Part shown: piece after piece, positions 1-64,000 of the stretch
How the letters are laid out: every line of letters starts with the position of its first letter
Position numbering within the stretch: the stretch's first letter is position 1
Translations under genes and position numbers: made by a program
Assembly (NCBI RefSeq): GCF_021462415.1
Contig: NZ_JAKEDS010000002.1
Coordinates: 186,001-250,000, forward strand
From: Rhodohalobacter sp. 614A
GTDB taxonomy: Bacteria; Bacteroidota; Rhodothermia; Balneolales; Balneolaceae
Length of the DNA stretch: 64,000 nucleotides
Reading direction: 5' to 3'
Notes under the pieces: model-generated
What the model saw: only the letters and a program-made list of their open reading frames with translations
Database searches by the model: none
What the model was told of the DNA's origin: nothing

Positions 1-922
1 AAGAGTGACTAAAAGTGAATATGAAAATTTCGTCTCCAATCTTTACAGAGCTTCCATCCGGTTTCTTAAAGCCATCCGGTAAAGAAAATGAGACCGAAAT
101 TTCACCGGCAGATGCCGCCTTTTGTTTAGACATTGCTTCCAGCGAAGTTGCGAGATTACCATTTTCGTCCATAATTCGAATGGTATTGACGCCTGCGGCC
201 TGGATTGGATTTCCATCATTATCAGTTAATTCGAAAGGGAGCAATTCGAACACTTTGTCTGCAGAAGGATTATAGTACGTTAATTCTGTTCTCAAGGATC
301 CCCTAAGCGGGCTGCCGTTTGCTCCAAGAAATACAGAACCTTCCGGAACCTCCAGCGAAGTTCCGTTTCCATCCTGATTTGAAGGTGATTCCACTACAAA
401 ATTTTCCTGGATTGCGCCATCATTTCCGGCGGATCCCTGGGTATTTGTAGTTTTTTGAATTCCATCCGGATACGGCCCGGAATTCTCTTTTAGCATTTTA
501 ACATAGAAATCCGGAGATCCCTCTTCGGTGATGATAATTGTCCTGGATTTTTGCTGATAACCGTTGGCTTCTAATATTAGTTGAATTTTAACAGGTGAAG
601 ATTCGGAAGGTGCCAAAGAATTATCGATACCAAAATTGAGAATTCCGTCACTTACTTCATCCTGGGAAATCGGATCGCTATAAATATCGATCACATCCGC
701 GCCATTCTGTCCCGCAAAAGTGATTGTAACATTTCCCGAGATGAGGTCACCGGTCGTTGCATCCGTAATCAAAACCGAAGGAGTTGTATGGATCGGTTCG
801 AGGCCAATAATCAGCCTGAAATCATCCGCAGCGTCCGATACTTTATTAAAATCGCAGCTTGAAAGGAGAACAAGAAGTACGACCCCAAAAATCTTTAAAA
901 AGGGAGTGTTAATTTTTTTCAT
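1..922 (-). CDS. Predicted outer-surface or periplasmic lipoprotein, incomplete (runs off the left edge)
   Basis: About 307 codons are open from an ATG at 922 to the window edge, so the C-terminus is missing. The N-terminus has Lys2-Lys3, a hydrophobic stretch and a lipobox (LLSSC, Cys23), so it is a lipoprotein by signal peptide type. After that come Ig/Big-like segments: phrases such as VLITDATTGDLISGNVTITF and ELTDNDGNPIQAAGVNTIRI resemble beta-sandwich repeats that carry TDATTG or TDNDGN turns. It starts 9 nt after the stop of the upstream barrel gene and is almost surely co-transcribed with it. I do not recognise a specific family. A role as a surface partner of the barrel protein is inference from adjacency only. 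Confidence 0.75.
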   Translation of the reverse strand, partial: MKKINTPFLKIFGVVLLVLLSSCDFNKVSDAADDFRLIIGLEPIHTTPSVLITDATTGDLISGNVTITFAGQNGADVIDIYSDPISQDEVSDGILNFGIDNSLAPSESSPVKIQLILEANGYQQKSRTIIITEEGSPDFYVKMLKENSGPYPDGIQKTTNTQGSAGNDGAIQENFVVESPSNQDGNGTSLEVPEGSVFLGANGSPLRGSLRTELTYYNPSADKVFELLPFELTDNDGNPIQAAGVNTIRIMDENGNLATSLEAMSKQKAASAGEISVSFSLPDGFKKPDGSSVKIGDEIFIFTFSHS

Positions 923-931
923 TATTCGAAT

Positions 932-1588
932 TTAAAGTCTGGTGGTAAGACTGATATTTAAGACCGGGTATAACTTAAAACTGTACATAGCATCTTCAAA
1001 TGTATCAGCCTGGTTAGCTGTTGGCGCAATCATTCCTTTGCCCTGCATGTCTACATTTGGGTTGTTGGTAAACATAGCTCCAAGTTCGAATCCAACTTTT
1101 ACGCGGCTGTTTTGATTTACAGCATTTCCAACTCCCAACCCCAGGTACGGAACAATTTTGGACTTGTAGGTGGCCTGTCCTGTTATTTCTCCAAGTCTTT
1201 CCGGTTGAAAAACTTTGCCCTCAACTTCGTACGGTTCGGATGGTTGAATGAGTCCCTCGACTAAAAAATCATGATAGTAAATTCCGCCTGTGAATTTGAA
1301 CCAATTGTTAAAAGGGAAATAATCGACAACGGCACCAAAACTTTTCACACTTCCGTCAAGATCATAGTTGTAGTTCGGATCATCCTCTACTTCCCCGGAT
1401 CTACCGTAGGCAAAAAAAGAAGCGTTTACGCGGGCATTAAAATTATTGTTAAGAGAGTTTACGACCTCCAGGCCAATTCCCGTGGTACCGGCTTTGATGC
1501 CAACAGCAGTTTGTGCGTAAAGAAATTCCGCTGATCCAAAAAGGAATATCAGGAGAAGGGGAATGTTTTTTAAAGTATGAGTCATCAC
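932..1588 (-). CDS. Small outer-membrane beta-barrel protein (OmpW/porin-like fold), function unknown
   Basis: A 218-residue protein with a signal peptide (hydrophobic residues about 8-22, cleavage near YAQ at 24-26). The mature part alternates hydrophobic and polar residues, has repeated Gly/aromatic strands (for example FKFTGGIYYHDF, KIVPYLGLGVGNAV and KVGFELGAMF) and ends in LNISLTTRL, which looks like a terminal beta strand. These are features of an eight- to ten-stranded outer-membrane barrel. It precedes the lipoprotein gene at 922 by 9 nt. A stable inverted repeat lies just upstream of the start. The specific substrate or role cannot be read from the sequence. Confidence 0.7.
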   Translation of the reverse strand: MMTHTLKNIPLLLIFLFGSAEFLYAQTAVGIKAGTTGIGLEVVNSLNNNFNARVNASFFAYGRSGEVEDDPNYNYDLDGSVKSFGAVVDYFPFNNWFKFTGGIYYHDFLVEGLIQPSEPYEVEGKVFQPERLGEITGQATYKSKIVPYLGLGVGNAVNQNSRVKVGFELGAMFTNNPNVDMQGKGMIAPTANQADTFEDAMYSFKLYPVLNISLTTRL

Positions 1589-1604
1589 ATAATTAATGAT
1601 TAAT

Positions 1605-1628
1605 TCATGCAGTTGATTCTCTGCATGA
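1605..1628. promoter_or_regulatory. Inverted repeat in the leader of the barrel/lipoprotein operon
   Basis: TCATGCAG (1605-1612) and CTGCATGA (1621-1628) are perfect 8-nt complements separated by an 8-nt spacer. They sit 17 nt upstream of the minus-strand ATG at 1588. A second short palindrome (AATTAATGATTAATT, 1591-1605) adjoins it. It could be an operator or a leader hairpin. There is no T-run, so it is not a typical terminator. Confidence 0.35.
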
Positions 1629-2014
1629 GGAGAAAAGACAAATTGAAAAGAGACATCATCCGATTAAAACTTAATAGTATTTCTTTTCAAATAGTATCGA
1701 ATGCTTAAAAAAATCTAATATTTTAAAACGGGTTATGAAGAATCAGAAAAATTATCCGGAGAGACAGTTCATTCTCCTTGTGCGGCAGTCTATTATCAAG
1801 GAGACTTTCTTTCAGGTATTTCGTTTTTCAAGTTGTTTAATTGAAGTTTGGCATTGAATCCAATTCAAAAATGAATAGAATTGGCAAACTTTTGACAAAG
1901 AAGAACAGCTTAAAAATGATGGGTGGGGGAGAAAAGTCGAAAGAATTAACGTGAAATTCTCAAATTAGGAGTTGCTCAAAACAAGCTATAAGAGATGCTT
2001 CATCTGTTAACATT
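1629..2014. other. Intergenic stretch without a recognisable gene
   Basis: This AT-rich gap separates two minus-strand units. I see no convincing open frame, tRNA or riboswitch. It should contain the promoter of the barrel gene (near 1630-1700) and the 3' end of the kinase transcript (near 2015), but neither can be pinpointed. Confidence 0.5.
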
Positions 2015-3049
2015 TTAGGACGACAAATTATAGCCCGAATAGCTTCCCCTGATATCTTGCCGGGTAAATTGGAGCATAAATGTGGTCCCTTTTTCTGTGC
2101 TCATATAGTCGAATTGGGCATTGAGTTGCCTGGACAGAGTTTTGATAAGAAGGATTCCGGTGGTGTTTATTTCATGTGGTTTGAAATCCTGTGGCAACCC
2201 CCGGCCATTGTCTTTGATTAGAAGATTTACTTCGTTGTCTTCTTGCGTGAGATTAATCTGAATGATTCCAGGATCGGTTCCTCCAAATGCATGGTTCATA
2301 CTGTTGGTAATTACTTCGTTTACAATCAAAGAAAAGGGCACTGCCTGATTGATATTTAATGTATCAATCTCCTGAATTTCAAATCGCGTTCTGATCTTCT
2401 GATCAGGCTGTGTGGCCCCAACAATATTATTGGCCAGCCTTTTGATCGCTTCCTTAATATTGATATGTGTCAGATTCTGTCCTTCATAAAGAAGTTCATG
2501 AATGTTCGCGATGGATTTAATGCGCGAAGTGAGAGCTTGCAATTCTTTCCTTAAAGGTTCATTATCCTCTTTTCGGGCCTGTAATTCCATCAACCCTGAT
2601 AACAAAGCAAGATTATTCTTCACGCGGTGGTGGAGTTCCTGAAGTGTGGTGTTAATTTGTTCAAAAGCTACAATCTCGGCTGTAATATCCCGCTTGATTC
2701 CTACCCAGTACTCAGGCTGTGATGAATCAATCCGCACGGGAAAAATGGAAATGCTGGTCCAGAATTTCTCACCATTTTTTCTGTAATTAATCAGTTTGGC
2801 GTGACCCGGTTTTCCGGTCTCAATGGCATTTCTCAGTTTGTCCAGTTCCTTTCTTTCTGTTTCAGGGCCCTGGAGGATCTTGGGAGTTTTACCAATCACT
2901 TCCTCCTTTGTATAACCGGTCATTTCGAGATAGGCATTATTAACAAACACAATTTTTGGGCCACCCGATGAATTTTTGCCGGGTGTGTCTGTCACAACCA
3001 CTGCATCTGAAGCATTCTCTATTATGGAACGAAAGATATGTTCATTCAT
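2015..3049 (-). CDS. PAS-domain sensor histidine kinase of the HisKA_2 type
   Basis: A 344-residue soluble kinase. A LOV-like PAS domain (about 1-125) is followed by a HisKA_2 dimerisation helix with the H-box ELHHRVKNN (His140/141) and a HATPase_c-like domain: N-box NEVITNSMNHAF (Asn244), G1 box KDNGRGLP (Asp280) and a TTGILLI second glycine region. The PAS segment has the LOV architecture GxxxxxLQG, but the flavin-binding Cys is replaced (GKTPKILQ, Pro56), so blue-light adduct chemistry is not expected. No membrane segments are present, which points to cytoplasmic sensing. No response regulator is adjacent, so the partner is unknown. The family assignment is firm. The ligand is not known. 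Confidence 0.9.
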   Translation of the reverse strand: MNEHIFRSIIENASDAVVVTDTPGKNSSGGPKIVFVNNAYLEMTGYTKEEVIGKTPKILQGPETERKELDKLRNAIETGKPGHAKLINYRKNGEKFWTSISIFPVRIDSSQPEYWVGIKRDITAEIVAFEQINTTLQELHHRVKNNLALLSGLMELQARKEDNEPLRKELQALTSRIKSIANIHELLYEGQNLTHINIKEAIKRLANNIVGATQPDQKIRTRFEIQEIDTLNINQAVPFSLIVNEVITNSMNHAFGGTDPGIIQINLTQEDNEVNLLIKDNGRGLPQDFKPHEINTTGILLIKTLSRQLNAQFDYMSTEKGTTFMLQFTRQDIRGSYSGYNLSS

Positions 3050-3371
3050 GAAGGAGCGATTAGGGAATCAAAAAAGGAGATATTTTTTTTCTCTTAGAAT
3101 TGATTAATAGCCAATAAAAAATTACCAACGTAGTAAGCCAATAATAATAAAAAATTTATTAAGACACTTATATCTTTTTTAAATAAAAATCTTCTCAGAA
3201 ATATTTAACCGTTCTTAACGCAACACACATTTTCTATCTTCTGATTTGAGTACTCAAGGTTTTTTACTTTTCCGGGAGGATGTTTTTTGGACTTAATTTT
3301 CTCTTTTAAATGATTGGATATTGAACTTTATTTAATACGTTATACTATCTGTGAAAAGAAATCTTATCGAT
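3050..3371. other. AT-rich divergent intergenic region
   Basis: This gap separates the minus-strand kinase from a plus-strand unknown gene and must hold both promoters. It contains long A/T tracts (about 3080-3200). I could not support a specific promoter or operator. Confidence 0.4.
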
Positions 3372-4031
3372 ATGTCTGAAATCATTGAGAAAACAAAAAA
3401 CGAACTAACAGGTCTGCAATATTCTTTAGACCAGATTCAACTGAATAAGATAAATGTGGATTTATTATTTATCTCAAACACACCCTATACAAGGGGTTTG
3501 ATTGAAAACAGTGAGAGATATTTTGATTCTCGTGTCCAGACTCAAAAAGAATGGGAGAAAAAAGTTACTGAGGCTGCCGGTTTAGAATATGACGAAACAC
3601 AGCCGTTTGATCGCCAGAGAATCTATGAAATATTGGGCGATGAAATGGATGAGACAATCACCCCGGAAAACCAGGAATCAATTCATTCTTCGGAAGAGGT
3701 TGAAATAGAGAGTTTGCTAAGTCATATCGGGGAGATCAAGGAACTGGATCAAAAAATTAATGATCAATTGGACCATTATCTGGAACTATTCCCGGCAACG
3801 CAGCAAATCGATTTTCATTTTATGCTTGATGCATTGCAAAACTTTGTTGAATGGGCGGACGATTATTCGACTAAGATAAAATCTTTTAAAAGGGGAAACA
3901 TATCTGAAAAAGAGATGGAGGAATTTAAAATAAGCAGTGAATTCGTCAGCTTATGCTGTAACTGGCTGAGTTCCACAGTGAGTACTGTTCTGAAGTACGG
4001 GTTTGGCGGCTCGGAGAGTGAGACGATATAA
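3372..4031 (+). CDS. Hypothetical cytoplasmic helical protein
   Basis: An open frame of 219 codons from ATG 3372. A GTG at 3351 would add seven residues. The protein is acidic and mostly alpha-helical, with heptad-like segments (IIEKTKNELTGLQYSLDQIQ near the N-terminus, LLSHIGEIKELDQKINDQLD in the middle). It has no signal peptide and no membrane span. The central part is rich in Glu and Gln (DEMDETITPENQESIHSSEE), probably a flexible linker between two helical bundles. I do not recognise a family. It is transcribed away from the PAS kinase at 3049, which may be coincidence. Confidence 0.65.
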   Translation: MSEIIEKTKNELTGLQYSLDQIQLNKINVDLLFISNTPYTRGLIENSERYFDSRVQTQKEWEKKVTEAAGLEYDETQPFDRQRIYEILGDEMDETITPENQESIHSSEEVEIESLLSHIGEIKELDQKINDQLDHYLELFPATQQIDFHFMLDALQNFVEWADDYSTKIKSFKRGNISEKEMEEFKISSEFVSLCCNWLSSTVSTVLKYGFGGSESETI

Positions 4032-4153
4032 AATTAATCCTTCCCATATAAACAGGTAATTGCAGTCGAGAGATCATCGCCATTTTGTCTGCGATGGTGG
4101 AACTCTGTAAACACTCAAAAGGCTCTTTTTCAGACAGAAATCATTAGGTATTT

Positions 4154-4172
4154 ATTTAGATTTAATCTAAAT
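4154..4172. promoter_or_regulatory. Candidate DtxR/MntR-type operator
   Basis: ATTTAGATTTAATCTAAAT is a palindrome with two perfect 9-nt arms around one central base. It lies 92 nt before the start of the secreted propeller gene. The same TTTAG-N7-CTAAA arrangement recurs at 15126, and relatives occur at 5470 and 16733, all upstream of metal-uptake genes. The regulator family is inferred from the box shape; no regulator gene is in the window. A second inverted repeat (TTCTAA/TTAGAA, 4220-4233) lies between this site and the gene. Confidence 0.55.
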
Positions 4173-4263
4173 TAACACTCATTCATTGGAGAGTTAGCCG
4201 TATTCTGGGCTTTAACCTCTTCTAAAATTAGAATTACAAAACGATCAGTATCAAATCTTACTA

Positions 4264-5292
4264 ATGAAAATTGTCCAAATAGTATCCCTATTGTGTTTGA
4301 TGGCATTGACCGCTTTAACCGCTCATGCTCAAACAATTTCAAAAACGACCAAAGTAGCTCCCGGCATTTATGAAATCATCCACAACCAGACAACGGATGA
4401 AATTTATATAGCATCTGCCGGTTCCAGGAGCAATCCCGTTAGCTATATTTATGTGTTAGACGCAGAAACCCTTGCCAAAAAAGATAGCATTGATGTGCAG
4501 CCGCATCGTGTTTTTGGGTTAGGATTCAACCAGAAAACTCAAACACTCTACACCTCAAATACAGTTTCTAATTCGGTTTATGCGATTGATGTATCCAAAA
4601 AAGAAGTTGTTGCTACCATCACGCCGGATAAAGAAGAATCCCACACCCGGGAAATCGTTGTTGATGAAGAAAATAACCTGGTTTATGTAACAGATGTTGG
4701 CAGCCCCGGATCTGTTTGGGTGATTGACGGATCATCAAATACGCTGGACCGCATTATTGAAAATACAGGCGAGACCACCACTGGGATTGCATTCAATAAG
4801 GAAAAAAATCTGCTCTATCTCACCAATATGGGGAGTAATGAAATTGCCGTTCTGGATATAAACACCGACAAAGTTGTACAAAACTATTCGTCACACAGTG
4901 AACGTCCCACAAATGTTGAATTTGATCCCGAAACCGATCGCTTATTTGTAGCAAATCAGGGCACAAATGATGTGACCGTTTTAAATGCCACGACCGGAGA
5001 ACTCATTAAAACCATTGAAACCGGAGAAGGAGCGTTGGGCATTCGGTTTGATCCTAAACAAAAACGGATATATGTAGCCAATCGCGGCGCAGGAACCGTA
5101 ACCGTTATTGATTCGGAATCTTATGGTGTTCTTGCCAATTTGGAAACCGGAACTCATCCCAACACCGTAGCAATCAATCCTGACTCGGGTGCAGCTTTTG
5201 TAACGAACAAAGCCAAAAGCGGCCAACGGGGAAGCTCAACTCCTCCGCCACCTGACCCGAATGGAGACACGGTTACCAAAATCACTCCCTGA
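4264..5292 (+). CDS. Secreted YncE-like seven-bladed beta-propeller protein
   Basis: 342 residues with a signal peptide (1-23, ending AHAQ). The rest is made of about seven repeats of roughly 42 residues ending in motifs such as LYLTNMGSNEIAVLD, LFVANQGTNDVTVLN and IYVANRGAGTVTVID, the hallmark of the YncE/surface-layer propeller family. The Pro-rich tail (STPPPPDPNGD) may be an exposed linker. YncE-type proteins are often exported and associated with metal acquisition in other bacteria. Here a candidate metal-responsive operator precedes the gene and a FecCD-type transporter follows, which supports an accessory role in periplasmic metal or siderophore handling. It is followed by its own terminator-like hairpin, so it is probably monocistronic. 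Confidence 0.85.
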   Translation: MKIVQIVSLLCLMALTALTAHAQTISKTTKVAPGIYEIIHNQTTDEIYIASAGSRSNPVSYIYVLDAETLAKKDSIDVQPHRVFGLGFNQKTQTLYTSNTVSNSVYAIDVSKKEVVATITPDKEESHTREIVVDEENNLVYVTDVGSPGSVWVIDGSSNTLDRIIENTGETTTGIAFNKEKNLLYLTNMGSNEIAVLDINTDKVVQNYSSHSERPTNVEFDPETDRLFVANQGTNDVTVLNATTGELIKTIETGEGALGIRFDPKQKRIYVANRGAGTVTVIDSESYGVLANLETGTHPNTVAINPDSGAAFVTNKAKSGQRGSSTPPPPDPNGDTVTKITP

Positions 5293-5326
5293 GAATTTTT
5301 ATCCACTTTTGTTTCCCATACATCAG

Positions 5327-5362
5327 ATCCTGGTGGTATACTTTATGCTGCCGGGATTTTTT
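5327..5362 (+). terminator. Rho-independent terminator after the propeller gene
   Basis: ATCCTGG (5327-5333) pairs with CCGGGAT (5351-5357), with one G-T wobble, and is followed by a run of T residues ending at 5362. It lies 35 nt downstream of the stop at 5292. Confidence 0.7.
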
Positions 5363-5469
5363 ATGTCAAGAAGTCTTTGAACGGATTTTGAAATACTTTT
5401 CCTCTAAAAAATTCAACTGTTCACCTCTCTTTTTCACTGCATTTTACATACAGTTCTCTTATTTTTCTT

Positions 5470-5488
5470 ACTTGTATTAAATCTAAAT
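5470..5488. promoter_or_regulatory. Degenerate copy of the TTTAG/CTAAA operator
   Basis: The right arm (ATTAAATCTAAAT) matches the palindrome at 4154 exactly over 13 positions, while the left arm matches 3 of 6, giving 16 of 19 overall. It lies 14 nt before the TTG start of the binding-protein gene. A sequence this AT-rich can arise by chance, so support comes mainly from its position. Confidence 0.4.
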
Positions 5489-5502
5489 AAAGATTAAACA
5501 AA

Positions 5503-6630
5503 TTGATTCGTACCACAGCTTTTTTACTTTTTGCTTTTATTCTTCTGTCTCTTTCCTATCCATCGAATAACCTTTTTGCTCAGAACTCAATTACCTTTCA
5601 GGATGTAAGCGGTCAAACTGTAACGCTGGAAAAACCCGCCGAACGAATTCTTTTGGGAGAAGGGCGGAGTTTGTTAGCATTGGCTCTCATTGATGAGAAT
5701 CCCATTGACCGAATTGCCGGCTGGATGGGCGATTTTCATTTTTTGGGCCAGGAAATGTATAATCATTACAAAGATAAATTTCCCGCCATTGAGGATATAA
5801 CTCTGGTTGGCAGAACAGGAGAGGATACATTTTCGATTGAAAAGGCTTTATCAACTCGACCGGACGTAGCTATTTTTGGAATCAATGGACATGGGCCGGG
5901 GTCGGATTCTTATGAAACCATCCGGCAGTTGAATGCAGCAGGAATCCCTGTAGTTTTTGTTGATTTTCGGCAACAGCCATTCGACCATACCTTGCCCAGC
6001 ATGAGAGTTTTAGGAAAAGTCATTGGCCAGGAAGAAAAAGCGGAAGCATATATTGAATTCTACCAATCCCGAATGAATCGAATTTCGGAACGAATTTCGG
6101 AGTTGGAATCCATATCCCGTCCAAAAGTTCTTCTTGAAATGCATGCAGGAGCGTTCAGTGAATGCTGTTCTTCTCCGGGAAATGGAAGTTTAGGAGAGTT
6201 TATTGAATTTGCCGGCGGCCAAAATATAGGTGCTGATGTCATTCCCGGCGCATTAGGTTTGCTGAGCATGGAATATATTTTGTCCGAAAATCCGGATGTT
6301 TACATTGGCACCGGGGTGGAGCGGAGTATCCGAAAGACGGGAATTAATATGGGGTCAGGTGTTGATCCGCAGGACTCTCGGGAGTCTCTCAAAGAAATCG
6401 TGAGCCGTACAGGAATCAGTTCGCTCTCAGCCGTACAAAACGATCATTATCATGCGATTTGGCATAATTTCTATAATCTGCCCGTTAATATTTTAGCAGC
6501 CGAAGCAATCGCAAAATGGATTCATCCGGAGCTTTTTGAAGACATTGATCCGGCGGAAACATTGCAATATATGAATGAACATTTCCTGGCAGTTCCTATG
6601 AGAGGTACTTTCTGGGTGAGCCCCGAGTAA
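5503..6630 (+). CDS. Periplasmic substrate-binding protein of an iron-complex (FecB/BtuF-like) ABC transporter
   Basis: 375 residues, starting at TTG 5503, which gives a good signal peptide (hydrophobic 5-20, cleavage near LFAQ). The mature protein has the Peripla_BP_2/TroA-like layout: an N-terminal lobe with PAERILLGEG, a long central helix (RVLGKVIGQEEKAEAYIEFY) and a C-terminal lobe beginning FSECCSSPGNGSLGEFIEFA. The paired Cys in ECCSSPG is, from memory, a feature of one branch of this family. It is followed by the permease (39 nt gap) and the ATPase, so this is a complete importer. Siderophore-iron is the likeliest cargo given the neighbours. Heme or cobalamin cannot be excluded. Confidence 0.88.
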   Translation: MIRTTAFLLFAFILLSLSYPSNNLFAQNSITFQDVSGQTVTLEKPAERILLGEGRSLLALALIDENPIDRIAGWMGDFHFLGQEMYNHYKDKFPAIEDITLVGRTGEDTFSIEKALSTRPDVAIFGINGHGPGSDSYETIRQLNAAGIPVVFVDFRQQPFDHTLPSMRVLGKVIGQEEKAEAYIEFYQSRMNRISERISELESISRPKVLLEMHAGAFSECCSSPGNGSLGEFIEFAGGQNIGADVIPGALGLLSMEYILSENPDVYIGTGVERSIRKTGINMGSGVDPQDSRESLKEIVSRTGISSLSAVQNDHYHAIWHNFYNLPVNILAAEAIAKWIHPELFEDIDPAETLQYMNEHFLAVPMRGTFWVSPE

Positions 6631-6669
6631 TCTGTTTAACCTTCCCGATGTATTCCTTCAGTTTACGTA

Positions 6670-7788
6670 ATGAGTAACGATTCGCAAGTAAAAATTCCTG
6701 AACAAAAAAAAGATCAAACTCCTGATCCATCTGCAAAAGAGATTAAGAAAGATACCTCCTCTTTGGTTCTGGAAGAGTATCAAAAATCGGTTGTCTGGAG
6801 GTACGGAATTCTTGTCCTTCTTGCGGCTGGTGTTCTGATTGCTTTCATGTTTGATTTAACGGTGGGCGCTTCTTCTCTTACGATCGCAGATTTGTGGCGT
6901 GGCATTATGGACCCCGGCAGTGTGGAACGAACGACGTCTGTGATTATCTGGGAAGTCCGGTTTCCTTATTCGTTGATGGCGGTATTGGTCGGCGGAGCAC
7001 TGTCTCTTTCAGGTACAGAAATGCAGACGATTTTGAATAATCAGCTCGCCAGTCCGTTTACGCTTGGAGTTTCTGCGGCGGCATCCTTAGGGGCGGCTTT
7101 AGCCATTATTCTGAACATCACTATTCCGGGAGTTTCTGAAAACTGGATTATATCCGGTAATGCCTTTCTTTTTGCATTCGGATCAGTATTACTTTTACAG
7201 GCGATGGCCCGGTTAAAGGGGGGAAGTGCTGAAAACCTTGTGCTTCTGGGAATTGCATTCGTATTCACGTTTAATGCTCTTGTGGCATTAATTCAATTTG
7301 TATCCACACAGGAAGCATTGCAGCAATTTATCTTCTGGAGCATGGGGAGCCTGGTCCGTGCCAACTGGGACAAAATCCAATTTCTGACGGTTGCTTTCGT
7401 GTTGATTCTTCCTTTTTCTATCAAAGCCTGCTGGAAAATGAATGCACTTCGCTTGGGTGATGAACGAGCAAAAAGTTTTGGTGTAAATGTAAGCAGACTC
7501 CGGTTCGCCTCCCTGTTTCGCATTAGTATTTTATCGGGTATTTCAGTGGCGTTTGTGGGTACCATTGGATTTATCGGATTGGTGGGGCCGCATATCGCTC
7601 GTCTGATTATTGGTGAAGACCACCGTTTTTTGATTCCTGCCAGTATCTTTAGCGGCGCTTTTGTGATGTCGCTGGCATCCATCGCCAGTAAAATCATTTT
7701 TCCGGGAGTTCTGATTCCACTCGGCATTGTTACGTCACTGATCGGAATCCCGATTTTTCTTACCCTCATTTTGAGCAAAGAAGCATAA
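6670..7788 (+). CDS. FecCD-family permease of the iron-complex ABC importer
   Basis: 372 residues. A charged cytoplasmic extension of about 45 residues (rich in Lys, Asp and Pro) precedes about nine or ten hydrophobic spans. The family signature for ATPase contact, FIGLVGPHIARLIIGEDHRF, lies at about residues 300-320. FecCD proteins usually number about 330 residues, and the N-terminal tail accounts for the excess. The gene is separated from the ATPase gene by 2 nt, which indicates translational coupling. The permease would pass an iron complex delivered by the product of the preceding gene. Confidence 0.93.
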   Translation: MSNDSQVKIPEQKKDQTPDPSAKEIKKDTSSLVLEEYQKSVVWRYGILVLLAAGVLIAFMFDLTVGASSLTIADLWRGIMDPGSVERTTSVIIWEVRFPYSLMAVLVGGALSLSGTEMQTILNNQLASPFTLGVSAAASLGAALAIILNITIPGVSENWIISGNAFLFAFGSVLLLQAMARLKGGSAENLVLLGIAFVFTFNALVALIQFVSTQEALQQFIFWSMGSLVRANWDKIQFLTVAFVLILPFSIKACWKMNALRLGDERAKSFGVNVSRLRFASLFRISILSGISVAFVGTIGFIGLVGPHIARLIIGEDHRFLIPASIFSGAFVMSLASIASKIIFPGVLIPLGIVTSLIGIPIFLTLILSKEA

Positions 7789-7790
7789 AT

Positions 7791-8582
7791 ATGATTTCTC
7801 AAAGCACATCGAATTTAAAAATTTCTGATTTTTCTACCGGATATCGGAAAAAGCAGATTATCGACAATCTAACCCTCCCAAAATTTGAGGCTGGTAATCT
7901 TATTGCCATTGCGGGACCAAATGCGGCTGGAAAATCAACTTTTTTAAAAGCGTTGGCAGGCCATCTTTCAGCTACAGGAACGGTGATGTTAGATGATAAA
8001 AACCTCTTTGATCTCAAGTTTGAAGAGTGGGCGGAACGTGTAACATTCATGCCTCAAAAACTTCCTGATGGCGTGGGATTAACGGTATTGGAATCGGTTA
8101 TCAGTGCACTTAAAACCATTCCATCTCCAAAGTTTCTCAACAAACAGAAAATTCACGAACAAGCGATGGAAATTCTGGAACAAGTAGGAATCGAAGGAAT
8201 TGCCATGCAGCCTTTAAATAAAATTTCGGGCGGTCAGCGACAGCTTGCAAGTCTTGCACAGTCGTTAGTTCGTGATCCCGATCTTTTTCTGCTTGACGAA
8301 CCCACCAGCGCTCTTGATTTACGTTATCAAACGCAGGTTATGAATTTGTTGGGACAATTGGCACAAAAAGGAAAAATTGTGTTTGTAGTACTCCATAATT
8401 TGAGTCTCGCAGCGCGATGGGCCGATCAAATCATCATCTTCAGAGATGGAAAATTACATGCTTTTGGCCCGCCAAAAGAAGCGATTACCTCTGAAGTTCT
8501 GGCGCATGTTTATGGAGTGAAAGCCCGAATTGAACAGTGCAGCTGCCATCAATTACAAATCATGGTAGACAGCGTCATTTAA
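7791..8582 (+). CDS. ATPase subunit of the iron-complex (FecE/BtuD-type) ABC importer
   Basis: 263 residues with all ABC motifs: Walker A GPNAAGKST (42-50), Q-loop MPQ (87-89), signature SGGQRQ (146-151), Walker B LFLLDEPTSALD (165-176) and the H-loop His in VLHNLS (about 200). The C-terminal tail carries QCSCHQ, an unusual Cys pair that could bind metal but may simply be variable sequence. The start overlaps no other gene and lies 2 nt after the permease stop. It energises import by the two upstream products. Confidence 0.93.
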   Translation: MISQSTSNLKISDFSTGYRKKQIIDNLTLPKFEAGNLIAIAGPNAAGKSTFLKALAGHLSATGTVMLDDKNLFDLKFEEWAERVTFMPQKLPDGVGLTVLESVISALKTIPSPKFLNKQKIHEQAMEILEQVGIEGIAMQPLNKISGGQRQLASLAQSLVRDPDLFLLDEPTSALDLRYQTQVMNLLGQLAQKGKIVFVVLHNLSLAARWADQIIIFRDGKLHAFGPPKEAITSEVLAHVYGVKARIEQCSCHQLQIMVDSVI

Positions 8583-8607
8583 ATCACAATCATTTTACCA
8601 TTACACT

Positions 8608-8892
8608 ATGAAAGAAATAAGCCGAATATCAACCGACAACGGAAGCATTTATATCAAAAGATTGTGCAAACATTTTTCTCATAAAGTACCGGCCAGTTTC
8701 TCTGAAAATGAAGGAAACGTTGAATTTCCTTATGGAGATTGTATCATGACGAGTGATGATAATCAGCTTACTTTCGTTATTACAGCTGACTCGGAAGAGA
8801 ATTTAAGCAATGTAAAAAGTGTACTTATCAGCCATCTGGAGAAATTTTCGAGAGATGAGGAACTGACGGTAGAATGGCATAAACAGGATTAG
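8608..8892 (+). CDS. DUF2218-family small protein linked to the iron-complex transporter
   Basis: 94 residues matching the DUF2218 pattern: RLCKHFSHKVPASF near the N-terminus, a FPYGDC turn, a hydrophobic strand (QLTFVITADSEENL), and a helix plus VISHLEKF-like end followed by EELTVEWHK. The family is short, cytoplasmic and of unknown activity. I recall it being found next to siderophore uptake or reductase genes. It is the last gene of the transporter operon (25 nt after the ATPase), so a role in handling the imported iron complex is plausible but inferred. Confidence 0.8.
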   Translation: MKEISRISTDNGSIYIKRLCKHFSHKVPASFSENEGNVEFPYGDCIMTSDDNQLTFVITADSEENLSNVKSVLISHLEKFSRDEELTVEWHKQD

Positions 8893-8914
8893 AACTAAAT
8901 AGCAGTTCTATTAA

Positions 8915-8950
8915 AAAAGCAGAAGAACTATTTCAAGCTCTCCTGCTTTT
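8915..8950. terminator. Bidirectional terminator between convergent genes
   Basis: AAAAGCAG (8915-8922) pairs with CTGCTTTT (8943-8950), preceded by an A-run and ending in T residues, so it can act in both directions. It separates the DUF2218 gene from the minus-strand lipoprotein gene ending at 8972. Confidence 0.6.
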
Positions 8951-8971
8951 CAGTATACAATTCACTTTTGT

Positions 8972-10174
8972 TTAATAGACTAACAAGCTGTTTATAAGTT
9001 CAGCTCCTTCGTAAACCAATCCTTTGGTTACAGAGTAGTCTGCCGGATCAAAAATGTAAATATTATTTCCTTCGGATTGAGTATTACCAACAATGGCTAC
9101 TGTTCCGTCATCCAATAATTGCATGGATCTTCGCGGCCATTTACTCAATGGAACATCCAGTTTCTGGGTTGCACCGCTTTCAAGATTTACGGCGTGATAT
9201 TCAATCACAAAATCTCCCTGGTAATCTCCATATTCATCAACCAGATCACTTCGAAAAACCTGAACCACAGCTACATTATTTCCGGCGTAAACCATTCCAC
9301 CGGTATGATTTCCCTCAAATTTCTCTGTAAGATTCAGGAAATAGCTGTCATCAAATTCTGTTTCCCCGGCGTTGATACGTACAATTCCTGAAGGAATGGA
9401 TTCATTAGCTCCCCAATAGTCTGAATTACATGCAGCAAGATAAAGATCACCGTTTTCAGCAATGCCGTGAGAACTTATTATACTATAACCCAGGCATGCA
9501 GCTTTGTCAGTATAAATTGTTTTTTCATACTCCAACGTGGAAGCATCATAAATAGCGACAGGAGCTTCATCAAAAGCTACATAATTTTCATCGGTGTGAA
9601 TGTACGGTACAAAGATTTTGCCGTCTCGCAGAATATAGGAGGAGGGAATGGACAATGCATTTTCATCGGTAGGCAAGGTAATGGTTCCCTGAGATTCTTC
9701 GGTCATGGTTTCGGTATCGATGATTTGATAACCGAAAACACCACCAGGAGCCTGGCGTGGACCTGTTGAAATCATCAGTCGTGTATCGGATAAAAATTCG
9801 AATACCGGACCACCACTGATTCCCAGGTTGGGAACGGATCCGAGATTCACTAAAATTCCATCTTCTCCAACTTCATATTTCGTCAGCAGTTCTGGTGAAT
9901 TCAAGTACACATAACCATCATTGCCTGTTACGGAAACCGGTACAACACCAGGAACTTCCTGAGACTCTGCAATATCGGCCGTTCCCTCACGAATATCTGT
10001 CAAGGTATGAAAGGGATATGACTCGATGCTGGGCAAGCTCAGCGCCAACAAATAGCTGTAAGTATCCGGATCTGGTTCAGGATCTGGTCCTGTTGGGCTG
10101 TTATCATCCTGGCAGGCCACAATACCTATTACCAGCATTAGGAGAATCGTATAGTTTGTAAGTTTATGAATCAT
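8972..10174 (-). CDS. Surface lipoprotein, DUF4374/XusB-like candidate siderophore-binding protein
   Basis: 400 residues with a lipoprotein signal (hydrophobic 9-20, Cys21 in GIVACQDD) followed by an acidic Pro-rich linker (PTGPDPEPDPDT). That linker is typical of Bacteroidota lipoproteins carried on the cell surface. The rest is built from beta-propeller-like repeats (DGYVYLNSPELLTKYEVGED, KIFVPYIHTDENYVAFDE, DLYLAACNSDYWGANE). It resembles DUF4374 proteins. The family includes, from memory, the xenosiderophore lipoprotein XusB, which works with the receptor XusA. It lies 42 nt downstream of a TonB receptor gene, as expected for such a pair. Family membership was judged by eye. Confidence 0.65.
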   Translation of the reverse strand: MIHKLTNYTILLMLVIGIVACQDDNSPTGPDPEPDPDTYSYLLALSLPSIESYPFHTLTDIREGTADIAESQEVPGVVPVSVTGNDGYVYLNSPELLTKYEVGEDGILVNLGSVPNLGISGGPVFEFLSDTRLMISTGPRQAPGGVFGYQIIDTETMTEESQGTITLPTDENALSIPSSYILRDGKIFVPYIHTDENYVAFDEAPVAIYDASTLEYEKTIYTDKAACLGYSIISSHGIAENGDLYLAACNSDYWGANESIPSGIVRINAGETEFDDSYFLNLTEKFEGNHTGGMVYAGNNVAVVQVFRSDLVDEYGDYQGDFVIEYHAVNLESGATQKLDVPLSKWPRRSMQLLDDGTVAIVGNTQSEGNNIYIFDPADYSVTKGLVYEGAELINSLLVY

Positions 10175-10216
10175 GATATGATTTATGAGTTGTTGTTTTT
10201 GAGATTAAGTAAAGTC

Positions 10217-12598
10217 CTATCGAAGCAGGTAGCGCACTTTGATATAAAGAGATCGTCCGGGTTTTTGGAGTCTGAAGCTATCGTAAGCTTCCGTATTGAA
10301 AATATTTCGGGCTTCCAGGCTCAGATTGTACCGGCTATCCGGGGTTGAAAATGTGATTCCGGTGTGATTCAAAAATTGGTGCGGAATCACATTTTTAGTG
10401 CTTTTTATAGAAATGCTGGAGTAGTTAAGATAAAATTCATGCACAAAATTCATCGAATAAAACACAGATACATGGCTCTCGGGAATAAGATCTTGAAACG
10501 TGTACGATGTCCGGAGGTTTGAGAAAAGATAGGGTGTGTTCGGCATTTGATCGCCATACACGCGACTTTTCGTATTGGTTCCCGGGATGTATTTTTCATT
10601 GTTCAGAACACGCTGCCACGTCAAATTTCCGCTGATAGAAAATCTGTCCTGATAGTTGTAAGATCCATCCCATTCAACACCTCTTACCAATACATTCAGT
10701 ACATTTTTATACGAACTAAAAACTCCTTCTTGTTGATGAAAGATGTAATCATTCACGTCTCGCTGGAAGACATTCACCGTATTACTAAAAATTCCTGAGG
10801 ATGAACTGTAGGAATGACTCAATCCCGCATTGAAGTTATAACTTGATTCTGGTTTTAAATCAGGATTGGCCAAAATACGTAGGCCATCGCCAAATATTTC
10901 CCGGGGTTGAGGTAGGCGGAATCCTCTTTCAAACGAAGTTTTTAAGAATAAATCCTGGAGAAGATAGAATCTTGCGGAAAGTGCATATCCAAGATTTTGG
11001 CTTGACGTTTCAATGTCTTCAATCTCAAATTCTCCCTGCGTATACTCTACAGCATTTTTGGTAAGCATATCGAAGTGATAGAACTTTACAGCGGCTACAA
11101 CTTCCAGCCGATCATCCAAAAAGTTGGAATCCAGAGCAATACCGGTTACAGATTTTTTTAATGTATTTGGCGAACGGAATGGTTCATCATTATTGGTATT
11201 TAATCGGTTTTCGCCTTTCCGGCTGATATCTGAATAGAGTTCATTTACAGAAATCTGAATGGACTCGGAAAGTGCATATGTCGCATTCAGGCGGAAGAGA
11301 TATTGAGACTGATCAAATTCAAAAATGGTTTTTTCGCGAACAAGCTCGCCAAGACTGTTATTTTCGGTACGGATAATATCCCCATTCCAGTTGTAGCGGT
11401 TTGATGAAGTATCCACACTGGTACTGGTTACGGTGTTGTGCAAGCCGAACAGGTCAAGATCCAGTTTATCATTCAACAGGTTTGATTTTCGATAACGAAC
11501 TGTATACGATAAATTCTCTTCCTCTTCGGTCGCTTCGCCTACAGGAGTGCCATATACGCCATTTTGAATATCCTGATCGATCCCGGCATACGAGAATTGT
11601 GCCATCAATTCATCAGCCCATTTCACATTTGTAAATCCAATATTTGCAGCGATTCGCCTGGATTTATACGCATCATGAAAGCGTGTGATATCCATTTCTT
11701 TACTAACTCCACCCACAGAAACCGTCATATCATTCATCTGATAGTTGTTGTCGCTGTAGTTGTAATAGCCGGACACACCTGCTGTAAATCCGTTTTTCCA
11801 ACGATGACGACCACTCAAAGCTCCGCGATGTGTATTGAAAGAACCTGCACTATACGAGGCATCCAGAAATGAAGAAGTTTGGCGGTCTGTCACAATATTA
11901 ATCGCGCCACCGAGGGCATCGGCACCCAATTCAATCGGAACAACGCCTTTATATACATCCACGCGATCGACCAAATTTACCGACAGGTTATTCAGATTAT
12001 AACCGCTTCCCAACTGGTCAACCGGAATACCATCCACAAAAATTCGAATTTGTCGTCCCGACAGCCCGTTCAGAGATAATTCATAACTGGAACCGAGCCC
12101 CCCCGATTCCCGTATTCTGATTCCTGATGATTCATTTAAGACCTTCTGTACATCGGCAGTAGTATTCTGAATCTCTTTTGTTTGAATAGAGTTGACCGTA
12201 AAACTGGCACGTTCTATTTCTGCGGATTCACCTTGAGCCTGCACCGTAATTTGGTCGAGTCCGATCACATCATCATTCAGCCGAATTTCGAGCTCAATTC
12301 TTTCGCTGTTGGCAACTGTAATTTCTTGCCTGAATGCCTGATAACCAATCCCGGATACAATCAAAACATACGTACCCGGTTCTATATCTGTAATTTCAAA
12401 AGCTCCATCTTCATCAGAAAAGCTGCCGATATTGGTATCCTCAAAATGAATTGTAATTCCTGCAACGGGGTTGCCGTTCGTATCTGATATCCGTCCTTCA
12501 ACCGAAGCCCGATCCGTATTCGTTTGTGCAGATACCGACCAGAACAGACCTGATATTGCGAAAAGTAAAATGAAAATTGGTGCAAGTTTTTGCATCAA
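10217..12598 (-). CDS. TonB-dependent outer-membrane receptor, probable partner of the downstream lipoprotein
   Basis: 793 residues: signal peptide (1-24, ending VSAQ), a carboxypeptidase-regulatory-like domain (about 30-110, VEGRISDTNGNPVAGITIHF), a plug domain (about 120-235, with DLLNE-type NESSGIRIRESGG and RIFVDGIPVDQLGSG), then a 22-strand-type barrel ending in SLYIKVRYLLR. The receptor would import a ligand across the outer membrane using TonB energy. The tight linkage to the lipoprotein gene suggests a shared substrate. An upstream hairpin at 12658 separates it from the other receptor gene, so it may use its own promoter or rely on read-through. The substrate is not visible in the sequence. 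Confidence 0.88.
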   Translation of the reverse strand: MMQKLAPIFILLFAISGLFWSVSAQTNTDRASVEGRISDTNGNPVAGITIHFEDTNIGSFSDEDGAFEITDIEPGTYVLIVSGIGYQAFRQEITVANSERIELEIRLNDDVIGLDQITVQAQGESAEIERASFTVNSIQTKEIQNTTADVQKVLNESSGIRIRESGGLGSSYELSLNGLSGRQIRIFVDGIPVDQLGSGYNLNNLSVNLVDRVDVYKGVVPIELGADALGGAINIVTDRQTSSFLDASYSAGSFNTHRGALSGRHRWKNGFTAGVSGYYNYSDNNYQMNDMTVSVGGVSKEMDITRFHDAYKSRRIAANIGFTNVKWADELMAQFSYAGIDQDIQNGVYGTPVGEATEEEENLSYTVRYRKSNLLNDKLDLDLFGLHNTVTSTSVDTSSNRYNWNGDIIRTENNSLGELVREKTIFEFDQSQYLFRLNATYALSESIQISVNELYSDISRKGENRLNTNNDEPFRSPNTLKKSVTGIALDSNFLDDRLEVVAAVKFYHFDMLTKNAVEYTQGEFEIEDIETSSQNLGYALSARFYLLQDLFLKTSFERGFRLPQPREIFGDGLRILANPDLKPESSYNFNAGLSHSYSSSSGIFSNTVNVFQRDVNDYIFHQQEGVFSSYKNVLNVLVRGVEWDGSYNYQDRFSISGNLTWQRVLNNEKYIPGTNTKSRVYGDQMPNTPYLFSNLRTSYTFQDLIPESHVSVFYSMNFVHEFYLNYSSISIKSTKNVIPHQFLNHTGITFSTPDSRYNLSLEARNIFNTEAYDSFRLQKPGRSLYIKVRYLLR

Positions 12599-12657
12599 AA
12601 AAAGATGTAATCGTAATCAGTGAATTTTTTAAATGAGTTTAGGAAAGTTGATAAAAC

Positions 12658-12685
12658 GAAGGGCGTATCCTATGAAACGCCCTTC
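12658..12685 (-). terminator. Terminator-like hairpin downstream of the siderophore receptor gene
   Basis: GAAGGGCGT (12658-12666) and ACGCCCTTC (12677-12685) are perfect complements with a 10-nt loop. On the minus strand the hairpin is followed by GTTTTATC. It lies 22 nt after the receptor stop at 12707 and 60 nt before the next start. Confidence 0.7.
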
Positions 12686-12706
12686 TGTTTCTATCACACA
12701 AAGTGG

Positions 12707-15079
12707 TTATAACGTTACCTGAACTCCTGCCTGAACGTTGAACGGTTTTTGAGGCTGGCCGTATCCGTTATAGTAATGTTCATCCGTCAGGTTGTTGAAT
12801 TTGAGCGTAAAGCGATAATCGGAATGATCATAAAATAGTGCTCCATCAAAAGTTGTATAATCAGACGAACCAAATGTATTGGTTGTGTTGATAAAGATTT
12901 CACTCACATAATTTCCACCAAAGCCGATGCCAAATCCGCCAATCGAGCCATCGATAAATCTGTGGCTCAGCCAGAAGTTAGCGACTTCCTGCGGTGAATA
13001 GGTTACGCTATTGCCTTCAAGTTCTTCATTGACATTTTCCTCAATCGTGGCTTCGTTATGAGTATATCCGGCCACCAGATTAAAACCGGGAAACGGATTG
13101 GCAATCAGATCAATTTCAAATCCTTTACTCAACGTTTCTCCTTCCTGAGCACTGTATTCTCCATAATTTAACACAGCATTTGTAATGGATATATTGTAAT
13201 AGCTGATGGTACTTTCCAGCTTATCTCCAAACAGTTGAAGCTTGGTTCCAACTTCCCACTGAGTGGCTTTTTCAGCATCGAAATTGGTGAGGTCTCCGTT
13301 TTCATTCACACCAGGCGCTACATTACTGAAGCCATCCATATAGTTTGCGAAGATCGACACTTGATCCATCAATGGGGAATAGGTGGCTCCGAGTTTGTAA
13401 GAGAACGTATCCTGATCGTATCCACTATCGTCTTCTACGCCATTTGCTACTACATTCTGATTGGTAAAGTGATCATATCTTAATCCGCCAAGAATGGTCA
13501 GCCGATCGGCCACAGTAACAGCATCAGAGACGTATAATCCAAATGTATTCTGGCTGGTTTCGTACCAGCTTCTGGAAAGATTATCTGTGATGTACTGTTC
13601 CCATGCCTGCTTCGACAATACAGGAACTGCCGGATTTTCCCCGGAGAGATCAACCCGATCATACTCGATGAAGGGCGGGCCGGGCTGAACCGCGCGTTGA
13701 TAATCATCAAATAATTTCATGTAGCTGGCACCGACCACTACTTTGTTTTCAAGATTTTCAAACGAATGAATTCCCGTAAAATCCTGCTGAAAATGGACCG
13801 ATCCGGCCGTTCTGGGAGCGTATTGAATGAAGTTTCGCTGAAGAGTATTGTCATCCAACATCACCAATCTCAGAAAATCTGCATCTACATCAATTATGGA
13901 TGAAAGAGCTTTCGTTTCAGACGACCAGTTGTCAGATATTTCATAATTAATGGTTCCGCCTAATACTCTGGATGCCATATCACTGGCCAAATCATTTCCG
14001 TGATAGGCTGTTTCGTAATCCCAGTTTAAATCATCCCAGGTATCGCCGGAAACCGCACCGGAAGCTCCGCGTGCGAAATAAAGCAGTCGTTTGGTTTTAA
14101 ACAGTTCGGCTTCTACGTTGATGGAAAGGCGATCATTCACATGATAGGTTAGTGAAGGCGCAATCATCAAATCTCTTTGAATACCCTGATCACGAAAATC
14201 ATTTTCGGAATGCACGGCTCCATTCAACCGAAACAGAACCTTGTTATCTTCATCGAGAGAAGTGTTATAATCTGCTGTAAAACGATTCAGTTCCCAGCTG
14301 CCGGTAATGTAAGACGCGCTAAAACGTTCCTGCTCCAATGGTTTTTTAGTTACCCGATTGATGAGTCCGCCATATCCGGCAATATTTTGCGTGTAGGCGC
14401 CAAACAGTGTGGACGATGGACCTTTAATCACTTCAATTCGTTCAATATTTTGTGGATCAATGGGAACCCTTGTATAGGAAACAAGACCATTTCGTACATA
14501 AGAATCGGTTCGAAATCCACGTAAATAGGCGGTTACATTCCCTTCGTTCGTTGCCACATAACCACCGCCGGTAATGCTTTTAAAAGCTGACGGAAAATCG
14601 GTAACCAACTGTTCTTGCATCAATTCATCCGTCACCACTGTGTATGACTGAGGATTGCTGAGGTTTTCGATAGGCATACGCGCAACATAGTCGGTCGTTT
14701 TCTCTGAAAATTTATTCAACCGGCTGGCAACAATAATCGCTTCATTCAGTTGCTGTGTATTTTCTGAAAGGATGACATCATCAACATTTACGGTTTCACC
14801 TGCCCGAACAGTGACCCTGAGATTTTTGGTATCCAAACCAATAAATGAGAATACCACTGTATAACTTCCCGGTTCAATATTTCGAAGAGCATACTCTCCG
14901 TTTCTGTCGGTAGCGGTACCTTTTTGTGTACCTTCAAGAATTACATTTACGGTAGCGGCGGGTTCCCCGTCCGAAGTTAACACGCGCCCTTCTATAGTCC
15001 CCGTGTTTTGAGCACTCACAATTTGTGAAAGACCTGTCAGCAGCATAAAAAAGAAAATGCCAATAGCTACTTTTTTCAT
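12707..15079 (-). CDS. TonB-dependent siderophore receptor (FhuA/FecA-like)
   Basis: 790 residues: signal peptide (1-23), a carboxypeptidase-regulatory-like domain (about 28-110), then a plug with siderophore-type signatures VTAYLRGFRTDSYVRNG and RIEVIKGPSSTLFGA. The barrel follows, with a typical C-terminal strand (FNVQAGVQVTL). The plug resembles ferric-siderophore receptors more than SusC proteins, and no SusD gene accompanies it. It is divergent from an enterochelin-esterase-like gene, and a near-perfect palindrome lies between them at 15126. Together these support import of a ferric siderophore under metal control. Confidence 0.88.
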   Translation of the reverse strand: MKKVAIGIFFFMLLTGLSQIVSAQNTGTIEGRVLTSDGEPAATVNVILEGTQKGTATDRNGEYALRNIEPGSYTVVFSFIGLDTKNLRVTVRAGETVNVDDVILSENTQQLNEAIIVASRLNKFSEKTTDYVARMPIENLSNPQSYTVVTDELMQEQLVTDFPSAFKSITGGGYVATNEGNVTAYLRGFRTDSYVRNGLVSYTRVPIDPQNIERIEVIKGPSSTLFGAYTQNIAGYGGLINRVTKKPLEQERFSASYITGSWELNRFTADYNTSLDEDNKVLFRLNGAVHSENDFRDQGIQRDLMIAPSLTYHVNDRLSINVEAELFKTKRLLYFARGASGAVSGDTWDDLNWDYETAYHGNDLASDMASRVLGGTINYEISDNWSSETKALSSIIDVDADFLRLVMLDDNTLQRNFIQYAPRTAGSVHFQQDFTGIHSFENLENKVVVGASYMKLFDDYQRAVQPGPPFIEYDRVDLSGENPAVPVLSKQAWEQYITDNLSRSWYETSQNTFGLYVSDAVTVADRLTILGGLRYDHFTNQNVVANGVEDDSGYDQDTFSYKLGATYSPLMDQVSIFANYMDGFSNVAPGVNENGDLTNFDAEKATQWEVGTKLQLFGDKLESTISYYNISITNAVLNYGEYSAQEGETLSKGFEIDLIANPFPGFNLVAGYTHNEATIEENVNEELEGNSVTYSPQEVANFWLSHRFIDGSIGGFGIGFGGNYVSEIFINTTNTFGSSDYTTFDGALFYDHSDYRFTLKFNNLTDEHYYNGYGQPQKPFNVQAGVQVTL

Positions 15080-15125
15080 CTTAACTACATCTTATTTTAT
15101 AAAGTTATGATTAATTTTAAAATCT

Positions 15126-15144
15126 ATTTAGATTAAGTCTAAAT
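15126..15144. promoter_or_regulatory. Candidate DtxR/MntR-type operator in a divergent promoter region
   Basis: ATTTAGATTAAGTCTAAAT has the same TTTAG-N7-CTAAA layout as the site at 4154, with 17 of 19 positions symmetric. It lies 46 nt upstream of the siderophore-receptor start (minus strand) and 93 nt upstream of the esterase start (plus strand), so one bound dimer could control both. Confidence 0.55.
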
Positions 15145-15237
15145 AAGATTTAATGCAACTTTTACTTTTAAAAAGTTTTTAAATAAACCTGTCTCCAGCC
15201 GATATTTTTGGGCTATATTTCCGTGAATCAATTAAAT

Positions 15238-16341
15238 ATGGAAGACATCCACATTGGCAAAAAACATTCGCTCTATTCTAAATTTTTAGATGAAGAGAGA
15301 GAGTATTGGGTACACCTGCCAGACAGTTATGAGGACACGACTTATGCTCCACAAGATTACCCCGTGTTGTATGTTTTAGATGGCGACAAACAATTTCATC
15401 TGCTAACCGGGATACAAAATTTTCTAAGTGAGGGATTGTATGCTTCTATTCCCGAAATGATTGTGGTGGGAATTTTAAATACTCATCGCTCACGGGATTT
15501 TACTCCCACGCATTCAAAATCTCATCATCCGGAAATTGGCGGACAATTTACATTTCCGGATAGCGGTGGGGGAGACACTTTTTTAGATTTCATTGAAAAG
15601 GAACTCGTCCCTGAAATCAATCAGAACTATCGAACAAATAAGTATAAAATTTTTGTCGGACATTCCTTTGGCGGATTGCTGGTTCTTTATACACTTTTAA
15701 CTCGCTCCAACCTGTTTAATGCCTTTATCTCTATAGATCCCAGTATTTGGTGGGATGATTATTTTGTACTGGACAGATCCAAACAGTTATTGAGTGAGAA
15801 AAACTTTGAAGGCAAAACACTTTATTTGGCCCAATCTCCCTTTGGAAGCTCGAACCGGGCACCGGAGGAGTCGCTTGAATTTCGTGATCAGCTTCAAAAA
15901 AACACAATAAACGGCCTGCGCTGGAAATTCCGCTATTTTGAAGAAGAAAATCATGGCACAATTCCACTGCCGGCTGAACATCACGGATTACGATTTATTT
16001 TTGATGGATATCGAACCGATGTAAAGACAGCTGCGGAAGATCCCGAAATGGTTATCGACTCTTTTAAAAAACTTTCGAAAAAACTGGGGGTTAAAATACA
16101 TCCACCAGAATATTTAGTGGATGGCCTTGGTGATTTTTGCCTGAAGTATGGTGAAACGTCAAACGCCCTGAAGTTTTTTAAGATAAATCAGGAAATCTAT
16201 CCTGAAAGTCCTCATGCATTTCTCCAATTGGGAAATTACTATTCCCAAACCGGGGCTCCAGAAAAAGCTATTCAAGCCTATAAACAAGCTCTTGAGTTGG
16301 ATAGTACGTATCAACCGGTTATTGAGAAATTGAAAAAGTAA
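15238..16341 (+). CDS. Alpha/beta-hydrolase esterase (enterochelin-esterase/IroE-like) with C-terminal TPR
   Basis: 367 residues from ATG 15238, chosen over TTG 15208 because family members begin near this point. The nucleophile elbow GHSFGG is at 141-146 (Ser143), and the likely catalytic His is in EENHGTIP (His239), with an acidic residue between. The C-terminus (about 310-365) has TPR-like helices (NYYSQTGAPEKAIQAYKQAL). No signal peptide is evident, so it should act in the cytoplasm. The family includes esterases that hydrolyse ferric trilactone siderophores to release iron. That role is inferred from the divergent siderophore receptor. A generic esterase is the alternative. Confidence 0.78.
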   Translation: MEDIHIGKKHSLYSKFLDEEREYWVHLPDSYEDTTYAPQDYPVLYVLDGDKQFHLLTGIQNFLSEGLYASIPEMIVVGILNTHRSRDFTPTHSKSHHPEIGGQFTFPDSGGGDTFLDFIEKELVPEINQNYRTNKYKIFVGHSFGGLLVLYTLLTRSNLFNAFISIDPSIWWDDYFVLDRSKQLLSEKNFEGKTLYLAQSPFGSSNRAPEESLEFRDQLQKNTINGLRWKFRYFEEENHGTIPLPAEHHGLRFIFDGYRTDVKTAAEDPEMVIDSFKKLSKKLGVKIHPPEYLVDGLGDFCLKYGETSNALKFFKINQEIYPESPHAFLQLGNYYSQTGAPEKAIQAYKQALELDSTYQPVIEKLKK

Positions 16342-16362
16342 GAACTTAAATAAAGGAAGTTA

Positions 16363-16635
16363 TTATCCAACCTCTTCCAGCTCAAGCGGTCTTAAATTCG
16401 GTTTTCCGGAAAGATCTTCTATGTAATCCTCCAGCTCATCGAGTTTAAAAACTCTGATATCCAGGTTCCTACAACGGCTGCGAAAATCATCTTACGGTTG
16501 AGAATGCTCTTTCTCGATTGAGTGGTAGAAGTCGTCATCCCATCCTTGTGAACGAGCAATGATGATTACACAGAGATTTACTCTGAAAGAGGTATGGGTA
16601 TTTTCATGCAATACGGATTGTTGGCTTGCGAAAAC
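16363..16635 (-). pseudogene. Possible decayed coding fragment between the esterase and receptor genes
   Basis: One minus-strand frame is open from 16635 to 16363 except for a single TAA at 16492-16494. It encodes segments such as ARSQGWDDDFYHSIEKEH and then VFKLDELEDYIEDLSGKP, which read like protein rather than random sequence. There is no obvious start codon or homologue I can name. The surrounding 420-nt gap otherwise holds only the promoter of the receptor gene. A chance frame cannot be excluded. Confidence 0.3.
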
Positions 16636-16732
16636 TCATTGCCATGATGAGAGTCATAGAATGCATGTCTATCGCTAACCTGTCATTTTCTCTCAAACAT
16701 TTATTTGATTTATACCTTAGGACAAACTAATT

Positions 16733-16748
16733 TTTAGTCAAGGCTAAA
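16733..16748. promoter_or_regulatory. Operator-like inverted repeat before the CxxC-plug receptor
   Basis: TTTAG-TCAAGG-CTAAA has the same arms as the sites at 4154 and 15126 but a 6-nt spacer. It ends 13 nt before the receptor start at 16762. A 6-nt spacer also occurs at 49172. The weaker symmetry makes this a tentative call. Confidence 0.4.
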
Positions 16749-16761
16749 TAAATATTTAACT

Positions 16762-18996
16762 ATGAAAGAATTATCTGTTTTACTCTCACTAATTTTGATT
16801 ATTCCCTATATCGGATTCGCTCAAAATCAGGTTGGAGAGATTGAAGGAATCGTTAAATCGAAAGGTGAAATGGTTATCGGGGCAAATGTTGGAATCCCCG
16901 ATTTGCAAAAGGGTGCGGCTACCGATGCCAACGGATTTTATCACATCAAAAATATTCCGGCTGGTACGTACACACTGGAGATCTCATCAGTGGGGTTTCA
17001 AAAATATTCTGAAACTGTTGAGGTTCAATCCGGTGAAATTCTGGAATTGAATATCGAGCTGGAAGAATCCACACTTGAGCTCGATCAAATAGTCGTCACA
17101 GGAACGATGAGGAAAATCTATGTGAAGGACTCTCCGGTGAAAGTCAGCGTGGTGAAAGCTGCCCAGCTTGAGCAGGGAAAAGTCAGTGCTAATATTATGG
17201 ATTTGATCAGTAGTGTAAACGGACTTTCCACGCAACTAAATTGTGGAGTTTGCGGAACCAATGCCATTCGAATCAATGGAGTGGAAGGGCCAAACACAGC
17301 CGTACTGATTGACGGTATGCCGATCATGGGTGCGCTGGCCTCTATTTATGGATTGAATGGAATCAGCCCGTCTATTATTGATCAGGTTGAAGTGATTAAA
17401 GGCCCTCAATCTACGTTGTATGGAACACAGGCGTTGGGTGGAGTGGTCAATATCATCACAAAAAACCCTGCCACCACGCCTACATTTTCTGCAGATATTT
17501 ATGGCAAGACTACTGAAGAAGGAAATGTAAACCTGGCGTATTCTCCAAAAATCGAACGTTTTGAAGGGTTTTTGAGCGGAAATGTTGTGCGACTGGAAAA
17601 CTATTTTGACAAGAACGGCGACAACTTCAATGATCTTGTGAAGCAGTCCCGGGTCTCTCTTTTCGGAAAAGGTACATTGCTCGGAGAGAATATGGAACAG
17701 CGGCTGAATGTGGCCACCAAGTTTTACACTGAAAACAGAACCGGCGGCCTCCAGGATTTTACAGATGATTTGCGCGGATCGGATCAAATATACGGGGAAT
17801 CGATCTACACCAACCGGTTGGAATTGATGACCGATTACCGGCCTGCAGGCCTCAACGAACAACTTCGTTTTAGCGGAGCGGCAACCTATCACGAACAAGA
17901 CAGTTATTACGGAACGGACTGGTACGACGCTCAGCAGAGCATCTACTTTCTGCAGGGTACTTGGGATCAGTCAATAGGAGATCATTTTAAGCTCCTCAGC
18001 GGAACCACCATCCGATATGAAACCTACAACGATAATACTCCAGCCACCTCAGATAGTCCTGACCGACGTTGGATTCCCGGAATCTTCTCTCAGGGTGAAT
18101 TGGCTATAGGTGATTTTACATTTGTCGGTGGACTCCGAATCGATCATCATTCTGAACACGGGTATATAACGGCACCGAGATTATCCGCAAAATTCAGCCC
18201 GACCGATCTGACCACATTTCGTGCCAGTGCCGGAACCGGATTTCGGGTTGTGAATGTTTTTACAGAAGATCATGCCGCGCTGACGGGTGCGCGTGAAGTT
18301 GTTTTCAATGAAGATCTTGACCCTGAACGATCAAAAAGCATTACCGCAAGTTTGGAGCAAATTATTCCGTTTGGTGTCAACCCGCTTACTGTTAGCTTGG
18401 ATGGTTTTTACACGCATTTTTCAAATCAAATCATTCCGGATTATGACCAAGATCCCAACCTGATCGTCTATGAAAACCTGAACGGATTTTCAGTCACACG
18501 CGGATTTTCAGTAGATATCGATCAAAATTTTACAACCATTCCATTCAGCTACAATGCAAGCATTACTATTATGGATGTATTTACCGAAGAGGACGGCAAT
18601 CGTAAAGCCCTGGTTTATGCTCCGGATTATCTCGGCACCTTTGGAGCCACGTATGACATTCGGTCACTTGATGGCCTTTCATTTGGATATAACGGAAATC
18701 TGGTTGGCCCGAAACGCATGCCAAATAATTATGTAGAAGATTTTGGTCTGGATGAATGGTCCCCGGCTTACTCCACACATGATCTTAAAATCACCAAAGA
18801 ATTTACAAATGTGAATAGCCCGAACGGAATTGGTTTTGAAGTGTATGTATCGGCAGAAAATATCTTCGATTTCAAACAGGACAGCCCTTTGGTTGATCCG
18901 CAAGATCCTTTTGGTCCCAATTTCGATACCATTTATACATGGGGACCAATTGTTGGGCGAACATTTTCACTCGGTGCCAGACTAAATCTTCGATAG
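16762..18996 (+). CDS. TonB-dependent receptor with a CxxC pair in the plug domain
   Basis: 744 residues: signal peptide (1-20, ending GFAQ), a carboxypeptidase-regulatory-like domain (about 26-105), a plug (about 115-235) and a barrel ending in FSLGARLNLR. The plug contains NCGVCGTNAIRINGVEG (Cys161 and Cys164). I found no other cysteine in the whole protein. The following VLIDGMPIMGALASIYGLNG and VEVIKGPQSTLYGTQALGG are canonical plug segments of the receptor family. The next gene, an exported thioredoxin-fold protein, starts at the very next base. Import of a metal complex (iron, copper or another metal) is likely. The exact substrate is unknown. Confidence 0.88.
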   Translation: MKELSVLLSLILIIPYIGFAQNQVGEIEGIVKSKGEMVIGANVGIPDLQKGAATDANGFYHIKNIPAGTYTLEISSVGFQKYSETVEVQSGEILELNIELEESTLELDQIVVTGTMRKIYVKDSPVKVSVVKAAQLEQGKVSANIMDLISSVNGLSTQLNCGVCGTNAIRINGVEGPNTAVLIDGMPIMGALASIYGLNGISPSIIDQVEVIKGPQSTLYGTQALGGVVNIITKNPATTPTFSADIYGKTTEEGNVNLAYSPKIERFEGFLSGNVVRLENYFDKNGDNFNDLVKQSRVSLFGKGTLLGENMEQRLNVATKFYTENRTGGLQDFTDDLRGSDQIYGESIYTNRLELMTDYRPAGLNEQLRFSGAATYHEQDSYYGTDWYDAQQSIYFLQGTWDQSIGDHFKLLSGTTIRYETYNDNTPATSDSPDRRWIPGIFSQGELAIGDFTFVGGLRIDHHSEHGYITAPRLSAKFSPTDLTTFRASAGTGFRVVNVFTEDHAALTGAREVVFNEDLDPERSKSITASLEQIIPFGVNPLTVSLDGFYTHFSNQIIPDYDQDPNLIVYENLNGFSVTRGFSVDIDQNFTTIPFSYNASITIMDVFTEEDGNRKALVYAPDYLGTFGATYDIRSLDGLSFGYNGNLVGPKRMPNNYVEDFGLDEWSPAYSTHDLKITKEFTNVNSPNGIGFEVYVSAENIFDFKQDSPLVDPQDPFGPNFDTIYTWGPIVGRTFSLGARLNLR

Positions 18997-19491
18997 ATGA
19001 GAAATTTCAAGTACAAATTTAAATTCGTAGCCATCTGGGTGGGAATGTTTCTACTGATGGGGGCTCTGTTCGGGTCCCCATTACCCGCCCAGAATACATC
19101 TTCTGTAGATTGGTATTCGTTTGAAAAAGCTATACAACTTGCTGAAGAGAATCAGCAGCTCATTCTGGTGGACGTTTGGGCCCCATGGTGCGGCTGGTGC
19201 AAAAAAATGGAGAAAGAAGTTTATCCTGAACTCTCAAAAAATATTACAAGCCAATTTATATGGACCCGATTAAACAGAGATGATAATCGCTCAAGACTTC
19301 ATTTTAAAGAGCAGCGTTTTACTCCACTGAAAATTGCACAAAAATTGAATACTCAAAGCGTTCCGGCTCTTGTCGTTCTTTCTCCGGACGGAGATTATCT
19401 ATTCCACATTTCTGGTTTTACGAAGGCCAAAAAGCTGGAATCAATTTTGGAATATGTTATTACTAATACGTTGAAAAGTTCTTCGATTTAA
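18997..19491 (+). CDS. Exported thioredoxin-fold protein (DsbD-gamma/TlpA-like) linked to the receptor
   Basis: 164 residues with an N-terminal hydrophobic segment (about 11-28, cleavage near LPAQ), so it is exported or membrane-anchored. The active site is WAPWCGWCKKME (Cys65 and Cys68), and the cis-proline loop is in SVPALVV, as in thioredoxins that keep periplasmic thiols reduced or oxidised. The start codon begins directly after the receptor stop, which implies a functional pair. The oxidised or reduced partner might be the CxxC of the receptor plug, but this is inference. Confidence 0.88.
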   Translation: MRNFKYKFKFVAIWVGMFLLMGALFGSPLPAQNTSSVDWYSFEKAIQLAEENQQLILVDVWAPWCGWCKKMEKEVYPELSKNITSQFIWTRLNRDDNRSRLHFKEQRFTPLKIAQKLNTQSVPALVVLSPDGDYLFHISGFTKAKKLESILEYVITNTLKSSSI

Positions 19492-19609
19492 AAATAAAAA
19501 AGTGCTTTCTATCCCTTTTTCTAATCAACCCAATTGTTGAAAACTTGCCGGAAATGTGGAAAAGTATTCATTGACAATGAGTTGCCCAGCCGTTTAATTA
19601 CAAGCAGAT

Positions 19610-19790
19610 TTTAAAGGTGCCCCGAACATTCGGGGTGAAAAGGGAATCCGGTGGAAATCCGGAGCTGTCCCCGCAACTGTAATCCGGTTTATTTCTTTAT
19701 TTACACCACTGTTTCAGCCCCAAAAGAAACGGGAAGGTTTAAAGAGATCATCGGTAAGTCAGGAGACCTGCCTTCTATAAATCAGTAAAC
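19610..19790 (+). promoter_or_regulatory. Cobalamin (adenosylcobalamin-type) riboswitch
   Basis: The region has the conserved core of the B12 element: GGTGCCCC..GGGG, then AGGGAATCCGGTGGAAATCC, GGAGCTGTCCCCGCAACTGT, and the terminal B12 box TAAGTCAGGAGACCTGCC (19755-19772). A downstream AAGGCAG (19820-19826) can pair with CTGCCTT (19768-19774), which could form an expression platform. It lies 126 nt upstream of metE, the standard target. B12 binding would be expected to turn expression off. Confidence 0.95.
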
Positions 19791-19915
19791 AAAACCTTCG
19801 GGAGTTAAGGTGTTGTTGAAAGGCAGAAAGATCCTTGGTTCAATTCTTTAACCTATGTTCAACTTGCCTTCCTCAACGTTTTTAGCCTCCATTCACAGCT
19901 AAAACAAGTTCTAAA

Positions 19916-22252
19916 ATGTTAACACATACCCTTGGATTTCCCCGCCTTGGTGCGCAGCGAGATTTGAAAAAACTCGTCGAGTCGTACTGGAAAGGAGAAA
20001 TCGATCAATCTAAACTGATTCAATCCACATCAGCTCTAAAAGCGGTCCACTGGACCCAACAGAAGAGTGCCGGGATCGATCTGGTTCCGTCAAATGACTT
20101 CTCTCTCTACGATCAGGTTCTGGATACAGCTCTCCTTGTCGGAGCCATTCCGGATCGATACAAAGATTTATATCAGTCCGAACAAGAAAAATCTACCAGC
20201 TACCCTATTGATACCTATTTTGCCATGGCCCGTGGATTGCAGGATGACAAACACGACATCCCCGCTATGGAAATGACCAAATGGTTTAATACCAATTATC
20301 ATTACATTGTGCCGGAATTTTCGGCCGATCAGGAATTTGAATGTCTGTCCACCAAAATTTTTGATGAATATGAAGAAGCACAATCTGTAGGAGTTGTTAC
20401 CAAACCCGTGCTTATTGGTCCGGTTAGTTTTTTGCTTCTCGGAAAAGAGAAAGATACATCTGATGGATTTCACCGGTTAGATCTGCTTGATAAATTGTTG
20501 CCTGTCTATCAGGAAATTCTGAGCAAACTTCAGGACAAAGGTGTTGAATGGGTTCAGATTGAAGAACCATTCCTGGCGCTGGATCTTGAAGATGATGCGA
20601 AAATATCTTTTCAAAAAGCCTATGAAACGTTTCACCAGGATCTTGATAGCTTAAAGCTTTTGCTTACCACATATTTTGAAGGACTGAGTGATAATACAGC
20701 GCTGGCCTGCGGACTTCCCGTAGACGGACTTCACATTGATTTGGTGAATGATCCGGATCAGCTGGGTAACGTGTTGGATCAACTAAACGAAGAAACAGCG
20801 CTATCTTTGGGATTGATTGACGGCCGAAATATCTGGAAAACTGATCTTCAAAAAGCAGCAGCTTTTGTTGAAAAAGCAAAAGAAAAAATCGGAGAGGATC
20901 GACTGTTAATCGGCTCGTCTTGCTCACTGCTTCACAGTCCGGTAGATCTGGATCAGGAAACCGACGAAACCGCTCTTCCTGCTAAAGTGAAGCGTTGGAT
21001 GTCTTTTGCGAAACAAAAATTGGGAGAAATTTCTCTGCTGAAAAAACTTGTAGCTGATGAACTTTCTGCCGATGAAAAGCAAAAGCTGGAAAAGCATCAA
21101 GCCGATGTAGACGACAAACGGACATCTGAGCTTGTAAACAATCCAAGCGTTCAAAGCCGAATGGATAATCTGGATGACTCCTACCTGAACCGTAAACAAC
21201 CGTTTACCGAACGGCAGGCTGTTCAAAAAGAGCATCTCAACATTCCTGAAACGTTTCCTACCACCACCATAGGTTCGTTCCCTCAAACATCAGAAGTACG
21301 AAAATGGCGGGCCGATTACCGGAAAGGAGTTCTTTCGGAAGATCAGTACACAGAAATCATCCATAAAGCCATCAGCGAACTGATCAAAACCCAGGAAGAA
21401 ATTGGACTGGATGTATTAGTACACGGTGAATTTGAACGGAATGATATGGTAGAATATTTCGGTGAACATTTTTCCGGATTTGCTTTTACGCGCAACGGCT
21501 GGGTACAAAGTTATGGAACACGAGGAGTAAAACCGCCCATTGTGTATGGTGATGTACACCTTCCCGATCCGGTAACTGTTCCATGGTCGGCGTATGCGCA
21601 ATCGCAAACCGACAAACTCGTAAAAGGAATGCTAACGGGTCCGGTCACTATTTTGCAATGGTCGTTTGTGCGGGATGACCAGCCCCGATCCGAAACCGCG
21701 AAACAGATTGCACTGGCCATTCGCGATGAAGTACAGGATCTGGAAAAAGCCGGTATTCAAATCATACAAATTGATGAACCTGCCTTCAGAGAAGGATTAC
21801 CGCTTCGATTGGATAAACGCGAGGCGTACTTAACATGGGCTGTGGATGCTTTCCGAATTTCGTCCACCGGAGTGGAGGATAAAACTCAAATCCATTCTCA
21901 TATGTGTTACTCGGAGTTTAATGACATCATTGAGCACATTGCACGCCTGGATGCGGATGTTATTTCCATGGAAACATCGCGTTCACAAATGGAACTGCTG
22001 GATGCCTTCGTACAATTCGATTATCCGAATGAAATTGGCCCGGGAGTGTATGACATTCACTCGCCGCGAATTCCTTCCACAGAAGAGATGGTAGCACTAT
22101 TGGAAAAAGCCGTTGAAGTGCTGAAACCCGAACAAATTTGGGTAAATCCTGATTGCGGACTTAAAACCCGCGGCTGGGAAGAAACCATTCCATCACTAAA
22201 AAATATGGTGCAAGCCGCCGGAAAAATGAGGCGAGAAACTGTCGAATCTTAA
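19916..22252 (+). CDS. metE: Cobalamin-independent methionine synthase
   Basis: 778 residues. The N-terminal half begins with the family hallmark HTLGFPRLGAQRDLK. The C-terminal catalytic half has TTTIGSFPQTSEVRKWRADY, and the zinc ligands are in HSHMCYSEF (His and Cys), a Glu in ISMETSRSQ, and PDCGLKTRG (Cys about 747). It transfers the methyl group of 5-methyltetrahydrofolate polyglutamate to homocysteine in the cytoplasm. The length is close to the E. coli enzyme. A B12 riboswitch lies upstream, so expression should rise when B12 is scarce, presumably with a B12-dependent MetH elsewhere in the genome. Confidence 0.97.
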   Translation: MLTHTLGFPRLGAQRDLKKLVESYWKGEIDQSKLIQSTSALKAVHWTQQKSAGIDLVPSNDFSLYDQVLDTALLVGAIPDRYKDLYQSEQEKSTSYPIDTYFAMARGLQDDKHDIPAMEMTKWFNTNYHYIVPEFSADQEFECLSTKIFDEYEEAQSVGVVTKPVLIGPVSFLLLGKEKDTSDGFHRLDLLDKLLPVYQEILSKLQDKGVEWVQIEEPFLALDLEDDAKISFQKAYETFHQDLDSLKLLLTTYFEGLSDNTALACGLPVDGLHIDLVNDPDQLGNVLDQLNEETALSLGLIDGRNIWKTDLQKAAAFVEKAKEKIGEDRLLIGSSCSLLHSPVDLDQETDETALPAKVKRWMSFAKQKLGEISLLKKLVADELSADEKQKLEKHQADVDDKRTSELVNNPSVQSRMDNLDDSYLNRKQPFTERQAVQKEHLNIPETFPTTTIGSFPQTSEVRKWRADYRKGVLSEDQYTEIIHKAISELIKTQEEIGLDVLVHGEFERNDMVEYFGEHFSGFAFTRNGWVQSYGTRGVKPPIVYGDVHLPDPVTVPWSAYAQSQTDKLVKGMLTGPVTILQWSFVRDDQPRSETAKQIALAIRDEVQDLEKAGIQIIQIDEPAFREGLPLRLDKREAYLTWAVDAFRISSTGVEDKTQIHSHMCYSEFNDIIEHIARLDADVISMETSRSQMELLDAFVQFDYPNEIGPGVYDIHSPRIPSTEEMVALLEKAVEVLKPEQIWVNPDCGLKTRGWEETIPSLKNMVQAAGKMRRETVES

Positions 22253-22323
22253 CCCCTTTTTCCCGGCCTGCTCATGTGTCGGGACAGAAAGGATTGGAGG
22301 TTGATTTTTTATCTCCCCTAAAT

Positions 22324-22344
22324 CCCCTCCTTATACAGGAGGGG
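22324..22344. repeat. Intergenic GC-rich palindrome between metE and nrdB
   Basis: CCCCTCC (22324-22330) and GGAGGGG (22338-22344) are perfect arms around a TTATACA loop. They sit in the context CTAAATCCCCTCC..AGGAGGGGACTTTC. This resembles short interspersed palindromes common in Bacteroidota-like genomes. It may instead act as an attenuator or processing hairpin between the two genes. No T-run follows. Confidence 0.5.
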
Positions 22345-22386
22345 ACTTTCAAAAAACTATCAATCACATGCTTAACGCCACCATAT

Positions 22387-23373
22387 ATGAACCCTAAACT
22401 TATTGGAAAAACATCTGTCCGCGACAACATAAAATTAAGTGAGGACCCATCGTATCCAATTTTTCGTGAACTTTATGAAAAACAGAAAAAAGCTGTTTGG
22501 TTTCCTGAAGAGCTAAATATTCAGCAGGATGCGCTGGATTATCATTCCCTGTCTGATGATGAAAAAGATCTTTTTGATACCGCGGTCGGTTATTTTTGCT
22601 CATCAGAATTGCTGGTACAAAATGTATTGGTCAATTCCTTTTTCCCACTGCTAACCGACCCTCATGCAAAAATGAGTTTCAGTACGCAGCTTTTTATGGA
22701 AAACATCCATAGTGACTTTTTTGAAATCGTTTTGCAATCGTTCGGAATGGATCGCGAAAAAATGTACGATGTAGCTTTTTCTGATCCCATTCTTCGCAAA
22801 AAGCAGTCGCTAATTGTAGAAGAGATCGACAAAATCAGTTACAACGGAATTGACCCAAATTCCACCGAAGGTCAGAAAGATATTCTTCGTGCTATTCTTC
22901 TGAATAACATTATTCTCGAAGGTATTTTCTTTTACTCCTCATTCGCACACTTCTTTGCACTGAAAGATATGGGCAAAATGAAAAATGTTGTTTCCGGTGT
23001 GGAACTGGTTTTAATTGATGAATCTCTCCACCTGCAAAATGGTATTGAAGCTATTCTCATCATGCTGGAAGAAAATCCCGGCATCGTGGAAGACGAGCAA
23101 TATGTACAAGAGATTCGTGACGTGATTCTGGAAGGAACGGCTCTGGAAATTGAATATGTACAACACAAATTTGGCAATAAAACCATTCTTGGAATTTCAT
23201 TTGGCGAGATGGAACGCTACCTGAAGTACATTACCGATCGACGCCTGCAGGAGCTCGGATTTGAACAGGAATTCCACATCACGGAAAACCCGCTTCGATT
23301 CCTGCAAAAAGAAGATGTGAAAAAGCTGATCAACTTTTTTGAAGTGTCATCCACCGAATACACCAACTATTGA
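22387..23373 (+). CDS. nrdB: Ribonucleotide reductase beta subunit, class Ic (Mn/Fe)
   Basis: 328 residues from ATG 22387, with a GTG at 22276 rejected because its extension has no family similarity. The metal ligands are Glu74 (SSELLVQN), Glu105 and His108 (MENIHSDFF), Glu178 (ILEGIFFY), Glu212 and His215 (DESLHLQ). The residue at the radical-Tyr position is Phe112. The first ligand is Glu, not the Asp of class Ia. The offsets between these residues are the same as between the Chlamydia trachomatis residues E89, E120, H123, F127, E193, E227 and H230. That is class Ic, using a Mn(IV)/Fe(III) centre in place of a tyrosyl radical. It supplies the oxidant to NrdA for dNTP synthesis. Confidence 0.95.
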   Translation: MNPKLIGKTSVRDNIKLSEDPSYPIFRELYEKQKKAVWFPEELNIQQDALDYHSLSDDEKDLFDTAVGYFCSSELLVQNVLVNSFFPLLTDPHAKMSFSTQLFMENIHSDFFEIVLQSFGMDREKMYDVAFSDPILRKKQSLIVEEIDKISYNGIDPNSTEGQKDILRAILLNNIILEGIFFYSSFAHFFALKDMGKMKNVVSGVELVLIDESLHLQNGIEAILIMLEENPGIVEDEQYVQEIRDVILEGTALEIEYVQHKFGNKTILGISFGEMERYLKYITDRRLQELGFEQEFHITENPLRFLQKEDVKKLINFFEVSSTEYTNY

Positions 23374-23464
23374 ATATCGAACAGACGAACAAGGAATAAC
23401 GAATGATGAAGTGGTTGCTTCTCATCTACTAATTTAATCACATAAAAATACCGCAGGAGTTAAC

Positions 23465-25873
23465 ATGCAACGCACAGTAATAAAACGAGACGGCACTGAA
23501 CAGGATTTTCGCACTCAAAAGATCATCAATGCCATTTTTGAAATTATACAAGGACTGAAAGTTGAGGATGATTATGAGCTCGTTTTTCTCATCATGAAAG
23601 AGCTCGACTTGAAAGTTCCGGAACGGGTAACCACCGAGGAGCTTGATCGCCTTGTACTTAAAGCTATTGAACAGCTTATTCCAAAGCATCCCGTGTATGA
23701 TACACTCGCCACACGGCAGTTATTAAAGCTGATCAACAAAGGCATTAATCGCCGTCTGGATAGTTTTGAAGCTTATTTTGAACATGCACTGGACCAAAAT
23801 CTGCTGGATGAAAGTTTGAGGGAGTTCGATATTGAATTGTTGTCTGGTGCCCTGAATTACGAGAGAGACGGCTTGCTTGATTATTTCGGTTTAACAACGC
23901 TGAAGGATCGCTATCTGATGAAAAACAGACAGACCGAAACGATCGAAAAACCGCAGTGGTTTTTTATGCGAGTGGCAATGGGGATTGGCAATTCCAACGA
24001 AGAAGTCGTTAAAATCTATAACAAGCTGTCGAAGCTGGAATACCTGCATTCCACACCGACGTTGTTCAACTCGGGAACGGTCACCTCTCAGTATTCTTCC
24101 TGCTATGTGAGCGTGGTGGATGATTCGTTGGATTCGATCATGAATAAAGTTCGCGAAACCGGGTTTTTAGCCAAATATGCCGGCGGTGTCGGAACGGATA
24201 TCACGCGTGTTCGGGCGACTGGTTCAAATATTAAATCCCTGAATGCACCATCATCCGGAGCGATTCCTTTCATTAAGATTTTTGATACACTGGTGAATTC
24301 CATTCAGCAGGGTGGCCGCCGCCGAAGTTCTCAGGTGATTTCTATGCAGCCTTGGCATCTGGATATTGACGGATTTCTGGATCTTCGTGAAACCACTGGA
24401 AATGCTTATTTCCGAACTCCATCACTAAACACCAAACTCTGGATGCCGGATGAAATGATGCGCCGGATTCATCAAGGCGAACCGATTTATCTGTTTGATC
24501 CGGGGGAGTGCCCTGAATTGGTAGAAGCGTTTGGTGATGATTTCAAGAAAAAATATGAAGCCCGAATTGAACAGGCAGAAGCAGGAAAACTGGATCAGTT
24601 CAAAAAGCTTGACAGCCAGAACTTCTTCAAAAAATATTTGTTTAAGTTAGCCAAAACGGGTCATCCATGGTTGATCTTTAAAGATGAGCACAACCGTCAC
24701 AATCCGTGCCCGGAATACAGTGTCATCAACAGCTCCAATCTCTGTACGGAAATTTCGATTCCAAACCGGCCGGATTCAACCGCCGTTTGTACACTGGCAT
24801 CCATCAATCTTTCTCAACATGTGAAAGAAGACCAGAGTGATGTGGATTGGGAAAAACTGGAAGACACGATTCAGGTGATGGTTCGCGGGCTTGATAATAT
24901 TCTCGATAAGAATTTTTATCCATCCGAAGCCGCCCGAAAAAACACGATGGACTTGCGTCCGCTTGGCATCGGTTTGATGGGTTTTGCAGAAGCGTTGATT
25001 GATCTCAACATCTCATATGATTCTGAAGAAGCCGTGATTTTTGCGCGTAAACTCGGCGCTTTCATGAAAAAAATTGCCTACCAAACGTCAGAAAAACTGG
25101 CTGAAGAACGCGGTGCATTCAATCATTATCAGGAAATGGAGGAGCAGGACAAGCCCTACGACTATGCTCCCCGCCGAAATGCAGTGCTTTTAGCCATTGC
25201 GCCAACGGCGTCTATCTCCATTATTTCCGGCACCACTTCCTCCATCGACAGTTACTTCAGCAATCTCTATTCCCGCGATACGCTTTCCGGGAAACATATT
25301 GTGATTAATCGTCAGTTAATTCGTGATCTGGAAGAAAAAGGACTATGGAATGATGAAATGGCCGACACCATCAAAGCCAATAGTGGTTCTGTTCAGCATA
25401 TCCGGGAATTGGATGGAGTGATCGAAAAAGAGCTCTATAAAACGGCGTATGAAATTCATCCAAAACGACAGGTAGATATTGCTGCAGCTTTCCAGGAATC
25501 GATTGATCAGGCGGTTTCTAAATCGATTTATATTGACGAGCAGCTCCGTGGAAATATGGAAGAGATCTATATCTACGCGTGGGAGAAAAAACTGAAATCC
25601 ACCTATTATTGCTTTATCGACAAAGTGGTGAAAGGCGAAAAGTATACCTCCAAAGTGAATAAACGAGGAACACGACGAGGATTCGGAGCAACGGGATCTT
25701 CTAAAAACTCAGCGGTTCAGTCCAAACCCGAGCAAGAGGAAAGTTTGGAGGAATTGGAAAAAAAAGCCCGAAAAAAATTCGGAGATGATGTGGTAGATCA
25801 GGCATTATCTGCCGATGCAGATTCCTGTCCGACGGATCCCATGTTGCGAAAGATCTGCCCGAGTTGTGAGTAA
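23465..25873 (+). CDS. nrdA: Ribonucleoside-diphosphate reductase alpha subunit
   Basis: 802 residues. An ATP-cone lies at the N-terminus (VIKRDGTEQDFRTQKIINAI), followed by the R1 barrel with STPTLFNSGT and SSCYVSVVDDS (active-site Cys), GGVGTDITRVRATGS, NSSNLCTEI (Asn-x-Cys-x-Glu), a PTASISIISGTTSSI segment, and a C-terminal CPSCE shuttle pair. It reduces ribonucleoside diphosphates using the radical-initiating NrdB encoded 91 nt upstream. The ATP-cone implies allosteric control of overall activity. The gene may be transcribed from the metE riboswitch promoter. Confidence 0.96.
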   Translation: MQRTVIKRDGTEQDFRTQKIINAIFEIIQGLKVEDDYELVFLIMKELDLKVPERVTTEELDRLVLKAIEQLIPKHPVYDTLATRQLLKLINKGINRRLDSFEAYFEHALDQNLLDESLREFDIELLSGALNYERDGLLDYFGLTTLKDRYLMKNRQTETIEKPQWFFMRVAMGIGNSNEEVVKIYNKLSKLEYLHSTPTLFNSGTVTSQYSSCYVSVVDDSLDSIMNKVRETGFLAKYAGGVGTDITRVRATGSNIKSLNAPSSGAIPFIKIFDTLVNSIQQGGRRRSSQVISMQPWHLDIDGFLDLRETTGNAYFRTPSLNTKLWMPDEMMRRIHQGEPIYLFDPGECPELVEAFGDDFKKKYEARIEQAEAGKLDQFKKLDSQNFFKKYLFKLAKTGHPWLIFKDEHNRHNPCPEYSVINSSNLCTEISIPNRPDSTAVCTLASINLSQHVKEDQSDVDWEKLEDTIQVMVRGLDNILDKNFYPSEAARKNTMDLRPLGIGLMGFAEALIDLNISYDSEEAVIFARKLGAFMKKIAYQTSEKLAEERGAFNHYQEMEEQDKPYDYAPRRNAVLLAIAPTASISIISGTTSSIDSYFSNLYSRDTLSGKHIVINRQLIRDLEEKGLWNDEMADTIKANSGSVQHIRELDGVIEKELYKTAYEIHPKRQVDIAAAFQESIDQAVSKSIYIDEQLRGNMEEIYIYAWEKKLKSTYYCFIDKVVKGEKYTSKVNKRGTRRGFGATGSSKNSAVQSKPEQEESLEELEKKARKKFGDDVVDQALSADADSCPTDPMLRKICPSCE

Positions 25874-26061
25874 ATGATCTTTAATCAATTTCTTATACAA
25901 GTTCATACAGACCATATTTTTCAGGGATTTTTGAAAAAGGGCTTTAAAAGCTTTAAAACTGGTTCTTGTGAATGATTGTGCACCTGAAATTGTGCCCAAA
26001 CTGGAAAGGAACAGAAGATTCCCCTATACTTTTTCGTGAAGCACACTACACTTAAAATGAA

Positions 26062-26094
26062 AAGCCCTTGCAACTCATTGAATTGCAAGGGCTT
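26062..26094 (-). terminator. Terminator after tRNA-Leu
   Basis: AAGCCCTTGCAA (26062-26073) and TTGCAAGGGCTT (26083-26094) are perfect 12-nt complements. On the minus strand the hairpin lies 8 nt after the tRNA 3' end and is followed by TTTTCATTTT. Confidence 0.8.
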
Positions 26095-26102
26095 AATAAT
26101 TG

Positions 26103-26190
26103 TACCGAAGGCCGGGCTCGAACCGGCACTCGCATTGTAATGCGAATTGGATTTTAAGTCCAACGCGTCTACCAATTCCGCCACTTCGGC
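26103..26190 (-). tRNA. tRNA-Leu (anticodon TAA)
   Basis: On the minus strand the sequence folds as an 88-nt class II tRNA. The acceptor is GCCGAAG/CTTCGGT, the D-arm contains AATTGGTAGACGCG, the anticodon stem-loop is TTGGA-CTTAAAA-TCCAA (anticodon TAA), there is a long variable arm (TTCGCATTACAATGCGA), and the T-arm is GCCGG-TTCGAGC-CCGGC. The CCA end is not fully encoded. Anticodon TAA with a long variable arm identifies leucine. Confidence 0.95.
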
Positions 26191-26292
26191 ACATCATTTC
26201 AAGACCTGAAATATAAGGGTAGACCTGGTTCTTCTACAAGAAGGAATTTAGAATATTTTGACGTGCCAAAAGTATTGGAACTGACCTCGAAT

Positions 26293-27636
26293 TTAACCCT
26301 CTCGATTTCTGGCCAGCAAATAAACAGGTACACCAACTGCAAGAATAGCTACTCCCACAAGCGCACCGGATCCGGTGAAGGCAAGGCTGGAATAGAGCAT
26401 GTATCCACAGGCAATGAGGAAAAGAATAGGCGTTAGAGGGTATAAAGGAACCCGAAACGGAAGTTCTTTTTTTCCCTGCCGAAAACGAAAGATGAAGAGT
26501 GTAGCTGTCGTCAACAAAAGAAATAACCAGAAAACCGGAGCGGTATAATCGACCATAGTCGTCACAGCTTCCTGCGACCATGCGCCAAGTCCGACTAATA
26601 ATAGAGCAATCACTCCCTGTACAATGAGTGCATTGACCGGAGTATTATTTTTTGAGTTCCACTTCCCTAAAAAACTGAGCAAACTAAAGTCGCGTCCCAG
26701 TGCATAGTTAGTTCGGGCACCGGTAATAATTGTAGCATTTGCAGTTGAAAGAGCGGTAGCAACAACAATAAAAGTAACAATGATAGTCCCTTCAGGGCCA
26801 AATATTTGGTTGGCAAGGTCGGCTCCAACTGTTTCTGAGTTTTGAAGGGATTCTAATCCAAGTACACGGAGGTAGGCTGAGTTGATTAAAACGTAGATGA
26901 AAGTGATGATAAGTATACCAAAAAGAAGCACTTTCATCATGTTTCGCTTTACATCTTGTAATTCTCCTGAAAGATAAGCGGCTTCATTCCATCCGCCATA
27001 CGTCAATAATACAAAGATCATAGCCGCTCCCGCAGAACCTCCTGAAAATAAACTCCAACCTGAATTTGTATTTGATTCAGAAAGTTCTGGTAAAGATTCT
27101 GCTGATATCAGTCCGGACAATGAGAGTAAAATCATCATCACAATAATTAAACCTGTAAGCAGATTTTGAATCCGCCGTGAGGGTGTCGTTCCGAATAAAT
27201 TGAGGCCGGTGAGTATGATAATGGTTAAAGCTGCATATACAGCAGAACTGTGGGGGCCGATATCAAGAATCAGCGCTGCATAATCTCCCAAAATAAAAGC
27301 GATGAGAGCAAGCGAGCCTGTCTGGATGACCGTCATGCGTCCCCAAGTAAACAGGAATCCGATGGGTGGGCCAAATGCACGACTTAAAAAATGATATTCT
27401 CCACCGGCATCCGGTTTTGACGAGGCAAGTTCAGCATAGCAAAGAGCTCCCATCAGGGAAATAAATCCACCGGCTATCCAAAAAGATATGAATTGAAATT
27501 CGTTGGCTGAATTACTTGCCACAATGGGAGGAAGCCGGAAAATTCCAATTCCAACCACAATACCGACCATGACGGCAATGGAGCTGAGTGTTGTGAATCC
27601 CTGAATGGGTGTATTTTCCTGTAATGACGCTTTCAT
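26293..27636 (-). CDS. APC-superfamily amino-acid permease
   Basis: 447 residues with about 12 hydrophobic spans. The N-terminal helix has the broken glycine motif VGIVVGIGIFRLP that binds the substrate alpha-amino and carboxyl groups in APC transporters. GGEYHFLSRAFG and YGGWNEAAYLSGELQD are also typical of the LAT/YfnA-like group. The substrate is probably a neutral or cationic amino acid, but the sequence does not decide. The ATG overlaps the stop of the upstream methyltransferase-like gene by 4 nt (ATGA), so translation is coupled. Confidence 0.92.
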   Translation of the reverse strand: MKASLQENTPIQGFTTLSSIAVMVGIVVGIGIFRLPPIVASNSANEFQFISFWIAGGFISLMGALCYAELASSKPDAGGEYHFLSRAFGPPIGFLFTWGRMTVIQTGSLALIAFILGDYAALILDIGPHSSAVYAALTIIILTGLNLFGTTPSRRIQNLLTGLIIVMMILLSLSGLISAESLPELSESNTNSGWSLFSGGSAGAAMIFVLLTYGGWNEAAYLSGELQDVKRNMMKVLLFGILIITFIYVLINSAYLRVLGLESLQNSETVGADLANQIFGPEGTIIVTFIVVATALSTANATIITGARTNYALGRDFSLLSFLGKWNSKNNTPVNALIVQGVIALLLVGLGAWSQEAVTTMVDYTAPVFWLFLLLTTATLFIFRFRQGKKELPFRVPLYPLTPILFLIACGYMLYSSLAFTGSGALVGVAILAVGVPVYLLARNREG

Positions 27637-28442
27637 TGCTCATTCAGGGTTGTGGACCACTCTTCGATATGATGTGAATCACCTTGATGGATCTGGGCCG
27701 TACCTTCAATGGTATTATTTTCAACTCGTCCGTTGAAAATGTATCGGGTGTCATTTTCCTCATCCAGTGCAATGACATTGATACGTCTTCCAAGCAATGA
27801 AGCCTCTTCAGTTGTAATACCGCGATTTCCTATATACAATTGCACATTGATTTCCTGGAATTCCTGTTTTGCGGCCATAGTAAAGGACTCTCCGTTGGTT
27901 TCCCACTTCCAGTTTTCTCCAACTTTGGCGGGAATTACCCAAAAGTAAATATTCCTGTTGGCATATCGCTGGAAGTTATCAGGTTTCCAGTCGCCCATAT
28001 CAAAACTGTGAGATACTACCCGTGTTCCCGGGCGAAGATTTTCAAGAAGAGTGGGGCGTAATTTTCTATTTACGGAGGTCAATAAATACATGGTAACGAC
28101 AGAGGCTTTCCTGAAATCAGTTTCAAAAATATCTTCTTGCAGAAACATGATTCGATCTGAAACTCCTTCTGATTCGGCATTCTCCCGGGCTTCAAGAATC
28201 CGCTCGGGATTCAGATCTATTCCATGCCCGACGGCTCCGCGCTTGGCAGCGGCAATAACAATTCGTCCGTCGCCCGAACCAAGATCAATCACATAATCGC
28301 CGGTTCCCACATCGGCAAGGTCCAGCATTCTTTCCACCACATCACTCGGAGTGGGGACATAGGGCACATCCAAATCCTGGGCCTGGCTTTGAAAAACCAG
28401 CAATAATACGATTCCGGTCAAAAGTGAAGCGATTTTTAACAT
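27633..28442 (-). CDS. Exported SAM-dependent methyltransferase-like protein
   Basis: 269 residues from ATG 28442. The longer reading from 28529 is less likely because its first 29 residues precede a clear signal peptide (LKIASLLTGIVLLLVFQSQA). The domain has SAM motif I (VIDLGSGDGRIVIAAAKRG), followed by an acidic residue at motif II (GIDLNPERILEA) and a third motif (IMFLQEDIFETD). SAM is normally cytosolic, so an exported fold of this type is odd. The family is known in Bacteroidota-like genomes. It precedes an amino-acid permease with a 4-nt overlap. The target is unknown. A signal anchor facing the cytoplasm is an alternative. Confidence 0.75.
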   Translation of the reverse strand: MLKIASLLTGIVLLLVFQSQAQDLDVPYVPTPSDVVERMLDLADVGTGDYVIDLGSGDGRIVIAAAKRGAVGHGIDLNPERILEARENAESEGVSDRIMFLQEDIFETDFRKASVVTMYLLTSVNRKLRPTLLENLRPGTRVVSHSFDMGDWKPDNFQRYANRNIYFWVIPAKVGENWKWETNGESFTMAAKQEFQEINVQLYIGNRGITTEEASLLGRRINVIALDEENDTRYIFNGRVENNTIEGTAQIHQGDSHHIEEWSTTLNEQ

Positions 28443-28794
28443 GAATTGAGGGTTGTTACCGCTTGAGTCGATAAAGTTCGGTGAGAGTAGATATTTTGCG
28501 ACCGGAACTGATTTCTTTCTTGGTTTCATTGGGTCTCCATTTTTGGTTGAAGGTTCTTTTGAACCATCAAAGCCATTTGTGTGAATCCGTTAGGGATGAT
28601 GGATCAAAGCTGATTTTAAAGCAGAACTCATATCAATAATTTTTCAACACTATTATATCGGCAAAAGTTGTATCAAAATTTGTAATTAATCGTTAAAGCC
28701 GGTTATGGACTATGTTTACGTTTATGATTGAAGTTCTTAAAGATTTGATTGCAATTATATATGATCTTAATTCTAAATGACAGGACAACATTCG
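28443..28794. other. Divergent intergenic region
   Basis: This gap separates the exported methyltransferase-like gene (minus) from the DUF6265 gene (plus). It must contain both promoters. I see AT-rich tracts but no operator or RNA element I can support. Confidence 0.4.
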
Positions 28795-29256
28795 ATGGCA
28801 AAATATTTATTCAGCTTTTTGGTACTTCTATTTCTCGTTCAACCGGTTTTTGCTCAAGATTCAGATCGGGATTTATTAACCGAACTGGCATGGCTGCAGG
28901 GCAGATGGGAAAGAGTTACAGACAACACAAACCGCACGGCTTTTGAAGAGTGGGAAGTACAAAATCAGATTTTGGTTGGCAGAGGTGTAACGATTCAGGG
29001 AACGGATACCGTTTTCGTGGAGAAACTCTCTATTCTGATGAAAGATGATCAGCTCTACTACGTGGCGGATGTCAATCCGAACACAGAACCAACATTTTTT
29101 AAAATTACAGAGTATTCCGAAAAAGGATTTATTTCTGAAAATCCCGATCACGATTTTCCAAAAAAGATCGAGTATCGGCTTTCCGGGAATGGCCAGCTAA
29201 CAGCTACTATTTCTGGTGACGGCCAATCGATTCCATTTGTATTCAGAAAACAATAA
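28795..29256 (+). CDS. Exported DUF6265-family protein
   Basis: 153 residues from ATG 28795, which gives a signal peptide (KYLFSFLVLLFLVQPVFAQ). An ATG at 28777 would add six polar residues before it. The mature domain has AWLQGRWERVTDNTNRTAFE, a GRGVTIQGTDTVFVEK strand and a final ENPDHDFPKKIEYRL motif, which match the DUF6265 family. Family function is not known. It resembles small lipocalin-like folds. The gene stands alone, with no co-directed neighbour within 400 nt downstream. Confidence 0.8.
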   Translation: MAKYLFSFLVLLFLVQPVFAQDSDRDLLTELAWLQGRWERVTDNTNRTAFEEWEVQNQILVGRGVTIQGTDTVFVEKLSILMKDDQLYYVADVNPNTEPTFFKITEYSEKGFISENPDHDFPKKIEYRLSGNGQLTATISGDGQSIPFVFRKQ

Positions 29257-29342
29257 CACTCACTTTTTTACAATACGAAGCGAAAAACCGTGATCCTTTT
29301 GAGTTCTTTAGGATATGGAAGACTGATCTTTTATCCCACTAA

Positions 29343-29696
29343 TCAGAAGGTCTCTGATTCAGCTTCTTTTAAAGAGAAAATTTTCTCCATCGGAATCCAT
29401 TTTTGATCTTCAGCTGCAAAGGGTAGACGTTTTTGATAGGTGTCCATCAATGTTTCCCATTCCTGAACTTTTGGATTGTTACGATCTGCTTCTGCTTTTA
29501 CTTCGGGATCATAATCGTCTGTAGTTTCCATGATCATAAACAGCCGGTCGGCTACATGGTAAATTTGCATATCAATGATTTCTGCATCCGAAATGCTCTT
29601 CAAAATTTCCGGCCATACGTTTTGATGATGCTCAATATATTTTTGGATGAGTCCGGGATCGTTTTTTAAATCAAGAGCAAAACAGAATCTTTGCAT
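29343..29696 (-). CDS. L-rhamnose/L-fucose mutarotase (RhaM family)
   Basis: 117 residues, cytoplasmic. Family marks include MQRFCFALDLKNDPGLIQKY, a HHQNVWPEI histidine-rich turn, and YHVADRLFMIMET. The protein interconverts the alpha and beta anomers of 6-deoxy-L-sugars. As the last gene of the L-fucose operon it should feed beta-L-fucose to the dehydrogenase. It lies 72 nt after fucP. It is assigned to the rhamnose-mutarotase family, and the fucose preference is inferred from context. Confidence 0.88.
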   Translation of the reverse strand: MQRFCFALDLKNDPGLIQKYIEHHQNVWPEILKSISDAEIIDMQIYHVADRLFMIMETTDDYDPEVKAEADRNNPKVQEWETLMDTYQKRLPFAAEDQKWIPMEKIFSLKEAESETF

Positions 29697-29768
29697 AGCT
29701 GAAGGTTTGATGGGTTAAGTGAAAGAATTCAGGACAGTTTTAGCGTGAAAAACAAACAGTTGATGATA

Positions 29769-31028
29769 CTAAGTTATCGCAATTTTACGATTACTAAAAC
29801 CAAAGTAAGCAACTACCATAAAACAGATCACCGGCACAAAAAAGGAGAGGTGTATGCTTCCACTGATATCGGAAACCTGCCCCTGGATAGCCGTTAATAC
29901 AGCGCCGCCGAGAATCGCCATAATCAAACCGGAACCAGCAATTTTTCGGTCTTGCCCCAGTCCCTGTGAAGCCAGGCCGAAAATAGTAGGAAACATCAGG
30001 GACATGCATCCGGAAATTCCCACCAACGCAAGAACACCCACAAATCCTCCGATAAAAATCACAATCAATAGAAAGATGACGGCAACAAACGCACTAAAAA
30101 TGAGAAGGATGGACCCGCGAAATTTTTTGAGAAGCGCTGTGAAAGCGAATCGCATAATCGTAAATAAAACGAGTGCAGCCAGGTAATAGTTAGCTGCTCC
30201 GCTTTCATTCAGATCAAGTTCACCCATCACGTATCGAATCGTAAATGACCAAACTCCAATCTGTGCACCTACATAGAAAAATTGTGCAACCACTCCCCAT
30301 CGGTAATTTGGGTTGTTGAATAGTCTCTTGAGCGAAGAACCCAGATGAATACTTTCTCCCATTTCTGAAAATTTGGGCATTTTTACTATGGAAATGGTGA
30401 TCCAGATGACGGCCAAAAGCAACGCCACGCCGACGTAAGGTCCCATGACTGCAGAAAGTTCTTGTTGTTGAATAAGTTGGAGTTGTTCGGCGCTGAGTCC
30501 CGCTCGGGTAGTGGCATCTGCCGTATTCAGATTATTGAGGATAAAAAACTTGCTCAGCAGCACTCCGGAGATGGATCCGATTGGATTAAAAGATTGAGCC
30601 AGGTTTAGTCTCTGAACGCTGCTTTCGTCCGATCCCATTGCCAGGATATAGGGATTGGCCGTAGTCTCCAAAACCGATAAACCTCCTGCAAGAATAAAAA
30701 GTGCCGTGAGAAAATGACCGTAAACCATTGTTTGGCTGGCGGGATAAAACAAAAGAGCTCCCAGGATGAAAAACCCAAGACCGAGCAGAATACCGGCCTG
30801 GTAGGTAAATTTCCGAATAAAAATGGCCGCAGGAAGAGCAAGACAAAAATACGAACCATAAAAAGCCACCTGTATCCATGACGTTTGAAAATCGGTCATA
30901 CTCATGATTCTCTTAAATGCCGCAAGCAGCGTATCCGTCATATTGTTGGCCAGCCCCCACATAAAAAACATGCTGGTGACGAGAACAAAAGGAATCAGGC
31001 ATTTTTTTTCAATAACGGAAGAAGACAT
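29769..31028 (-). CDS. fucP: L-fucose:H+ symporter
   Basis: 419 residues, about 12 membrane spans, MFS superfamily of the FHS/FucP group. The N-terminal FFMWGLANNMTDTLLAAFKR contains the Asp that couples protons and sugar. Later marks are ETTANPYILAMGS and RLNLAQSFNPIGSISG, also typical of FucP and of related glucose/galactose transporters. It sits among L-fucose catabolic genes. It is slightly shorter than the E. coli protein (438 residues). Confidence 0.9.
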   Translation of the reverse strand: MSSSVIEKKCLIPFVLVTSMFFMWGLANNMTDTLLAAFKRIMSMTDFQTSWIQVAFYGSYFCLALPAAIFIRKFTYQAGILLGLGFFILGALLFYPASQTMVYGHFLTALFILAGGLSVLETTANPYILAMGSDESSVQRLNLAQSFNPIGSISGVLLSKFFILNNLNTADATTRAGLSAEQLQLIQQQELSAVMGPYVGVALLLAVIWITISIVKMPKFSEMGESIHLGSSLKRLFNNPNYRWGVVAQFFYVGAQIGVWSFTIRYVMGELDLNESGAANYYLAALVLFTIMRFAFTALLKKFRGSILLIFSAFVAVIFLLIVIFIGGFVGVLALVGISGCMSLMFPTIFGLASQGLGQDRKIAGSGLIMAILGGAVLTAIQGQVSDISGSIHLSFFVPVICFMVVAYFGFSNRKIAIT

Positions 31029-31098
31029 GGCTTTAGGTTTAAAAATCAGGTTAAAGTGATCTCGAATCGTTCATGTTTGGATTTTTGAATACGACAAT

Positions 31099-31884
31099 TC
31101 AACGATTATAAGCCCGGTCAAAATGAACATATCCGCCATCCACAAATAGCCATTGACCGGTTGTATGAGAACTCCGGCTGCTGAGTAAGAATACGGTAGC
31201 GGCTGCAATTTCCTCAGAGGTTGTCATTCGTTTTTCGAGGGGAATGCGATCTGTAATTTGAGCCAAGCTGCGTTCAGAATCATCAAAAGAGTTAATCCAT
31301 CGTTCATACTGGGGAGTCATGACTTCAGCAGGGACGACGGCATTCACCCGAATTCCGTATTGAGCTAATTCAACCGCCCATTCCCTTGTCAGAGCAAGCT
31401 GTGCTCCTTTGCTGGCGGCATACCCAGATGTACCTCCTTGGCCGGTTATGGCTGTTTTTGAGCTAATATTAACAATCGATCCTTTCGTTTTTTTGAGATG
31501 CGGAAGAGCATAATGTGCGAGATCATAGTAGTGCAACAGGTTAGTGATAACGGATTTTTTGAACGCTTCAGGACTGCCGGAATCCAACCCAACGCCATCG
31601 TTAACACCGGCGTTGTTTACGATTCCGTGTAAAGCTCCAAACGTATCTACCGTTTTTTGCACGGCTTCTTTACAGATCTCGGGATTCGGTAACTCAGCCA
31701 TGATATTCAGACATTTACCGCCTCCTTCTTTGATCTTTTTTTCAATATCGATACCGGCTTCTTTCGATCTGCCCAGAATTACGGGAATTGCGCCTTCCTT
31801 CACCAATTCCAAAACAATTCCTTCGCCAATTCCCTTGGCACCGCCGGTGACGATAAAAACCTTGTTTTTCAGGTGTAAATCCAT
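31099..31884 (-). CDS. SDR-family L-fucose dehydrogenase
   Basis: 261 residues. It has the Rossmann glycine motif VTGGAKGIGEG, the NNAGVND motif, catalytic Ser in NISSKTAITG and YxxxK in SGYAASKGAQLA. The gene starts 6 nt after the lactonase stop. It oxidises L-fucose to L-fucono-1,5-lactone with NAD(P)+, the first step of the non-phosphorylating route. The assignment as fucose dehydrogenase rather than another SDR comes from the complete pathway around it. Confidence 0.85.
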   Translation of the reverse strand: MDLHLKNKVFIVTGGAKGIGEGIVLELVKEGAIPVILGRSKEAGIDIEKKIKEGGGKCLNIMAELPNPEICKEAVQKTVDTFGALHGIVNNAGVNDGVGLDSGSPEAFKKSVITNLLHYYDLAHYALPHLKKTKGSIVNISSKTAITGQGGTSGYAASKGAQLALTREWAVELAQYGIRVNAVVPAEVMTPQYERWINSFDDSERSLAQITDRIPLEKRMTTSEEIAAATVFLLSSRSSHTTGQWLFVDGGYVHFDRAYNR

Positions 31885-31890
31885 AAAATG

Positions 31891-32718
31891 TTACATTAGT
31901 TGATAAAATTTTGCGGCTGAAATCCCCATAATATTGTCGTATTCAGCCGCGCTTAATCCGTCCAGAAAATCTTCAACAATTCCTATCACTTCATCATATT
32001 CACCGGCTAAAAGGCAAACCGGCCAATCAGAACCAATCATAAGTCGATCAGCTCCAAACAATTCAAGACATGTTTCTAAATATGGTGTGAATTCATTTTT
32101 TTTCCAATGATTCCAATCTGCTTCAGTCACCATTCCTGATAACTTCACATGAACATGGGGAAACCCGGCCAGTTTTTTCATGTGAGCGGCCCAATCATCA
32201 AACGAACTTTCTTTGATGGTTGGTTTGGCAATGTGATCAATCACGAAATTCATTTCGGGAACTCGTTCCACGAACTTTACAGTTTCATGAAGCTGGTTTT
32301 CAAAAATGAGGATATCGTAGCGAAATCGAGTCTGCTGAAGCGTTTCGATTCCGGCGATAAAGGAATCGTCAAGCATGGTTCCGGTCGGCTGTCCCTGGAG
32401 AATATGTCGGAATCCCTTTAGCTTGTCGTATTGGGAAAAGTGTTCTAGACGCTGGTTTAAATTGGGAGCTTTCAAATCAACCCAACCTACAACACCTTTG
32501 ATGAAATCATGTTTCTCTGCCAGATTTAACAGGAAGTATGTTTCCTCTTCGGATTGATCTGCCTGAACGGATATGCAACCATCAAATCCGGTTTTTTTGA
32601 GGACGGGTTCCAGATCTTCCGGCATAAAATCCCGCCGGATGACTTCCATGGAATCGTCAATCCACGCATCACGTACAGGATCAAATTTCCAGAAATGTTG
32701 GTGGGCGTCAATTTTCAT
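31891..32718 (-). CDS. Amidohydrolase-family L-fuconolactonase
   Basis: 275 residues of the COG3618 amidohydrolase group. The first metal motif is [10 protein letters not shown] near the N-terminus, and a late motif is [11 protein letters not shown] (the metal-ligand Asp). It opens L-fucono-1,4/1,5-lactone to L-fuconate. It lies between the fucosidase gene (11 nt overlap) and the fucose dehydrogenase gene. Members of this family also act on rhamnono-lactone and other lactones, so substrate is assigned by context. Confidence 0.88.
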
Positions 32719-35203
32719 CGGAATCGGCTGAAGTTAAAACATACGTTTGTCCAGCTTCTGTATTCAGATCGTATAAATAAACGTCCCGAAGATCCAAGCT
32801 TGCAATTTCAGCTTTCGGACTGATTATCGGTTCCTTGATTTCCGGCACGTCATAAAACGGGTTCGGATTTTCGCCAGATGCTTCTTCAAGCCCTTTTCCT
32901 TCCAAAGGAGTGTAGGAACGAATTCGGCTGTTGCCGCCAAGATCAGACTGAATCAAAACTCTTTTTGCAACTCCATTTTCCCATTCAATGTCTACTTCAA
33001 ATCCGCCGTTTGCCCTGAGCCCTTTTACGTACCCTTCACTCCAGGCTGTTGGTAGTGCCGGTAAAATATGAATAGCTTCGTCGTGGCTCTGCAGAAGCAT
33101 TTCAGCGATTCCTGCTGTGCATCCAAAGTTTCCGTCGATCTGGAAGGGGGGATGAGCATCAAATAAGTTAGGATAGGTGCCGCCCCGTTCCGAGCCGTCG
33201 GACTGACGAGACGGGCTGAGTTGATCCTGGATCAGTTTATAAGCGTGATCTCCGTCTAAGAATCGTGCCCAAAGATTCACCTTCCAGCCCATGGACCAGC
33301 CGGTGGAAACATCGCCGCGGTATAAAAGCGATTGACGGGCGGCTGCAAAAAGTTCCGGTGTTCGGTACGGAGAAATCTGGTTTGATGGATAAAGCCCGTA
33401 CAAATGAGAAACGTGTCGGTGATCATCTTCCGGATCATCCCAATCATAAATCCATTCCTGCAACTGTCCGTACTGGCCAATTTGCATGGGTGGCAGCTTG
33501 GATTTCATCTCTTCGAGTTCCTGAACGAACTCCTCATCCAGATTGAACAATTCGGCTGTTTTTTGGGTGATCGAGAATAAATCGAAAATCAGTTGATTGT
33601 CCATCGTAACTCCGGATGATATGGCCGCGCTTTTCTCGTCTTCATAATGATAGACATTTTCGGGAGATACGGAAGGTGTTACAACCATCCAGTCGCTGTC
33701 GGCAAATGGCTGCAATTCATCCAGGTAAAATTGCGATGATGATTTGAGAACCGGGTAAAACGATTCAATGAAGTCCGTATCGCCGGTAAAATTATAGTGT
33801 TGATAGATGTGCTGGTTATACCAGGCTCCGGCCATTGGCCACATACCCCAGGAAAAAGCGCCGTCAACGGGATCGGTTACCCTCCAAAGATCCGTGTTGT
33901 GATGAACCACCCAGCCATCTGCATTGTAGGTTTGACGCGCACTCTGCTGACCCGTTACCGAAAGGTCGTGAATCATGTCAAACAAGGGTTGATGCAATTC
34001 ACTCAAATTGGTAACCTCAGCCGGCCAGTAATTCATCTCCGCATTGATATTTTGCGTGTATTTACTGTCCCAAGGCGGCATCATATGATGATTCCAGATT
34101 CCCTGTAATGTTGGCGGCTGACCACCCGGCTGCGAAGAAGAGATCAACAAATATCTCCCGAATTGAAAGTAGAGCGCGGCTAACTGCGGATCATCTGATG
34201 TGGCAAAATCTTTAACCCGGATATCTGTCGTTTTTTGAGCGGCGTCTGTCTTTCCTAAATACAAATCCACACGATTGAAATAGGATTGATAGAACTCAAT
34301 GTGATCTTTCAGAAGATCCTCGTAGTCTTTTTGAAAAGCATTTTGAAGATGATTGGATGCCATTTGCTCCGGATCGCCGCTCAGATCATCATAGTTTTGG
34401 AAATTGGTTTCGATAGAGATAAAGAGTGTCAGGTCATCAGCATTCTGAACAGACAATGTGGAATCGCCAGCAGAAATTTCACCCCCATTTTGTACAGCAC
34501 GAATGGTTGTTTGAAACCTGACTTTGCCTTCTTTCCCCTCATGATCGCTGGTTCGTCCGGATATTTCCATATTATTTTCATGGATAGAAATCCGGTGCTC
34601 CTGCGGACTTTCAAAGGAGAGGACACTATTTATCCTGCCGGGTTGATCAGCGGTTATTTTCATGACAATCACATCATCCGTAAAAGAAGAAAAACCCTCT
34701 CTGTGATAGGTAACACCGTCAATTTTGTAGGATGATGTGGAAACGGCAGTTTCAAGATCAAGTGTTCGCGAGTAATCCGAATATGAATCATGACCGGGAA
34801 ATTCGATAAACAGATTCCCAACCGGTTGATACGGCATCCCGTCATTCATCGACTGAACATGTTCGTTTGCATATTCTTGTGCTTCCGCATACCTGCCTTC
34901 ATTCAGCAATTTTCTTATTTCGGGAATTGCATCAGCGGTCTCCGGATTAATATTATTGCCGGGTTCACCCGCCCAAACCGTTTCCTCGTTCAATTGCAAC
35001 TCCTCTCTGGCTGGATTTCCGAAAATCATGGCTCCCAATCGTCCGTTTCCAATTGGCAGAGCTTCAACCCAATCATTGGCCGGTTCATCATACCTGAGAG
35101 TCAGATCCTGTTCTTTTGGCTGGATTCCCTGCTCGGTTCGGTTGCATCCAGCCAGGAACAGAATCACAAAAAAGCATAATAGGACGGGAACTGTTCTTGT
35201 CAT
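32708..35203 (-). CDS. GH95 alpha-L-fucosidase, predicted lipoprotein
   Basis: 831 residues from ATG 35203. An ATG at 35368 would overlap the upstream hydrolase by 143 nt and hide the lipoprotein signal ([16 protein letters not shown]). The N-terminal domain starts [20 protein letters not shown]. Catalytic-region marks are [34 protein letters not shown] (general acid Glu) and [15 protein letters not shown] (Asp). GH95 enzymes cleave alpha-1,2-linked L-fucose with inversion. As a lipoprotein it probably faces the surface or periplasm and releases fucose for FucP. The 22-nt spacing from the upstream gene and the 11-nt overlap downstream show operon structure. Confidence 0.93.
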
Positions 35204-35225
35204 AAGACGGGTAATTTTTTGTGAT

Positions 35226-36074
35226 TTATTTCTTATAAGCGATGGCAGTTTGTTTGGCTGTTCCCAATCCGTCAATTCCCAGTTCCATAACATCGCCCGG
35301 TTTGAGATATCGCGGTGGTTTGAATCCAAGCCCGACACCTTCTGGTGTTCCTGTGGAAATGATATCACCCGGCATTAAACTCATGAATTGAGAGAGATAA
35401 CTTACTATATGAGGAATATTGAAGATGAAATCTTTCGTATTTCCATCCTGCAATTTTTCTCCATTCAGTTTAAGCCAGAGGCGCAGATTATGTGGATCAG
35501 CAACCTCGTCTTTCGTTACGAGATAGGGGCCCAAAGGCGCGAATGTATCGCAGCTTTTTCCTTTTACCCACTGACCTCCGCGTTCAAGCTGAAACTCGCG
35601 TTCGCTAACATCATTATGAACGGCGTATCCTGCAACGTAGTCCATCGCTTCCTCTTTCTCTACGTAGTTTGCCTGTTTGCCGATAACCAGGGCCAGCTCA
35701 ACTTCCCAGTCTGTTTTCGTACTGTTTTTGGGGATGATAACCGGATCAAACGGACCGCTAAGTGAAGAATTTGCTTTGAAGAAAATGATCGGTTCCTTCG
35801 GGATTGCAGCCCCGCTTTCTGCGGCGTGTTTACTGTAATTCAAACCAACACAAATAATCTTCCCAGGTTTGTGAATCGGCGCTCCAATTCGAACGTCATC
35901 ATCAACCCGAGAAGCTTTTTCAGGATCAAAATTCGATTCAAGTTTTTCAAGTCCGCCTTCTACGAAAAACTCTTGGTTATAATCGCTTACAAGATGGCTG
36001 ACATCATATTTTACTCCGTCAGCTTCAATGCCGGGTTTTTCGGCTCCCGGTTGGCCGTATCTGAATAATTTCAT
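35226..36074 (-). CDS. FAH-family hydrolase, probable 2,4-diketo-3-deoxy-L-fuconate hydrolase
   Basis: 282 residues. The fumarylacetoacetate hydrolase domain (about 65-280) has [30 protein letters not shown] and [13 protein letters not shown], with acidic metal ligands. [13 protein letters not shown]-type sequence ([19 protein letters not shown]) closes the active site. The enzyme would split 2,4-diketo-3-deoxy-L-fuconate to pyruvate and L-lactate, the last step of the pathway. It lies 83 nt downstream of the keto-deoxy-fuconate dehydrogenase. Other acylpyruvate substrates are possible from sequence alone. Confidence 0.88.
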
Positions 36075-36157
36075 CTTTATATTTGGTTTTTTTGAGGACG
36101 ACCAGCAGAATGAGACTTAACAATAAGCCTTTGTGTTCTCTGCAGTTGGTCCATTCA

Positions 36158-36907
36158 TTAGTTATTTATTTTGATAAATCCGCCGTCAATCGGGTAATCA
36201 GTTCCGGTTATAAAACCGGCTTTATCGGAACAAAGGAAAAGTGCGAGTTCGGCAACTTCTTCTGGTTTGGCCATCCGTCCGATTGGCTGTGTTTTTGATA
36301 ATTTATCATACATTTCCTGCTCTTGTCCCGGATAATTCTGGGCCAAAAATCCATCCACAAAAGGTGTGTGAACCCGGGCTGGGGAAATGGAATTACAGCG
36401 GATGCCATCGTTAATATAATCTTTAGCCACGGAATAGGTCATCGTGAGAACCGCGCCTTTGGTCATGGTGTATGCAAAACGGTCCGGAATCCCCACATGA
36501 GAAACCACCGAAGCCATGTTCAAAATACATCCCTTTGATTTCTTCAAAGCTCCAATGGATGCCTGGATACAGTTAAAAACTCCTTTAATATTAACACTGT
36601 AGAGCCGATCCAGATCTTCTTCACTTGTTTGTTCAATATTCCCGACTTTCGCAATTCCGGCGTTGTTTACCAGTATATTCAGCTCTTCGGTTTCGGTGAT
36701 TTTTTGGATGACTTCATGAACTTGTCTGTGATTGGAAACATCACATTGGTGAACAGTGATTGCCGACTCATTTTGTCCGATTTTCACATCTTCCTTGAGT
36801 TCCAGAACATGAACTTTCGCTCCGTTAGCAATAAACAGATTTGTGATGGCGAGGCCAATTCCACTTGCTCCTCCTGTGACGATTGCGGTTTTGTCTTTTA
36901 ATTCCAT
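36158..36907 (-). CDS. SDR-family 2-keto-3-deoxy-L-fuconate dehydrogenase
   Basis: 249 residues. It has VTGGASGIGLA, NNAGIAKVG, catalytic Ser in NMASVVSHVG and YxxxK in AYTMTKGAVL, with a C-terminal TGTDYPIDGG end. It should oxidise C4 of 2-keto-3-deoxy-L-fuconate with NAD+. It lies between fuconate dehydratase and the FAH-family hydrolase. As with other SDRs, substrate is assigned by position in the pathway. Confidence 0.87.
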   Translation of the reverse strand: MELKDKTAIVTGGASGIGLAITNLFIANGAKVHVLELKEDVKIGQNESAITVHQCDVSNHRQVHEVIQKITETEELNILVNNAGIAKVGNIEQTSEEDLDRLYSVNIKGVFNCIQASIGALKKSKGCILNMASVVSHVGIPDRFAYTMTKGAVLTMTYSVAKDYINDGIRCNSISPARVHTPFVDGFLAQNYPGQEQEMYDKLSKTQPIGRMAKPEEVAELALFLCSDKAGFITGTDYPIDGGFIKINN

Positions 36908-37018
36908 TTGTCTCAGATTTTCGATTAAATATGAGCAGTTATTTTAAAAATAGTAATTGTCGTTAGGCCCACATCCTCAGAAATTATCTTGTCGATTCCC
37001 CCTTCAAATGAGGAATCT

Positions 37019-38320
37019 TTATGCCAATTCACGCCAGATTTTTCCGTTTGGAAATTCATAATCTTTAAGTGATTCGGGTTTCATCTGGATGCTGTACCCT
37101 GGTGTTTGGGGCGGCATGTATGCTCCATTTTTAATAGTGACCGGATCCATAAAATGTTTGTGGAGATGATCCACATATTCGATGATCCGGTTTTCTTTGC
37201 TGCCACTAATAGCAATGTAATCAATCATGGATAAATGCTGAACATATTCGCACAAACCCACGCCACCGGCATGCGGACACACCGGAATTCCAAACTTTGC
37301 CGCCATTAACATAATGGCCAGGTTCTCATTTACACCGCCCACACGGCAGCTATCAATTTGGCATATCCCGAAAGCGTTTGCCTGCATTAACTGTTTAAAT
37401 ATGACCCGATTTTGACAGTGTTCCCCGGTGGCAACTTTTATGGGTGCGATGGCTTTCGCAATTTTTGCATGGCCCAAAATATCATCGGGACTTGTAGGTT
37501 CTTCAATCCACCAGGGATTAAATTTTGCAAGGGATTTCATATTTGAAATGGCCTCATCCACATCCCATTTTTGATTGGCGTCCATCATCAGAAACATATC
37601 CTCACCAATCTCTTCCCGAATGATTTGAGCGCGGCGCATATCATCCTGTAAATCAGATCCTACTTTCATTTTCAGGTGAGTAAACCCTTCTTCTTTGGCT
37701 TCTCGACTCAGCCGGTGGATTTTTTCATCCGAATAACCCAGCCAACCTGCCGAAGTGGTATACGCCGGATAACCGTTTTGAAGTAAATCATCCATTCGTT
37801 TCTGCCTGGATGGCTCCTGTTTTTTCAATATTGAGAGAGCTTCATCAGGAGTAAGAACATCCGTGATATAGGTAAAATCAACACATTTCACCAGTTCCTC
37901 GGGTGCCATATCTGCCAGAAGTTTCCAGAGAGGCTTGTTTTCGGCCTTCGCGTAGAGATCCCAAACTGCATTTACCAAAGCACCGGTAGCAAGGTGTATT
38001 ACACCTTTTTCAGGGCCAAGCCAACGGAGCTGACTATCTCCCGTAGTATTCTTCCAGAAGCTTCCTAGATCATCTGTAATCTCACGAAGAGTTTTGCCGA
38101 CAATCAGATGTTCCATGGATTGAATGGCCTGAACACAGATATCATTTCCGCGGCCAATCGTAAACGTTAAACCGTGTCCTTCAAGCTCACTATTTGTTTT
38201 GAGAATTACATAGGCTGCGGAATAATCCGGATCGGGATTCATGGCATCGGAACCGTCCAGCGTCTGGCTGGTGGGAAAGCGAATATCTTTCACCTCAATG
38301 TGTGTGATGGTAGCATCCAT
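37019..38320 (-). CDS. L-fuconate dehydratase (enolase superfamily)
   Basis: 433 residues from ATG 38320. An ATG at 38353 adds eleven residues before the family start. The N-terminus has ITHIEVKDIRFPTSQTLDGS, then DPDYSAAYVIL, both diagnostic of L-fuconate dehydratase. Active-site marks are HLKMKVGSD (Lys base), MDANQKWD (Asp), WWIEEPTSPDD (Glu), KVATGEHCQN (Glu) and VCPHAGGVGLCEYVQH (His). It dehydrates L-fuconate to 2-keto-3-deoxy-L-fuconate with Mg2+. It is the first gene of the catabolic operon, and the pfkB-like gene is divergent from it. Confidence 0.93.
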   Translation of the reverse strand: MDATITHIEVKDIRFPTSQTLDGSDAMNPDPDYSAAYVILKTNSELEGHGLTFTIGRGNDICVQAIQSMEHLIVGKTLREITDDLGSFWKNTTGDSQLRWLGPEKGVIHLATGALVNAVWDLYAKAENKPLWKLLADMAPEELVKCVDFTYITDVLTPDEALSILKKQEPSRQKRMDDLLQNGYPAYTTSAGWLGYSDEKIHRLSREAKEEGFTHLKMKVGSDLQDDMRRAQIIREEIGEDMFLMMDANQKWDVDEAISNMKSLAKFNPWWIEEPTSPDDILGHAKIAKAIAPIKVATGEHCQNRVIFKQLMQANAFGICQIDSCRVGGVNENLAIMLMAAKFGIPVCPHAGGVGLCEYVQHLSMIDYIAISGSKENRIIEYVDHLHKHFMDPVTIKNGAYMPPQTPGYSIQMKPESLKDYEFPNGKIWRELA

Positions 38321-38501
38321 ATCCAATACTTTATGGGCCAAATGGTTATGCAAAAGTGTGCAGTTAAAACCTGTTGCATCTAAAATAGAAATGGCCGCTC
38401 GAATATCAACGGATTTTTTTCTTGAGAATAAATATTTCTGAATGCAGGAATGCTATTTTAAGTTCAATGCTATTGAAGTAGAATTTTTAAAAGATGAAAG
38501 A

Positions 38502-39434
38502 ATGTCCAAAAGAGTTTTAACCATTACGATGAATCCGGCGCTGGATGTAAGCAGCGAAGCGAATGAAGTGTTAACCGACCAGAAAGTGAGATGCGATAAA
38601 CCACAGTATGATCCGGGAGGGGGAGGAATAAATGTAGCCCGCGTTTTAACACGGCTGGGAATAGAAGTGGATGCCGAATATTTGGTTGGAGGTGTAACCG
38701 GAAACTTTCTGATGCAATTGCTCAAAGAAGAGAAGATGTACGATCACCCGATAGAAATTAAGGGTATAACCCGTGAGAATACTTCAATCATTGATAAAAA
38801 AACCGGAGAGCAATACCGGTTTGTATTTCCCGGTCCCCAGATTGAAGAGAGTGAATGGAAAAGTGTTATCAAGAGGGTGGAGGATGAAATTTCAACCTAC
38901 GATATTGTGGTGGCGAGTGGAAGTCTGCCGCCGGGTGTTCCCACAGATTTCTATAGCAGGCTTGCAAAGATCGTTTTGGATGAAAATAAAACGTATATCC
39001 TGGATGCATCCGGGGAGTCCCTGCTGGCGGGAATTCAGAATGGAGCGACATTTATCAAACCAAACCAGGAAGAATTCGATGCGTTGGCAGAAAGAACAAA
39101 TTCGAAAGACCATCAAGCACTTGTAAAGAAATTGTTTTCCTTTGGTGTTGAAAATATTATTCATACAAAAGGAAAGGACGGAACTTATTTATACAATCAA
39201 TTCGGAACGAAAGAGTTTACTTTGCCGGAAATTGAGGTAAACAGTTCTATTGGTGCGGGTGACAGTTTTGTGGGTGGACTTGTAGCCGGTCTTGTAGAAG
39301 GGAAAACAATTGAAGATTCGATTTGCTATGGGATTGCGGCAGCCTCAAGTACACTAAAGAGCTCAGGAACCGATCTTTGCGAACTCAGCGAGGTTCAGGC
39401 TATAAGCAGACAGCATTGCGGCGGGAAAGGCTGA
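38502..39434 (+). CDS. pfkB: PfkB-family 6-phosphofructokinase (Pfk-2 type)
   Basis: 310 residues from ATG 38502, with a purine-rich GATGAAAGA ahead. An ATG at 38442 would add 20 residues not seen in the family. The N-terminus (ITMNPALDVSSEA) and YDPGGGGINVARVLTRLG match E. coli PfkB. The C-terminal GAGDSFVGGLVAGL holds the catalytic Asp and the anion hole. Length equals the E. coli enzyme (309). It phosphorylates fructose 6-phosphate. Tagatose-6-phosphate kinase is an alternative for this family. It is divergent from the fucose operon and probably independent of it. Confidence 0.88.
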   Translation: MSKRVLTITMNPALDVSSEANEVLTDQKVRCDKPQYDPGGGGINVARVLTRLGIEVDAEYLVGGVTGNFLMQLLKEEKMYDHPIEIKGITRENTSIIDKKTGEQYRFVFPGPQIEESEWKSVIKRVEDEISTYDIVVASGSLPPGVPTDFYSRLAKIVLDENKTYILDASGESLLAGIQNGATFIKPNQEEFDALAERTNSKDHQALVKKLFSFGVENIIHTKGKDGTYLYNQFGTKEFTLPEIEVNSSIGAGDSFVGGLVAGLVEGKTIEDSICYGIAAASSTLKSSGTDLCELSEVQAISRQHCGGKG

Positions 39435-39485
39435 AATTATATTTTACTCCTGGATTTCTAATGTAATTCGAATGGTGATTTAATC

Positions 39486-40763
39486 TCACTCTGGCTGAAA
39501 ATGGCTTGCGGCTCCTTTCCAGGTTCCTTTTTTAAAACGGAGAGTATAGGTTTGTAGGTGATCAGATTTTTGCTGAGTCACTTCTCCTTCAATCTGTTTT
39601 GTAAGTGCTGCAATTATCCGTGAATCCAGCGAATTCGGGTCACTGAGATCAAAATCGTTTTGTGGTGTTCCGTTATTTTGAATGGTGAATTCCACGGAAT
39701 CATCTTCCAGTTTAAATACAATTTGTATGAAGGGTTTATCAATCCCTATAAATTTATGTTGGTTTGTAATTACAAGAAGTTCATTACAAATCAAACCAAC
39801 CGGAATTGCCTGATTGATATTCAGTTCTATATTCTCAATATGTGTTTTGTATTCAATATTCTTTCGATTGGGGGCAAACATTTCATTCAGATATTGGATC
39901 TGTTCTTGCAAGTACCAGTTAAAGTTAATCGTGGGCTCTCCCGCCACGTCTGCAAAATTTTCGTAGATAAGTGAGATCGTTTTTAACCTGGTTTTATAGT
40001 GCTCTAAAATTTGTTTTGTGGTTCCACCTTTTCCATGCATAAGCTGAAGTTCCAGCAAAGCACACATCAGGGCTATATTATTCTTCACTCGATGATGGAG
40101 CTCAGAAAGCAAAATCTGTTTTTCTTCGAGATTTTTTTTAAGCTTTACTTCATTCTCTATTTGTTGAGAAATATCTTCGATCATAGCAATTAAATAGATC
40201 GGGTTTTTGTCTTTTTCATATACAGCGCTCTTCGTTACCCTGCCGATAAAATAACTGCCATCTTTTCTCTTATACCTTTTTTCGGTTTTATAACTTGATA
40301 ATTCTCCAGCAATCAGTTCCTGGTCCAGTTCGCGGCCGCGTTCCAGGTCATCCGCGTGTATAAAATCAGAAAACCTGAGACTTAAGAGTTCTTCTTTTTT
40401 ATATCCCAGAAGATTACACAGAGATCTGTTTACGAGAATCCAGTTTTCATTGGGTTTATGATGTGCAATTCCGACAGGAGCGTACTCAAAAGTAGATTCA
40501 AATTTTTTACTGTTCTTTTGAGCGTCATTCACAAGGTCTTCAATCAGAACGTTACTTTGGTAAACGAGAAAGAAGATCAAAACGCCGGTTGCAATTACAT
40601 AGAACCAACCCTCGAGTGATAGGACAAGGAGAAGTGTATCAGGATCTTCAATCAGGGAAAACAAAAGCTGATCGGAGTATTGAATCCACACAGCTCCAAC
40701 CAGCACATAGATAAGTGCAATGATGAATGGACTACTCTTGATTATAGTTCGCAGCTTATTCAT
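39486..40763 (-). CDS. Membrane PAS histidine kinase (HisKA_2) with a degenerate ATPase domain
   Basis: 425 residues. Two membrane spans (about 12-28 and 49-68) flank a short external loop. A PAS domain (about 88-200, YKRKDGSYFIGRVTKSAV) is followed by the H-box ELHHRVKNN (His223/224), like the kinase at 2015. The ATPase part is eroded: the N-box reads CNELLVITNQHKF, the G1 box QNNGTPQN has Asn for Asp (Asn363) and lacks the second Gly, and the G2 region SLDSRIIAAL has no glycine. It may be a pseudokinase, perhaps a phosphatase or a partner of the active kinase. Family assignment is firm and loss of activity is inferred. Confidence 0.88.
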   Translation of the reverse strand: MNKLRTIIKSSPFIIALIYVLVGAVWIQYSDQLLFSLIEDPDTLLLVLSLEGWFYVIATGVLIFFLVYQSNVLIEDLVNDAQKNSKKFESTFEYAPVGIAHHKPNENWILVNRSLCNLLGYKKEELLSLRFSDFIHADDLERGRELDQELIAGELSSYKTEKRYKRKDGSYFIGRVTKSAVYEKDKNPIYLIAMIEDISQQIENEVKLKKNLEEKQILLSELHHRVKNNIALMCALLELQLMHGKGGTTKQILEHYKTRLKTISLIYENFADVAGEPTINFNWYLQEQIQYLNEMFAPNRKNIEYKTHIENIELNINQAIPVGLICNELLVITNQHKFIGIDKPFIQIVFKLEDDSVEFTIQNNGTPQNDFDLSDPNSLDSRIIAALTKQIEGEVTQQKSDHLQTYTLRFKKGTWKGAASHFQPE

Positions 40764-40903
40764 ACAATTGATTGCTTTGACCTGACTCTTTCATAATCAA
40801 AGTAAATAGCATGTTATTTCAAAACCATTTACTAATTTTGTTTTCGATATGCTTTTGAAGTTTTTAAGTTGTTTTTGAGATAAAACCCTTAATTGACTGT
40901 TCT

Positions 40904-41815
40904 ATGAAATACATGATGTCTGCTTTTTTACTGCTTTTGATAACATCTTTATCGCTGGTTGCAGCCACAACCTCCGATGATTCATCGGAAAAACAACCGG
41001 TTTATTCTGAGGATGATCACTCCATCCGCGTAATGACATTTAACCTTCGTTTGGATACATCCAGCGATGGCTCAAATGCTTGGCCAAACCGAAAAGAGAT
41101 GGTTGCGCGGACCATGCGATTTCATGAAGCTGATTTTGTCGGGATACAGGAAGGACTTCCACATCAACTGGATGAACTGGACGAGATGCTTCCTTATTTC
41201 AAAAGAATTGGGGTGGGGCGAAACGGAACTGAAGAAGATGAAGGAGAGTATTCGGCCATCTTTTACCGGGAGAGCAGGTTCAAACTTGTAAACGACAATA
41301 CATTTTGGTTGTCGGAAACTCCCAATGAAGCGGGGAGTAAAGGCTGGGATGCTGCATTGCCGAGAATTGTAACATGGGGCGAATTTAAAGACACCGAAAC
41401 GGATGAGACCTTTTTTGTTTTTAACACTCATTTTGATCACATAGGAGAAACGGCTCGTGCCGAAAGTGCGAAACTGATCTTACATCAGATACTGGATATA
41501 GCTGAAGGGAAACCGGTAGTTTTGACAGGAGATTTTAATACCACTGAGAATGATCCTCCATATAGAATTCTCACCAAAACGAATGGGAATGAGTTGCCGC
41601 TTGAGGATGCATTTTATCACTCCGAATATGGACATCACGGTCCTACATCAACATGGAATGGGTTTGATAAAATTGTTCCGGATCGAAGAATCGATTTCAT
41701 ATTTACAAACACAGGATTTCGTGTATTACAACATGCCATCATTGCCGATCACCAGGACGGGCGGTTTCCATCCGATCATTTGCCGGTAGTAGCAGAAATT
41801 GAATTCTCTGAATAA
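40904..41815 (+). CDS. Exported endonuclease/exonuclease/phosphatase-family protein
   Basis: 303 residues with a signal peptide (MSAFLLLLITSLSLVAATT). EEP fold marks are IRVMTFNLRLDT, VGIQEGLPHQL (Glu metal ligand), FVFNTHFDHIG, VVLTGDFNTTENDPPY and PSDHLPVVAEIEF. The family includes sphingomyelinase-like, inositol-phosphatase and nuclease activities. The export signal and small size fit an extracellular or periplasmic phosphodiesterase. The gene is single and divergent from the kinase at 40763. Confidence 0.9.
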   Translation: MKYMMSAFLLLLITSLSLVAATTSDDSSEKQPVYSEDDHSIRVMTFNLRLDTSSDGSNAWPNRKEMVARTMRFHEADFVGIQEGLPHQLDELDEMLPYFKRIGVGRNGTEEDEGEYSAIFYRESRFKLVNDNTFWLSETPNEAGSKGWDAALPRIVTWGEFKDTETDETFFVFNTHFDHIGETARAESAKLILHQILDIAEGKPVVLTGDFNTTENDPPYRILTKTNGNELPLEDAFYHSEYGHHGPTSTWNGFDKIVPDRRIDFIFTNTGFRVLQHAIIADHQDGRFPSDHLPVVAEIEFSE

Positions 41816-41854
41816 GAGAAGCAGAAACGCCAATTGTGGATAAGATGCGTTGTG

Positions 41855-42868
41855 CTAATCAAATCCTTTTGGGTTTTTCTTCTGCCAGTTCCAGGCGTCC
41901 CTGCACATTTCTTCAAGTCCGCGCTCGGTTTTCCAGCCAAGTTCCTTCTCCGCTTTTGACGGATCTGCGTAACAAATGGCGGCGTCACCGGCGCGTCGGG
42001 GTGTAATTTTATAGGGAATGGAGACATCATTAACTTTCTCAAACGTTTTAATAAGTTCAAGAACGGTTGAGCCGCTGCCTGTTCCCAAATTATAGGTCAC
42101 CAGACCGGGTTTTTCATCAAGTTTTTCAAGTGCCTTGAGGTGTCCGATGGCAAGATCAACCACATGAATATAATCCCGTTCTCCGGTTCCGTCGCGTGTA
42201 GGGTAATCATCTCCAAAAACATTCAGTTTTTCGAGTTTACCAACGGCAACCTGGGTGATATAAGGCATTAGATTGTTAGGGGTTCCTTGTGGATCTTCCC
42301 CGATCATCCCGCTTTCGTGAGCTCCAACCGGGTTGAAATAACGAAGCAGGGCGATGTTCCAGTCAGAATCTGCGGTATGAATATCTTTCAGCAGATATTC
42401 GCTGGTAAGTTTTGTTTGTCCATACGGATTTACAGCACTCAGGCTGGCTTCTTCCGTGAGCGGAGACTGCGAGGGATTGCCATAAACAGTAGCCGATGAG
42501 CTGAAAACAATGTTTTTAACGCCGGACTTTACCATCACATCACAAAGGTTTACGGTTCCGGAAATATTGTTTTTATAATAAAGCAGCGGTTTCTCAACGG
42601 ATTCTCCAACGGCCTTGAGTGCAGCAAAATGAATCACTGCATCAAATGAATGCGCATTAAAAATTTCGGTCAGTTCTTTTGTATTCAACAGATTGATCTC
42701 GAAGAAATCGACAGTTTTACCTGTAATTTTTTCTACTCTCTTAAGAGATTCAATACTACTGTTGCTGAGGTTGTCTACTACTGTAACGTTGTAATTGGCG
42801 TTGAGAAGCTCAAGAACCGTGTGGCTTCCGATAAACCCGGCTCCGCCTGTAACAAGAATGTTTTTCAT
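41855..42868 (-). CDS. galE: UDP-glucose 4-epimerase
   Basis: 337 residues from ATG 42868 (ILVTGGAGFIGSHTVLELL is the NAD motif). The extended-SDR active site is VNPYGQTKLTSEYLL (Tyr-x-x-x-Lys), with SSSATVYGNPSQSPLTE and a C-terminal KRAGDAAICYADPSKA. It interconverts UDP-glucose and UDP-galactose for glycan synthesis, relevant to the surface-polysaccharide genes farther along. It ends at 41855, 39 nt from the convergent EEP gene. Confidence 0.94.
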   Translation of the reverse strand: MKNILVTGGAGFIGSHTVLELLNANYNVTVVDNLSNSSIESLKRVEKITGKTVDFFEINLLNTKELTEIFNAHSFDAVIHFAALKAVGESVEKPLLYYKNNISGTVNLCDVMVKSGVKNIVFSSSATVYGNPSQSPLTEEASLSAVNPYGQTKLTSEYLLKDIHTADSDWNIALLRYFNPVGAHESGMIGEDPQGTPNNLMPYITQVAVGKLEKLNVFGDDYPTRDGTGERDYIHVVDLAIGHLKALEKLDEKPGLVTYNLGTGSGSTVLELIKTFEKVNDVSIPYKITPRRAGDAAICYADPSKAEKELGWKTERGLEEMCRDAWNWQKKNPKGFD

Positions 42869-42961
42869 GAATACATATTCGATTAAGATCAAGCAATAAA
42901 TCTTAGTAAAGATAAGCCCAAAAAGTGGTAAGGGAAAAGCCGGATTCCGAAAAGATAGCAG

Positions 42962-44416
42962 CTAAAAAGGGATGGAAATTTTAAAAGTGGTTCCACGGTT
43001 CAGAAAACTTTGAACACTGATTTCTGCTCCGTGAAGTTCAAGTATCTTTTGAGCGATGGACAAACCGAGCCCGGCACCAGAGCTGTTAGATCGGCTTTTA
43101 TCAACTTGGTAGAACCGGTCGAAAACGTGCGGGATATCCGATTCGGGTATTCCTTTTCCGGAATCGCTGATTTCAAGACTGATGTCCCTGCCGTTTTGAA
43201 TGGTTCGAATTGTAACAGTTCCACCTGAAGGCGTGTGCCGGATAGCATTGTCTATGAGATTAGAAAGTGCACGATCCAGCAGGCCAATGTCGGCATATAT
43301 TTTTGCATGAGGATTTTCTGGGAAAACTGTATGGATATGAATGTTTTTCTGTTCGGCTATGGGTTTAAATTGTTGCACGAGATCCTGCACCAATTCTGCC
43401 ATCGAAATATGTTCGAGCGTTGGAGTTACATTTTCTGCATCCAGTTTGGAGAGCTCGAACAGATCGTTAATCATTCTGTTCAGTTTTTGTGTATTTCCCA
43501 AAACGGTGTTCAAGTAGTTCTGTAGTTCTTCCTTGGAAATATTATCGCCTTTAAGCTGGATGGTTTCCAGGTATCCCTGGATGGACGACAAGGGATTACG
43601 TAAATCATGCGAAACATTTGCAACGAGTTCTCTCCGGAGCTTGTCAGCTTTTTTGATTTCATTCATACTTTCAACAACCGTATCTGCCATGTTGTTAAAG
43701 CAACGGGACAGGTCGGTAATCTCGTCGTTGCTTTTCAGAGGAATCCGCTTATTGAGTTCACCACGCTCAAAATCTTTCACCGTTTTTTTCATGACTTCAA
43801 GCCGGTGGGTGAGCATTCTGAAAACGAGAAAACCGATAATCAAACCGACCAATAAGATGATTCCAATAAATATCAACGTTCCTCTCAGGATGTAGCTATT
43901 CCTGAGCATATCTGCGGTTTGGGTAAATTCATTACCTTCCAGAACCACATAAATGTAGCAGTTCTCTTCACCCATAATGGTGATGTTGGCAGTGCTGAAA
44001 GGTTTTAGCCGATTGGGATTTAATGGATCCATTCCCAGGATTGGCAGTGGTTCTCCGTCAATAAAATCGTCAAGAGGTTTCACGTCCACCATTTTAACAA
44101 GTGGTTTCTGGCCGTTGGTTTCTCCCTGGATAAAGTTTTTGATCATCCCCTGGCGGCTTAAAAGATAGAAGTCAAACTGTGGATTGGCTCCGCTGAGCTC
44201 ATTCAGTTTTTGCTCGATCGCGTTCGCATCAAACTCATCATCTACAATAGGCTGGAACTCGGTTACGAGCCGCATTGCAAGATCTTTGTTGGTGGTTTGA
44301 ATGGATTCCTGGATGATTCTGGATGATGCATCAATACTGGTATAAGCTACCAGTACTCCAAAGAGAATCATGATTCCTGAAAAGATAGCAATCAGTTTAA
44401 TGTAGAAGCTACGCAT
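42962..44416 (-). CDS. Sensor histidine kinase of an OmpR-type two-component system
   Basis: 484 residues from ATG 44416, overlapping the regulator gene by 8 nt. TM1 (about 5-28) and TM2 (about 180-205) flank a periplasmic sensor domain. HAMP (LEVMKKTVKDFERGELN) leads to HisKA with SHDLRNPLSSIQGYLE, then HATPase_c with NLIDNAIRHTPSGG, ISDSGKGIPESD and GAGLGLSIAQKILELHG. It phosphorylates the response regulator encoded just upstream. The signal is not known. Architecture resembles PhoR/WalK-type kinases without a PAS domain. Confidence 0.95.
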   Translation of the reverse strand: MRSFYIKLIAIFSGIMILFGVLVAYTSIDASSRIIQESIQTTNKDLAMRLVTEFQPIVDDEFDANAIEQKLNELSGANPQFDFYLLSRQGMIKNFIQGETNGQKPLVKMVDVKPLDDFIDGEPLPILGMDPLNPNRLKPFSTANITIMGEENCYIYVVLEGNEFTQTADMLRNSYILRGTLIFIGIILLVGLIIGFLVFRMLTHRLEVMKKTVKDFERGELNKRIPLKSNDEITDLSRCFNNMADTVVESMNEIKKADKLRRELVANVSHDLRNPLSSIQGYLETIQLKGDNISKEELQNYLNTVLGNTQKLNRMINDLFELSKLDAENVTPTLEHISMAELVQDLVQQFKPIAEQKNIHIHTVFPENPHAKIYADIGLLDRALSNLIDNAIRHTPSGGTVTIRTIQNGRDISLEISDSGKGIPESDIPHVFDRFYQVDKSRSNSSGAGLGLSIAQKILELHGAEISVQSFLNRGTTFKISIPF

Positions 44417-45137
44417 GGTTTTCTGCCTCTTCCAGATCCGCAAAGCGGTAACCAACGCCCCAAACTGTTTTTATAAATTGCGGGTTGGATGGATCGTCTT
44501 CTATTTTGCTTCGCAACCGGTTGATGTGTGAGTTTACCGTGTGGCTGTAACCTTCGTAACTGTATCCCCAAACCTGGTTCAAAAGTTGCTCACGGCTATA
44601 TGCTTTTCCGGGATTGGAGCTGAAAAGAAGAAGCAGGTCGTACTCTTTGCTCGTTAATTCAACGGTACTGTCAGATAGTGTAACCTTTCGTTTTTTGGGA
44701 TAGATTTTGAGATCGTTGAAAACAAGCTCGCGCGGAAGGTTTCCTTCATTCTCCTGGTCAACTTTTATGCGCCTGAATATAGCTTTAACTCTTGCCGTTA
44801 ATTCCCGAATACTGAACGGCTTTGTCATGTAATCATCAGCTCCCAGTTCCAGTCCCAGTATTTTATCAACCTCTTCGGCTTTCGCAGTGAGCATCAAAAT
44901 AGGAACCCGCCGGTTTTCCTGGCGGATTCTTCTGCAAACTTCAAAGCCATCCAGTTTTGGCAGCATGATATCCAGAATCAACAAAGAGGGATCCAACTCT
45001 TCATAAAGTTTCAGGGCTTCCAGTCCATCGCCGGCGGTATGTACATTGTAGCCCGCATCCTGAAGATTGATTTTAATCAATTTTACAAGATCCCGATCAT
45101 CTTCAACAATTAATATAGAGTTTGCAGATTCCTGCAT
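44409..45137 (-). CDS. OmpR/PhoB-family response regulator
   Basis: 242 residues: an N-terminal receiver (VEDDRDLVKL acidic pocket, phosphoacceptor Asp56 in LLILDIMLPKLDG, Lys in YMTKPFS) and a C-terminal winged helix with LTSKEYDLLLLFSSNPGKA and RLRSKIEDDPSNPQFIKTV. Overlap with the kinase gene proves pairing. The DNA target is unknown. It is transcribed after the free Hpt gene, with a 76-nt gap. Confidence 0.95.
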   Translation of the reverse strand: MQESANSILIVEDDRDLVKLIKINLQDAGYNVHTAGDGLEALKLYEELDPSLLILDIMLPKLDGFEVCRRIRQENRRVPILMLTAKAEEVDKILGLELGADDYMTKPFSIRELTARVKAIFRRIKVDQENEGNLPRELVFNDLKIYPKKRKVTLSDSTVELTSKEYDLLLLFSSNPGKAYSREQLLNQVWGYSYEGYSHTVNSHINRLRSKIEDDPSNPQFIKTVWGVGYRFADLEEAENHA

Positions 45138-45213
45138 GAGACATTTTTTTAGAATTAAGAGATCAAAATGTCATTTTTCTCCTGCGATTATTCATCACAG
45201 AAACGTAACATCT

Positions 45214-45561
45214 CTATTGCAGCTGTTTTAGCTCTTTTATCAGCTGAGTGCAATATTCATTCATCTTCGCAACCATGTTTTTTATACTCTCATCGGCCGC
45301 TCCTTCCTCAAGCATAATTTTTGATGTTTCATACATCGTAATTACAGCTTCGAGCTTCATCATTTGTGCAACCGGTTTAATTTTATGACCTGCACGCCTG
45401 AGGTTTTCCATGTCGCGCTTCTTCAATGATTTTTCGAACTGTACCTTAAACTCCGAGAACGACTCCACAGAAGCCACAGCAAATTCACTGATATAATCCT
45501 CATCACCATATAAAAGGTCAACGATTACCTTTCTGTCTACGAGTGGTTTTTGTGATTCCAT
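45214..45561 (-). CDS. Free-standing Hpt-domain phosphotransfer protein
   Basis: 115 residues, all helical. The phosphoacceptor motif is RAGHKIKPVAQMM (His59), with Lys three residues after the His, as in Hpt domains (HxLKG-like). Preceding helices start LVDRKVIVDLLYGDEDYISE and the last helix is long and charged. Hpt proteins relay phosphate from a hybrid kinase to a response regulator, yet neither kinase near here is a hybrid. It lies 3 nt after the thioesterase stop and before the OmpR-type pair. The partner is unknown. Confidence 0.88.
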   Translation of the reverse strand: MESQKPLVDRKVIVDLLYGDEDYISEFAVASVESFSEFKVQFEKSLKKRDMENLRRAGHKIKPVAQMMKLEAVITMYETSKIMLEEGAADESIKNMVAKMNEYCTQLIKELKQLQ

Positions 45562-45564
45562 GGT

Positions 45565-45957
45565 CTATTGATTTACAGGTTTTTTGATGCCGTGAGGAGA
45601 TGGTTTTCCATATTCGTCGAGATGAACAAATACGATTTTTTCGATCCGTATGATCGGTTGCCGGGTAAACTTATGCCGGACTTCACATCGCACGGTTATG
45701 GATGTTGTTCCCAAAGAAACAGTTTCCATGCCAATTTCAATGATGTCTCCAAGTTTAGCTGAACTTACAAAATCAATTTCAGACATGAACTTGGTTGCAA
45801 TATTTCCTTTTCCCAGTTGACAGATAACGTAAATAGCAGCTTCCTCATCAATCCAGGCCAATACCGCCCCCCCGAATAACGTGCCATGGGCATTTAAATC
45901 CTGCGGTTTGATGAGTTTGCGGCTAAAAAATCTCATTTTTGGAAACGTATCTTGCAT
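45565..45957 (-). CDS. Acyl-CoA thioesterase (hotdog fold, YciA/BACH-like)
   Basis: 130 residues of one hotdog domain. Marks are DLNAHGTLFGGAVLAWIDEE (active-site region), FVSSAKLGDIIEI and VRCEVRHKFTRQPI. It hydrolyses acyl-CoA to free fatty acid in the cytoplasm. The first residues MRFFSRKLIKPQDL fit the family start, but the annotated ATG at 45957 adds a few more residues. It is the first gene of the unit with the Hpt protein, 3 nt apart. Confidence 0.9.
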   Translation of the reverse strand: MQDTFPKMRFFSRKLIKPQDLNAHGTLFGGAVLAWIDEEAAIYVICQLGKGNIATKFMSEIDFVSSAKLGDIIEIGMETVSLGTTSITVRCEVRHKFTRQPIIRIEKIVFVHLDEYGKPSPHGIKKPVNQ

Positions 45958-46265
45958 GAATGCGCGCTTTTAAAGTTTTATTTAAACAAGAGTTATGAAT
46001 GCTGTTGTGAATGTCTGATAGTATGATCTAAGATAGCGTGTTTCTCTGTTTTGTGAAACGATTATAATAAAACTCGGAGTCGGCCGGCAAAATAATCTCT
46101 CTTATTTTTTTAATAATCGATTAACACTGAGTTAATGAGCGATGGATATGTTAAAGCAGTAACTCCAAAGCGTACTATCGACAATCATATAACGGCAAAA
46201 AAGGCTCTCTTGATTGAGGGCTTTTTTTATTTGTAATCTGGAAGTGTGTTTTAGCAAGTTAAATC
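45958..46265. other. Convergent/divergent gap containing a terminator
   Basis: This 308-nt gap holds the promoter of the thioesterase gene near its left end and the terminator of the lipase-like gene at 46197-46228. I see no other feature. Confidence 0.5.
46197..46228 (-). terminator. Terminator after the lipase-like gene
   Basis: On the minus strand GCCCTCAATCAAGAGAGCC forms a stem (with one wobble and one bulge) followed by TTTTTTGCCG. It lies about 38 nt after the stop at 46266. An A-run on the other side allows it to work in both directions. Confidence 0.65.
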
Positions 46266-47744
46266 CTATTTCCAGGGTTGTATATCGAGATACAATTTCG
46301 CTTCAAATCCTTTTCGTGATGATAGAGGGATGTATACGCCATTCCCATCACTTTGAATATTTTTGCCACGTTTTTCTCCCCACTCTTCGTCAGTTGGAAT
46401 GTACCGGATATTCCAGCCGTCATTCGTAATAGTTGCACGTACGGTAAGTTTTTCACGATATAAATTTTCCTCCGGTATTCTCTCTTCAAGAAATAAGATC
46501 CTGTCGATCCGATACTCGGTTGTCCGAACAACGAGGTCTATGGTAAAAACAAGTGTTCGTCCGTGAGTGATTTTACTGCTGTCAAGAAATACGGAAAATA
46601 GAACCGGAAGACGAGGTTTGGTTCTGCCAAGCTTGTCAGGGCGTAACAGTTCATCAAATGTTCGGAATACAGCTGAACTATGATCTATTTTTCGCTCACT
46701 TAACTTATACGTATACGCACCTCTGGGAGCCACTGTCGATTCAAAAAAGTAAGATGCTTTGATATCTTTGTCAGCATCATAAGCTTCTTTTACTGATGGT
46801 GGTAAAGGAAGATGCGTGGGTTCTAAAATTGCTTTAACAAGGGTATTTCCAAACAGAAACCGAACAAGGTTTTGATATCCTTCTTCGGAGTTTACCATCC
46901 CAAAATGGCCGCTGTGGCTGTGATGGGTATAAGCACGCGGAGAACCGGCAACGCTGGCATTTTTAATTTTTACGAGTCCGTCACTCATAGCACCCACCGC
47001 ATATTTTGCTGCTATATAATCTTTGTGATTTGTTCCCACAAGGCAGAAAAAACGGGAGGGATCAAATTTTCCGCCTAATGAATTTACTTCATCCTGTTTT
47101 TTATTATCCAGATGGAGATAGGTGGCCATCTTGTCGCGGTTAAAATTGTTTATATCCCACATGTCAAGAAAACCCGGAACATTCATTCCTCTTACTTCAA
47201 TTCCGTTATGAGGTGTACCGTAAGTGAATACCTTATCGACCGATGACTTTACTTCAGCCGAACTAACATCCTCATTCTGTAGAAAACACCGGCAGATTAA
47301 ACCACCCATGGAGTGTGCCACCAAGTAGACTTTAAAATCATCATGAGCTTCAGAATTATCTCCACACACCAGGTTCTTTACTTTTTCAACAAGCTTGCCG
47401 AGTGCTTCAGCAGCATCAATGATCGATGGACGCTCACCATATCCCATCTCCTTTGATGCCGTGTCATAATATCGGTGGATAATGATGCTTTTTGCCGGGA
47501 TGGAATTCTCGTTCTCAATGCCATTCAAATAATTATCGAGATATCCATAGTCTTTCATGAGGCGAATCAGCGGAGATTCAAATATGTGTTTGGTAATATC
47601 TCCATCCCATTCCTGGCGAATTTTCGTGGAACCAAGATTAAACCCCATGTATGGAGTGGCCACTGTATCCTCAATTTCAGATTGCATCATGGCGAAACCT
47701 CTTACATAAATGATGGGGTAGTAGGGCGGTTGAATGATGGACAT
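46266..47744 (-). CDS. Alpha/beta-hydrolase, lipase-like, with a C-terminal beta domain
   Basis: 492 residues. The N-terminal half is a lipase/PGAP1-like hydrolase: PIIYVRGFAMMQ, a YLVAHSMGGLICRCF nucleophile elbow (Ser) and a His in THHSHSGHFGM. The C-terminal half (about 330-492) is a separate beta-rich domain (RGAYTYKLSERK, then VVRTTEYRIDRI and KGFEAKLYLDIQPW) that I do not recognise. There is no signal peptide, so it acts inside the cell or leaves by another route. The gene is solitary. Confidence 0.75.
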   Translation of the reverse strand: MSIIQPPYYPIIYVRGFAMMQSEIEDTVATPYMGFNLGSTKIRQEWDGDITKHIFESPLIRLMKDYGYLDNYLNGIENENSIPAKSIIIHRYYDTASKEMGYGERPSIIDAAEALGKLVEKVKNLVCGDNSEAHDDFKVYLVAHSMGGLICRCFLQNEDVSSAEVKSSVDKVFTYGTPHNGIEVRGMNVPGFLDMWDINNFNRDKMATYLHLDNKKQDEVNSLGGKFDPSRFFCLVGTNHKDYIAAKYAVGAMSDGLVKIKNASVAGSPRAYTHHSHSGHFGMVNSEEGYQNLVRFLFGNTLVKAILEPTHLPLPPSVKEAYDADKDIKASYFFESTVAPRGAYTYKLSERKIDHSSAVFRTFDELLRPDKLGRTKPRLPVLFSVFLDSSKITHGRTLVFTIDLVVRTTEYRIDRILFLEERIPEENLYREKLTVRATITNDGWNIRYIPTDEEWGEKRGKNIQSDGNGVYIPLSSRKGFEAKLYLDIQPWK

Positions 47745-47988
47745 GTAGTTTCCCTCAGTTTAGATTTTGTAACATGACTAAATAAATAAATGAAAAACAA
47801 CAATGATTTACTATTTTTGTGCGAATGGTTGAAAATTCGCTTGGGCTTATTGGAAGATACTCGTAGCTACATGCCTGATTATTGAATCACTTATTCACAT
47901 CTTTTTAAAAAGTATGATCGCTGTCTGTATTTTTTACGGGTGGTTCCTACTTTTAGAAAAGAATATCATCTGATTAAACAAAGACAAA

Positions 47989-49032
47989 TTGTTGGATTTA
48001 ATTGTAATAGCAGGGGTTATAATTATTGCCGTCGGTAACTATATGTTTACCGCTTGGTTTATTAAATATGCAAGGTTACGCAGAATTACCGATGTGCCCA
48101 CAGAGCGTAGTTCGCACAGTATCCCAACCCCCAGAGGAGGAGGGATAGGTTTTGTGTTGATTTCTCTCATTGCATTTATACTCTATTTTGCCTGGATGGG
48201 GTTACTGAGTTCAAGCATTTATTTAACCATGTTAATAACCCTTTCGGCGATAGCTTGTCTGGGTTGGTTTGATGACAGGAGGGATCTTTCGCAGATTATC
48301 CGCTTTACCATTCAGGTTGCAGCAGCGGCAAGTGTGATTTTCTTTGTTGAAGGGCTGGATACTTTTTTTGTGCCCTATGCATCAACTATCTCTTTGGGGG
48401 TATTTAGTCCCTTTCTCGGACTGCTTTGGATAACCGGGGTTACAAATATTTATAATTTTATGGATGGGGTTGACGGTATTGCGTCGATTCAGGCGTTAAG
48501 TGCTTCAGCGGGATGGATGATTTTTGGCTACCTGTGGAATGAGCCCATTTTAATTGTCATCAATTTGATCGTATTTGCGTCAGTTGCGGGATTTTTAGTT
48601 TACAATTGGGCTCCCGCCAGAATTTTTATGGGAGATGTAGGAAGCATCTTTCTTGGGTTCTTTTTTGCAATTATGCCTTTTTTGGCTGCAGCCATAGCAG
48701 AAGAAAGAACAGTAGGTTTTACACTCTGGATTGGCGCCCTTTTGATATGGCCATTCCTTTTTGATAGTTCCTTTACACTTCTTCGCCGCTTTATGAAAGG
48801 TGAAAACGTATTTCAGGCCCACAGAACCCATTTGTATCAAAGATTAAACATAGCAGGATGGCCTCATTCCACCATCTCCACACTCTATCTTATTTTTTCT
48901 TTTCTCTGTTTAATCATCGCTCTGGTTTTTACTCATGAAGAGAGCTTTATCCAAATTCTCTTGCTCATCACACTTCTAGTACTATCGTTGATTTATATAT
49001 TGGCTGTTCAGAGAGTTGAGAAAAAAATATAG
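47989..49032 (+). CDS. Polyprenyl-phosphate sugar-1-phosphate transferase (WecA/WbpL/MraY-like)
   Basis: 347 residues starting at TTG 47989, with about 10-11 membrane spans. Marks are RSSHSIPTPRGGGIGFVLIS, WFDDRRDLS (Asp pair), NIYNFMDGVDGIASIQ, MGDVGSIFLGF and AHRTHLYQRL. It transfers a sugar phosphate (often GlcNAc-1-P or a modified sugar) to undecaprenyl phosphate, starting synthesis of a surface polysaccharide. It is the first gene of the cluster. The exact sugar is not known. Confidence 0.92.
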   Translation: MLDLIVIAGVIIIAVGNYMFTAWFIKYARLRRITDVPTERSSHSIPTPRGGGIGFVLISLIAFILYFAWMGLLSSSIYLTMLITLSAIACLGWFDDRRDLSQIIRFTIQVAAAASVIFFVEGLDTFFVPYASTISLGVFSPFLGLLWITGVTNIYNFMDGVDGIASIQALSASAGWMIFGYLWNEPILIVINLIVFASVAGFLVYNWAPARIFMGDVGSIFLGFFFAIMPFLAAAIAEERTVGFTLWIGALLIWPFLFDSSFTLLRRFMKGENVFQAHRTHLYQRLNIAGWPHSTISTLYLIFSFLCLIIALVFTHEESFIQILLLITLLVLSLIYILAVQRVEKKI

Positions 49033-49307
49033 GATTATATTAAGTATCTATAAATATTTAATTTAGTGTCTATATACTTTTAGAATATCATATACTTTAG
49101 AGTCAATACAAGTCCATAAAGTCAATGATGATATCCTTTTAGATCAAATTAAAATCTTTTGTAGATATGAATTTAGATTTATCTAAAATTTTGAATATTG
49201 AGAGACTATTTTAAAAATAATTTTATTTACTATATTAAGGGCTTAAGTTTGGGGTTTTTAAAGACATAAATTTTTCCAAGGTACATCTACGGTTTAAATT
49301 ATTTGCA
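49033..49307 (+). promoter_or_regulatory. AT-rich promoter region with an inverted repeat before the first dehydratase gene
   Basis: The gap contains TTTAGAT-TT-ATCTAAA (49172-49187), arms as at 16733, plus long AT tracts. The position 120 nt upstream of the start could be an operator or a chance palindrome. I could not place a promoter. Confidence 0.35.
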
Positions 49308-51191
49308 ATGGCAATTATAAAGAGATATACTCGTCGCGCCTTGTTCTTCATTGCTGGGGATGCAATTGCGATATCAATTTCAGCCGTATTGTCTTATCTC
49401 ATTCTTGGATCTGTTGCAGGCTTTAATAATTCCTTTCCTTTTCAGAATTCAGCTATATATCTCTCGCTAACATTGCTTTCACTCGGTTTTTTTAAGATGT
49501 ATCGGGTTAGCTGGAGGTTCACAAGTTTGAGGGAGTTGTTGATGATAACAAGCGCTCTCATCCTTTCATCAGTAATATTTGCAGGTATTCTATTTTTGTT
49601 TGGCCAGGTAGACAATTTTCAATTGTCTTTTCTGGTTGTCGCTTTCCTTCAAAATATTTTATACATCGGAGCTTTCAGGATTAGCAAACGAATGAGTCTG
49701 GAGATTTTTAATAGTCAGCACCACGAGAAAAGGGCTGTTGTTTTTGGTGCAGGAAATGCGGGCGATCAGATCTTGCGTGATATTAAAAGACACCGGCACT
49801 GGAACCTTAACATTATTGCGGTTTTTGACGATTCAGAAAGCCTGCATGGTCTTTCAATGCATGGCGTGCCGATAAAAGGCGATCGCAAAAAGATGGTTCA
49901 GTTTTTAAAATATACGGATATTGATGAGCTGATCATTGCCATTCCATCCCTTCCAAAAAACGAGTTAAAATCAGTTATAGAAGGAGTGAAAGAGGTAGAT
50001 CCAAATCTTAAGATCAAAGTTCTTCCTTCATTCCACCTTCTTTCCGATGATCCTGTAGGTGTGAAAAATATTCGGGAGATCAGTATTGACGATATCCTGG
50101 GAAGAGAACCTGCCAAGATAGACATGGAGTCTATACGAACAAGCATTTCAGGTAAATCAGTTTTGATAACAGGTGCAGGAGGATCCATTGGGCGAGAGAT
50201 TGTTCGCCAATGTGTGGGATTAAATGCGGGTAAAATTATTACACTGGATATTGATGAGACCGAAGTATTTCACATACAAAAGGAATTTGAAAATTCATCT
50301 GATATCATTCATCCATATGTGGCAAATATCCTTGACGAAGACCGGATGAATCGGCTGCTGAAGCAAGAAAGGCCGGACATTATTTTTCACGCGGCGGCAT
50401 ACAAGCATGTGCCAATGATGGAAAATTTTCCCGAAGAAGCGGTTAAAGTGAATGTACGGGGCACACAGATTCTAGCGAGCCTTTCCTGCATTCACGAGGT
50501 GAAGAAATTTGTGTTGATATCAACAGACAAAGCTGTAAATCCCACGAATGTTATGGGGGCTACAAAGCGAATTGCCGAAGAGATTTGTCTCTCTCATAAC
50601 GATCTTTGCATAACCAAGTTTATTTCAGTCCGTTTTGGAAATGTGCTTGGTTCACGAGGATCGGTCGTTCCAATTTTTATCGATCAAATTCGAAAGGGAG
50701 GGCCTGTAACAATTACACATCCGGAAGTGAAAAGATACTTCATGACGATTCCCGAAGCTGTATTATTGGTGATGCAAGCAGGCGAAATGGGTAGAGGTGG
50801 AGAAGTTTTTGTTCTGGATATGGGCGATCCGGTTAAAATTGTGGATATGGCCAAACAGCTTATCCGATTGCATGGCCTTGAACCGGAGAAGGATATTCCG
50901 ATTGAATTTATTGGCATGCGTCCCGGCGAGAAAATGTTTGAAGAATTGCTGAAAGCAGAAGAAGGCGTAGAGAAAACAAATCATGAACTTATCCATAAAG
51001 CCATTTGCCGGAAGGATGTGGATAACGAAGAACTTGGAATAATAACATCCCGTTTGCTCGACAATATCAAAAACGGCGAATACAAGTCAATTCGCCACCT
51101 TATAAAACAGCTTGTTCCTACCTTTACTTATAATGCTGAAGAATCAGATCTTCAGGAGAATCACAAATCACTCAAAGAGTTCGCTGATTGA
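49308..51191 (+). CDS. Membrane nucleotide-sugar 4,6-dehydratase (CapD/WbpM family), copy 1
   Basis: 627 residues. Four N-terminal membrane spans (1-120) precede a first Rossmann segment (VVFGAGNAGDQILRDI) and then the catalytic SDR domain (about 280-600): LITGAGGSIGREIVRQ, FHAAAYKHVPMMENFPEEA, then STDKAVNPTNVMGATKR. The family lacks the usual Tyr and has Met-x-x-x-Lys there, as in WbpM/FlaA1. It makes UDP-4-keto-6-deoxy-GlcNAc or a related precursor. It belongs to the same unit as the following sugar genes. Confidence 0.93.
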   Translation: MAIIKRYTRRALFFIAGDAIAISISAVLSYLILGSVAGFNNSFPFQNSAIYLSLTLLSLGFFKMYRVSWRFTSLRELLMITSALILSSVIFAGILFLFGQVDNFQLSFLVVAFLQNILYIGAFRISKRMSLEIFNSQHHEKRAVVFGAGNAGDQILRDIKRHRHWNLNIIAVFDDSESLHGLSMHGVPIKGDRKKMVQFLKYTDIDELIIAIPSLPKNELKSVIEGVKEVDPNLKIKVLPSFHLLSDDPVGVKNIREISIDDILGREPAKIDMESIRTSISGKSVLITGAGGSIGREIVRQCVGLNAGKIITLDIDETEVFHIQKEFENSSDIIHPYVANILDEDRMNRLLKQERPDIIFHAAAYKHVPMMENFPEEAVKVNVRGTQILASLSCIHEVKKFVLISTDKAVNPTNVMGATKRIAEEICLSHNDLCITKFISVRFGNVLGSRGSVVPIFIDQIRKGGPVTITHPEVKRYFMTIPEAVLLVMQAGEMGRGGEVFVLDMGDPVKIVDMAKQLIRLHGLEPEKDIPIEFIGMRPGEKMFEELLKAEEGVEKTNHELIHKAICRKDVDNEELGIITSRLLDNIKNGEYKSIRHLIKQLVPTFTYNAEESDLQENHKSLKEFAD

Positions 51192-51359
51192 ACCAGCTTT
51201 CCGATTGTAAATCAGTCAAGAGAATGATAGTTTTTGGAATTATAAATAATGATGTTTTTTTCAATAGAATCATTCGTCAAAGAGTATTTTGTTTCTCAAA
51301 TCAAGTAAGGAATCTTATATTCCACAGCTTAAATCATTTGTACTTACAATTAAATTGAA

Positions 51360-52688
51360 ATGGGTGTAGAAAGTTTACTTCAGAAAATTCAACAAAGAGA
51401 GTATACAATTGGTATTATCGGCTTGGGATATGTTGGTTTGCCGCTCCTTTGGACCTTTCATGAGAAAGGAATGCCGGTTATTGGGTTTGATATAGACGAG
51501 AATAAAGTAAACTGTATCAACCAGGGAATTCCGTATATCAAACATCTTGGAGAAGATAAGATGAAGGTTTTGGCAGATTCAGATTTGTGCAGGGCTTCAT
51601 CTGATTTTTCGAAACTGGTTGAAGCCGATGCTTTGTTGATGTGTGTTCCCACTCCGTTGAATTTATACCGCGAGCCCGAGATGAAATATGTGATTCAAAC
51701 CACAGAAGTCATCTCGAAGTACCTGCGAAAAGACCAACTGGTAATTCTGGAATCCACAACCTGGCCGGGAACAACAGTTGAGTTAATCATTCCCATGCTT
51801 GAGAAGGAGACGGGTTTGATCTCGGGTAAAGATTTTTATGTAGCTTACAGTCCGGAACGGGAAGATCCGGGAAATGCAGATTTCAATACTTCCAAAATTC
51901 CCAAAGTTGTTGGGGCAGATGGGGAAGATGCTTTAAAACTGGCTTGTGAAGTGTATAATACCGCGATTGTCAGAACCGTGCCGGTCAGCAATACGAAAAC
52001 CGCAGAAGCTGTAAAACTGACGGAAAACATTTTCCGGTCTATAAATATTGCTCTTGTTAACGAACTTAAGGTTGTTTACAAAGAGATGGGAATTGATGTT
52101 CATGAAGTATTGGATGCCGCTGAAACAAAACCTTTCGGCTTTATGAAATTTACCCCGGGGCCAGGTTTAGGCGGGCACTGTATTCCCATCGACCCGTTTT
52201 ACTTGACTTGGAAAGCGAGACAATATCAGCAGAATACACGGTTTATTGAACTGGCAGGCGAAATAAATACGGAAATGCCAAACTATGTTGTAAACCGTGC
52301 CGTTAAAGCACTTAATTCGCACAAAAAAGCTGTAAATGGAAGTTCCGTTTTGATTGTAGGTCTTGCATACAAACCCAATGTGGATGACGACCGGGAATCG
52401 CCCAGTTACAGGCTCATGGATCTTTTCGATTCAATGGGAGCTGAAGTATCTTATTATGACCCTTATGTACCTGTTATCAAAGAATCCCGGGAACACTCTC
52501 ATTGGGCAGGTCTAAAATCTGTTGAATGGAGTAGAGAAACGATGGAAAAATTTGATGTTGTAGTCATCTCTACAAATCATTCCGATATTGATTATCGTCA
52601 ACTTTCGGATTGGAGTGATTTGATTGTGGATACCCGCAATTCAATGAAAGACGTAGCCCATCAAAACGGCCATGTTTGGAAAGCATGA
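51360..52688 (+). CDS. UDP-sugar 6-dehydrogenase (UDP-GlcNAc/UDP-ManNAc type)
   Basis: 442 residues. N-terminal NAD motif IIGLGYVGLPLLWTF, central AYSPEREDPGN, catalytic Cys in GPGLGGHCIPIDPFYL and a C-terminal LAYKPNVDDDRESPS. The AYSPEREDPG and GHCIPIDPFYL patterns favour the WbpA-like branch acting on UDP-N-acetylhexosamine over UDP-glucose. It oxidises C6 to a uronate. The gene lies between the first dehydratase and the epimerase genes. Confidence 0.93.
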   Translation: MGVESLLQKIQQREYTIGIIGLGYVGLPLLWTFHEKGMPVIGFDIDENKVNCINQGIPYIKHLGEDKMKVLADSDLCRASSDFSKLVEADALLMCVPTPLNLYREPEMKYVIQTTEVISKYLRKDQLVILESTTWPGTTVELIIPMLEKETGLISGKDFYVAYSPEREDPGNADFNTSKIPKVVGADGEDALKLACEVYNTAIVRTVPVSNTKTAEAVKLTENIFRSINIALVNELKVVYKEMGIDVHEVLDAAETKPFGFMKFTPGPGLGGHCIPIDPFYLTWKARQYQQNTRFIELAGEINTEMPNYVVNRAVKALNSHKKAVNGSSVLIVGLAYKPNVDDDRESPSYRLMDLFDSMGAEVSYYDPYVPVIKESREHSHWAGLKSVEWSRETMEKFDVVVISTNHSDIDYRQLSDWSDLIVDTRNSMKDVAHQNGHVWKA

Positions 52689-52775
52689 CCTTAATAAGAT
52701 GATTTAATCAATTTATTCATTCAAATAGACCGTGAAAATTTTAATTCCCGAAAGCAATTCAAAAAGTACCTTTAG

Positions 52776-53807
52776 ATGAAGATTTTAATAACTGGAACGG
52801 CCGGATTTATCGGCTTTCATTTAACTAAACGGCTCTTAAGAGAAAACTTTCAGATAGTTGGCATTGATAATATCAACGACTATTACGATGTAAATCTTAA
52901 GCAAGACAGGCTTCGGGAAACGGGTATTGAAGAACCCGAAAAAAATGCGATTGTAACCAGCTCACTGGATAAAAATTATCGATTTATACAAGCAAGTCTC
53001 GAAGACCAACAAGTTGTAAAAGATCTATTTGAAAGCGAGAAATTTGATGCTGTTGTTAACCTGGCTGCCCAGGCCGGGGTTCGGTATAGCCTGGAAAATC
53101 CTCAAACCTATATTGATAGTAACATAAACGGTTTTTTAAATATACTGGAGGGATGTCGCCATACAAACGTTGGGCATCTTATTTACGCTTCATCCAGTTC
53201 GGTTTATGGAGCAAATAAAGAGATGCCGTTTAAAACCACGGATGTGGTCGATCACCCCGTAAGTTTGTATGCAGCCAGCAAAAAATCGAATGAACTGATG
53301 GCACATGCATATTCGCATTTGTTTAAAATCCCCACTACCGGGTTGAGATTTTTTACTGTATATGGCCCTTGGGGCCGACCGGATATGGCGCTATTCATTT
53401 TCACCAAAGCAATGTTGGAGGGAAATCCTATTGATGTTTTTAACTATGGGAAAATGGCCCGCGATTTCACCTATATTGATGATATTGTTGAAGGGATTAC
53501 AAAACTGATACCCAAGGCTCCTGACGACGAATCGCCCTATACTGCTGAATATACCCAAGCTCCCTATCAACTCTTTAATATTGGATACGGAAGTCCCGTT
53601 AAACTCATGGATTTTATACATGAAATAGAGAAGAATCTTGGTATTGAGGCAAATAAAAATCTGATGCCTATGCAAAAGGGGGATGTGCCTAAAACATGGG
53701 CAGATGTTCAAAGTCTTCACACCTTAACAGGATTCCGCCCGGAGGTATCTGTAGAAGAAGGGGTTAAAAGATTTATAGATTGGTATAAAAAATACTATAA
53801 TATATAG
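52776..53807 (+). CDS. UDP-glucuronate 4-epimerase-like NAD-dependent epimerase
   Basis: 343 residues, extended SDR. Marks are TGTAGFIGFHLTKRLL, DNINDYYDVNLKQDRL (diagnostic of UDP-glucuronate epimerases), QAGVRYSLENPQ and YAASKKSNELMAH (YxxxK). The C-terminal DVPKTWADVQSLHTLTGFRP is also typical. It converts UDP-GlcA to UDP-GalA or acts on the amino-sugar uronate made by the preceding enzyme. Confidence 0.92.
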   Translation: MKILITGTAGFIGFHLTKRLLRENFQIVGIDNINDYYDVNLKQDRLRETGIEEPEKNAIVTSSLDKNYRFIQASLEDQQVVKDLFESEKFDAVVNLAAQAGVRYSLENPQTYIDSNINGFLNILEGCRHTNVGHLIYASSSSVYGANKEMPFKTTDVVDHPVSLYAASKKSNELMAHAYSHLFKIPTTGLRFFTVYGPWGRPDMALFIFTKAMLEGNPIDVFNYGKMARDFTYIDDIVEGITKLIPKAPDDESPYTAEYTQAPYQLFNIGYGSPVKLMDFIHEIEKNLGIEANKNLMPMQKGDVPKTWADVQSLHTLTGFRPEVSVEEGVKRFIDWYKKYYNI

Positions 53808-54042
53808 GTAAAGACCGATTTGGATGGCTTAAGAAACAACTCTGCAGCAAATAAGTACGAATGCAAGATATCTAAGCTATTTTTTATAATTACGGGCACC
53901 ATTTGCAATTAAACCGTATCTTTATGGTACAGAAGATATTTAACCATTATTCCTCTTTATACCTTATTATATTTGCCTGTTTAAAACAGCAGTTATGCCT
54001 TTTAGGGAGTGGTTTGGCCAATAGAAATACTAAGCGTTGGTA

Positions 54043-55908
54043 ATGCTGAAAAGGATCATTGATTATAGAGACTTTGGTAAGTTCCTTATCGAGTTGTCCG
54101 TTTGGACGTCTATTACAGTTGCTGCCTTTCTTTTGAGATTGGATGGGAATATTAGCGGATTTGAAAACGAAATTATCCAAGCTACTTTATTTCTCTTCGG
54201 CCTAAAAGCTCTTTCTATTTACTGGTTTGAAACATTCCGTCAATCATGGAGAAATACCGGTTTTAGAGATCTCTTCTCACTTTTAAAATCACTGACACTC
54301 ATCAGTGGAATCTTTTTTCTTGCCGCCGTTATATTTAGAGAGTTTATTGTAATTCCGCTCTCAGTCCCGATTATTGAATATTTTCTTTCCCTTCTTGTCC
54401 TTTCAGGAATTCGGGTAGGAACAAGGTTTTATCTTGTTTACTGGAATCCAAAGTATAATCGGTCTAAAAAAAGTAATTACCGCGTTTTGATTGCAGGTGC
54501 CGGCGAAAGCGGGAATATGGCAGCCCGCGAAATGTTTCGGCACCCTCAGGCAGGCATGCAACCAGTTGCCTTTCTGGATGATGATAAATCAAAACACGGC
54601 CAAAAATTTCTTGGCATTCCTGTGGTGGGCACAGTAGAAGATATGGAGGAAACGGTAGACCACTACAAGATCGATGAAGTTTTGATTGCTATGCCATCCG
54701 AGTCTGGTGAAGTTATACGTCGAGTAGTAGACCACGCCCGCAAAACAAATGCAAAATACAGGATCATTCCCAGCATTTATGATTTGATCAGTGGTAAAGT
54801 CACGATCAACCAAATTCGTAATGTAGACGTTGAAGACCTTTTAAGGCGTAAACCGGTTGAGCTGAATAGCTCCATGATTAAAAAGTATATAGAGAATAAA
54901 ACGATTTTGGTAACGGGGGCCGGTGGCTCTATTGGATCAGAGTTGGTTCGCCAACTTTCGAGGTTTAATCCTCGCGAGGTTGTTTTATTAGGCAGAGGCG
55001 AGAACAGCATTCATCAGTTGATTAATGAAATTGAATATAATTTCAGTGATTTAAAATATGCTGTTCAGATTGGTGATGTTCGGGATTCCAGCACCATGAA
55101 GAGAATCTTTCAGAGATATAAACCCGAGGTCATTTTTCATGCTGCTGCTCATAAACATGTTCCGCTTATGGAAGCAAACCCGGAGCAGGCAGTTTTGAAC
55201 AATGTGTTGGGAACCCGAAACCTGGTGAATCTTGCTGTAAAAAACGGGGTTACTCATTTCGTAAACATTTCAACGGACAAAGCTGTAAACCCAACATCTG
55301 TAATGGGTGCCACCAAGCGTATTTCTGAACAGATTGTACAATGGGGCGCAAGCCAGGCGAAGAATGGCGAAGTGTATGTGTCCGTTCGTTTTGGCAACGT
55401 TCTTGGAAGCCGTGGGAGTGTAATTCCAAAATTCAAGGAACAGATCAAACACGGTGGACCAATATCTATTACTCATCCCGATATGGTGAGATATTTCATG
55501 ACGATTCCCGAAGCATCTCAACTGGTCATGCAATCCGGTGCTTTGGATATGAATGGCTCTGTTTTTGTTCTGGATATGGGAGAACCTATCAGTATTGAAA
55601 CGATGGCGCGGGATTTGATTACTCTTTCAGGTTTTGAGCCAGATAAAGATATTGAAATTGAGTATACGGGAATGCGGCCTGGCGAAAAACTCTTTGAAGA
55701 ACTGCTTACCGCAGAGGAAGGCACCGACATGACTCAGCACGAAAAAATATATGTAGCCAAAAGTATCGACAGTATTGATCATTTGACAATGGGCCTTGAT
55801 CATCTATTGGAGATGGCTCAAAATGGAGATCACGATACGATTAAACAGGCAATAAAAGAACTTGTACCAACCTATCAGTATCAACCAAAAGAAGTGGTAA
55901 ACTATTAA
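54043..55908 (+). CDS. Membrane nucleotide-sugar 4,6-dehydratase (CapD/WbpM family), copy 2
   Basis: 621 residues from ATG 54043, preferred over TTG 54037. As in copy 1, four spans come first, then AGAGESGNMAAREMF and the catalytic VTGAGGSIGSELVRQL, FHAAAHKHVPLMEANPEQA and TDKAVNPTSVMGATKR (Met-x-x-x-Lys). The two proteins clearly share architecture but differ throughout, so this is an old duplication or separate acquisition. The 235-nt gap before it may hold a promoter. It supplies another deoxy-amino sugar or its partner isomer. Confidence 0.93.
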   Translation: MLKRIIDYRDFGKFLIELSVWTSITVAAFLLRLDGNISGFENEIIQATLFLFGLKALSIYWFETFRQSWRNTGFRDLFSLLKSLTLISGIFFLAAVIFREFIVIPLSVPIIEYFLSLLVLSGIRVGTRFYLVYWNPKYNRSKKSNYRVLIAGAGESGNMAAREMFRHPQAGMQPVAFLDDDKSKHGQKFLGIPVVGTVEDMEETVDHYKIDEVLIAMPSESGEVIRRVVDHARKTNAKYRIIPSIYDLISGKVTINQIRNVDVEDLLRRKPVELNSSMIKKYIENKTILVTGAGGSIGSELVRQLSRFNPREVVLLGRGENSIHQLINEIEYNFSDLKYAVQIGDVRDSSTMKRIFQRYKPEVIFHAAAHKHVPLMEANPEQAVLNNVLGTRNLVNLAVKNGVTHFVNISTDKAVNPTSVMGATKRISEQIVQWGASQAKNGEVYVSVRFGNVLGSRGSVIPKFKEQIKHGGPISITHPDMVRYFMTIPEASQLVMQSGALDMNGSVFVLDMGEPISIETMARDLITLSGFEPDKDIEIEYTGMRPGEKLFEELLTAEEGTDMTQHEKIYVAKSIDSIDHLTMGLDHLLEMAQNGDHDTIKQAIKELVPTYQYQPKEVVNY

Positions 55909-56109
55909 GCAGATTTTTTTAAAGCATGACTGGTTTTTATTGGGGAAGTGTTAATTGAAATCGATGAAATATTCATGTTTTAAACTCTTACTTCCACTTG
56001 CAGGAGCCAGTAAGTATCGGAAAAGATTCTGTTATTAAAACCGTTCGTTTATTAAGAACTCTATCATTTCTATATTACCCAATTAATTAGCAAATAAAGA
56101 AGCGTTATA

Positions 56110-57390
56110 GTGTCTGATATAAATAAAAATGAGCCGGATCAACCTGAGTCTTCAGAAGCGGGGAAAAAGGGCAAAAAACAGCTTCAAAAAAGAGTTCCGG
56201 CCGAAGAGTACAGACTGATTCCAGTTGAAGAAAATAGCTATGATGATTCTGACGACGAGGTCTTAATTGATGTAATTGGTACCTTAAAAGACATTTGGAT
56301 TAACCGGACCATCGTCTATATAACTACTGCCGTTGTATTTGTAATTGGGCTTCTGATTTATTTTGGGAGTGACCGTATTTACTATTCTGAGGCGCAGTTG
56401 ATGCCTGAATCTTCCTCAAATCAAAGTCAGCTTGGCCAGCTTTTCCAGCAATATGAGAACATTTTTGGCATTCAGAGAAGTGTTGAGGAAAACGATATCC
56501 AGGTCTCAATGTATCCGCATATTGTTGAAAGCCTTCGATTTCAAATCGAATTGATGCAGCACAAAGTCTATTTTGGAGAGCTTGAGCAGGAACTCACCAT
56601 TTTCGAATATTTTACCGAATACTACAATCCACCATTTACAAGTAGAATTACGGACTTCGTTTGGGATTACACCATCGCCCTTCCGTTTACAGCGTGGAAT
56701 TTTATTAAATCCCTTTCTTCTGATAGCGAGAAAGTACAGGAACCTATTGATTTTGCACAATTCAGGGAATTCGAAGCTCCGAAAATACTGGACAGTCAAA
56801 TCAAAAGTGTTGCCAGTACCGTCAGTGCACTGATTACAATTTCACGTGAGCCTCAAACAGGATTTGTCAGTATAGGCGTTTCCTTGCCTGATGCCCAGGC
56901 TTCTACAGAAATGGTAATCCTTGTGAAAAACCTTCTCCAGGAATATGTGATTGATTACCGGACGGAAAAAGCTATGAATAACCTGGTATTTATTGAAGAA
57001 CAATTTGAAGAGGCGAGAGTCAATTTCCAGGCAAAGCAGGATTCTCTTGCGGCTTTCCAGGACAGGAATGTAAACGTGGCAACATCCAGTATGGCCGTGG
57101 TAGAACAGCGTTTGCAATCGGAATATGAACTTGCTTATACGCTTTACAATACGTTGGCACGGCGTTTACAGGAGGCAAAAATCCAGGTGCAGGAACAGAC
57201 CCCGGTTTTTCGTGTGCATGAACCAGCGATTGTACCAACTCAGCCGGCTGAACCAGACGCCATACGAATTTTAGGAGGAGCTATATTTGTTGGGCTGTTT
57301 TTGGGAGTTGCGTTTATTTATCTGCGCAGATGGTTTGGCATATTCGTACAAGAGTTTAAAAATAAAGATCCAAAACCTTACAAGGTCTGA
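56110..57390 (+). CDS. Polysaccharide chain-length determinant (Wzz-like)
   Basis: 426 residues starting at GTG 56110. A charged cytoplasmic N-terminus (Lys and Glu rich, about 1-60) precedes TM1 (about 75-90), a large coiled-coil periplasmic region with EEQFEEARVNFQAKQDSLAA (about 295-315) and TM2 (about 390-410) after EPAIVPTQPAEPDA, the Pro-rich motif of Wzz proteins. There is no tyrosine-kinase domain. It controls the length of the surface polysaccharide in the inner membrane. Confidence 0.88.
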   Translation: MSDINKNEPDQPESSEAGKKGKKQLQKRVPAEEYRLIPVEENSYDDSDDEVLIDVIGTLKDIWINRTIVYITTAVVFVIGLLIYFGSDRIYYSEAQLMPESSSNQSQLGQLFQQYENIFGIQRSVEENDIQVSMYPHIVESLRFQIELMQHKVYFGELEQELTIFEYFTEYYNPPFTSRITDFVWDYTIALPFTAWNFIKSLSSDSEKVQEPIDFAQFREFEAPKILDSQIKSVASTVSALITISREPQTGFVSIGVSLPDAQASTEMVILVKNLLQEYVIDYRTEKAMNNLVFIEEQFEEARVNFQAKQDSLAAFQDRNVNVATSSMAVVEQRLQSEYELAYTLYNTLARRLQEAKIQVQEQTPVFRVHEPAIVPTQPAEPDAIRILGGAIFVGLFLGVAFIYLRRWFGIFVQEFKNKDPKPYKV

Positions 57391-57392
57391 GT

Positions 57393-59195
57393 TTGAAGTT
57401 ATTCAAAAGTGTTAGGTATTATTTAAGTGTCTATAAGGATTTTATAGGCAAAAGGTTGTATATCGTTTTTTTGTTAACCGCTATTGCGGCTCTTACCGAA
57501 GGTTTTGGGATAACATTGATTTTGCCTCTGATTGAAGCTGCCGGAGCTGCTGATGGCGGACTCAACAACGGTGGTGCAGCCATCCAAATATTGTATTCAA
57601 TTCTCGCCTTTATGGGGATTGAAGAATCCGTTGTGGGCATCCTCATTTTTATTGGGATTATATTTATCGGCAAGGGGTTGCTAAAGTTCGTAGAAGGAGG
57701 ATATGCAAGTTATCTGCGTGCCGAACTACTCAAAGAGATCAAGAGTAAAATGTTTAATGCGTACCGGCTGATGGACTACAAATATTACGCAGAAAACAAC
57801 ACCGGTCATTTTATTAATGTCATCAACGGGCAGATCAACAACTTTATCCGCTCGTTTGATACGTTTACACGATTTCTTACGATGATCATCATCACGGCGT
57901 CGTATCTTTCTATTGCCTTTCTCTTGGCGTGGAATTTTGCATTGATGGCGATTGGAGTAGGAATTTTGCTGCTGTTCATGTTCAAGTATTTGAATACATA
58001 TGTTCAGGAACTATCCAGAAAAACCTCATCGGAAGAGAGCGTTCTAAATAAATTTCTTGTTCAGACCATTCAATCATTCAAATACCTTTCTTCAACCAAT
58101 CAGATGCAATATCTGAAAGGTGGTGTAATGGCCAGCATTCGGAAATTGGCCCGCTATATGTTCAGACAGGGAGCTGCCAGTGCATTTACACAAGCCATTC
58201 GCGAACCTGTTTCCGTTATTTTTCTCCTCTTTGTGATCATCATTCAGGTGATGGTATTTGATTCTCCAATCACTCCTATTTTTGTAGCACTTCTGCTTTT
58301 TCACAGGGGAATGCAGCATATGATCGGGATACAGGATGACTGGCAGAAAACCATGGAAAAAATCGGTTCTCTCGAAATGGTTGTGAAAGAATTTGAAGTG
58401 TTGAAATACAATCGCGAAAAGAGTGGAAATCGTGTAATTGGACAACTATCCAAAGGAATAAGGCTGGAGGACGTTAATTTTAAATATGACGATAAGGAAA
58501 CAGATGTTCTGAAATCTATTAATGTCGAAATTCCCGTCAATCAGATGATAGCCTTTGTTGGTGAATCGGGCGCCGGAAAATCCACTTTGATTGATACTTT
58601 AACGCTTCTTCTGAAACCCAAAAAAGGGCAAATTTTTATAGATGATATTGAATCATCAGAAATTGATGTAGCTTCGTGGAGAAACCAAATTGGATACGTA
58701 TCGCAGGAAACGGTTGTATTTGATGACACAATTGCGAACAACATTTGTCTCTGGAAAGGAGATTATGAGAATAATTCTGAAGTAAGAAAGAATGTTGAGG
58801 AAGCTGCAAAACGTGCCTTTGCAGATGAGTTTATAAAGAACATGGGGCAGGGTTATAATACCGTGGTTGGAGACAGGGGAGTGAGATTGTCCGGAGGTCA
58901 GCGGCAACGACTCTTTATCGCTCGCGAACTCTATAAAAATCCCAATCTTTTAATTCTTGATGAAGCTACCAGTTCGCTTGATACTGAATCTGAGCGATAT
59001 ATTCAGCGTAGCATCGATTCATTAAAAGGTTCGATGACGGTGGTCATCATTGCCCACCGGTTGTCTACCATTAAAAATTCAGATCTTATTTACGTACTTG
59101 AAAAAGGTGAAATTATTGAGAAAGGTTCGTACGATGAACTTTCACTTAACAGTGACTCCCGCTTTGCTCAAATGGTTGCCATTCAAAGTCTTTAG
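57393..59195 (+). CDS. ABC exporter of the lipid/polysaccharide flippase type (MsbA/PglK-like)
   Basis: 600 residues, half-transporter: six membrane spans (about 20-300), then the ATPase with Walker A GESGAGKST, signature LSGGQRQR, Walker B LLILDEATSSLD and H-loop IIAHRLS. The start is a TTG 2 nt after the Wzz stop, so translation is coupled. It probably flips lipid-linked sugar repeats, as PglK does. No Wzx flippase is visible in the window, which supports that role. MsbA-like lipid A export is the alternative. Confidence 0.88.
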   Translation: MKLFKSVRYYLSVYKDFIGKRLYIVFLLTAIAALTEGFGITLILPLIEAAGAADGGLNNGGAAIQILYSILAFMGIEESVVGILIFIGIIFIGKGLLKFVEGGYASYLRAELLKEIKSKMFNAYRLMDYKYYAENNTGHFINVINGQINNFIRSFDTFTRFLTMIIITASYLSIAFLLAWNFALMAIGVGILLLFMFKYLNTYVQELSRKTSSEESVLNKFLVQTIQSFKYLSSTNQMQYLKGGVMASIRKLARYMFRQGAASAFTQAIREPVSVIFLLFVIIIQVMVFDSPITPIFVALLLFHRGMQHMIGIQDDWQKTMEKIGSLEMVVKEFEVLKYNREKSGNRVIGQLSKGIRLEDVNFKYDDKETDVLKSINVEIPVNQMIAFVGESGAGKSTLIDTLTLLLKPKKGQIFIDDIESSEIDVASWRNQIGYVSQETVVFDDTIANNICLWKGDYENNSEVRKNVEEAAKRAFADEFIKNMGQGYNTVVGDRGVRLSGGQRQRLFIARELYKNPNLLILDEATSSLDTESERYIQRSIDSLKGSMTVVIIAHRLSTIKNSDLIYVLEKGEIIEKGSYDELSLNSDSRFAQMVAIQSL

Positions 59196-59288
59196 CGGGT
59201 TGGTTTTGACGACTTTTCACCTTTTTCAACCGTTTGCAAATCGACAGGGACTGAACTACATTTAGAACTCAAATCAGATGAGTGAAGA

Positions 59289-60227
59289 ATGAATCACAAC
59301 CTGGCCATTGTCATACCCGCCTACAAGCCCGATTTTTTTAAAGAAACGCTACGAAGTATTCAGGCACAATCAGACCAAAGATTTTCGCTCTACATTTTTG
59401 ATGATGCCAGTCCTGCAAATCTGGAATCAATCGTTCAACAGTTTGCCTTTGAGTTTCCCGTAACGTTTAAGCGGTTTGAAAAAAATATGGGAAGTGAGTC
59501 GCTCGTAAAACAGTGGGAGCGATGTATCGACCAGACAGAAAACGAAGAGTGGATCTGGCTTTTTTCTGATGATGATATCATGGAACCGGATTGTGTAAAG
59601 TCCTATTACCAGGCCAAAGTGAAGAATCCCGGGTATGCTGCATACAGGTTTCATACAAAAAAAATTTCTGCTGAAGGAGATGTGATTCGTGAAAACCGTT
59701 TCCCCGCTACTTTTGATGGTGCAGATTTTTTGAACTTGAAACTATCATATGAGCAGGAAAGCTATGTCGTGGAATACATTTTTTCACGCGAAGGGTACGA
59801 GTTCATTGGAGGTTTCCCGGATTTGCCACTGGCCTGGGCATCCGATGATCTGTTTTGTCTTAAGTTGGCAGATTATGGCAGAATCTGTACGATTGAGGGC
59901 GGAAATATATGCTGGCGGTACAGCGACTTGAACGTATCCGGAAAAAGTCATCGCGGGAGTGCACGGCAAAAAATGGAAGCTTCGTATCAATTCGTAAATT
60001 GGATCTTAGATCATCAGAATATACGTGACAAACTGAACCCACGTGATTTGCCTATTTCCTGGTATGTTCGTCAATTAAGAACAATGCGAAATCAGCTTAC
60101 AATGATGGACGAACTAAAAGCCGTTCAAAAACTGGCTGTTCGAGATAAGCGGGTATGGAAGCATTTTTTTAAAATGAAAAAGAACAGAAGCAAAATTATA
60201 GGATGGCTGAAAAGATTCTCATCATAA
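59289..60227 (+). CDS. Family 2 glycosyltransferase
   Basis: 312 residues. GT-A fold start is AIVIPAYKPDFFKETLRSIQ, then YIFDDASPAN and the metal-binding LFSDDDIMEPDCVKSY. A C-terminal charged helix (KHFFKMKKNRSKIIGWL) may touch the membrane. It transfers one sugar of the repeat unit to a lipid-linked acceptor. The next gene overlaps it by 25 nt. Confidence 0.9.
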   Translation: MNHNLAIVIPAYKPDFFKETLRSIQAQSDQRFSLYIFDDASPANLESIVQQFAFEFPVTFKRFEKNMGSESLVKQWERCIDQTENEEWIWLFSDDDIMEPDCVKSYYQAKVKNPGYAAYRFHTKKISAEGDVIRENRFPATFDGADFLNLKLSYEQESYVVEYIFSREGYEFIGGFPDLPLAWASDDLFCLKLADYGRICTIEGGNICWRYSDLNVSGKSHRGSARQKMEASYQFVNWILDHQNIRDKLNPRDLPISWYVRQLRTMRNQLTMMDELKAVQKLAVRDKRVWKHFFKMKKNRSKIIGWLKRFSS

Positions 60228-61423
60228 GTCCTGTACCTCTTTTTCCCGGCCATGCGGGGAACAGAGAACGCATCAGAGCTATATGCTCAGAGTTGATGAA
60301 GCGCGGATACGTGGTTGATTTTTTTTACGCAGGCTTCGATTCTGTATTGGATGAAAATCATGTTTCATTCTTCAATGGGGATGTACTGAAACACAATGTG
60401 GATTCCTATAAATTAAGCTGGACAGGCAACCCGGTTCAAAGAATATCAGAGATTATAAACGGCTTTAAAGACAAGGCACACAAATGGTTGCGTCATCTTC
60501 TGGATGGACCGGATTCAGCAAAGTTTAATAAAAGTATTTATCAGTATAGAAATTCAAGCAAATTATTACTCCTTAAAAATCAGCTTGGGGACAAAACTTA
60601 CAAAGCTGTGATAGTCAATTACGCTCCATATTCTTTTTATTTTGATCTTTTTCCTGCCAAAACGATTCGGATTGTTGATACTCATGATCGTTTGACGGAC
60701 CGGTTTAAACTTTTCTCCGAGAGTAATCAATCTCCTGTTGATTGGCACAGCTTGAGATACCGGGATGAAAAACGGGCTCTTTCAAAAGCTGATGTGGTTT
60801 GGGCAATTACGCATAATGAAAATCAACATTTTAAAAACATGTTTGATGATGACCATGTAAAGGTTTTCACACTGACACATTTAAAACCTTTTGAGAAAGT
60901 AACAGCTGAAACGACAGGAAAAAACATTGTGATGATCGGCTCGGGAAACCGGCTAAATATTGAAGGTTTGGATTGGTTTATGGAACAGGTTTGGCAGAAA
61001 CTGAAACATTACGATGATGATCTCCGGTTTATAATCGCGGGTTCCATTTGCAAGGTAATGGAGGAATCTGTTGACGACCGTGTTCATCTTTTTGGCTTAT
61101 TCGATTCGCCCAGGGAAGTTTATTCTCTGGGAGATGTCTTTATCAATCCAATGCAAAGCGGAACCGGGTTGAAAATCAAGACTGTTGAAGCTTTGTCTCA
61201 AGGCAAATTTGTAATTTCTACAACCGCCGGGGCTACCGGGCTATATGAGATGATTGGCAACGGCTTGATTTGTTCGGATGAACCCTCTGTGTGGATTGAA
61301 CAAATTGTAGCTTTTTTTCGGGATCCCAATCAAAAGAAAAAAGAACTTGAAAGTGCTGAACAGTTGATTTCAGAAGTTTACAGGAAAAATTTGGATGTGA
61401 TTTCAAAATCGTTGGAAGATTGA
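60203..61423 (+). CDS. GT4/GT1-type glycosyltransferase
   Basis: 406 residues. The N-terminal lobe begins KILIISPVPLFPGHAGNRER, typical of GT-B enzymes. The C-terminal lobe has MIGSGNRLNIEGLDWFMEQ and NPMQSGTGLKIKTVEALSQG, the donor-nucleotide pocket with Glu. ATG 60203 overlaps the previous gene. It adds a sugar to the repeat unit. Confidence 0.9.
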   Translation: MAEKILIISPVPLFPGHAGNRERIRAICSELMKRGYVVDFFYAGFDSVLDENHVSFFNGDVLKHNVDSYKLSWTGNPVQRISEIINGFKDKAHKWLRHLLDGPDSAKFNKSIYQYRNSSKLLLLKNQLGDKTYKAVIVNYAPYSFYFDLFPAKTIRIVDTHDRLTDRFKLFSESNQSPVDWHSLRYRDEKRALSKADVVWAITHNENQHFKNMFDDDHVKVFTLTHLKPFEKVTAETTGKNIVMIGSGNRLNIEGLDWFMEQVWQKLKHYDDDLRFIIAGSICKVMEESVDDRVHLFGLFDSPREVYSLGDVFINPMQSGTGLKIKTVEALSQGKFVISTTAGATGLYEMIGNGLICSDEPSVWIEQIVAFFRDPNQKKKELESAEQLISEVYRKNLDVISKSLED

Positions 61424-61507
61424 AAGTGAAACCAAAATCAATGACAGAGTTGATTACTTTTTCTACCTTATAGACGTGATCCAAAAAATTGAGCGGGAGC
61501 TCAGCCG

Positions 61508-62590
61508 ATGAAGATTTTAATACCATACGACATCACTACCACCGGGATGAAAAATCCCTATCTCTTTCTGTTGATGAGAGAATTCTACCGGTTTGATGAT
61601 GTGACCGAATTACAGCATGGTTATGGCTGGCTTTATGAGCCGGGTCTTTGGGATATTATCCATCTTCATTGGCCCGAGTTATTGGTGAAATCTCAACTGG
61701 CCGATATGTCCAGGACGAATCTTCTTGACGAAAAGCATTTCGACAGGGTTATTGAAGCCATCAGAAAGAAAAAAAATGAGGGAGCAAAAATAATCCTGAC
61801 GGTCCATAATGAGAAACCTCACAAGGATAAATCCGGTTTGTTCGAAGAGTTTTACAAAGATATGTACGCGCTTAGCGATGGATTTATCCACATGGGTAAA
61901 TTTTCCAAAAAAATACTTCTGGATGAGTATGCTGAGATTGCTAAGAATAAATTACATGTAGTTATTCCACATGGCGACTATGGTTTTTTTCCTGATGATC
62001 TAACACGATCTGAATGCCGAAACAAACTGAATATTTTAAAGGATGAAAAACTGATTTTAAGTTTTGGGGCGATTCGTTCAAAAGAAGAATTAGAGCTTGG
62101 AATCGATGCTTTCAAAAATGTGGAAATTGAAAACAGTATTTACTCAATTACCGGTTCGATCCCAAATCCATACCGTTCACAACCACAGCATTTTATTGTG
62201 AGGAAAAAACTGTATGCCAATATGTTCAATAATCGGATCAGAACCCATGAGCGAATAGTAGGACCGGAAGAAGTTCAGGTTTATTTGAAGGCTGCCGATC
62301 TTCTATTTATTCCGAGATTCAATACACTGAATTCCGGAAATATTGCGTTAGGGTTTACTTTTGGCAAGGTTGTAATCGGGCCGGATTATGGGGTCATCGG
62401 CGAGGTTTTGAAAGAAACTGATAATCCTGTTTTCAATCCGCATGATTTACAATCCGTAAGTGATGCCATTAAAAAAGGGCTTGAGTTGGCTGAGGCTGGC
62501 CACGGAATTAAGAATAAGGAGTATGCCAATCATTCTATGCAATGGGAGCAGATTGCATCGGAGACCATCAAAGCCTATCAATCCATATAG
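61508..62590 (+). CDS. GT-B glycosyltransferase
   Basis: 360 residues. Marks are an N-terminal KILIPYDITTTGMKNPYLFL, IILTVHNEKPHKDKS, VVIPHGDYG, then FIPRFNTLNSGNIALGFTFG and VVIGPDYGVIGEVLKET near the C-terminus, the donor site. The gene begins 84 nt after the previous stop. It is clearly a GT4-like enzyme. The sugar is unknown. Confidence 0.86.
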   Translation: MKILIPYDITTTGMKNPYLFLLMREFYRFDDVTELQHGYGWLYEPGLWDIIHLHWPELLVKSQLADMSRTNLLDEKHFDRVIEAIRKKKNEGAKIILTVHNEKPHKDKSGLFEEFYKDMYALSDGFIHMGKFSKKILLDEYAEIAKNKLHVVIPHGDYGFFPDDLTRSECRNKLNILKDEKLILSFGAIRSKEELELGIDAFKNVEIENSIYSITGSIPNPYRSQPQHFIVRKKLYANMFNNRIRTHERIVGPEEVQVYLKAADLLFIPRFNTLNSGNIALGFTFGKVVIGPDYGVIGEVLKETDNPVFNPHDLQSVSDAIKKGLELAEAGHGIKNKEYANHSMQWEQIASETIKAYQSI

Positions 62591-62598
62591 AACGACAG

Positions 62599-63516
62599 AT
62601 GAATCAGCTGAAATCGCATTCTAATCTGCCGTTTGTCTCGGTAATTATTCCCTTTTTTAATAACCATGAAGAGGTTATTCGGATCGAAAAAAAACTCAGG
62701 GGACAAACCTATCCTTTGGACTGTTTTGAAATTATTTTTATCGATAATGGATCAACGAAATCATTCGAATTTCCCAAATTATTTTCAGAGAGAAATACAC
62801 TCTTGTTTGAAAAGGAGCATATCAACAGTCCGTATTCAGCCAGAAACCGTGGAGTTGAAAAATCAAAAGGAGAGGTTATTGTATTTATCGATGCCAATTC
62901 AACGCCACAGGAAACCTGGCTGGAAAATGGAATTAACTGCCTCCGGCAAACCAATTCTGATCTCATCGGAGGAAAGGTTCAATTCGATTTTAAAGAGAAA
63001 GTGACGGCCGGGAAAATTGTGGACGCCCTTACATCCATCAATATGGAGAAAGCTATTCGTGAACGTGGAGCTGCTTACACGGCGAACCTGTTTGTGAAGA
63101 AGGAAGTTTTTGAAGCAGTTGGACTTTTTGAAGAAGGTGTGCGTTCCGGTGGTGATGTGCGATGGACACTGAGAGCAAAAAAGCATGGATTCAGCATTTC
63201 ATATTGCCAGGCTGCGGTAGTTGAGAAATTCGCCCGGCCTGCCAAAGAGCTTTACCGAAAGAAAATTCGGACTGGAAAGGGTTATTACTATTCGTGGAGA
63301 CAAGAACCGAACCGGAGAATTTGGTTCTATAATTTCTTTCGATCATTAAAACCACCGGCAAAATCGAAAATAAAAAATTTGAATCCAGATCGATATGATC
63401 CCGAATTTGATAAAAAAATAACGGGAATCTGGTTTCATATTTATATTTCGGGAATAGTAGAGCAACTCGCATTTATCTCTGAATACTTTAGCGTGAAAAT
63501 CAGACATCGACTTTGA
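62599..63516 (+). CDS. Family 2 glycosyltransferase
   Basis: 305 residues from ATG 62599, since ATG 62542 would overlap the previous gene by 49 nt. GT-A start is VSVIIPFFNNHEEVIRIEKK, then FIDNGSTKSF and the DXD-like VIFVFIDANSTPQ region (IVFIDANSTPQETW). The C-terminal region has EEGVRSGGDVRWTLRAKKHG, a feature of acceptor binding. It is the last gene of the cluster visible here. Confidence 0.88.
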   Translation: MNQLKSHSNLPFVSVIIPFFNNHEEVIRIEKKLRGQTYPLDCFEIIFIDNGSTKSFEFPKLFSERNTLLFEKEHINSPYSARNRGVEKSKGEVIVFIDANSTPQETWLENGINCLRQTNSDLIGGKVQFDFKEKVTAGKIVDALTSINMEKAIRERGAAYTANLFVKKEVFEAVGLFEEGVRSGGDVRWTLRAKKHGFSISYCQAAVVEKFARPAKELYRKKIRTGKGYYYSWRQEPNRRIWFYNFFRSLKPPAKSKIKNLNPDRYDPEFDKKITGIWFHIYISGIVEQLAFISEYFSVKIRHRL

Positions 63517-63971
63517 TTGAAGAAATACCAATTACTTTTGTCTAATCAAAGTTTACATCTACTGGTGGAAAGTGGATATAACCTTCTCGAAAGAAGATCT
63601 CGGAGCTATATGCAACATTTTTTCTAATTGGTGGTTTAAAGAATTAGTTTTTCTTCGAATGAAAAGTAAAAAAGACAATAATATTCTAAGGAAGCACAAT
63701 AGAGACAGAGGGCATATTTTCTTCTTTAAAACCAAAAATTTTAAAAAGAAAACGAATTCTCGAATATTGGGTAATATCGATTATTGTGCATGAAGCGAAC
63801 ATTATCATGCAAACCTTTTTACTAACCATAGACGATGTTTAAAATAAGGAGATAAGAAATGTTTAATTTTGAAATTAAATATTTTGATAAATTTATATTT
63901 AAATTACTCATTGAGAAAAGAGAGTAGATATTATTGTGAATAAATTATCCAAATAATGATTTGGTTAAAAA
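63517..63971. other. AT-rich region with a small ORF and no strong gene
   Basis: A 74-codon plus-strand frame (63572-63793) has low-complexity Lys/Asn content and no homologue I know, so I do not call it. A 22-codon ORF (63859-63927) follows AAGGAG 7 nt before its ATG, the strongest Shine-Dalgarno I noticed here, and could be a leader peptide. Confidence 0.4.
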
Positions 63972-64000
63972 ATGGATGTAAAAGAATATCTCATCAAGGT
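63972..64000 (+). CDS. Start of a further gene, cut by the right edge
   Basis: ATG 63972 is followed by nine open codons (MDVKEYLIK) to the window end. The direction matches the polysaccharide genes. It may begin another cluster gene, but only the first residues are visible. Confidence 0.35.

Follow-up and report, generated by a model that had tools for sequence, protein, structure and literature searches.

The NrdB protein encoded in the window (the whole 64,000-nucleotide stretch of Rhodohalobacter sp. 614A DNA analysed here; Table 1) appears to represent a Glu/Phe lineage of class I ribonucleotide reductases (RNRs) outside class Ic, and is probably a backup for vitamin B12 starvation controlled by a cobalamin riboswitch. 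The sequence-only reading had described NrdB as a class Ic (Mn/Fe) subunit of interest for metal demand near an iron-uptake island. Our results show that this reading described the site correctly and named a plausible cofactor, whereas it overreached in the class assignment and overlooked the biological context. Indeed, the regulatory reading, based on B12, is better supported than the class Ic assignment.

Table 1. Features of the window discussed in the text, with positions counted from its first nucleotide.
Feature	Position	Strand	Description
ABC transporter (binding protein, permease, ATPase)	5503-8582		Below cut-off for iron-siderophore/ferrichrome and B12 (BtuC/BtuD) models
Siderophore-type TonB receptors	10217-15079	-	At least 7 kb upstream of nrdB, other strand
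TonB-dependent receptor	16762-18996		Best NCBIfam match the B12 receptor TIGR01779, 105 bits, far under cut-off
Cobalamin riboswitch aptamer (RF00174)	19598-19789	+	Heads the metE-nrdB-nrdA run; Rfam cmscan
metE	19916-22252	+	B12-independent methionine synthase, 778 aa
nrdB	22387-23373	+	Intact 328-aa frame with stop at its end; class I RNR β subunit
nrdA	23465-25873	+	Catalytic (α) subunit of a class I RNR, 802 aa, PF02867 488 bits

The dimetal site of NrdB and its NrdA partner

The NrdB frame opens with an ATG at the same place as in its relatives and matches the Pfam profile Ribonuc_red_sm (PF00268) with 211.8 bits (cut-off 33.6). This profile match, the fold and the adjoining α gene identify it as the β subunit (R2) of a class I RNR, and no second R2 was found in the genome. 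In the phmmer alignment, the residues W51, E89, E120, H123, F127, E193, F197, Y222, R225, D226, E227, H230 and Y338 of the Chlamydia trachomatis chain (1syy) were confirmed. Both phmmer and MAFFT place the chlamydial E89, E120, H123, F127, E193, E227 and H230, ungapped, on E74, E105, H108, F112, E178, E212 and H215 of NrdB, positions that were also read in the frame itself together with W38 and Y325. The six metal ligands and the Phe at the position of the radical Tyr are thus exactly where the earlier reading had placed them, and its constant offset of 15 from the chlamydial numbering is right in both alignments. A Tyr at the aligned radical position, which it had named as refuting its assignment, was not seen; with F112 there, no tyrosyl radical is expected at this position, as it had proposed. 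The six ligands and the Phe are invariant across all members of the NrdB family examined.

A Phe/Glu pairing is described for class Ic, Tyr/Glu for class Id and Tyr/Asp for class Ia/Ib (PMC8463856). NrdB carries this class Ic signature as E74/F112, aligned to E89/F127, and the pair rules out class Ia/Ib, which needs a radical Tyr and an Asp as first ligand. Among PDB chains, phmmer ranks the class Ic protein of S. erythraea first (6y2n, 1.8e-39), followed by that of C. trachomatis (1syy, 8.4e-37), with class Ia behind both at about 1e-27. The alignment of NrdB to class Ic R2s is therefore far beyond chance.

The AlphaFold2 model, built from a 38-sequence alignment, has the R2 fold (pLDDT 85.4, pTM 0.85), with low confidence in the tail, from residue 309 onward. 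Class Ic structures come first both in Foldseek (E 3e-16) and in VIA-align (Z 39, 2.0 Å over about 290 residues), the next group reaching Z 35 and R2s overall Z 31-39. The input alignment held class Ic-like sequences that may pull the model towards this class, so that the structural match is supportive of, not independent of, the sequence comparison.

The partner NrdA is also intact. A motif alignment, in which an out-of-frame Acinetobacter α row was ignored, shows its conserved cysteines, the Tyr dyad (YY) and a C-terminal CPSC, and there is one N-terminal ATP cone (PF03477, 39.6 bits). The pairing of nrdB with nrdA is kept in 11/11 related loci. The gene order differs from the nrdA-nrdB of class Ic, and NrdA falls outside the model for class Ic partner α subunits, NF005544 (PRK07207), with a score of 616 against a cut-off of 965, whereas the α partners of two R2s of class Ic type reach 1688 and 1092.

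Phylogenetic position of the NrdB family

If NrdB were an orthodox class Ic protein, it would be a fast-evolving member of that clade that works as the C. trachomatis enzyme does, with site 1 taken by Mn and site 2 by Fe. It has much in common with the class Ic R2s (C. trachomatis 1syy/4m1i, S. erythraea 6y2n), which are its best match by sequence and by structure: the same six ligands including the Glu at ligand 1, the Phe, the fold, and equivalents of Trp51, Phe197 (F182 in NrdB), Asp226 and Tyr338. Nevertheless, the identity is about 30%, and the phylogeny separates the two. In a tree of 71 rows, whose R2s from outside the Bacteroidota came exclusively from plasmid, phage and viral records and the PDB, the NrdB family forms its own clade (100/99) on a stem of length 2.27, outside a 96/95 clade that comprises every class Ic sequence and their Tyr-bearing kin. 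This isolation holds in a tree without R2lox and the longest rows. AU tests reject a union of the family with the Chlamydia-type class Ic (p 0.016, or 0.021 once the signature columns are blanked) and with the Saccharopolyspora-type class Ic (p 0.018), while its placement as sister to the whole 96/95 clade is not rejected (p 0.19). A single union of the family with all class Ic gave p 0.015 and 0.003, but this test is weakened because class Ic is itself split in the tree, and the separate tests for each class Ic branch are therefore relied on instead. The exact position of NrdB is uncertain because long branches are involved; the robust part of the tree result is that NrdB does not nest within known class Ic. 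In agreement, the same region of NrdB scores 188 bits on NF005550/PRK07209, the NCBIfam family model covering both the Chlamydia and Saccharopolyspora class Ic, against a cut-off of 309, whereas the C. trachomatis protein reaches 532 and that of S. erythraea 579.

The alignment and tree proposed with the earlier reading thus gave a divided answer: the ligands and the Phe align with class Ic, and NrdB branches outside its clade. The premise that Glu plus Phe suffices to define class Ic is not supported, since R2lox proteins from the same genus carry both residues and since the pair occurs among true R2s at two separate places, both inside the Tyr-bearing class Ia group of the tree. As R2lox shows, an RNR-type Mn/Fe oxidant does not follow from Glu/Phe either. 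If this holds, the Glu/Phe signature used for class Ic is not proof of class Ic.

The pair that NrdB has in common with R2lox could also mean that NrdB is itself an R2lox-like oxidase and not a reductase subunit, a probability that is close to nil. R2lox forms a separate 100/100 clade, NrdB scores no more than 63 bits on the NCBIfam R2lox models, whose cut-offs are 194 or higher, and NrdB keeps W38, Y325, D211 and the Phe of the R2c core (F182), besides its constant pairing with nrdA. Tree, models and operon together rule out the R2lox identity, which is refuted in practice.

Three departures constant in the NrdB family

The family departs from class Ic at three places, none of which the earlier reading had noted. 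First, the equivalent of the chlamydial Tyr222 is Leu207, and every family member has Leu there. In C. trachomatis, the activating electron travels by way of Tyr222 and Trp51, and Tyr222 has been described as conserved among R2c proteins (PMC4118035). The position is aromatic in 15/15 other Glu/Phe R2s (Tyr in 12, Phe in 3), so that the loss of the Tyr, first taken as unique to the NrdB family, has to be stated more softly. Second, the Arg of the RDE motif (Arg225 in C. trachomatis) is replaced by Ile210, again constant across the family. Its E. coli counterpart, R236, is listed among the residues that keep the radical pathway's water network stable (PMC11482829), and the Arg is kept in nearly all other R2s of the set, with Lys in two partial viral sequences. 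Class Id is the exception, with Ile or Val, and the idea that the Arg-to-Ile change is unique to the NrdB family was dropped. Third, the protein ends exactly three residues past Y325, the last Tyr of the radical path, in 24/24 members, in contrast to at least seven residues past the equivalent Tyr in 81/81 other R2s. In class I β subunits, a C-terminal extension of roughly ten residues binds α; it is absent in class O (PMC9531940). The rest of the known radical pathway is kept (Trp38, Glu42, Asp211, Phe182 and Tyr325).

Judged from these residues, the NrdB lineage would differ from class Ic in electron injection, in the water/Arg environment of the pathway and in the docking peptide, and its activation and radical-transfer steps must therefore differ from those of C. 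trachomatis. Together with the tree and the family model, the absence of Tyr222, Arg225 and the tail throughout the family makes the orthodox class Ic reading quite unlikely. What stands of the original assignment is the Glu/Phe pair and the nearest solved structures; clade membership, the family model and the three departures speak against it. It is possible, if tentative, that the family is a separate subclass of class I RNRs, with a metal-only Glu/Phe oxidant that arose independently of class Ic or was kept from an older ancestor, another route of electron injection, no RDE Arg and docking without a tail. The family offers a natural test of which residues are needed beyond the ligand sphere, because it lacks Tyr222, the RDE Arg and the tail that docks to α.

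Other R2s of the set show further combinations at these positions. Two from genomes of the same class (L066, L067) have Glu at ligand 1, Leu at the radical position, and keep both the Tyr222 equivalent and the RDE Arg; they are another candidate metal-only lineage. The class Id-type R2s (L082-L086) all have Ile or Val at the RDE Arg (5/5) and Trp at the Tyr222 position.

Other classes and the choice of metals

A Mn/Fe cofactor is plausible for NrdB and is predicted from its ligands, but the identity of the metals is the least secure part of the proposed mechanism, because class Id shares the Glu and the absent Arg and uses Mn/Mn. The same scaffold could therefore be metal-only with Mn/Mn (class Id-like, activated by superoxide) or with Fe/Fe. 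Class Id R2s of the F. johnsoniae type likewise have Glu at the first ligand and a hydrophobic residue at the RDE Arg, and NrdB sits on a long, isolated branch. In contrast, the markers of class Id, Tyr104 and Lys71, are absent, with Phe (F112) at the radical position and Gln (Q78) four residues past ligand 1, which rules out class Id itself. The identity to class Id is only about 22%, the trees show no affinity to it, and its α subunit differs from NrdA, which carries an ATP cone. Taken together, these observations make another metal pair unlikely, and we favour Mn/Fe. Class O, the ferritin-like proteins of phages, resembles NrdB in having Phe or Leu at the radical position and in ending almost directly after the C-terminal Tyr. 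However, class O proteins average 240 aa, with an α of 412 aa lacking the cone, unlike the 328 aa of NrdB and the 802 aa of NrdA with its cone; size and cone rule out this class.

A cobalamin riboswitch and the B12 economy of the genome

The riboswitch at the head of the run is a full-length match to RF00174 (model positions 1-189; 126 bits against a gathering score of 31.5; E 3e-31). It is followed by metE, which is well supported by two NCBIfam models (NF003556, 1137 bits, cut-off 541; TIGR01371, 1092 bits, cut-off 930). The association is conserved: 11/11 related loci have a cobalamin riboswitch 5' of nrdB, immediately ahead of it or separated from it by metE, and a riboswitch precedes nrdB in all 12 other Balneolaceae genomes checked as well as in both Prolixibacteraceae. 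Within those 12 genomes, the distance to nrdB is 112-153 nt, or about 2.5-2.9 kb where metE lies between. RNAalifold on 12 leaders gave no clear shared terminator or RBS hairpin past the end of the aptamer, and counts in a promoter/terminator scan were at or below chance. The direction and mechanism of switching are taken by analogy from known B12 switches, according to which the riboswitch would repress metE-nrdB-nrdA at high B12.

The gene content of the genomes agrees with such a role. The class II, B12-dependent NrdJ (~1200 aa) is present in 13/13 Balneolaceae genomes with nrdB (this one and the 12 others), and 5/6 of the checked Balneolaceae genomes without nrdB have only the class II enzyme. 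This genome also encodes the B12-dependent MetH (437.8 bits), and CbiC was not found in it. No member of the Balneolaceae encodes cobalamin synthesis according to a study on Fodinibius (PMC9909488). The two features that define a B12-switched backup RNR, a riboswitch 5' of nrdB and NrdJ in the same genome, are thus found together. A known strategy places metE under a B12 switch for methionine synthase (PMC9600662), and a B12 riboswitch on the S. coelicolor nrdABS, beside NrdJ, is cited in PMC4991794. There too, a cobalamin riboswitch controls a B12-independent class I RNR and NrdJ is encoded in the same genome, but the enzyme is class Ia, whereas the one studied here is of the Glu/Phe type and often stands in a run with metE.

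We consider it likely, therefore, that nrdBA encodes an oxygen-dependent, B12-independent class I RNR with a metal-pair oxidant, kept as a riboswitch-controlled backup for when cobalamin runs out. With ample cobalamin, the riboswitch would hold the metE-nrdB-nrdA message off, as in the analogous systems, and NrdJ and MetH would do the work. When cobalamin falls, expression would be freed, and MetE and NrdBA would be made together. NrdB would then assemble its dimetal cofactor on E74, E105, H108, E178, E212 and H215 with O2 or peroxide. With F112 in place of the Tyr, the oxidised metal pair itself would be the oxidant, most likely the Mn(IV)/Fe(III) pair of class Ic, and the hole would pass along W38, D211 and Y325 to the Tyr dyad and the Cys of NrdA. 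If true, this is an RNR, probably of Mn/Fe type, tied to the supply of vitamin B12. A single RNA switch would let bacteria that are predicted to lack B12 synthesis exchange the cobalt chemistry of NrdJ and MetH for that of NrdBA and MetE, based on Mn/Fe and free of B12.

Other cobalamin riboswitches and RNAs occur nearby or elsewhere in these genomes. The second cobalamin riboswitch of this genome (C2:506281-506476; L148:3087-4994) lies directly 5' of a btuB-like TonB-dependent receptor and a small protein of ATP-binding type. In one Balneolaceae MAG, a further cobalamin riboswitch lies just 3' of nrdA, ahead of another gene (L037 7534-7755). In the window, Rfam places a tRNA with a long variable arm just 3' of nrdA (26103-26190, minus strand).

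Iron-related genes of the window

The link to an iron-uptake island drawn by the sequence-only reading overlooks what stands at the head of the operon. One could suppose that the operon belongs with neighbouring iron-uptake genes and serves at low iron, and the window does contain siderophore-type receptors and an ABC transporter of Fe or B12 type. Yet these genes are at least 7 kb from nrdB, the receptors on the opposite strand; neither the receptors nor the transporter adjoin nrdB or are kept there in related loci. The immediate control element is the cobalamin riboswitch, which in relatives is constant upstream while the neighbouring genes vary. A role in iron limitation is therefore improbable, and nrdBA is probably a B12-starvation backup RNR and not an accessory of an iron island.

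Some of these transport genes may themselves serve B12. The ABC transporter may carry it, because btuC, btuD and btuF have been reported in Fodinibius (PMC9909488), and the TonB-dependent receptor at 16762-18996 may likewise be for B12 instead of iron. This receptor is followed by a thioredoxin-like protein. Farther along the window (29769-38353), open reading frames alone read as a fucose-like sugar catabolic run with a transporter, dehydrogenases, an amidohydrolase, a large glycosidase-like protein and an enolase-superfamily protein.

Distribution of the NrdB family

The family has a restricted distribution. In a peptide-pattern scan of 84,980 species, proteins close to NrdB (82-93% identical) came only from Balneolaceae (Fodinibius, Gracilimonas and MAGs) and from two Prolixibacteraceae (Mariniphaga and Sunxiuqinia). 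Of 394 genomes sampled across the phylum, 11 besides this one carry nrdB, all of them Balneolaceae, and a close copy (86% identical) is present in 1/27 genus-mates. No intermediates were found between the family and other R2s, the next of which are at most about 32-34% identical to it. An IMG/VR scan with the protein alone found no viral relative, and one with a mixed alignment gave only R2s about 20-34% identical; a viral origin was accordingly set aside.

Mariniphaga and Sunxiuqinia (L040, L041) carry the same riboswitch-nrdB-nrdA unit, with an NrdB 82% identical to that of the Balneolaceae. This suggests that the unit was transferred between Balneolaceae and Prolixibacteraceae together with its switch. 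The genome of one relative holds, in addition, a third stretch of large-subunit RNR sequence, interrupted by a TGA (G326:C22:83199-84681).
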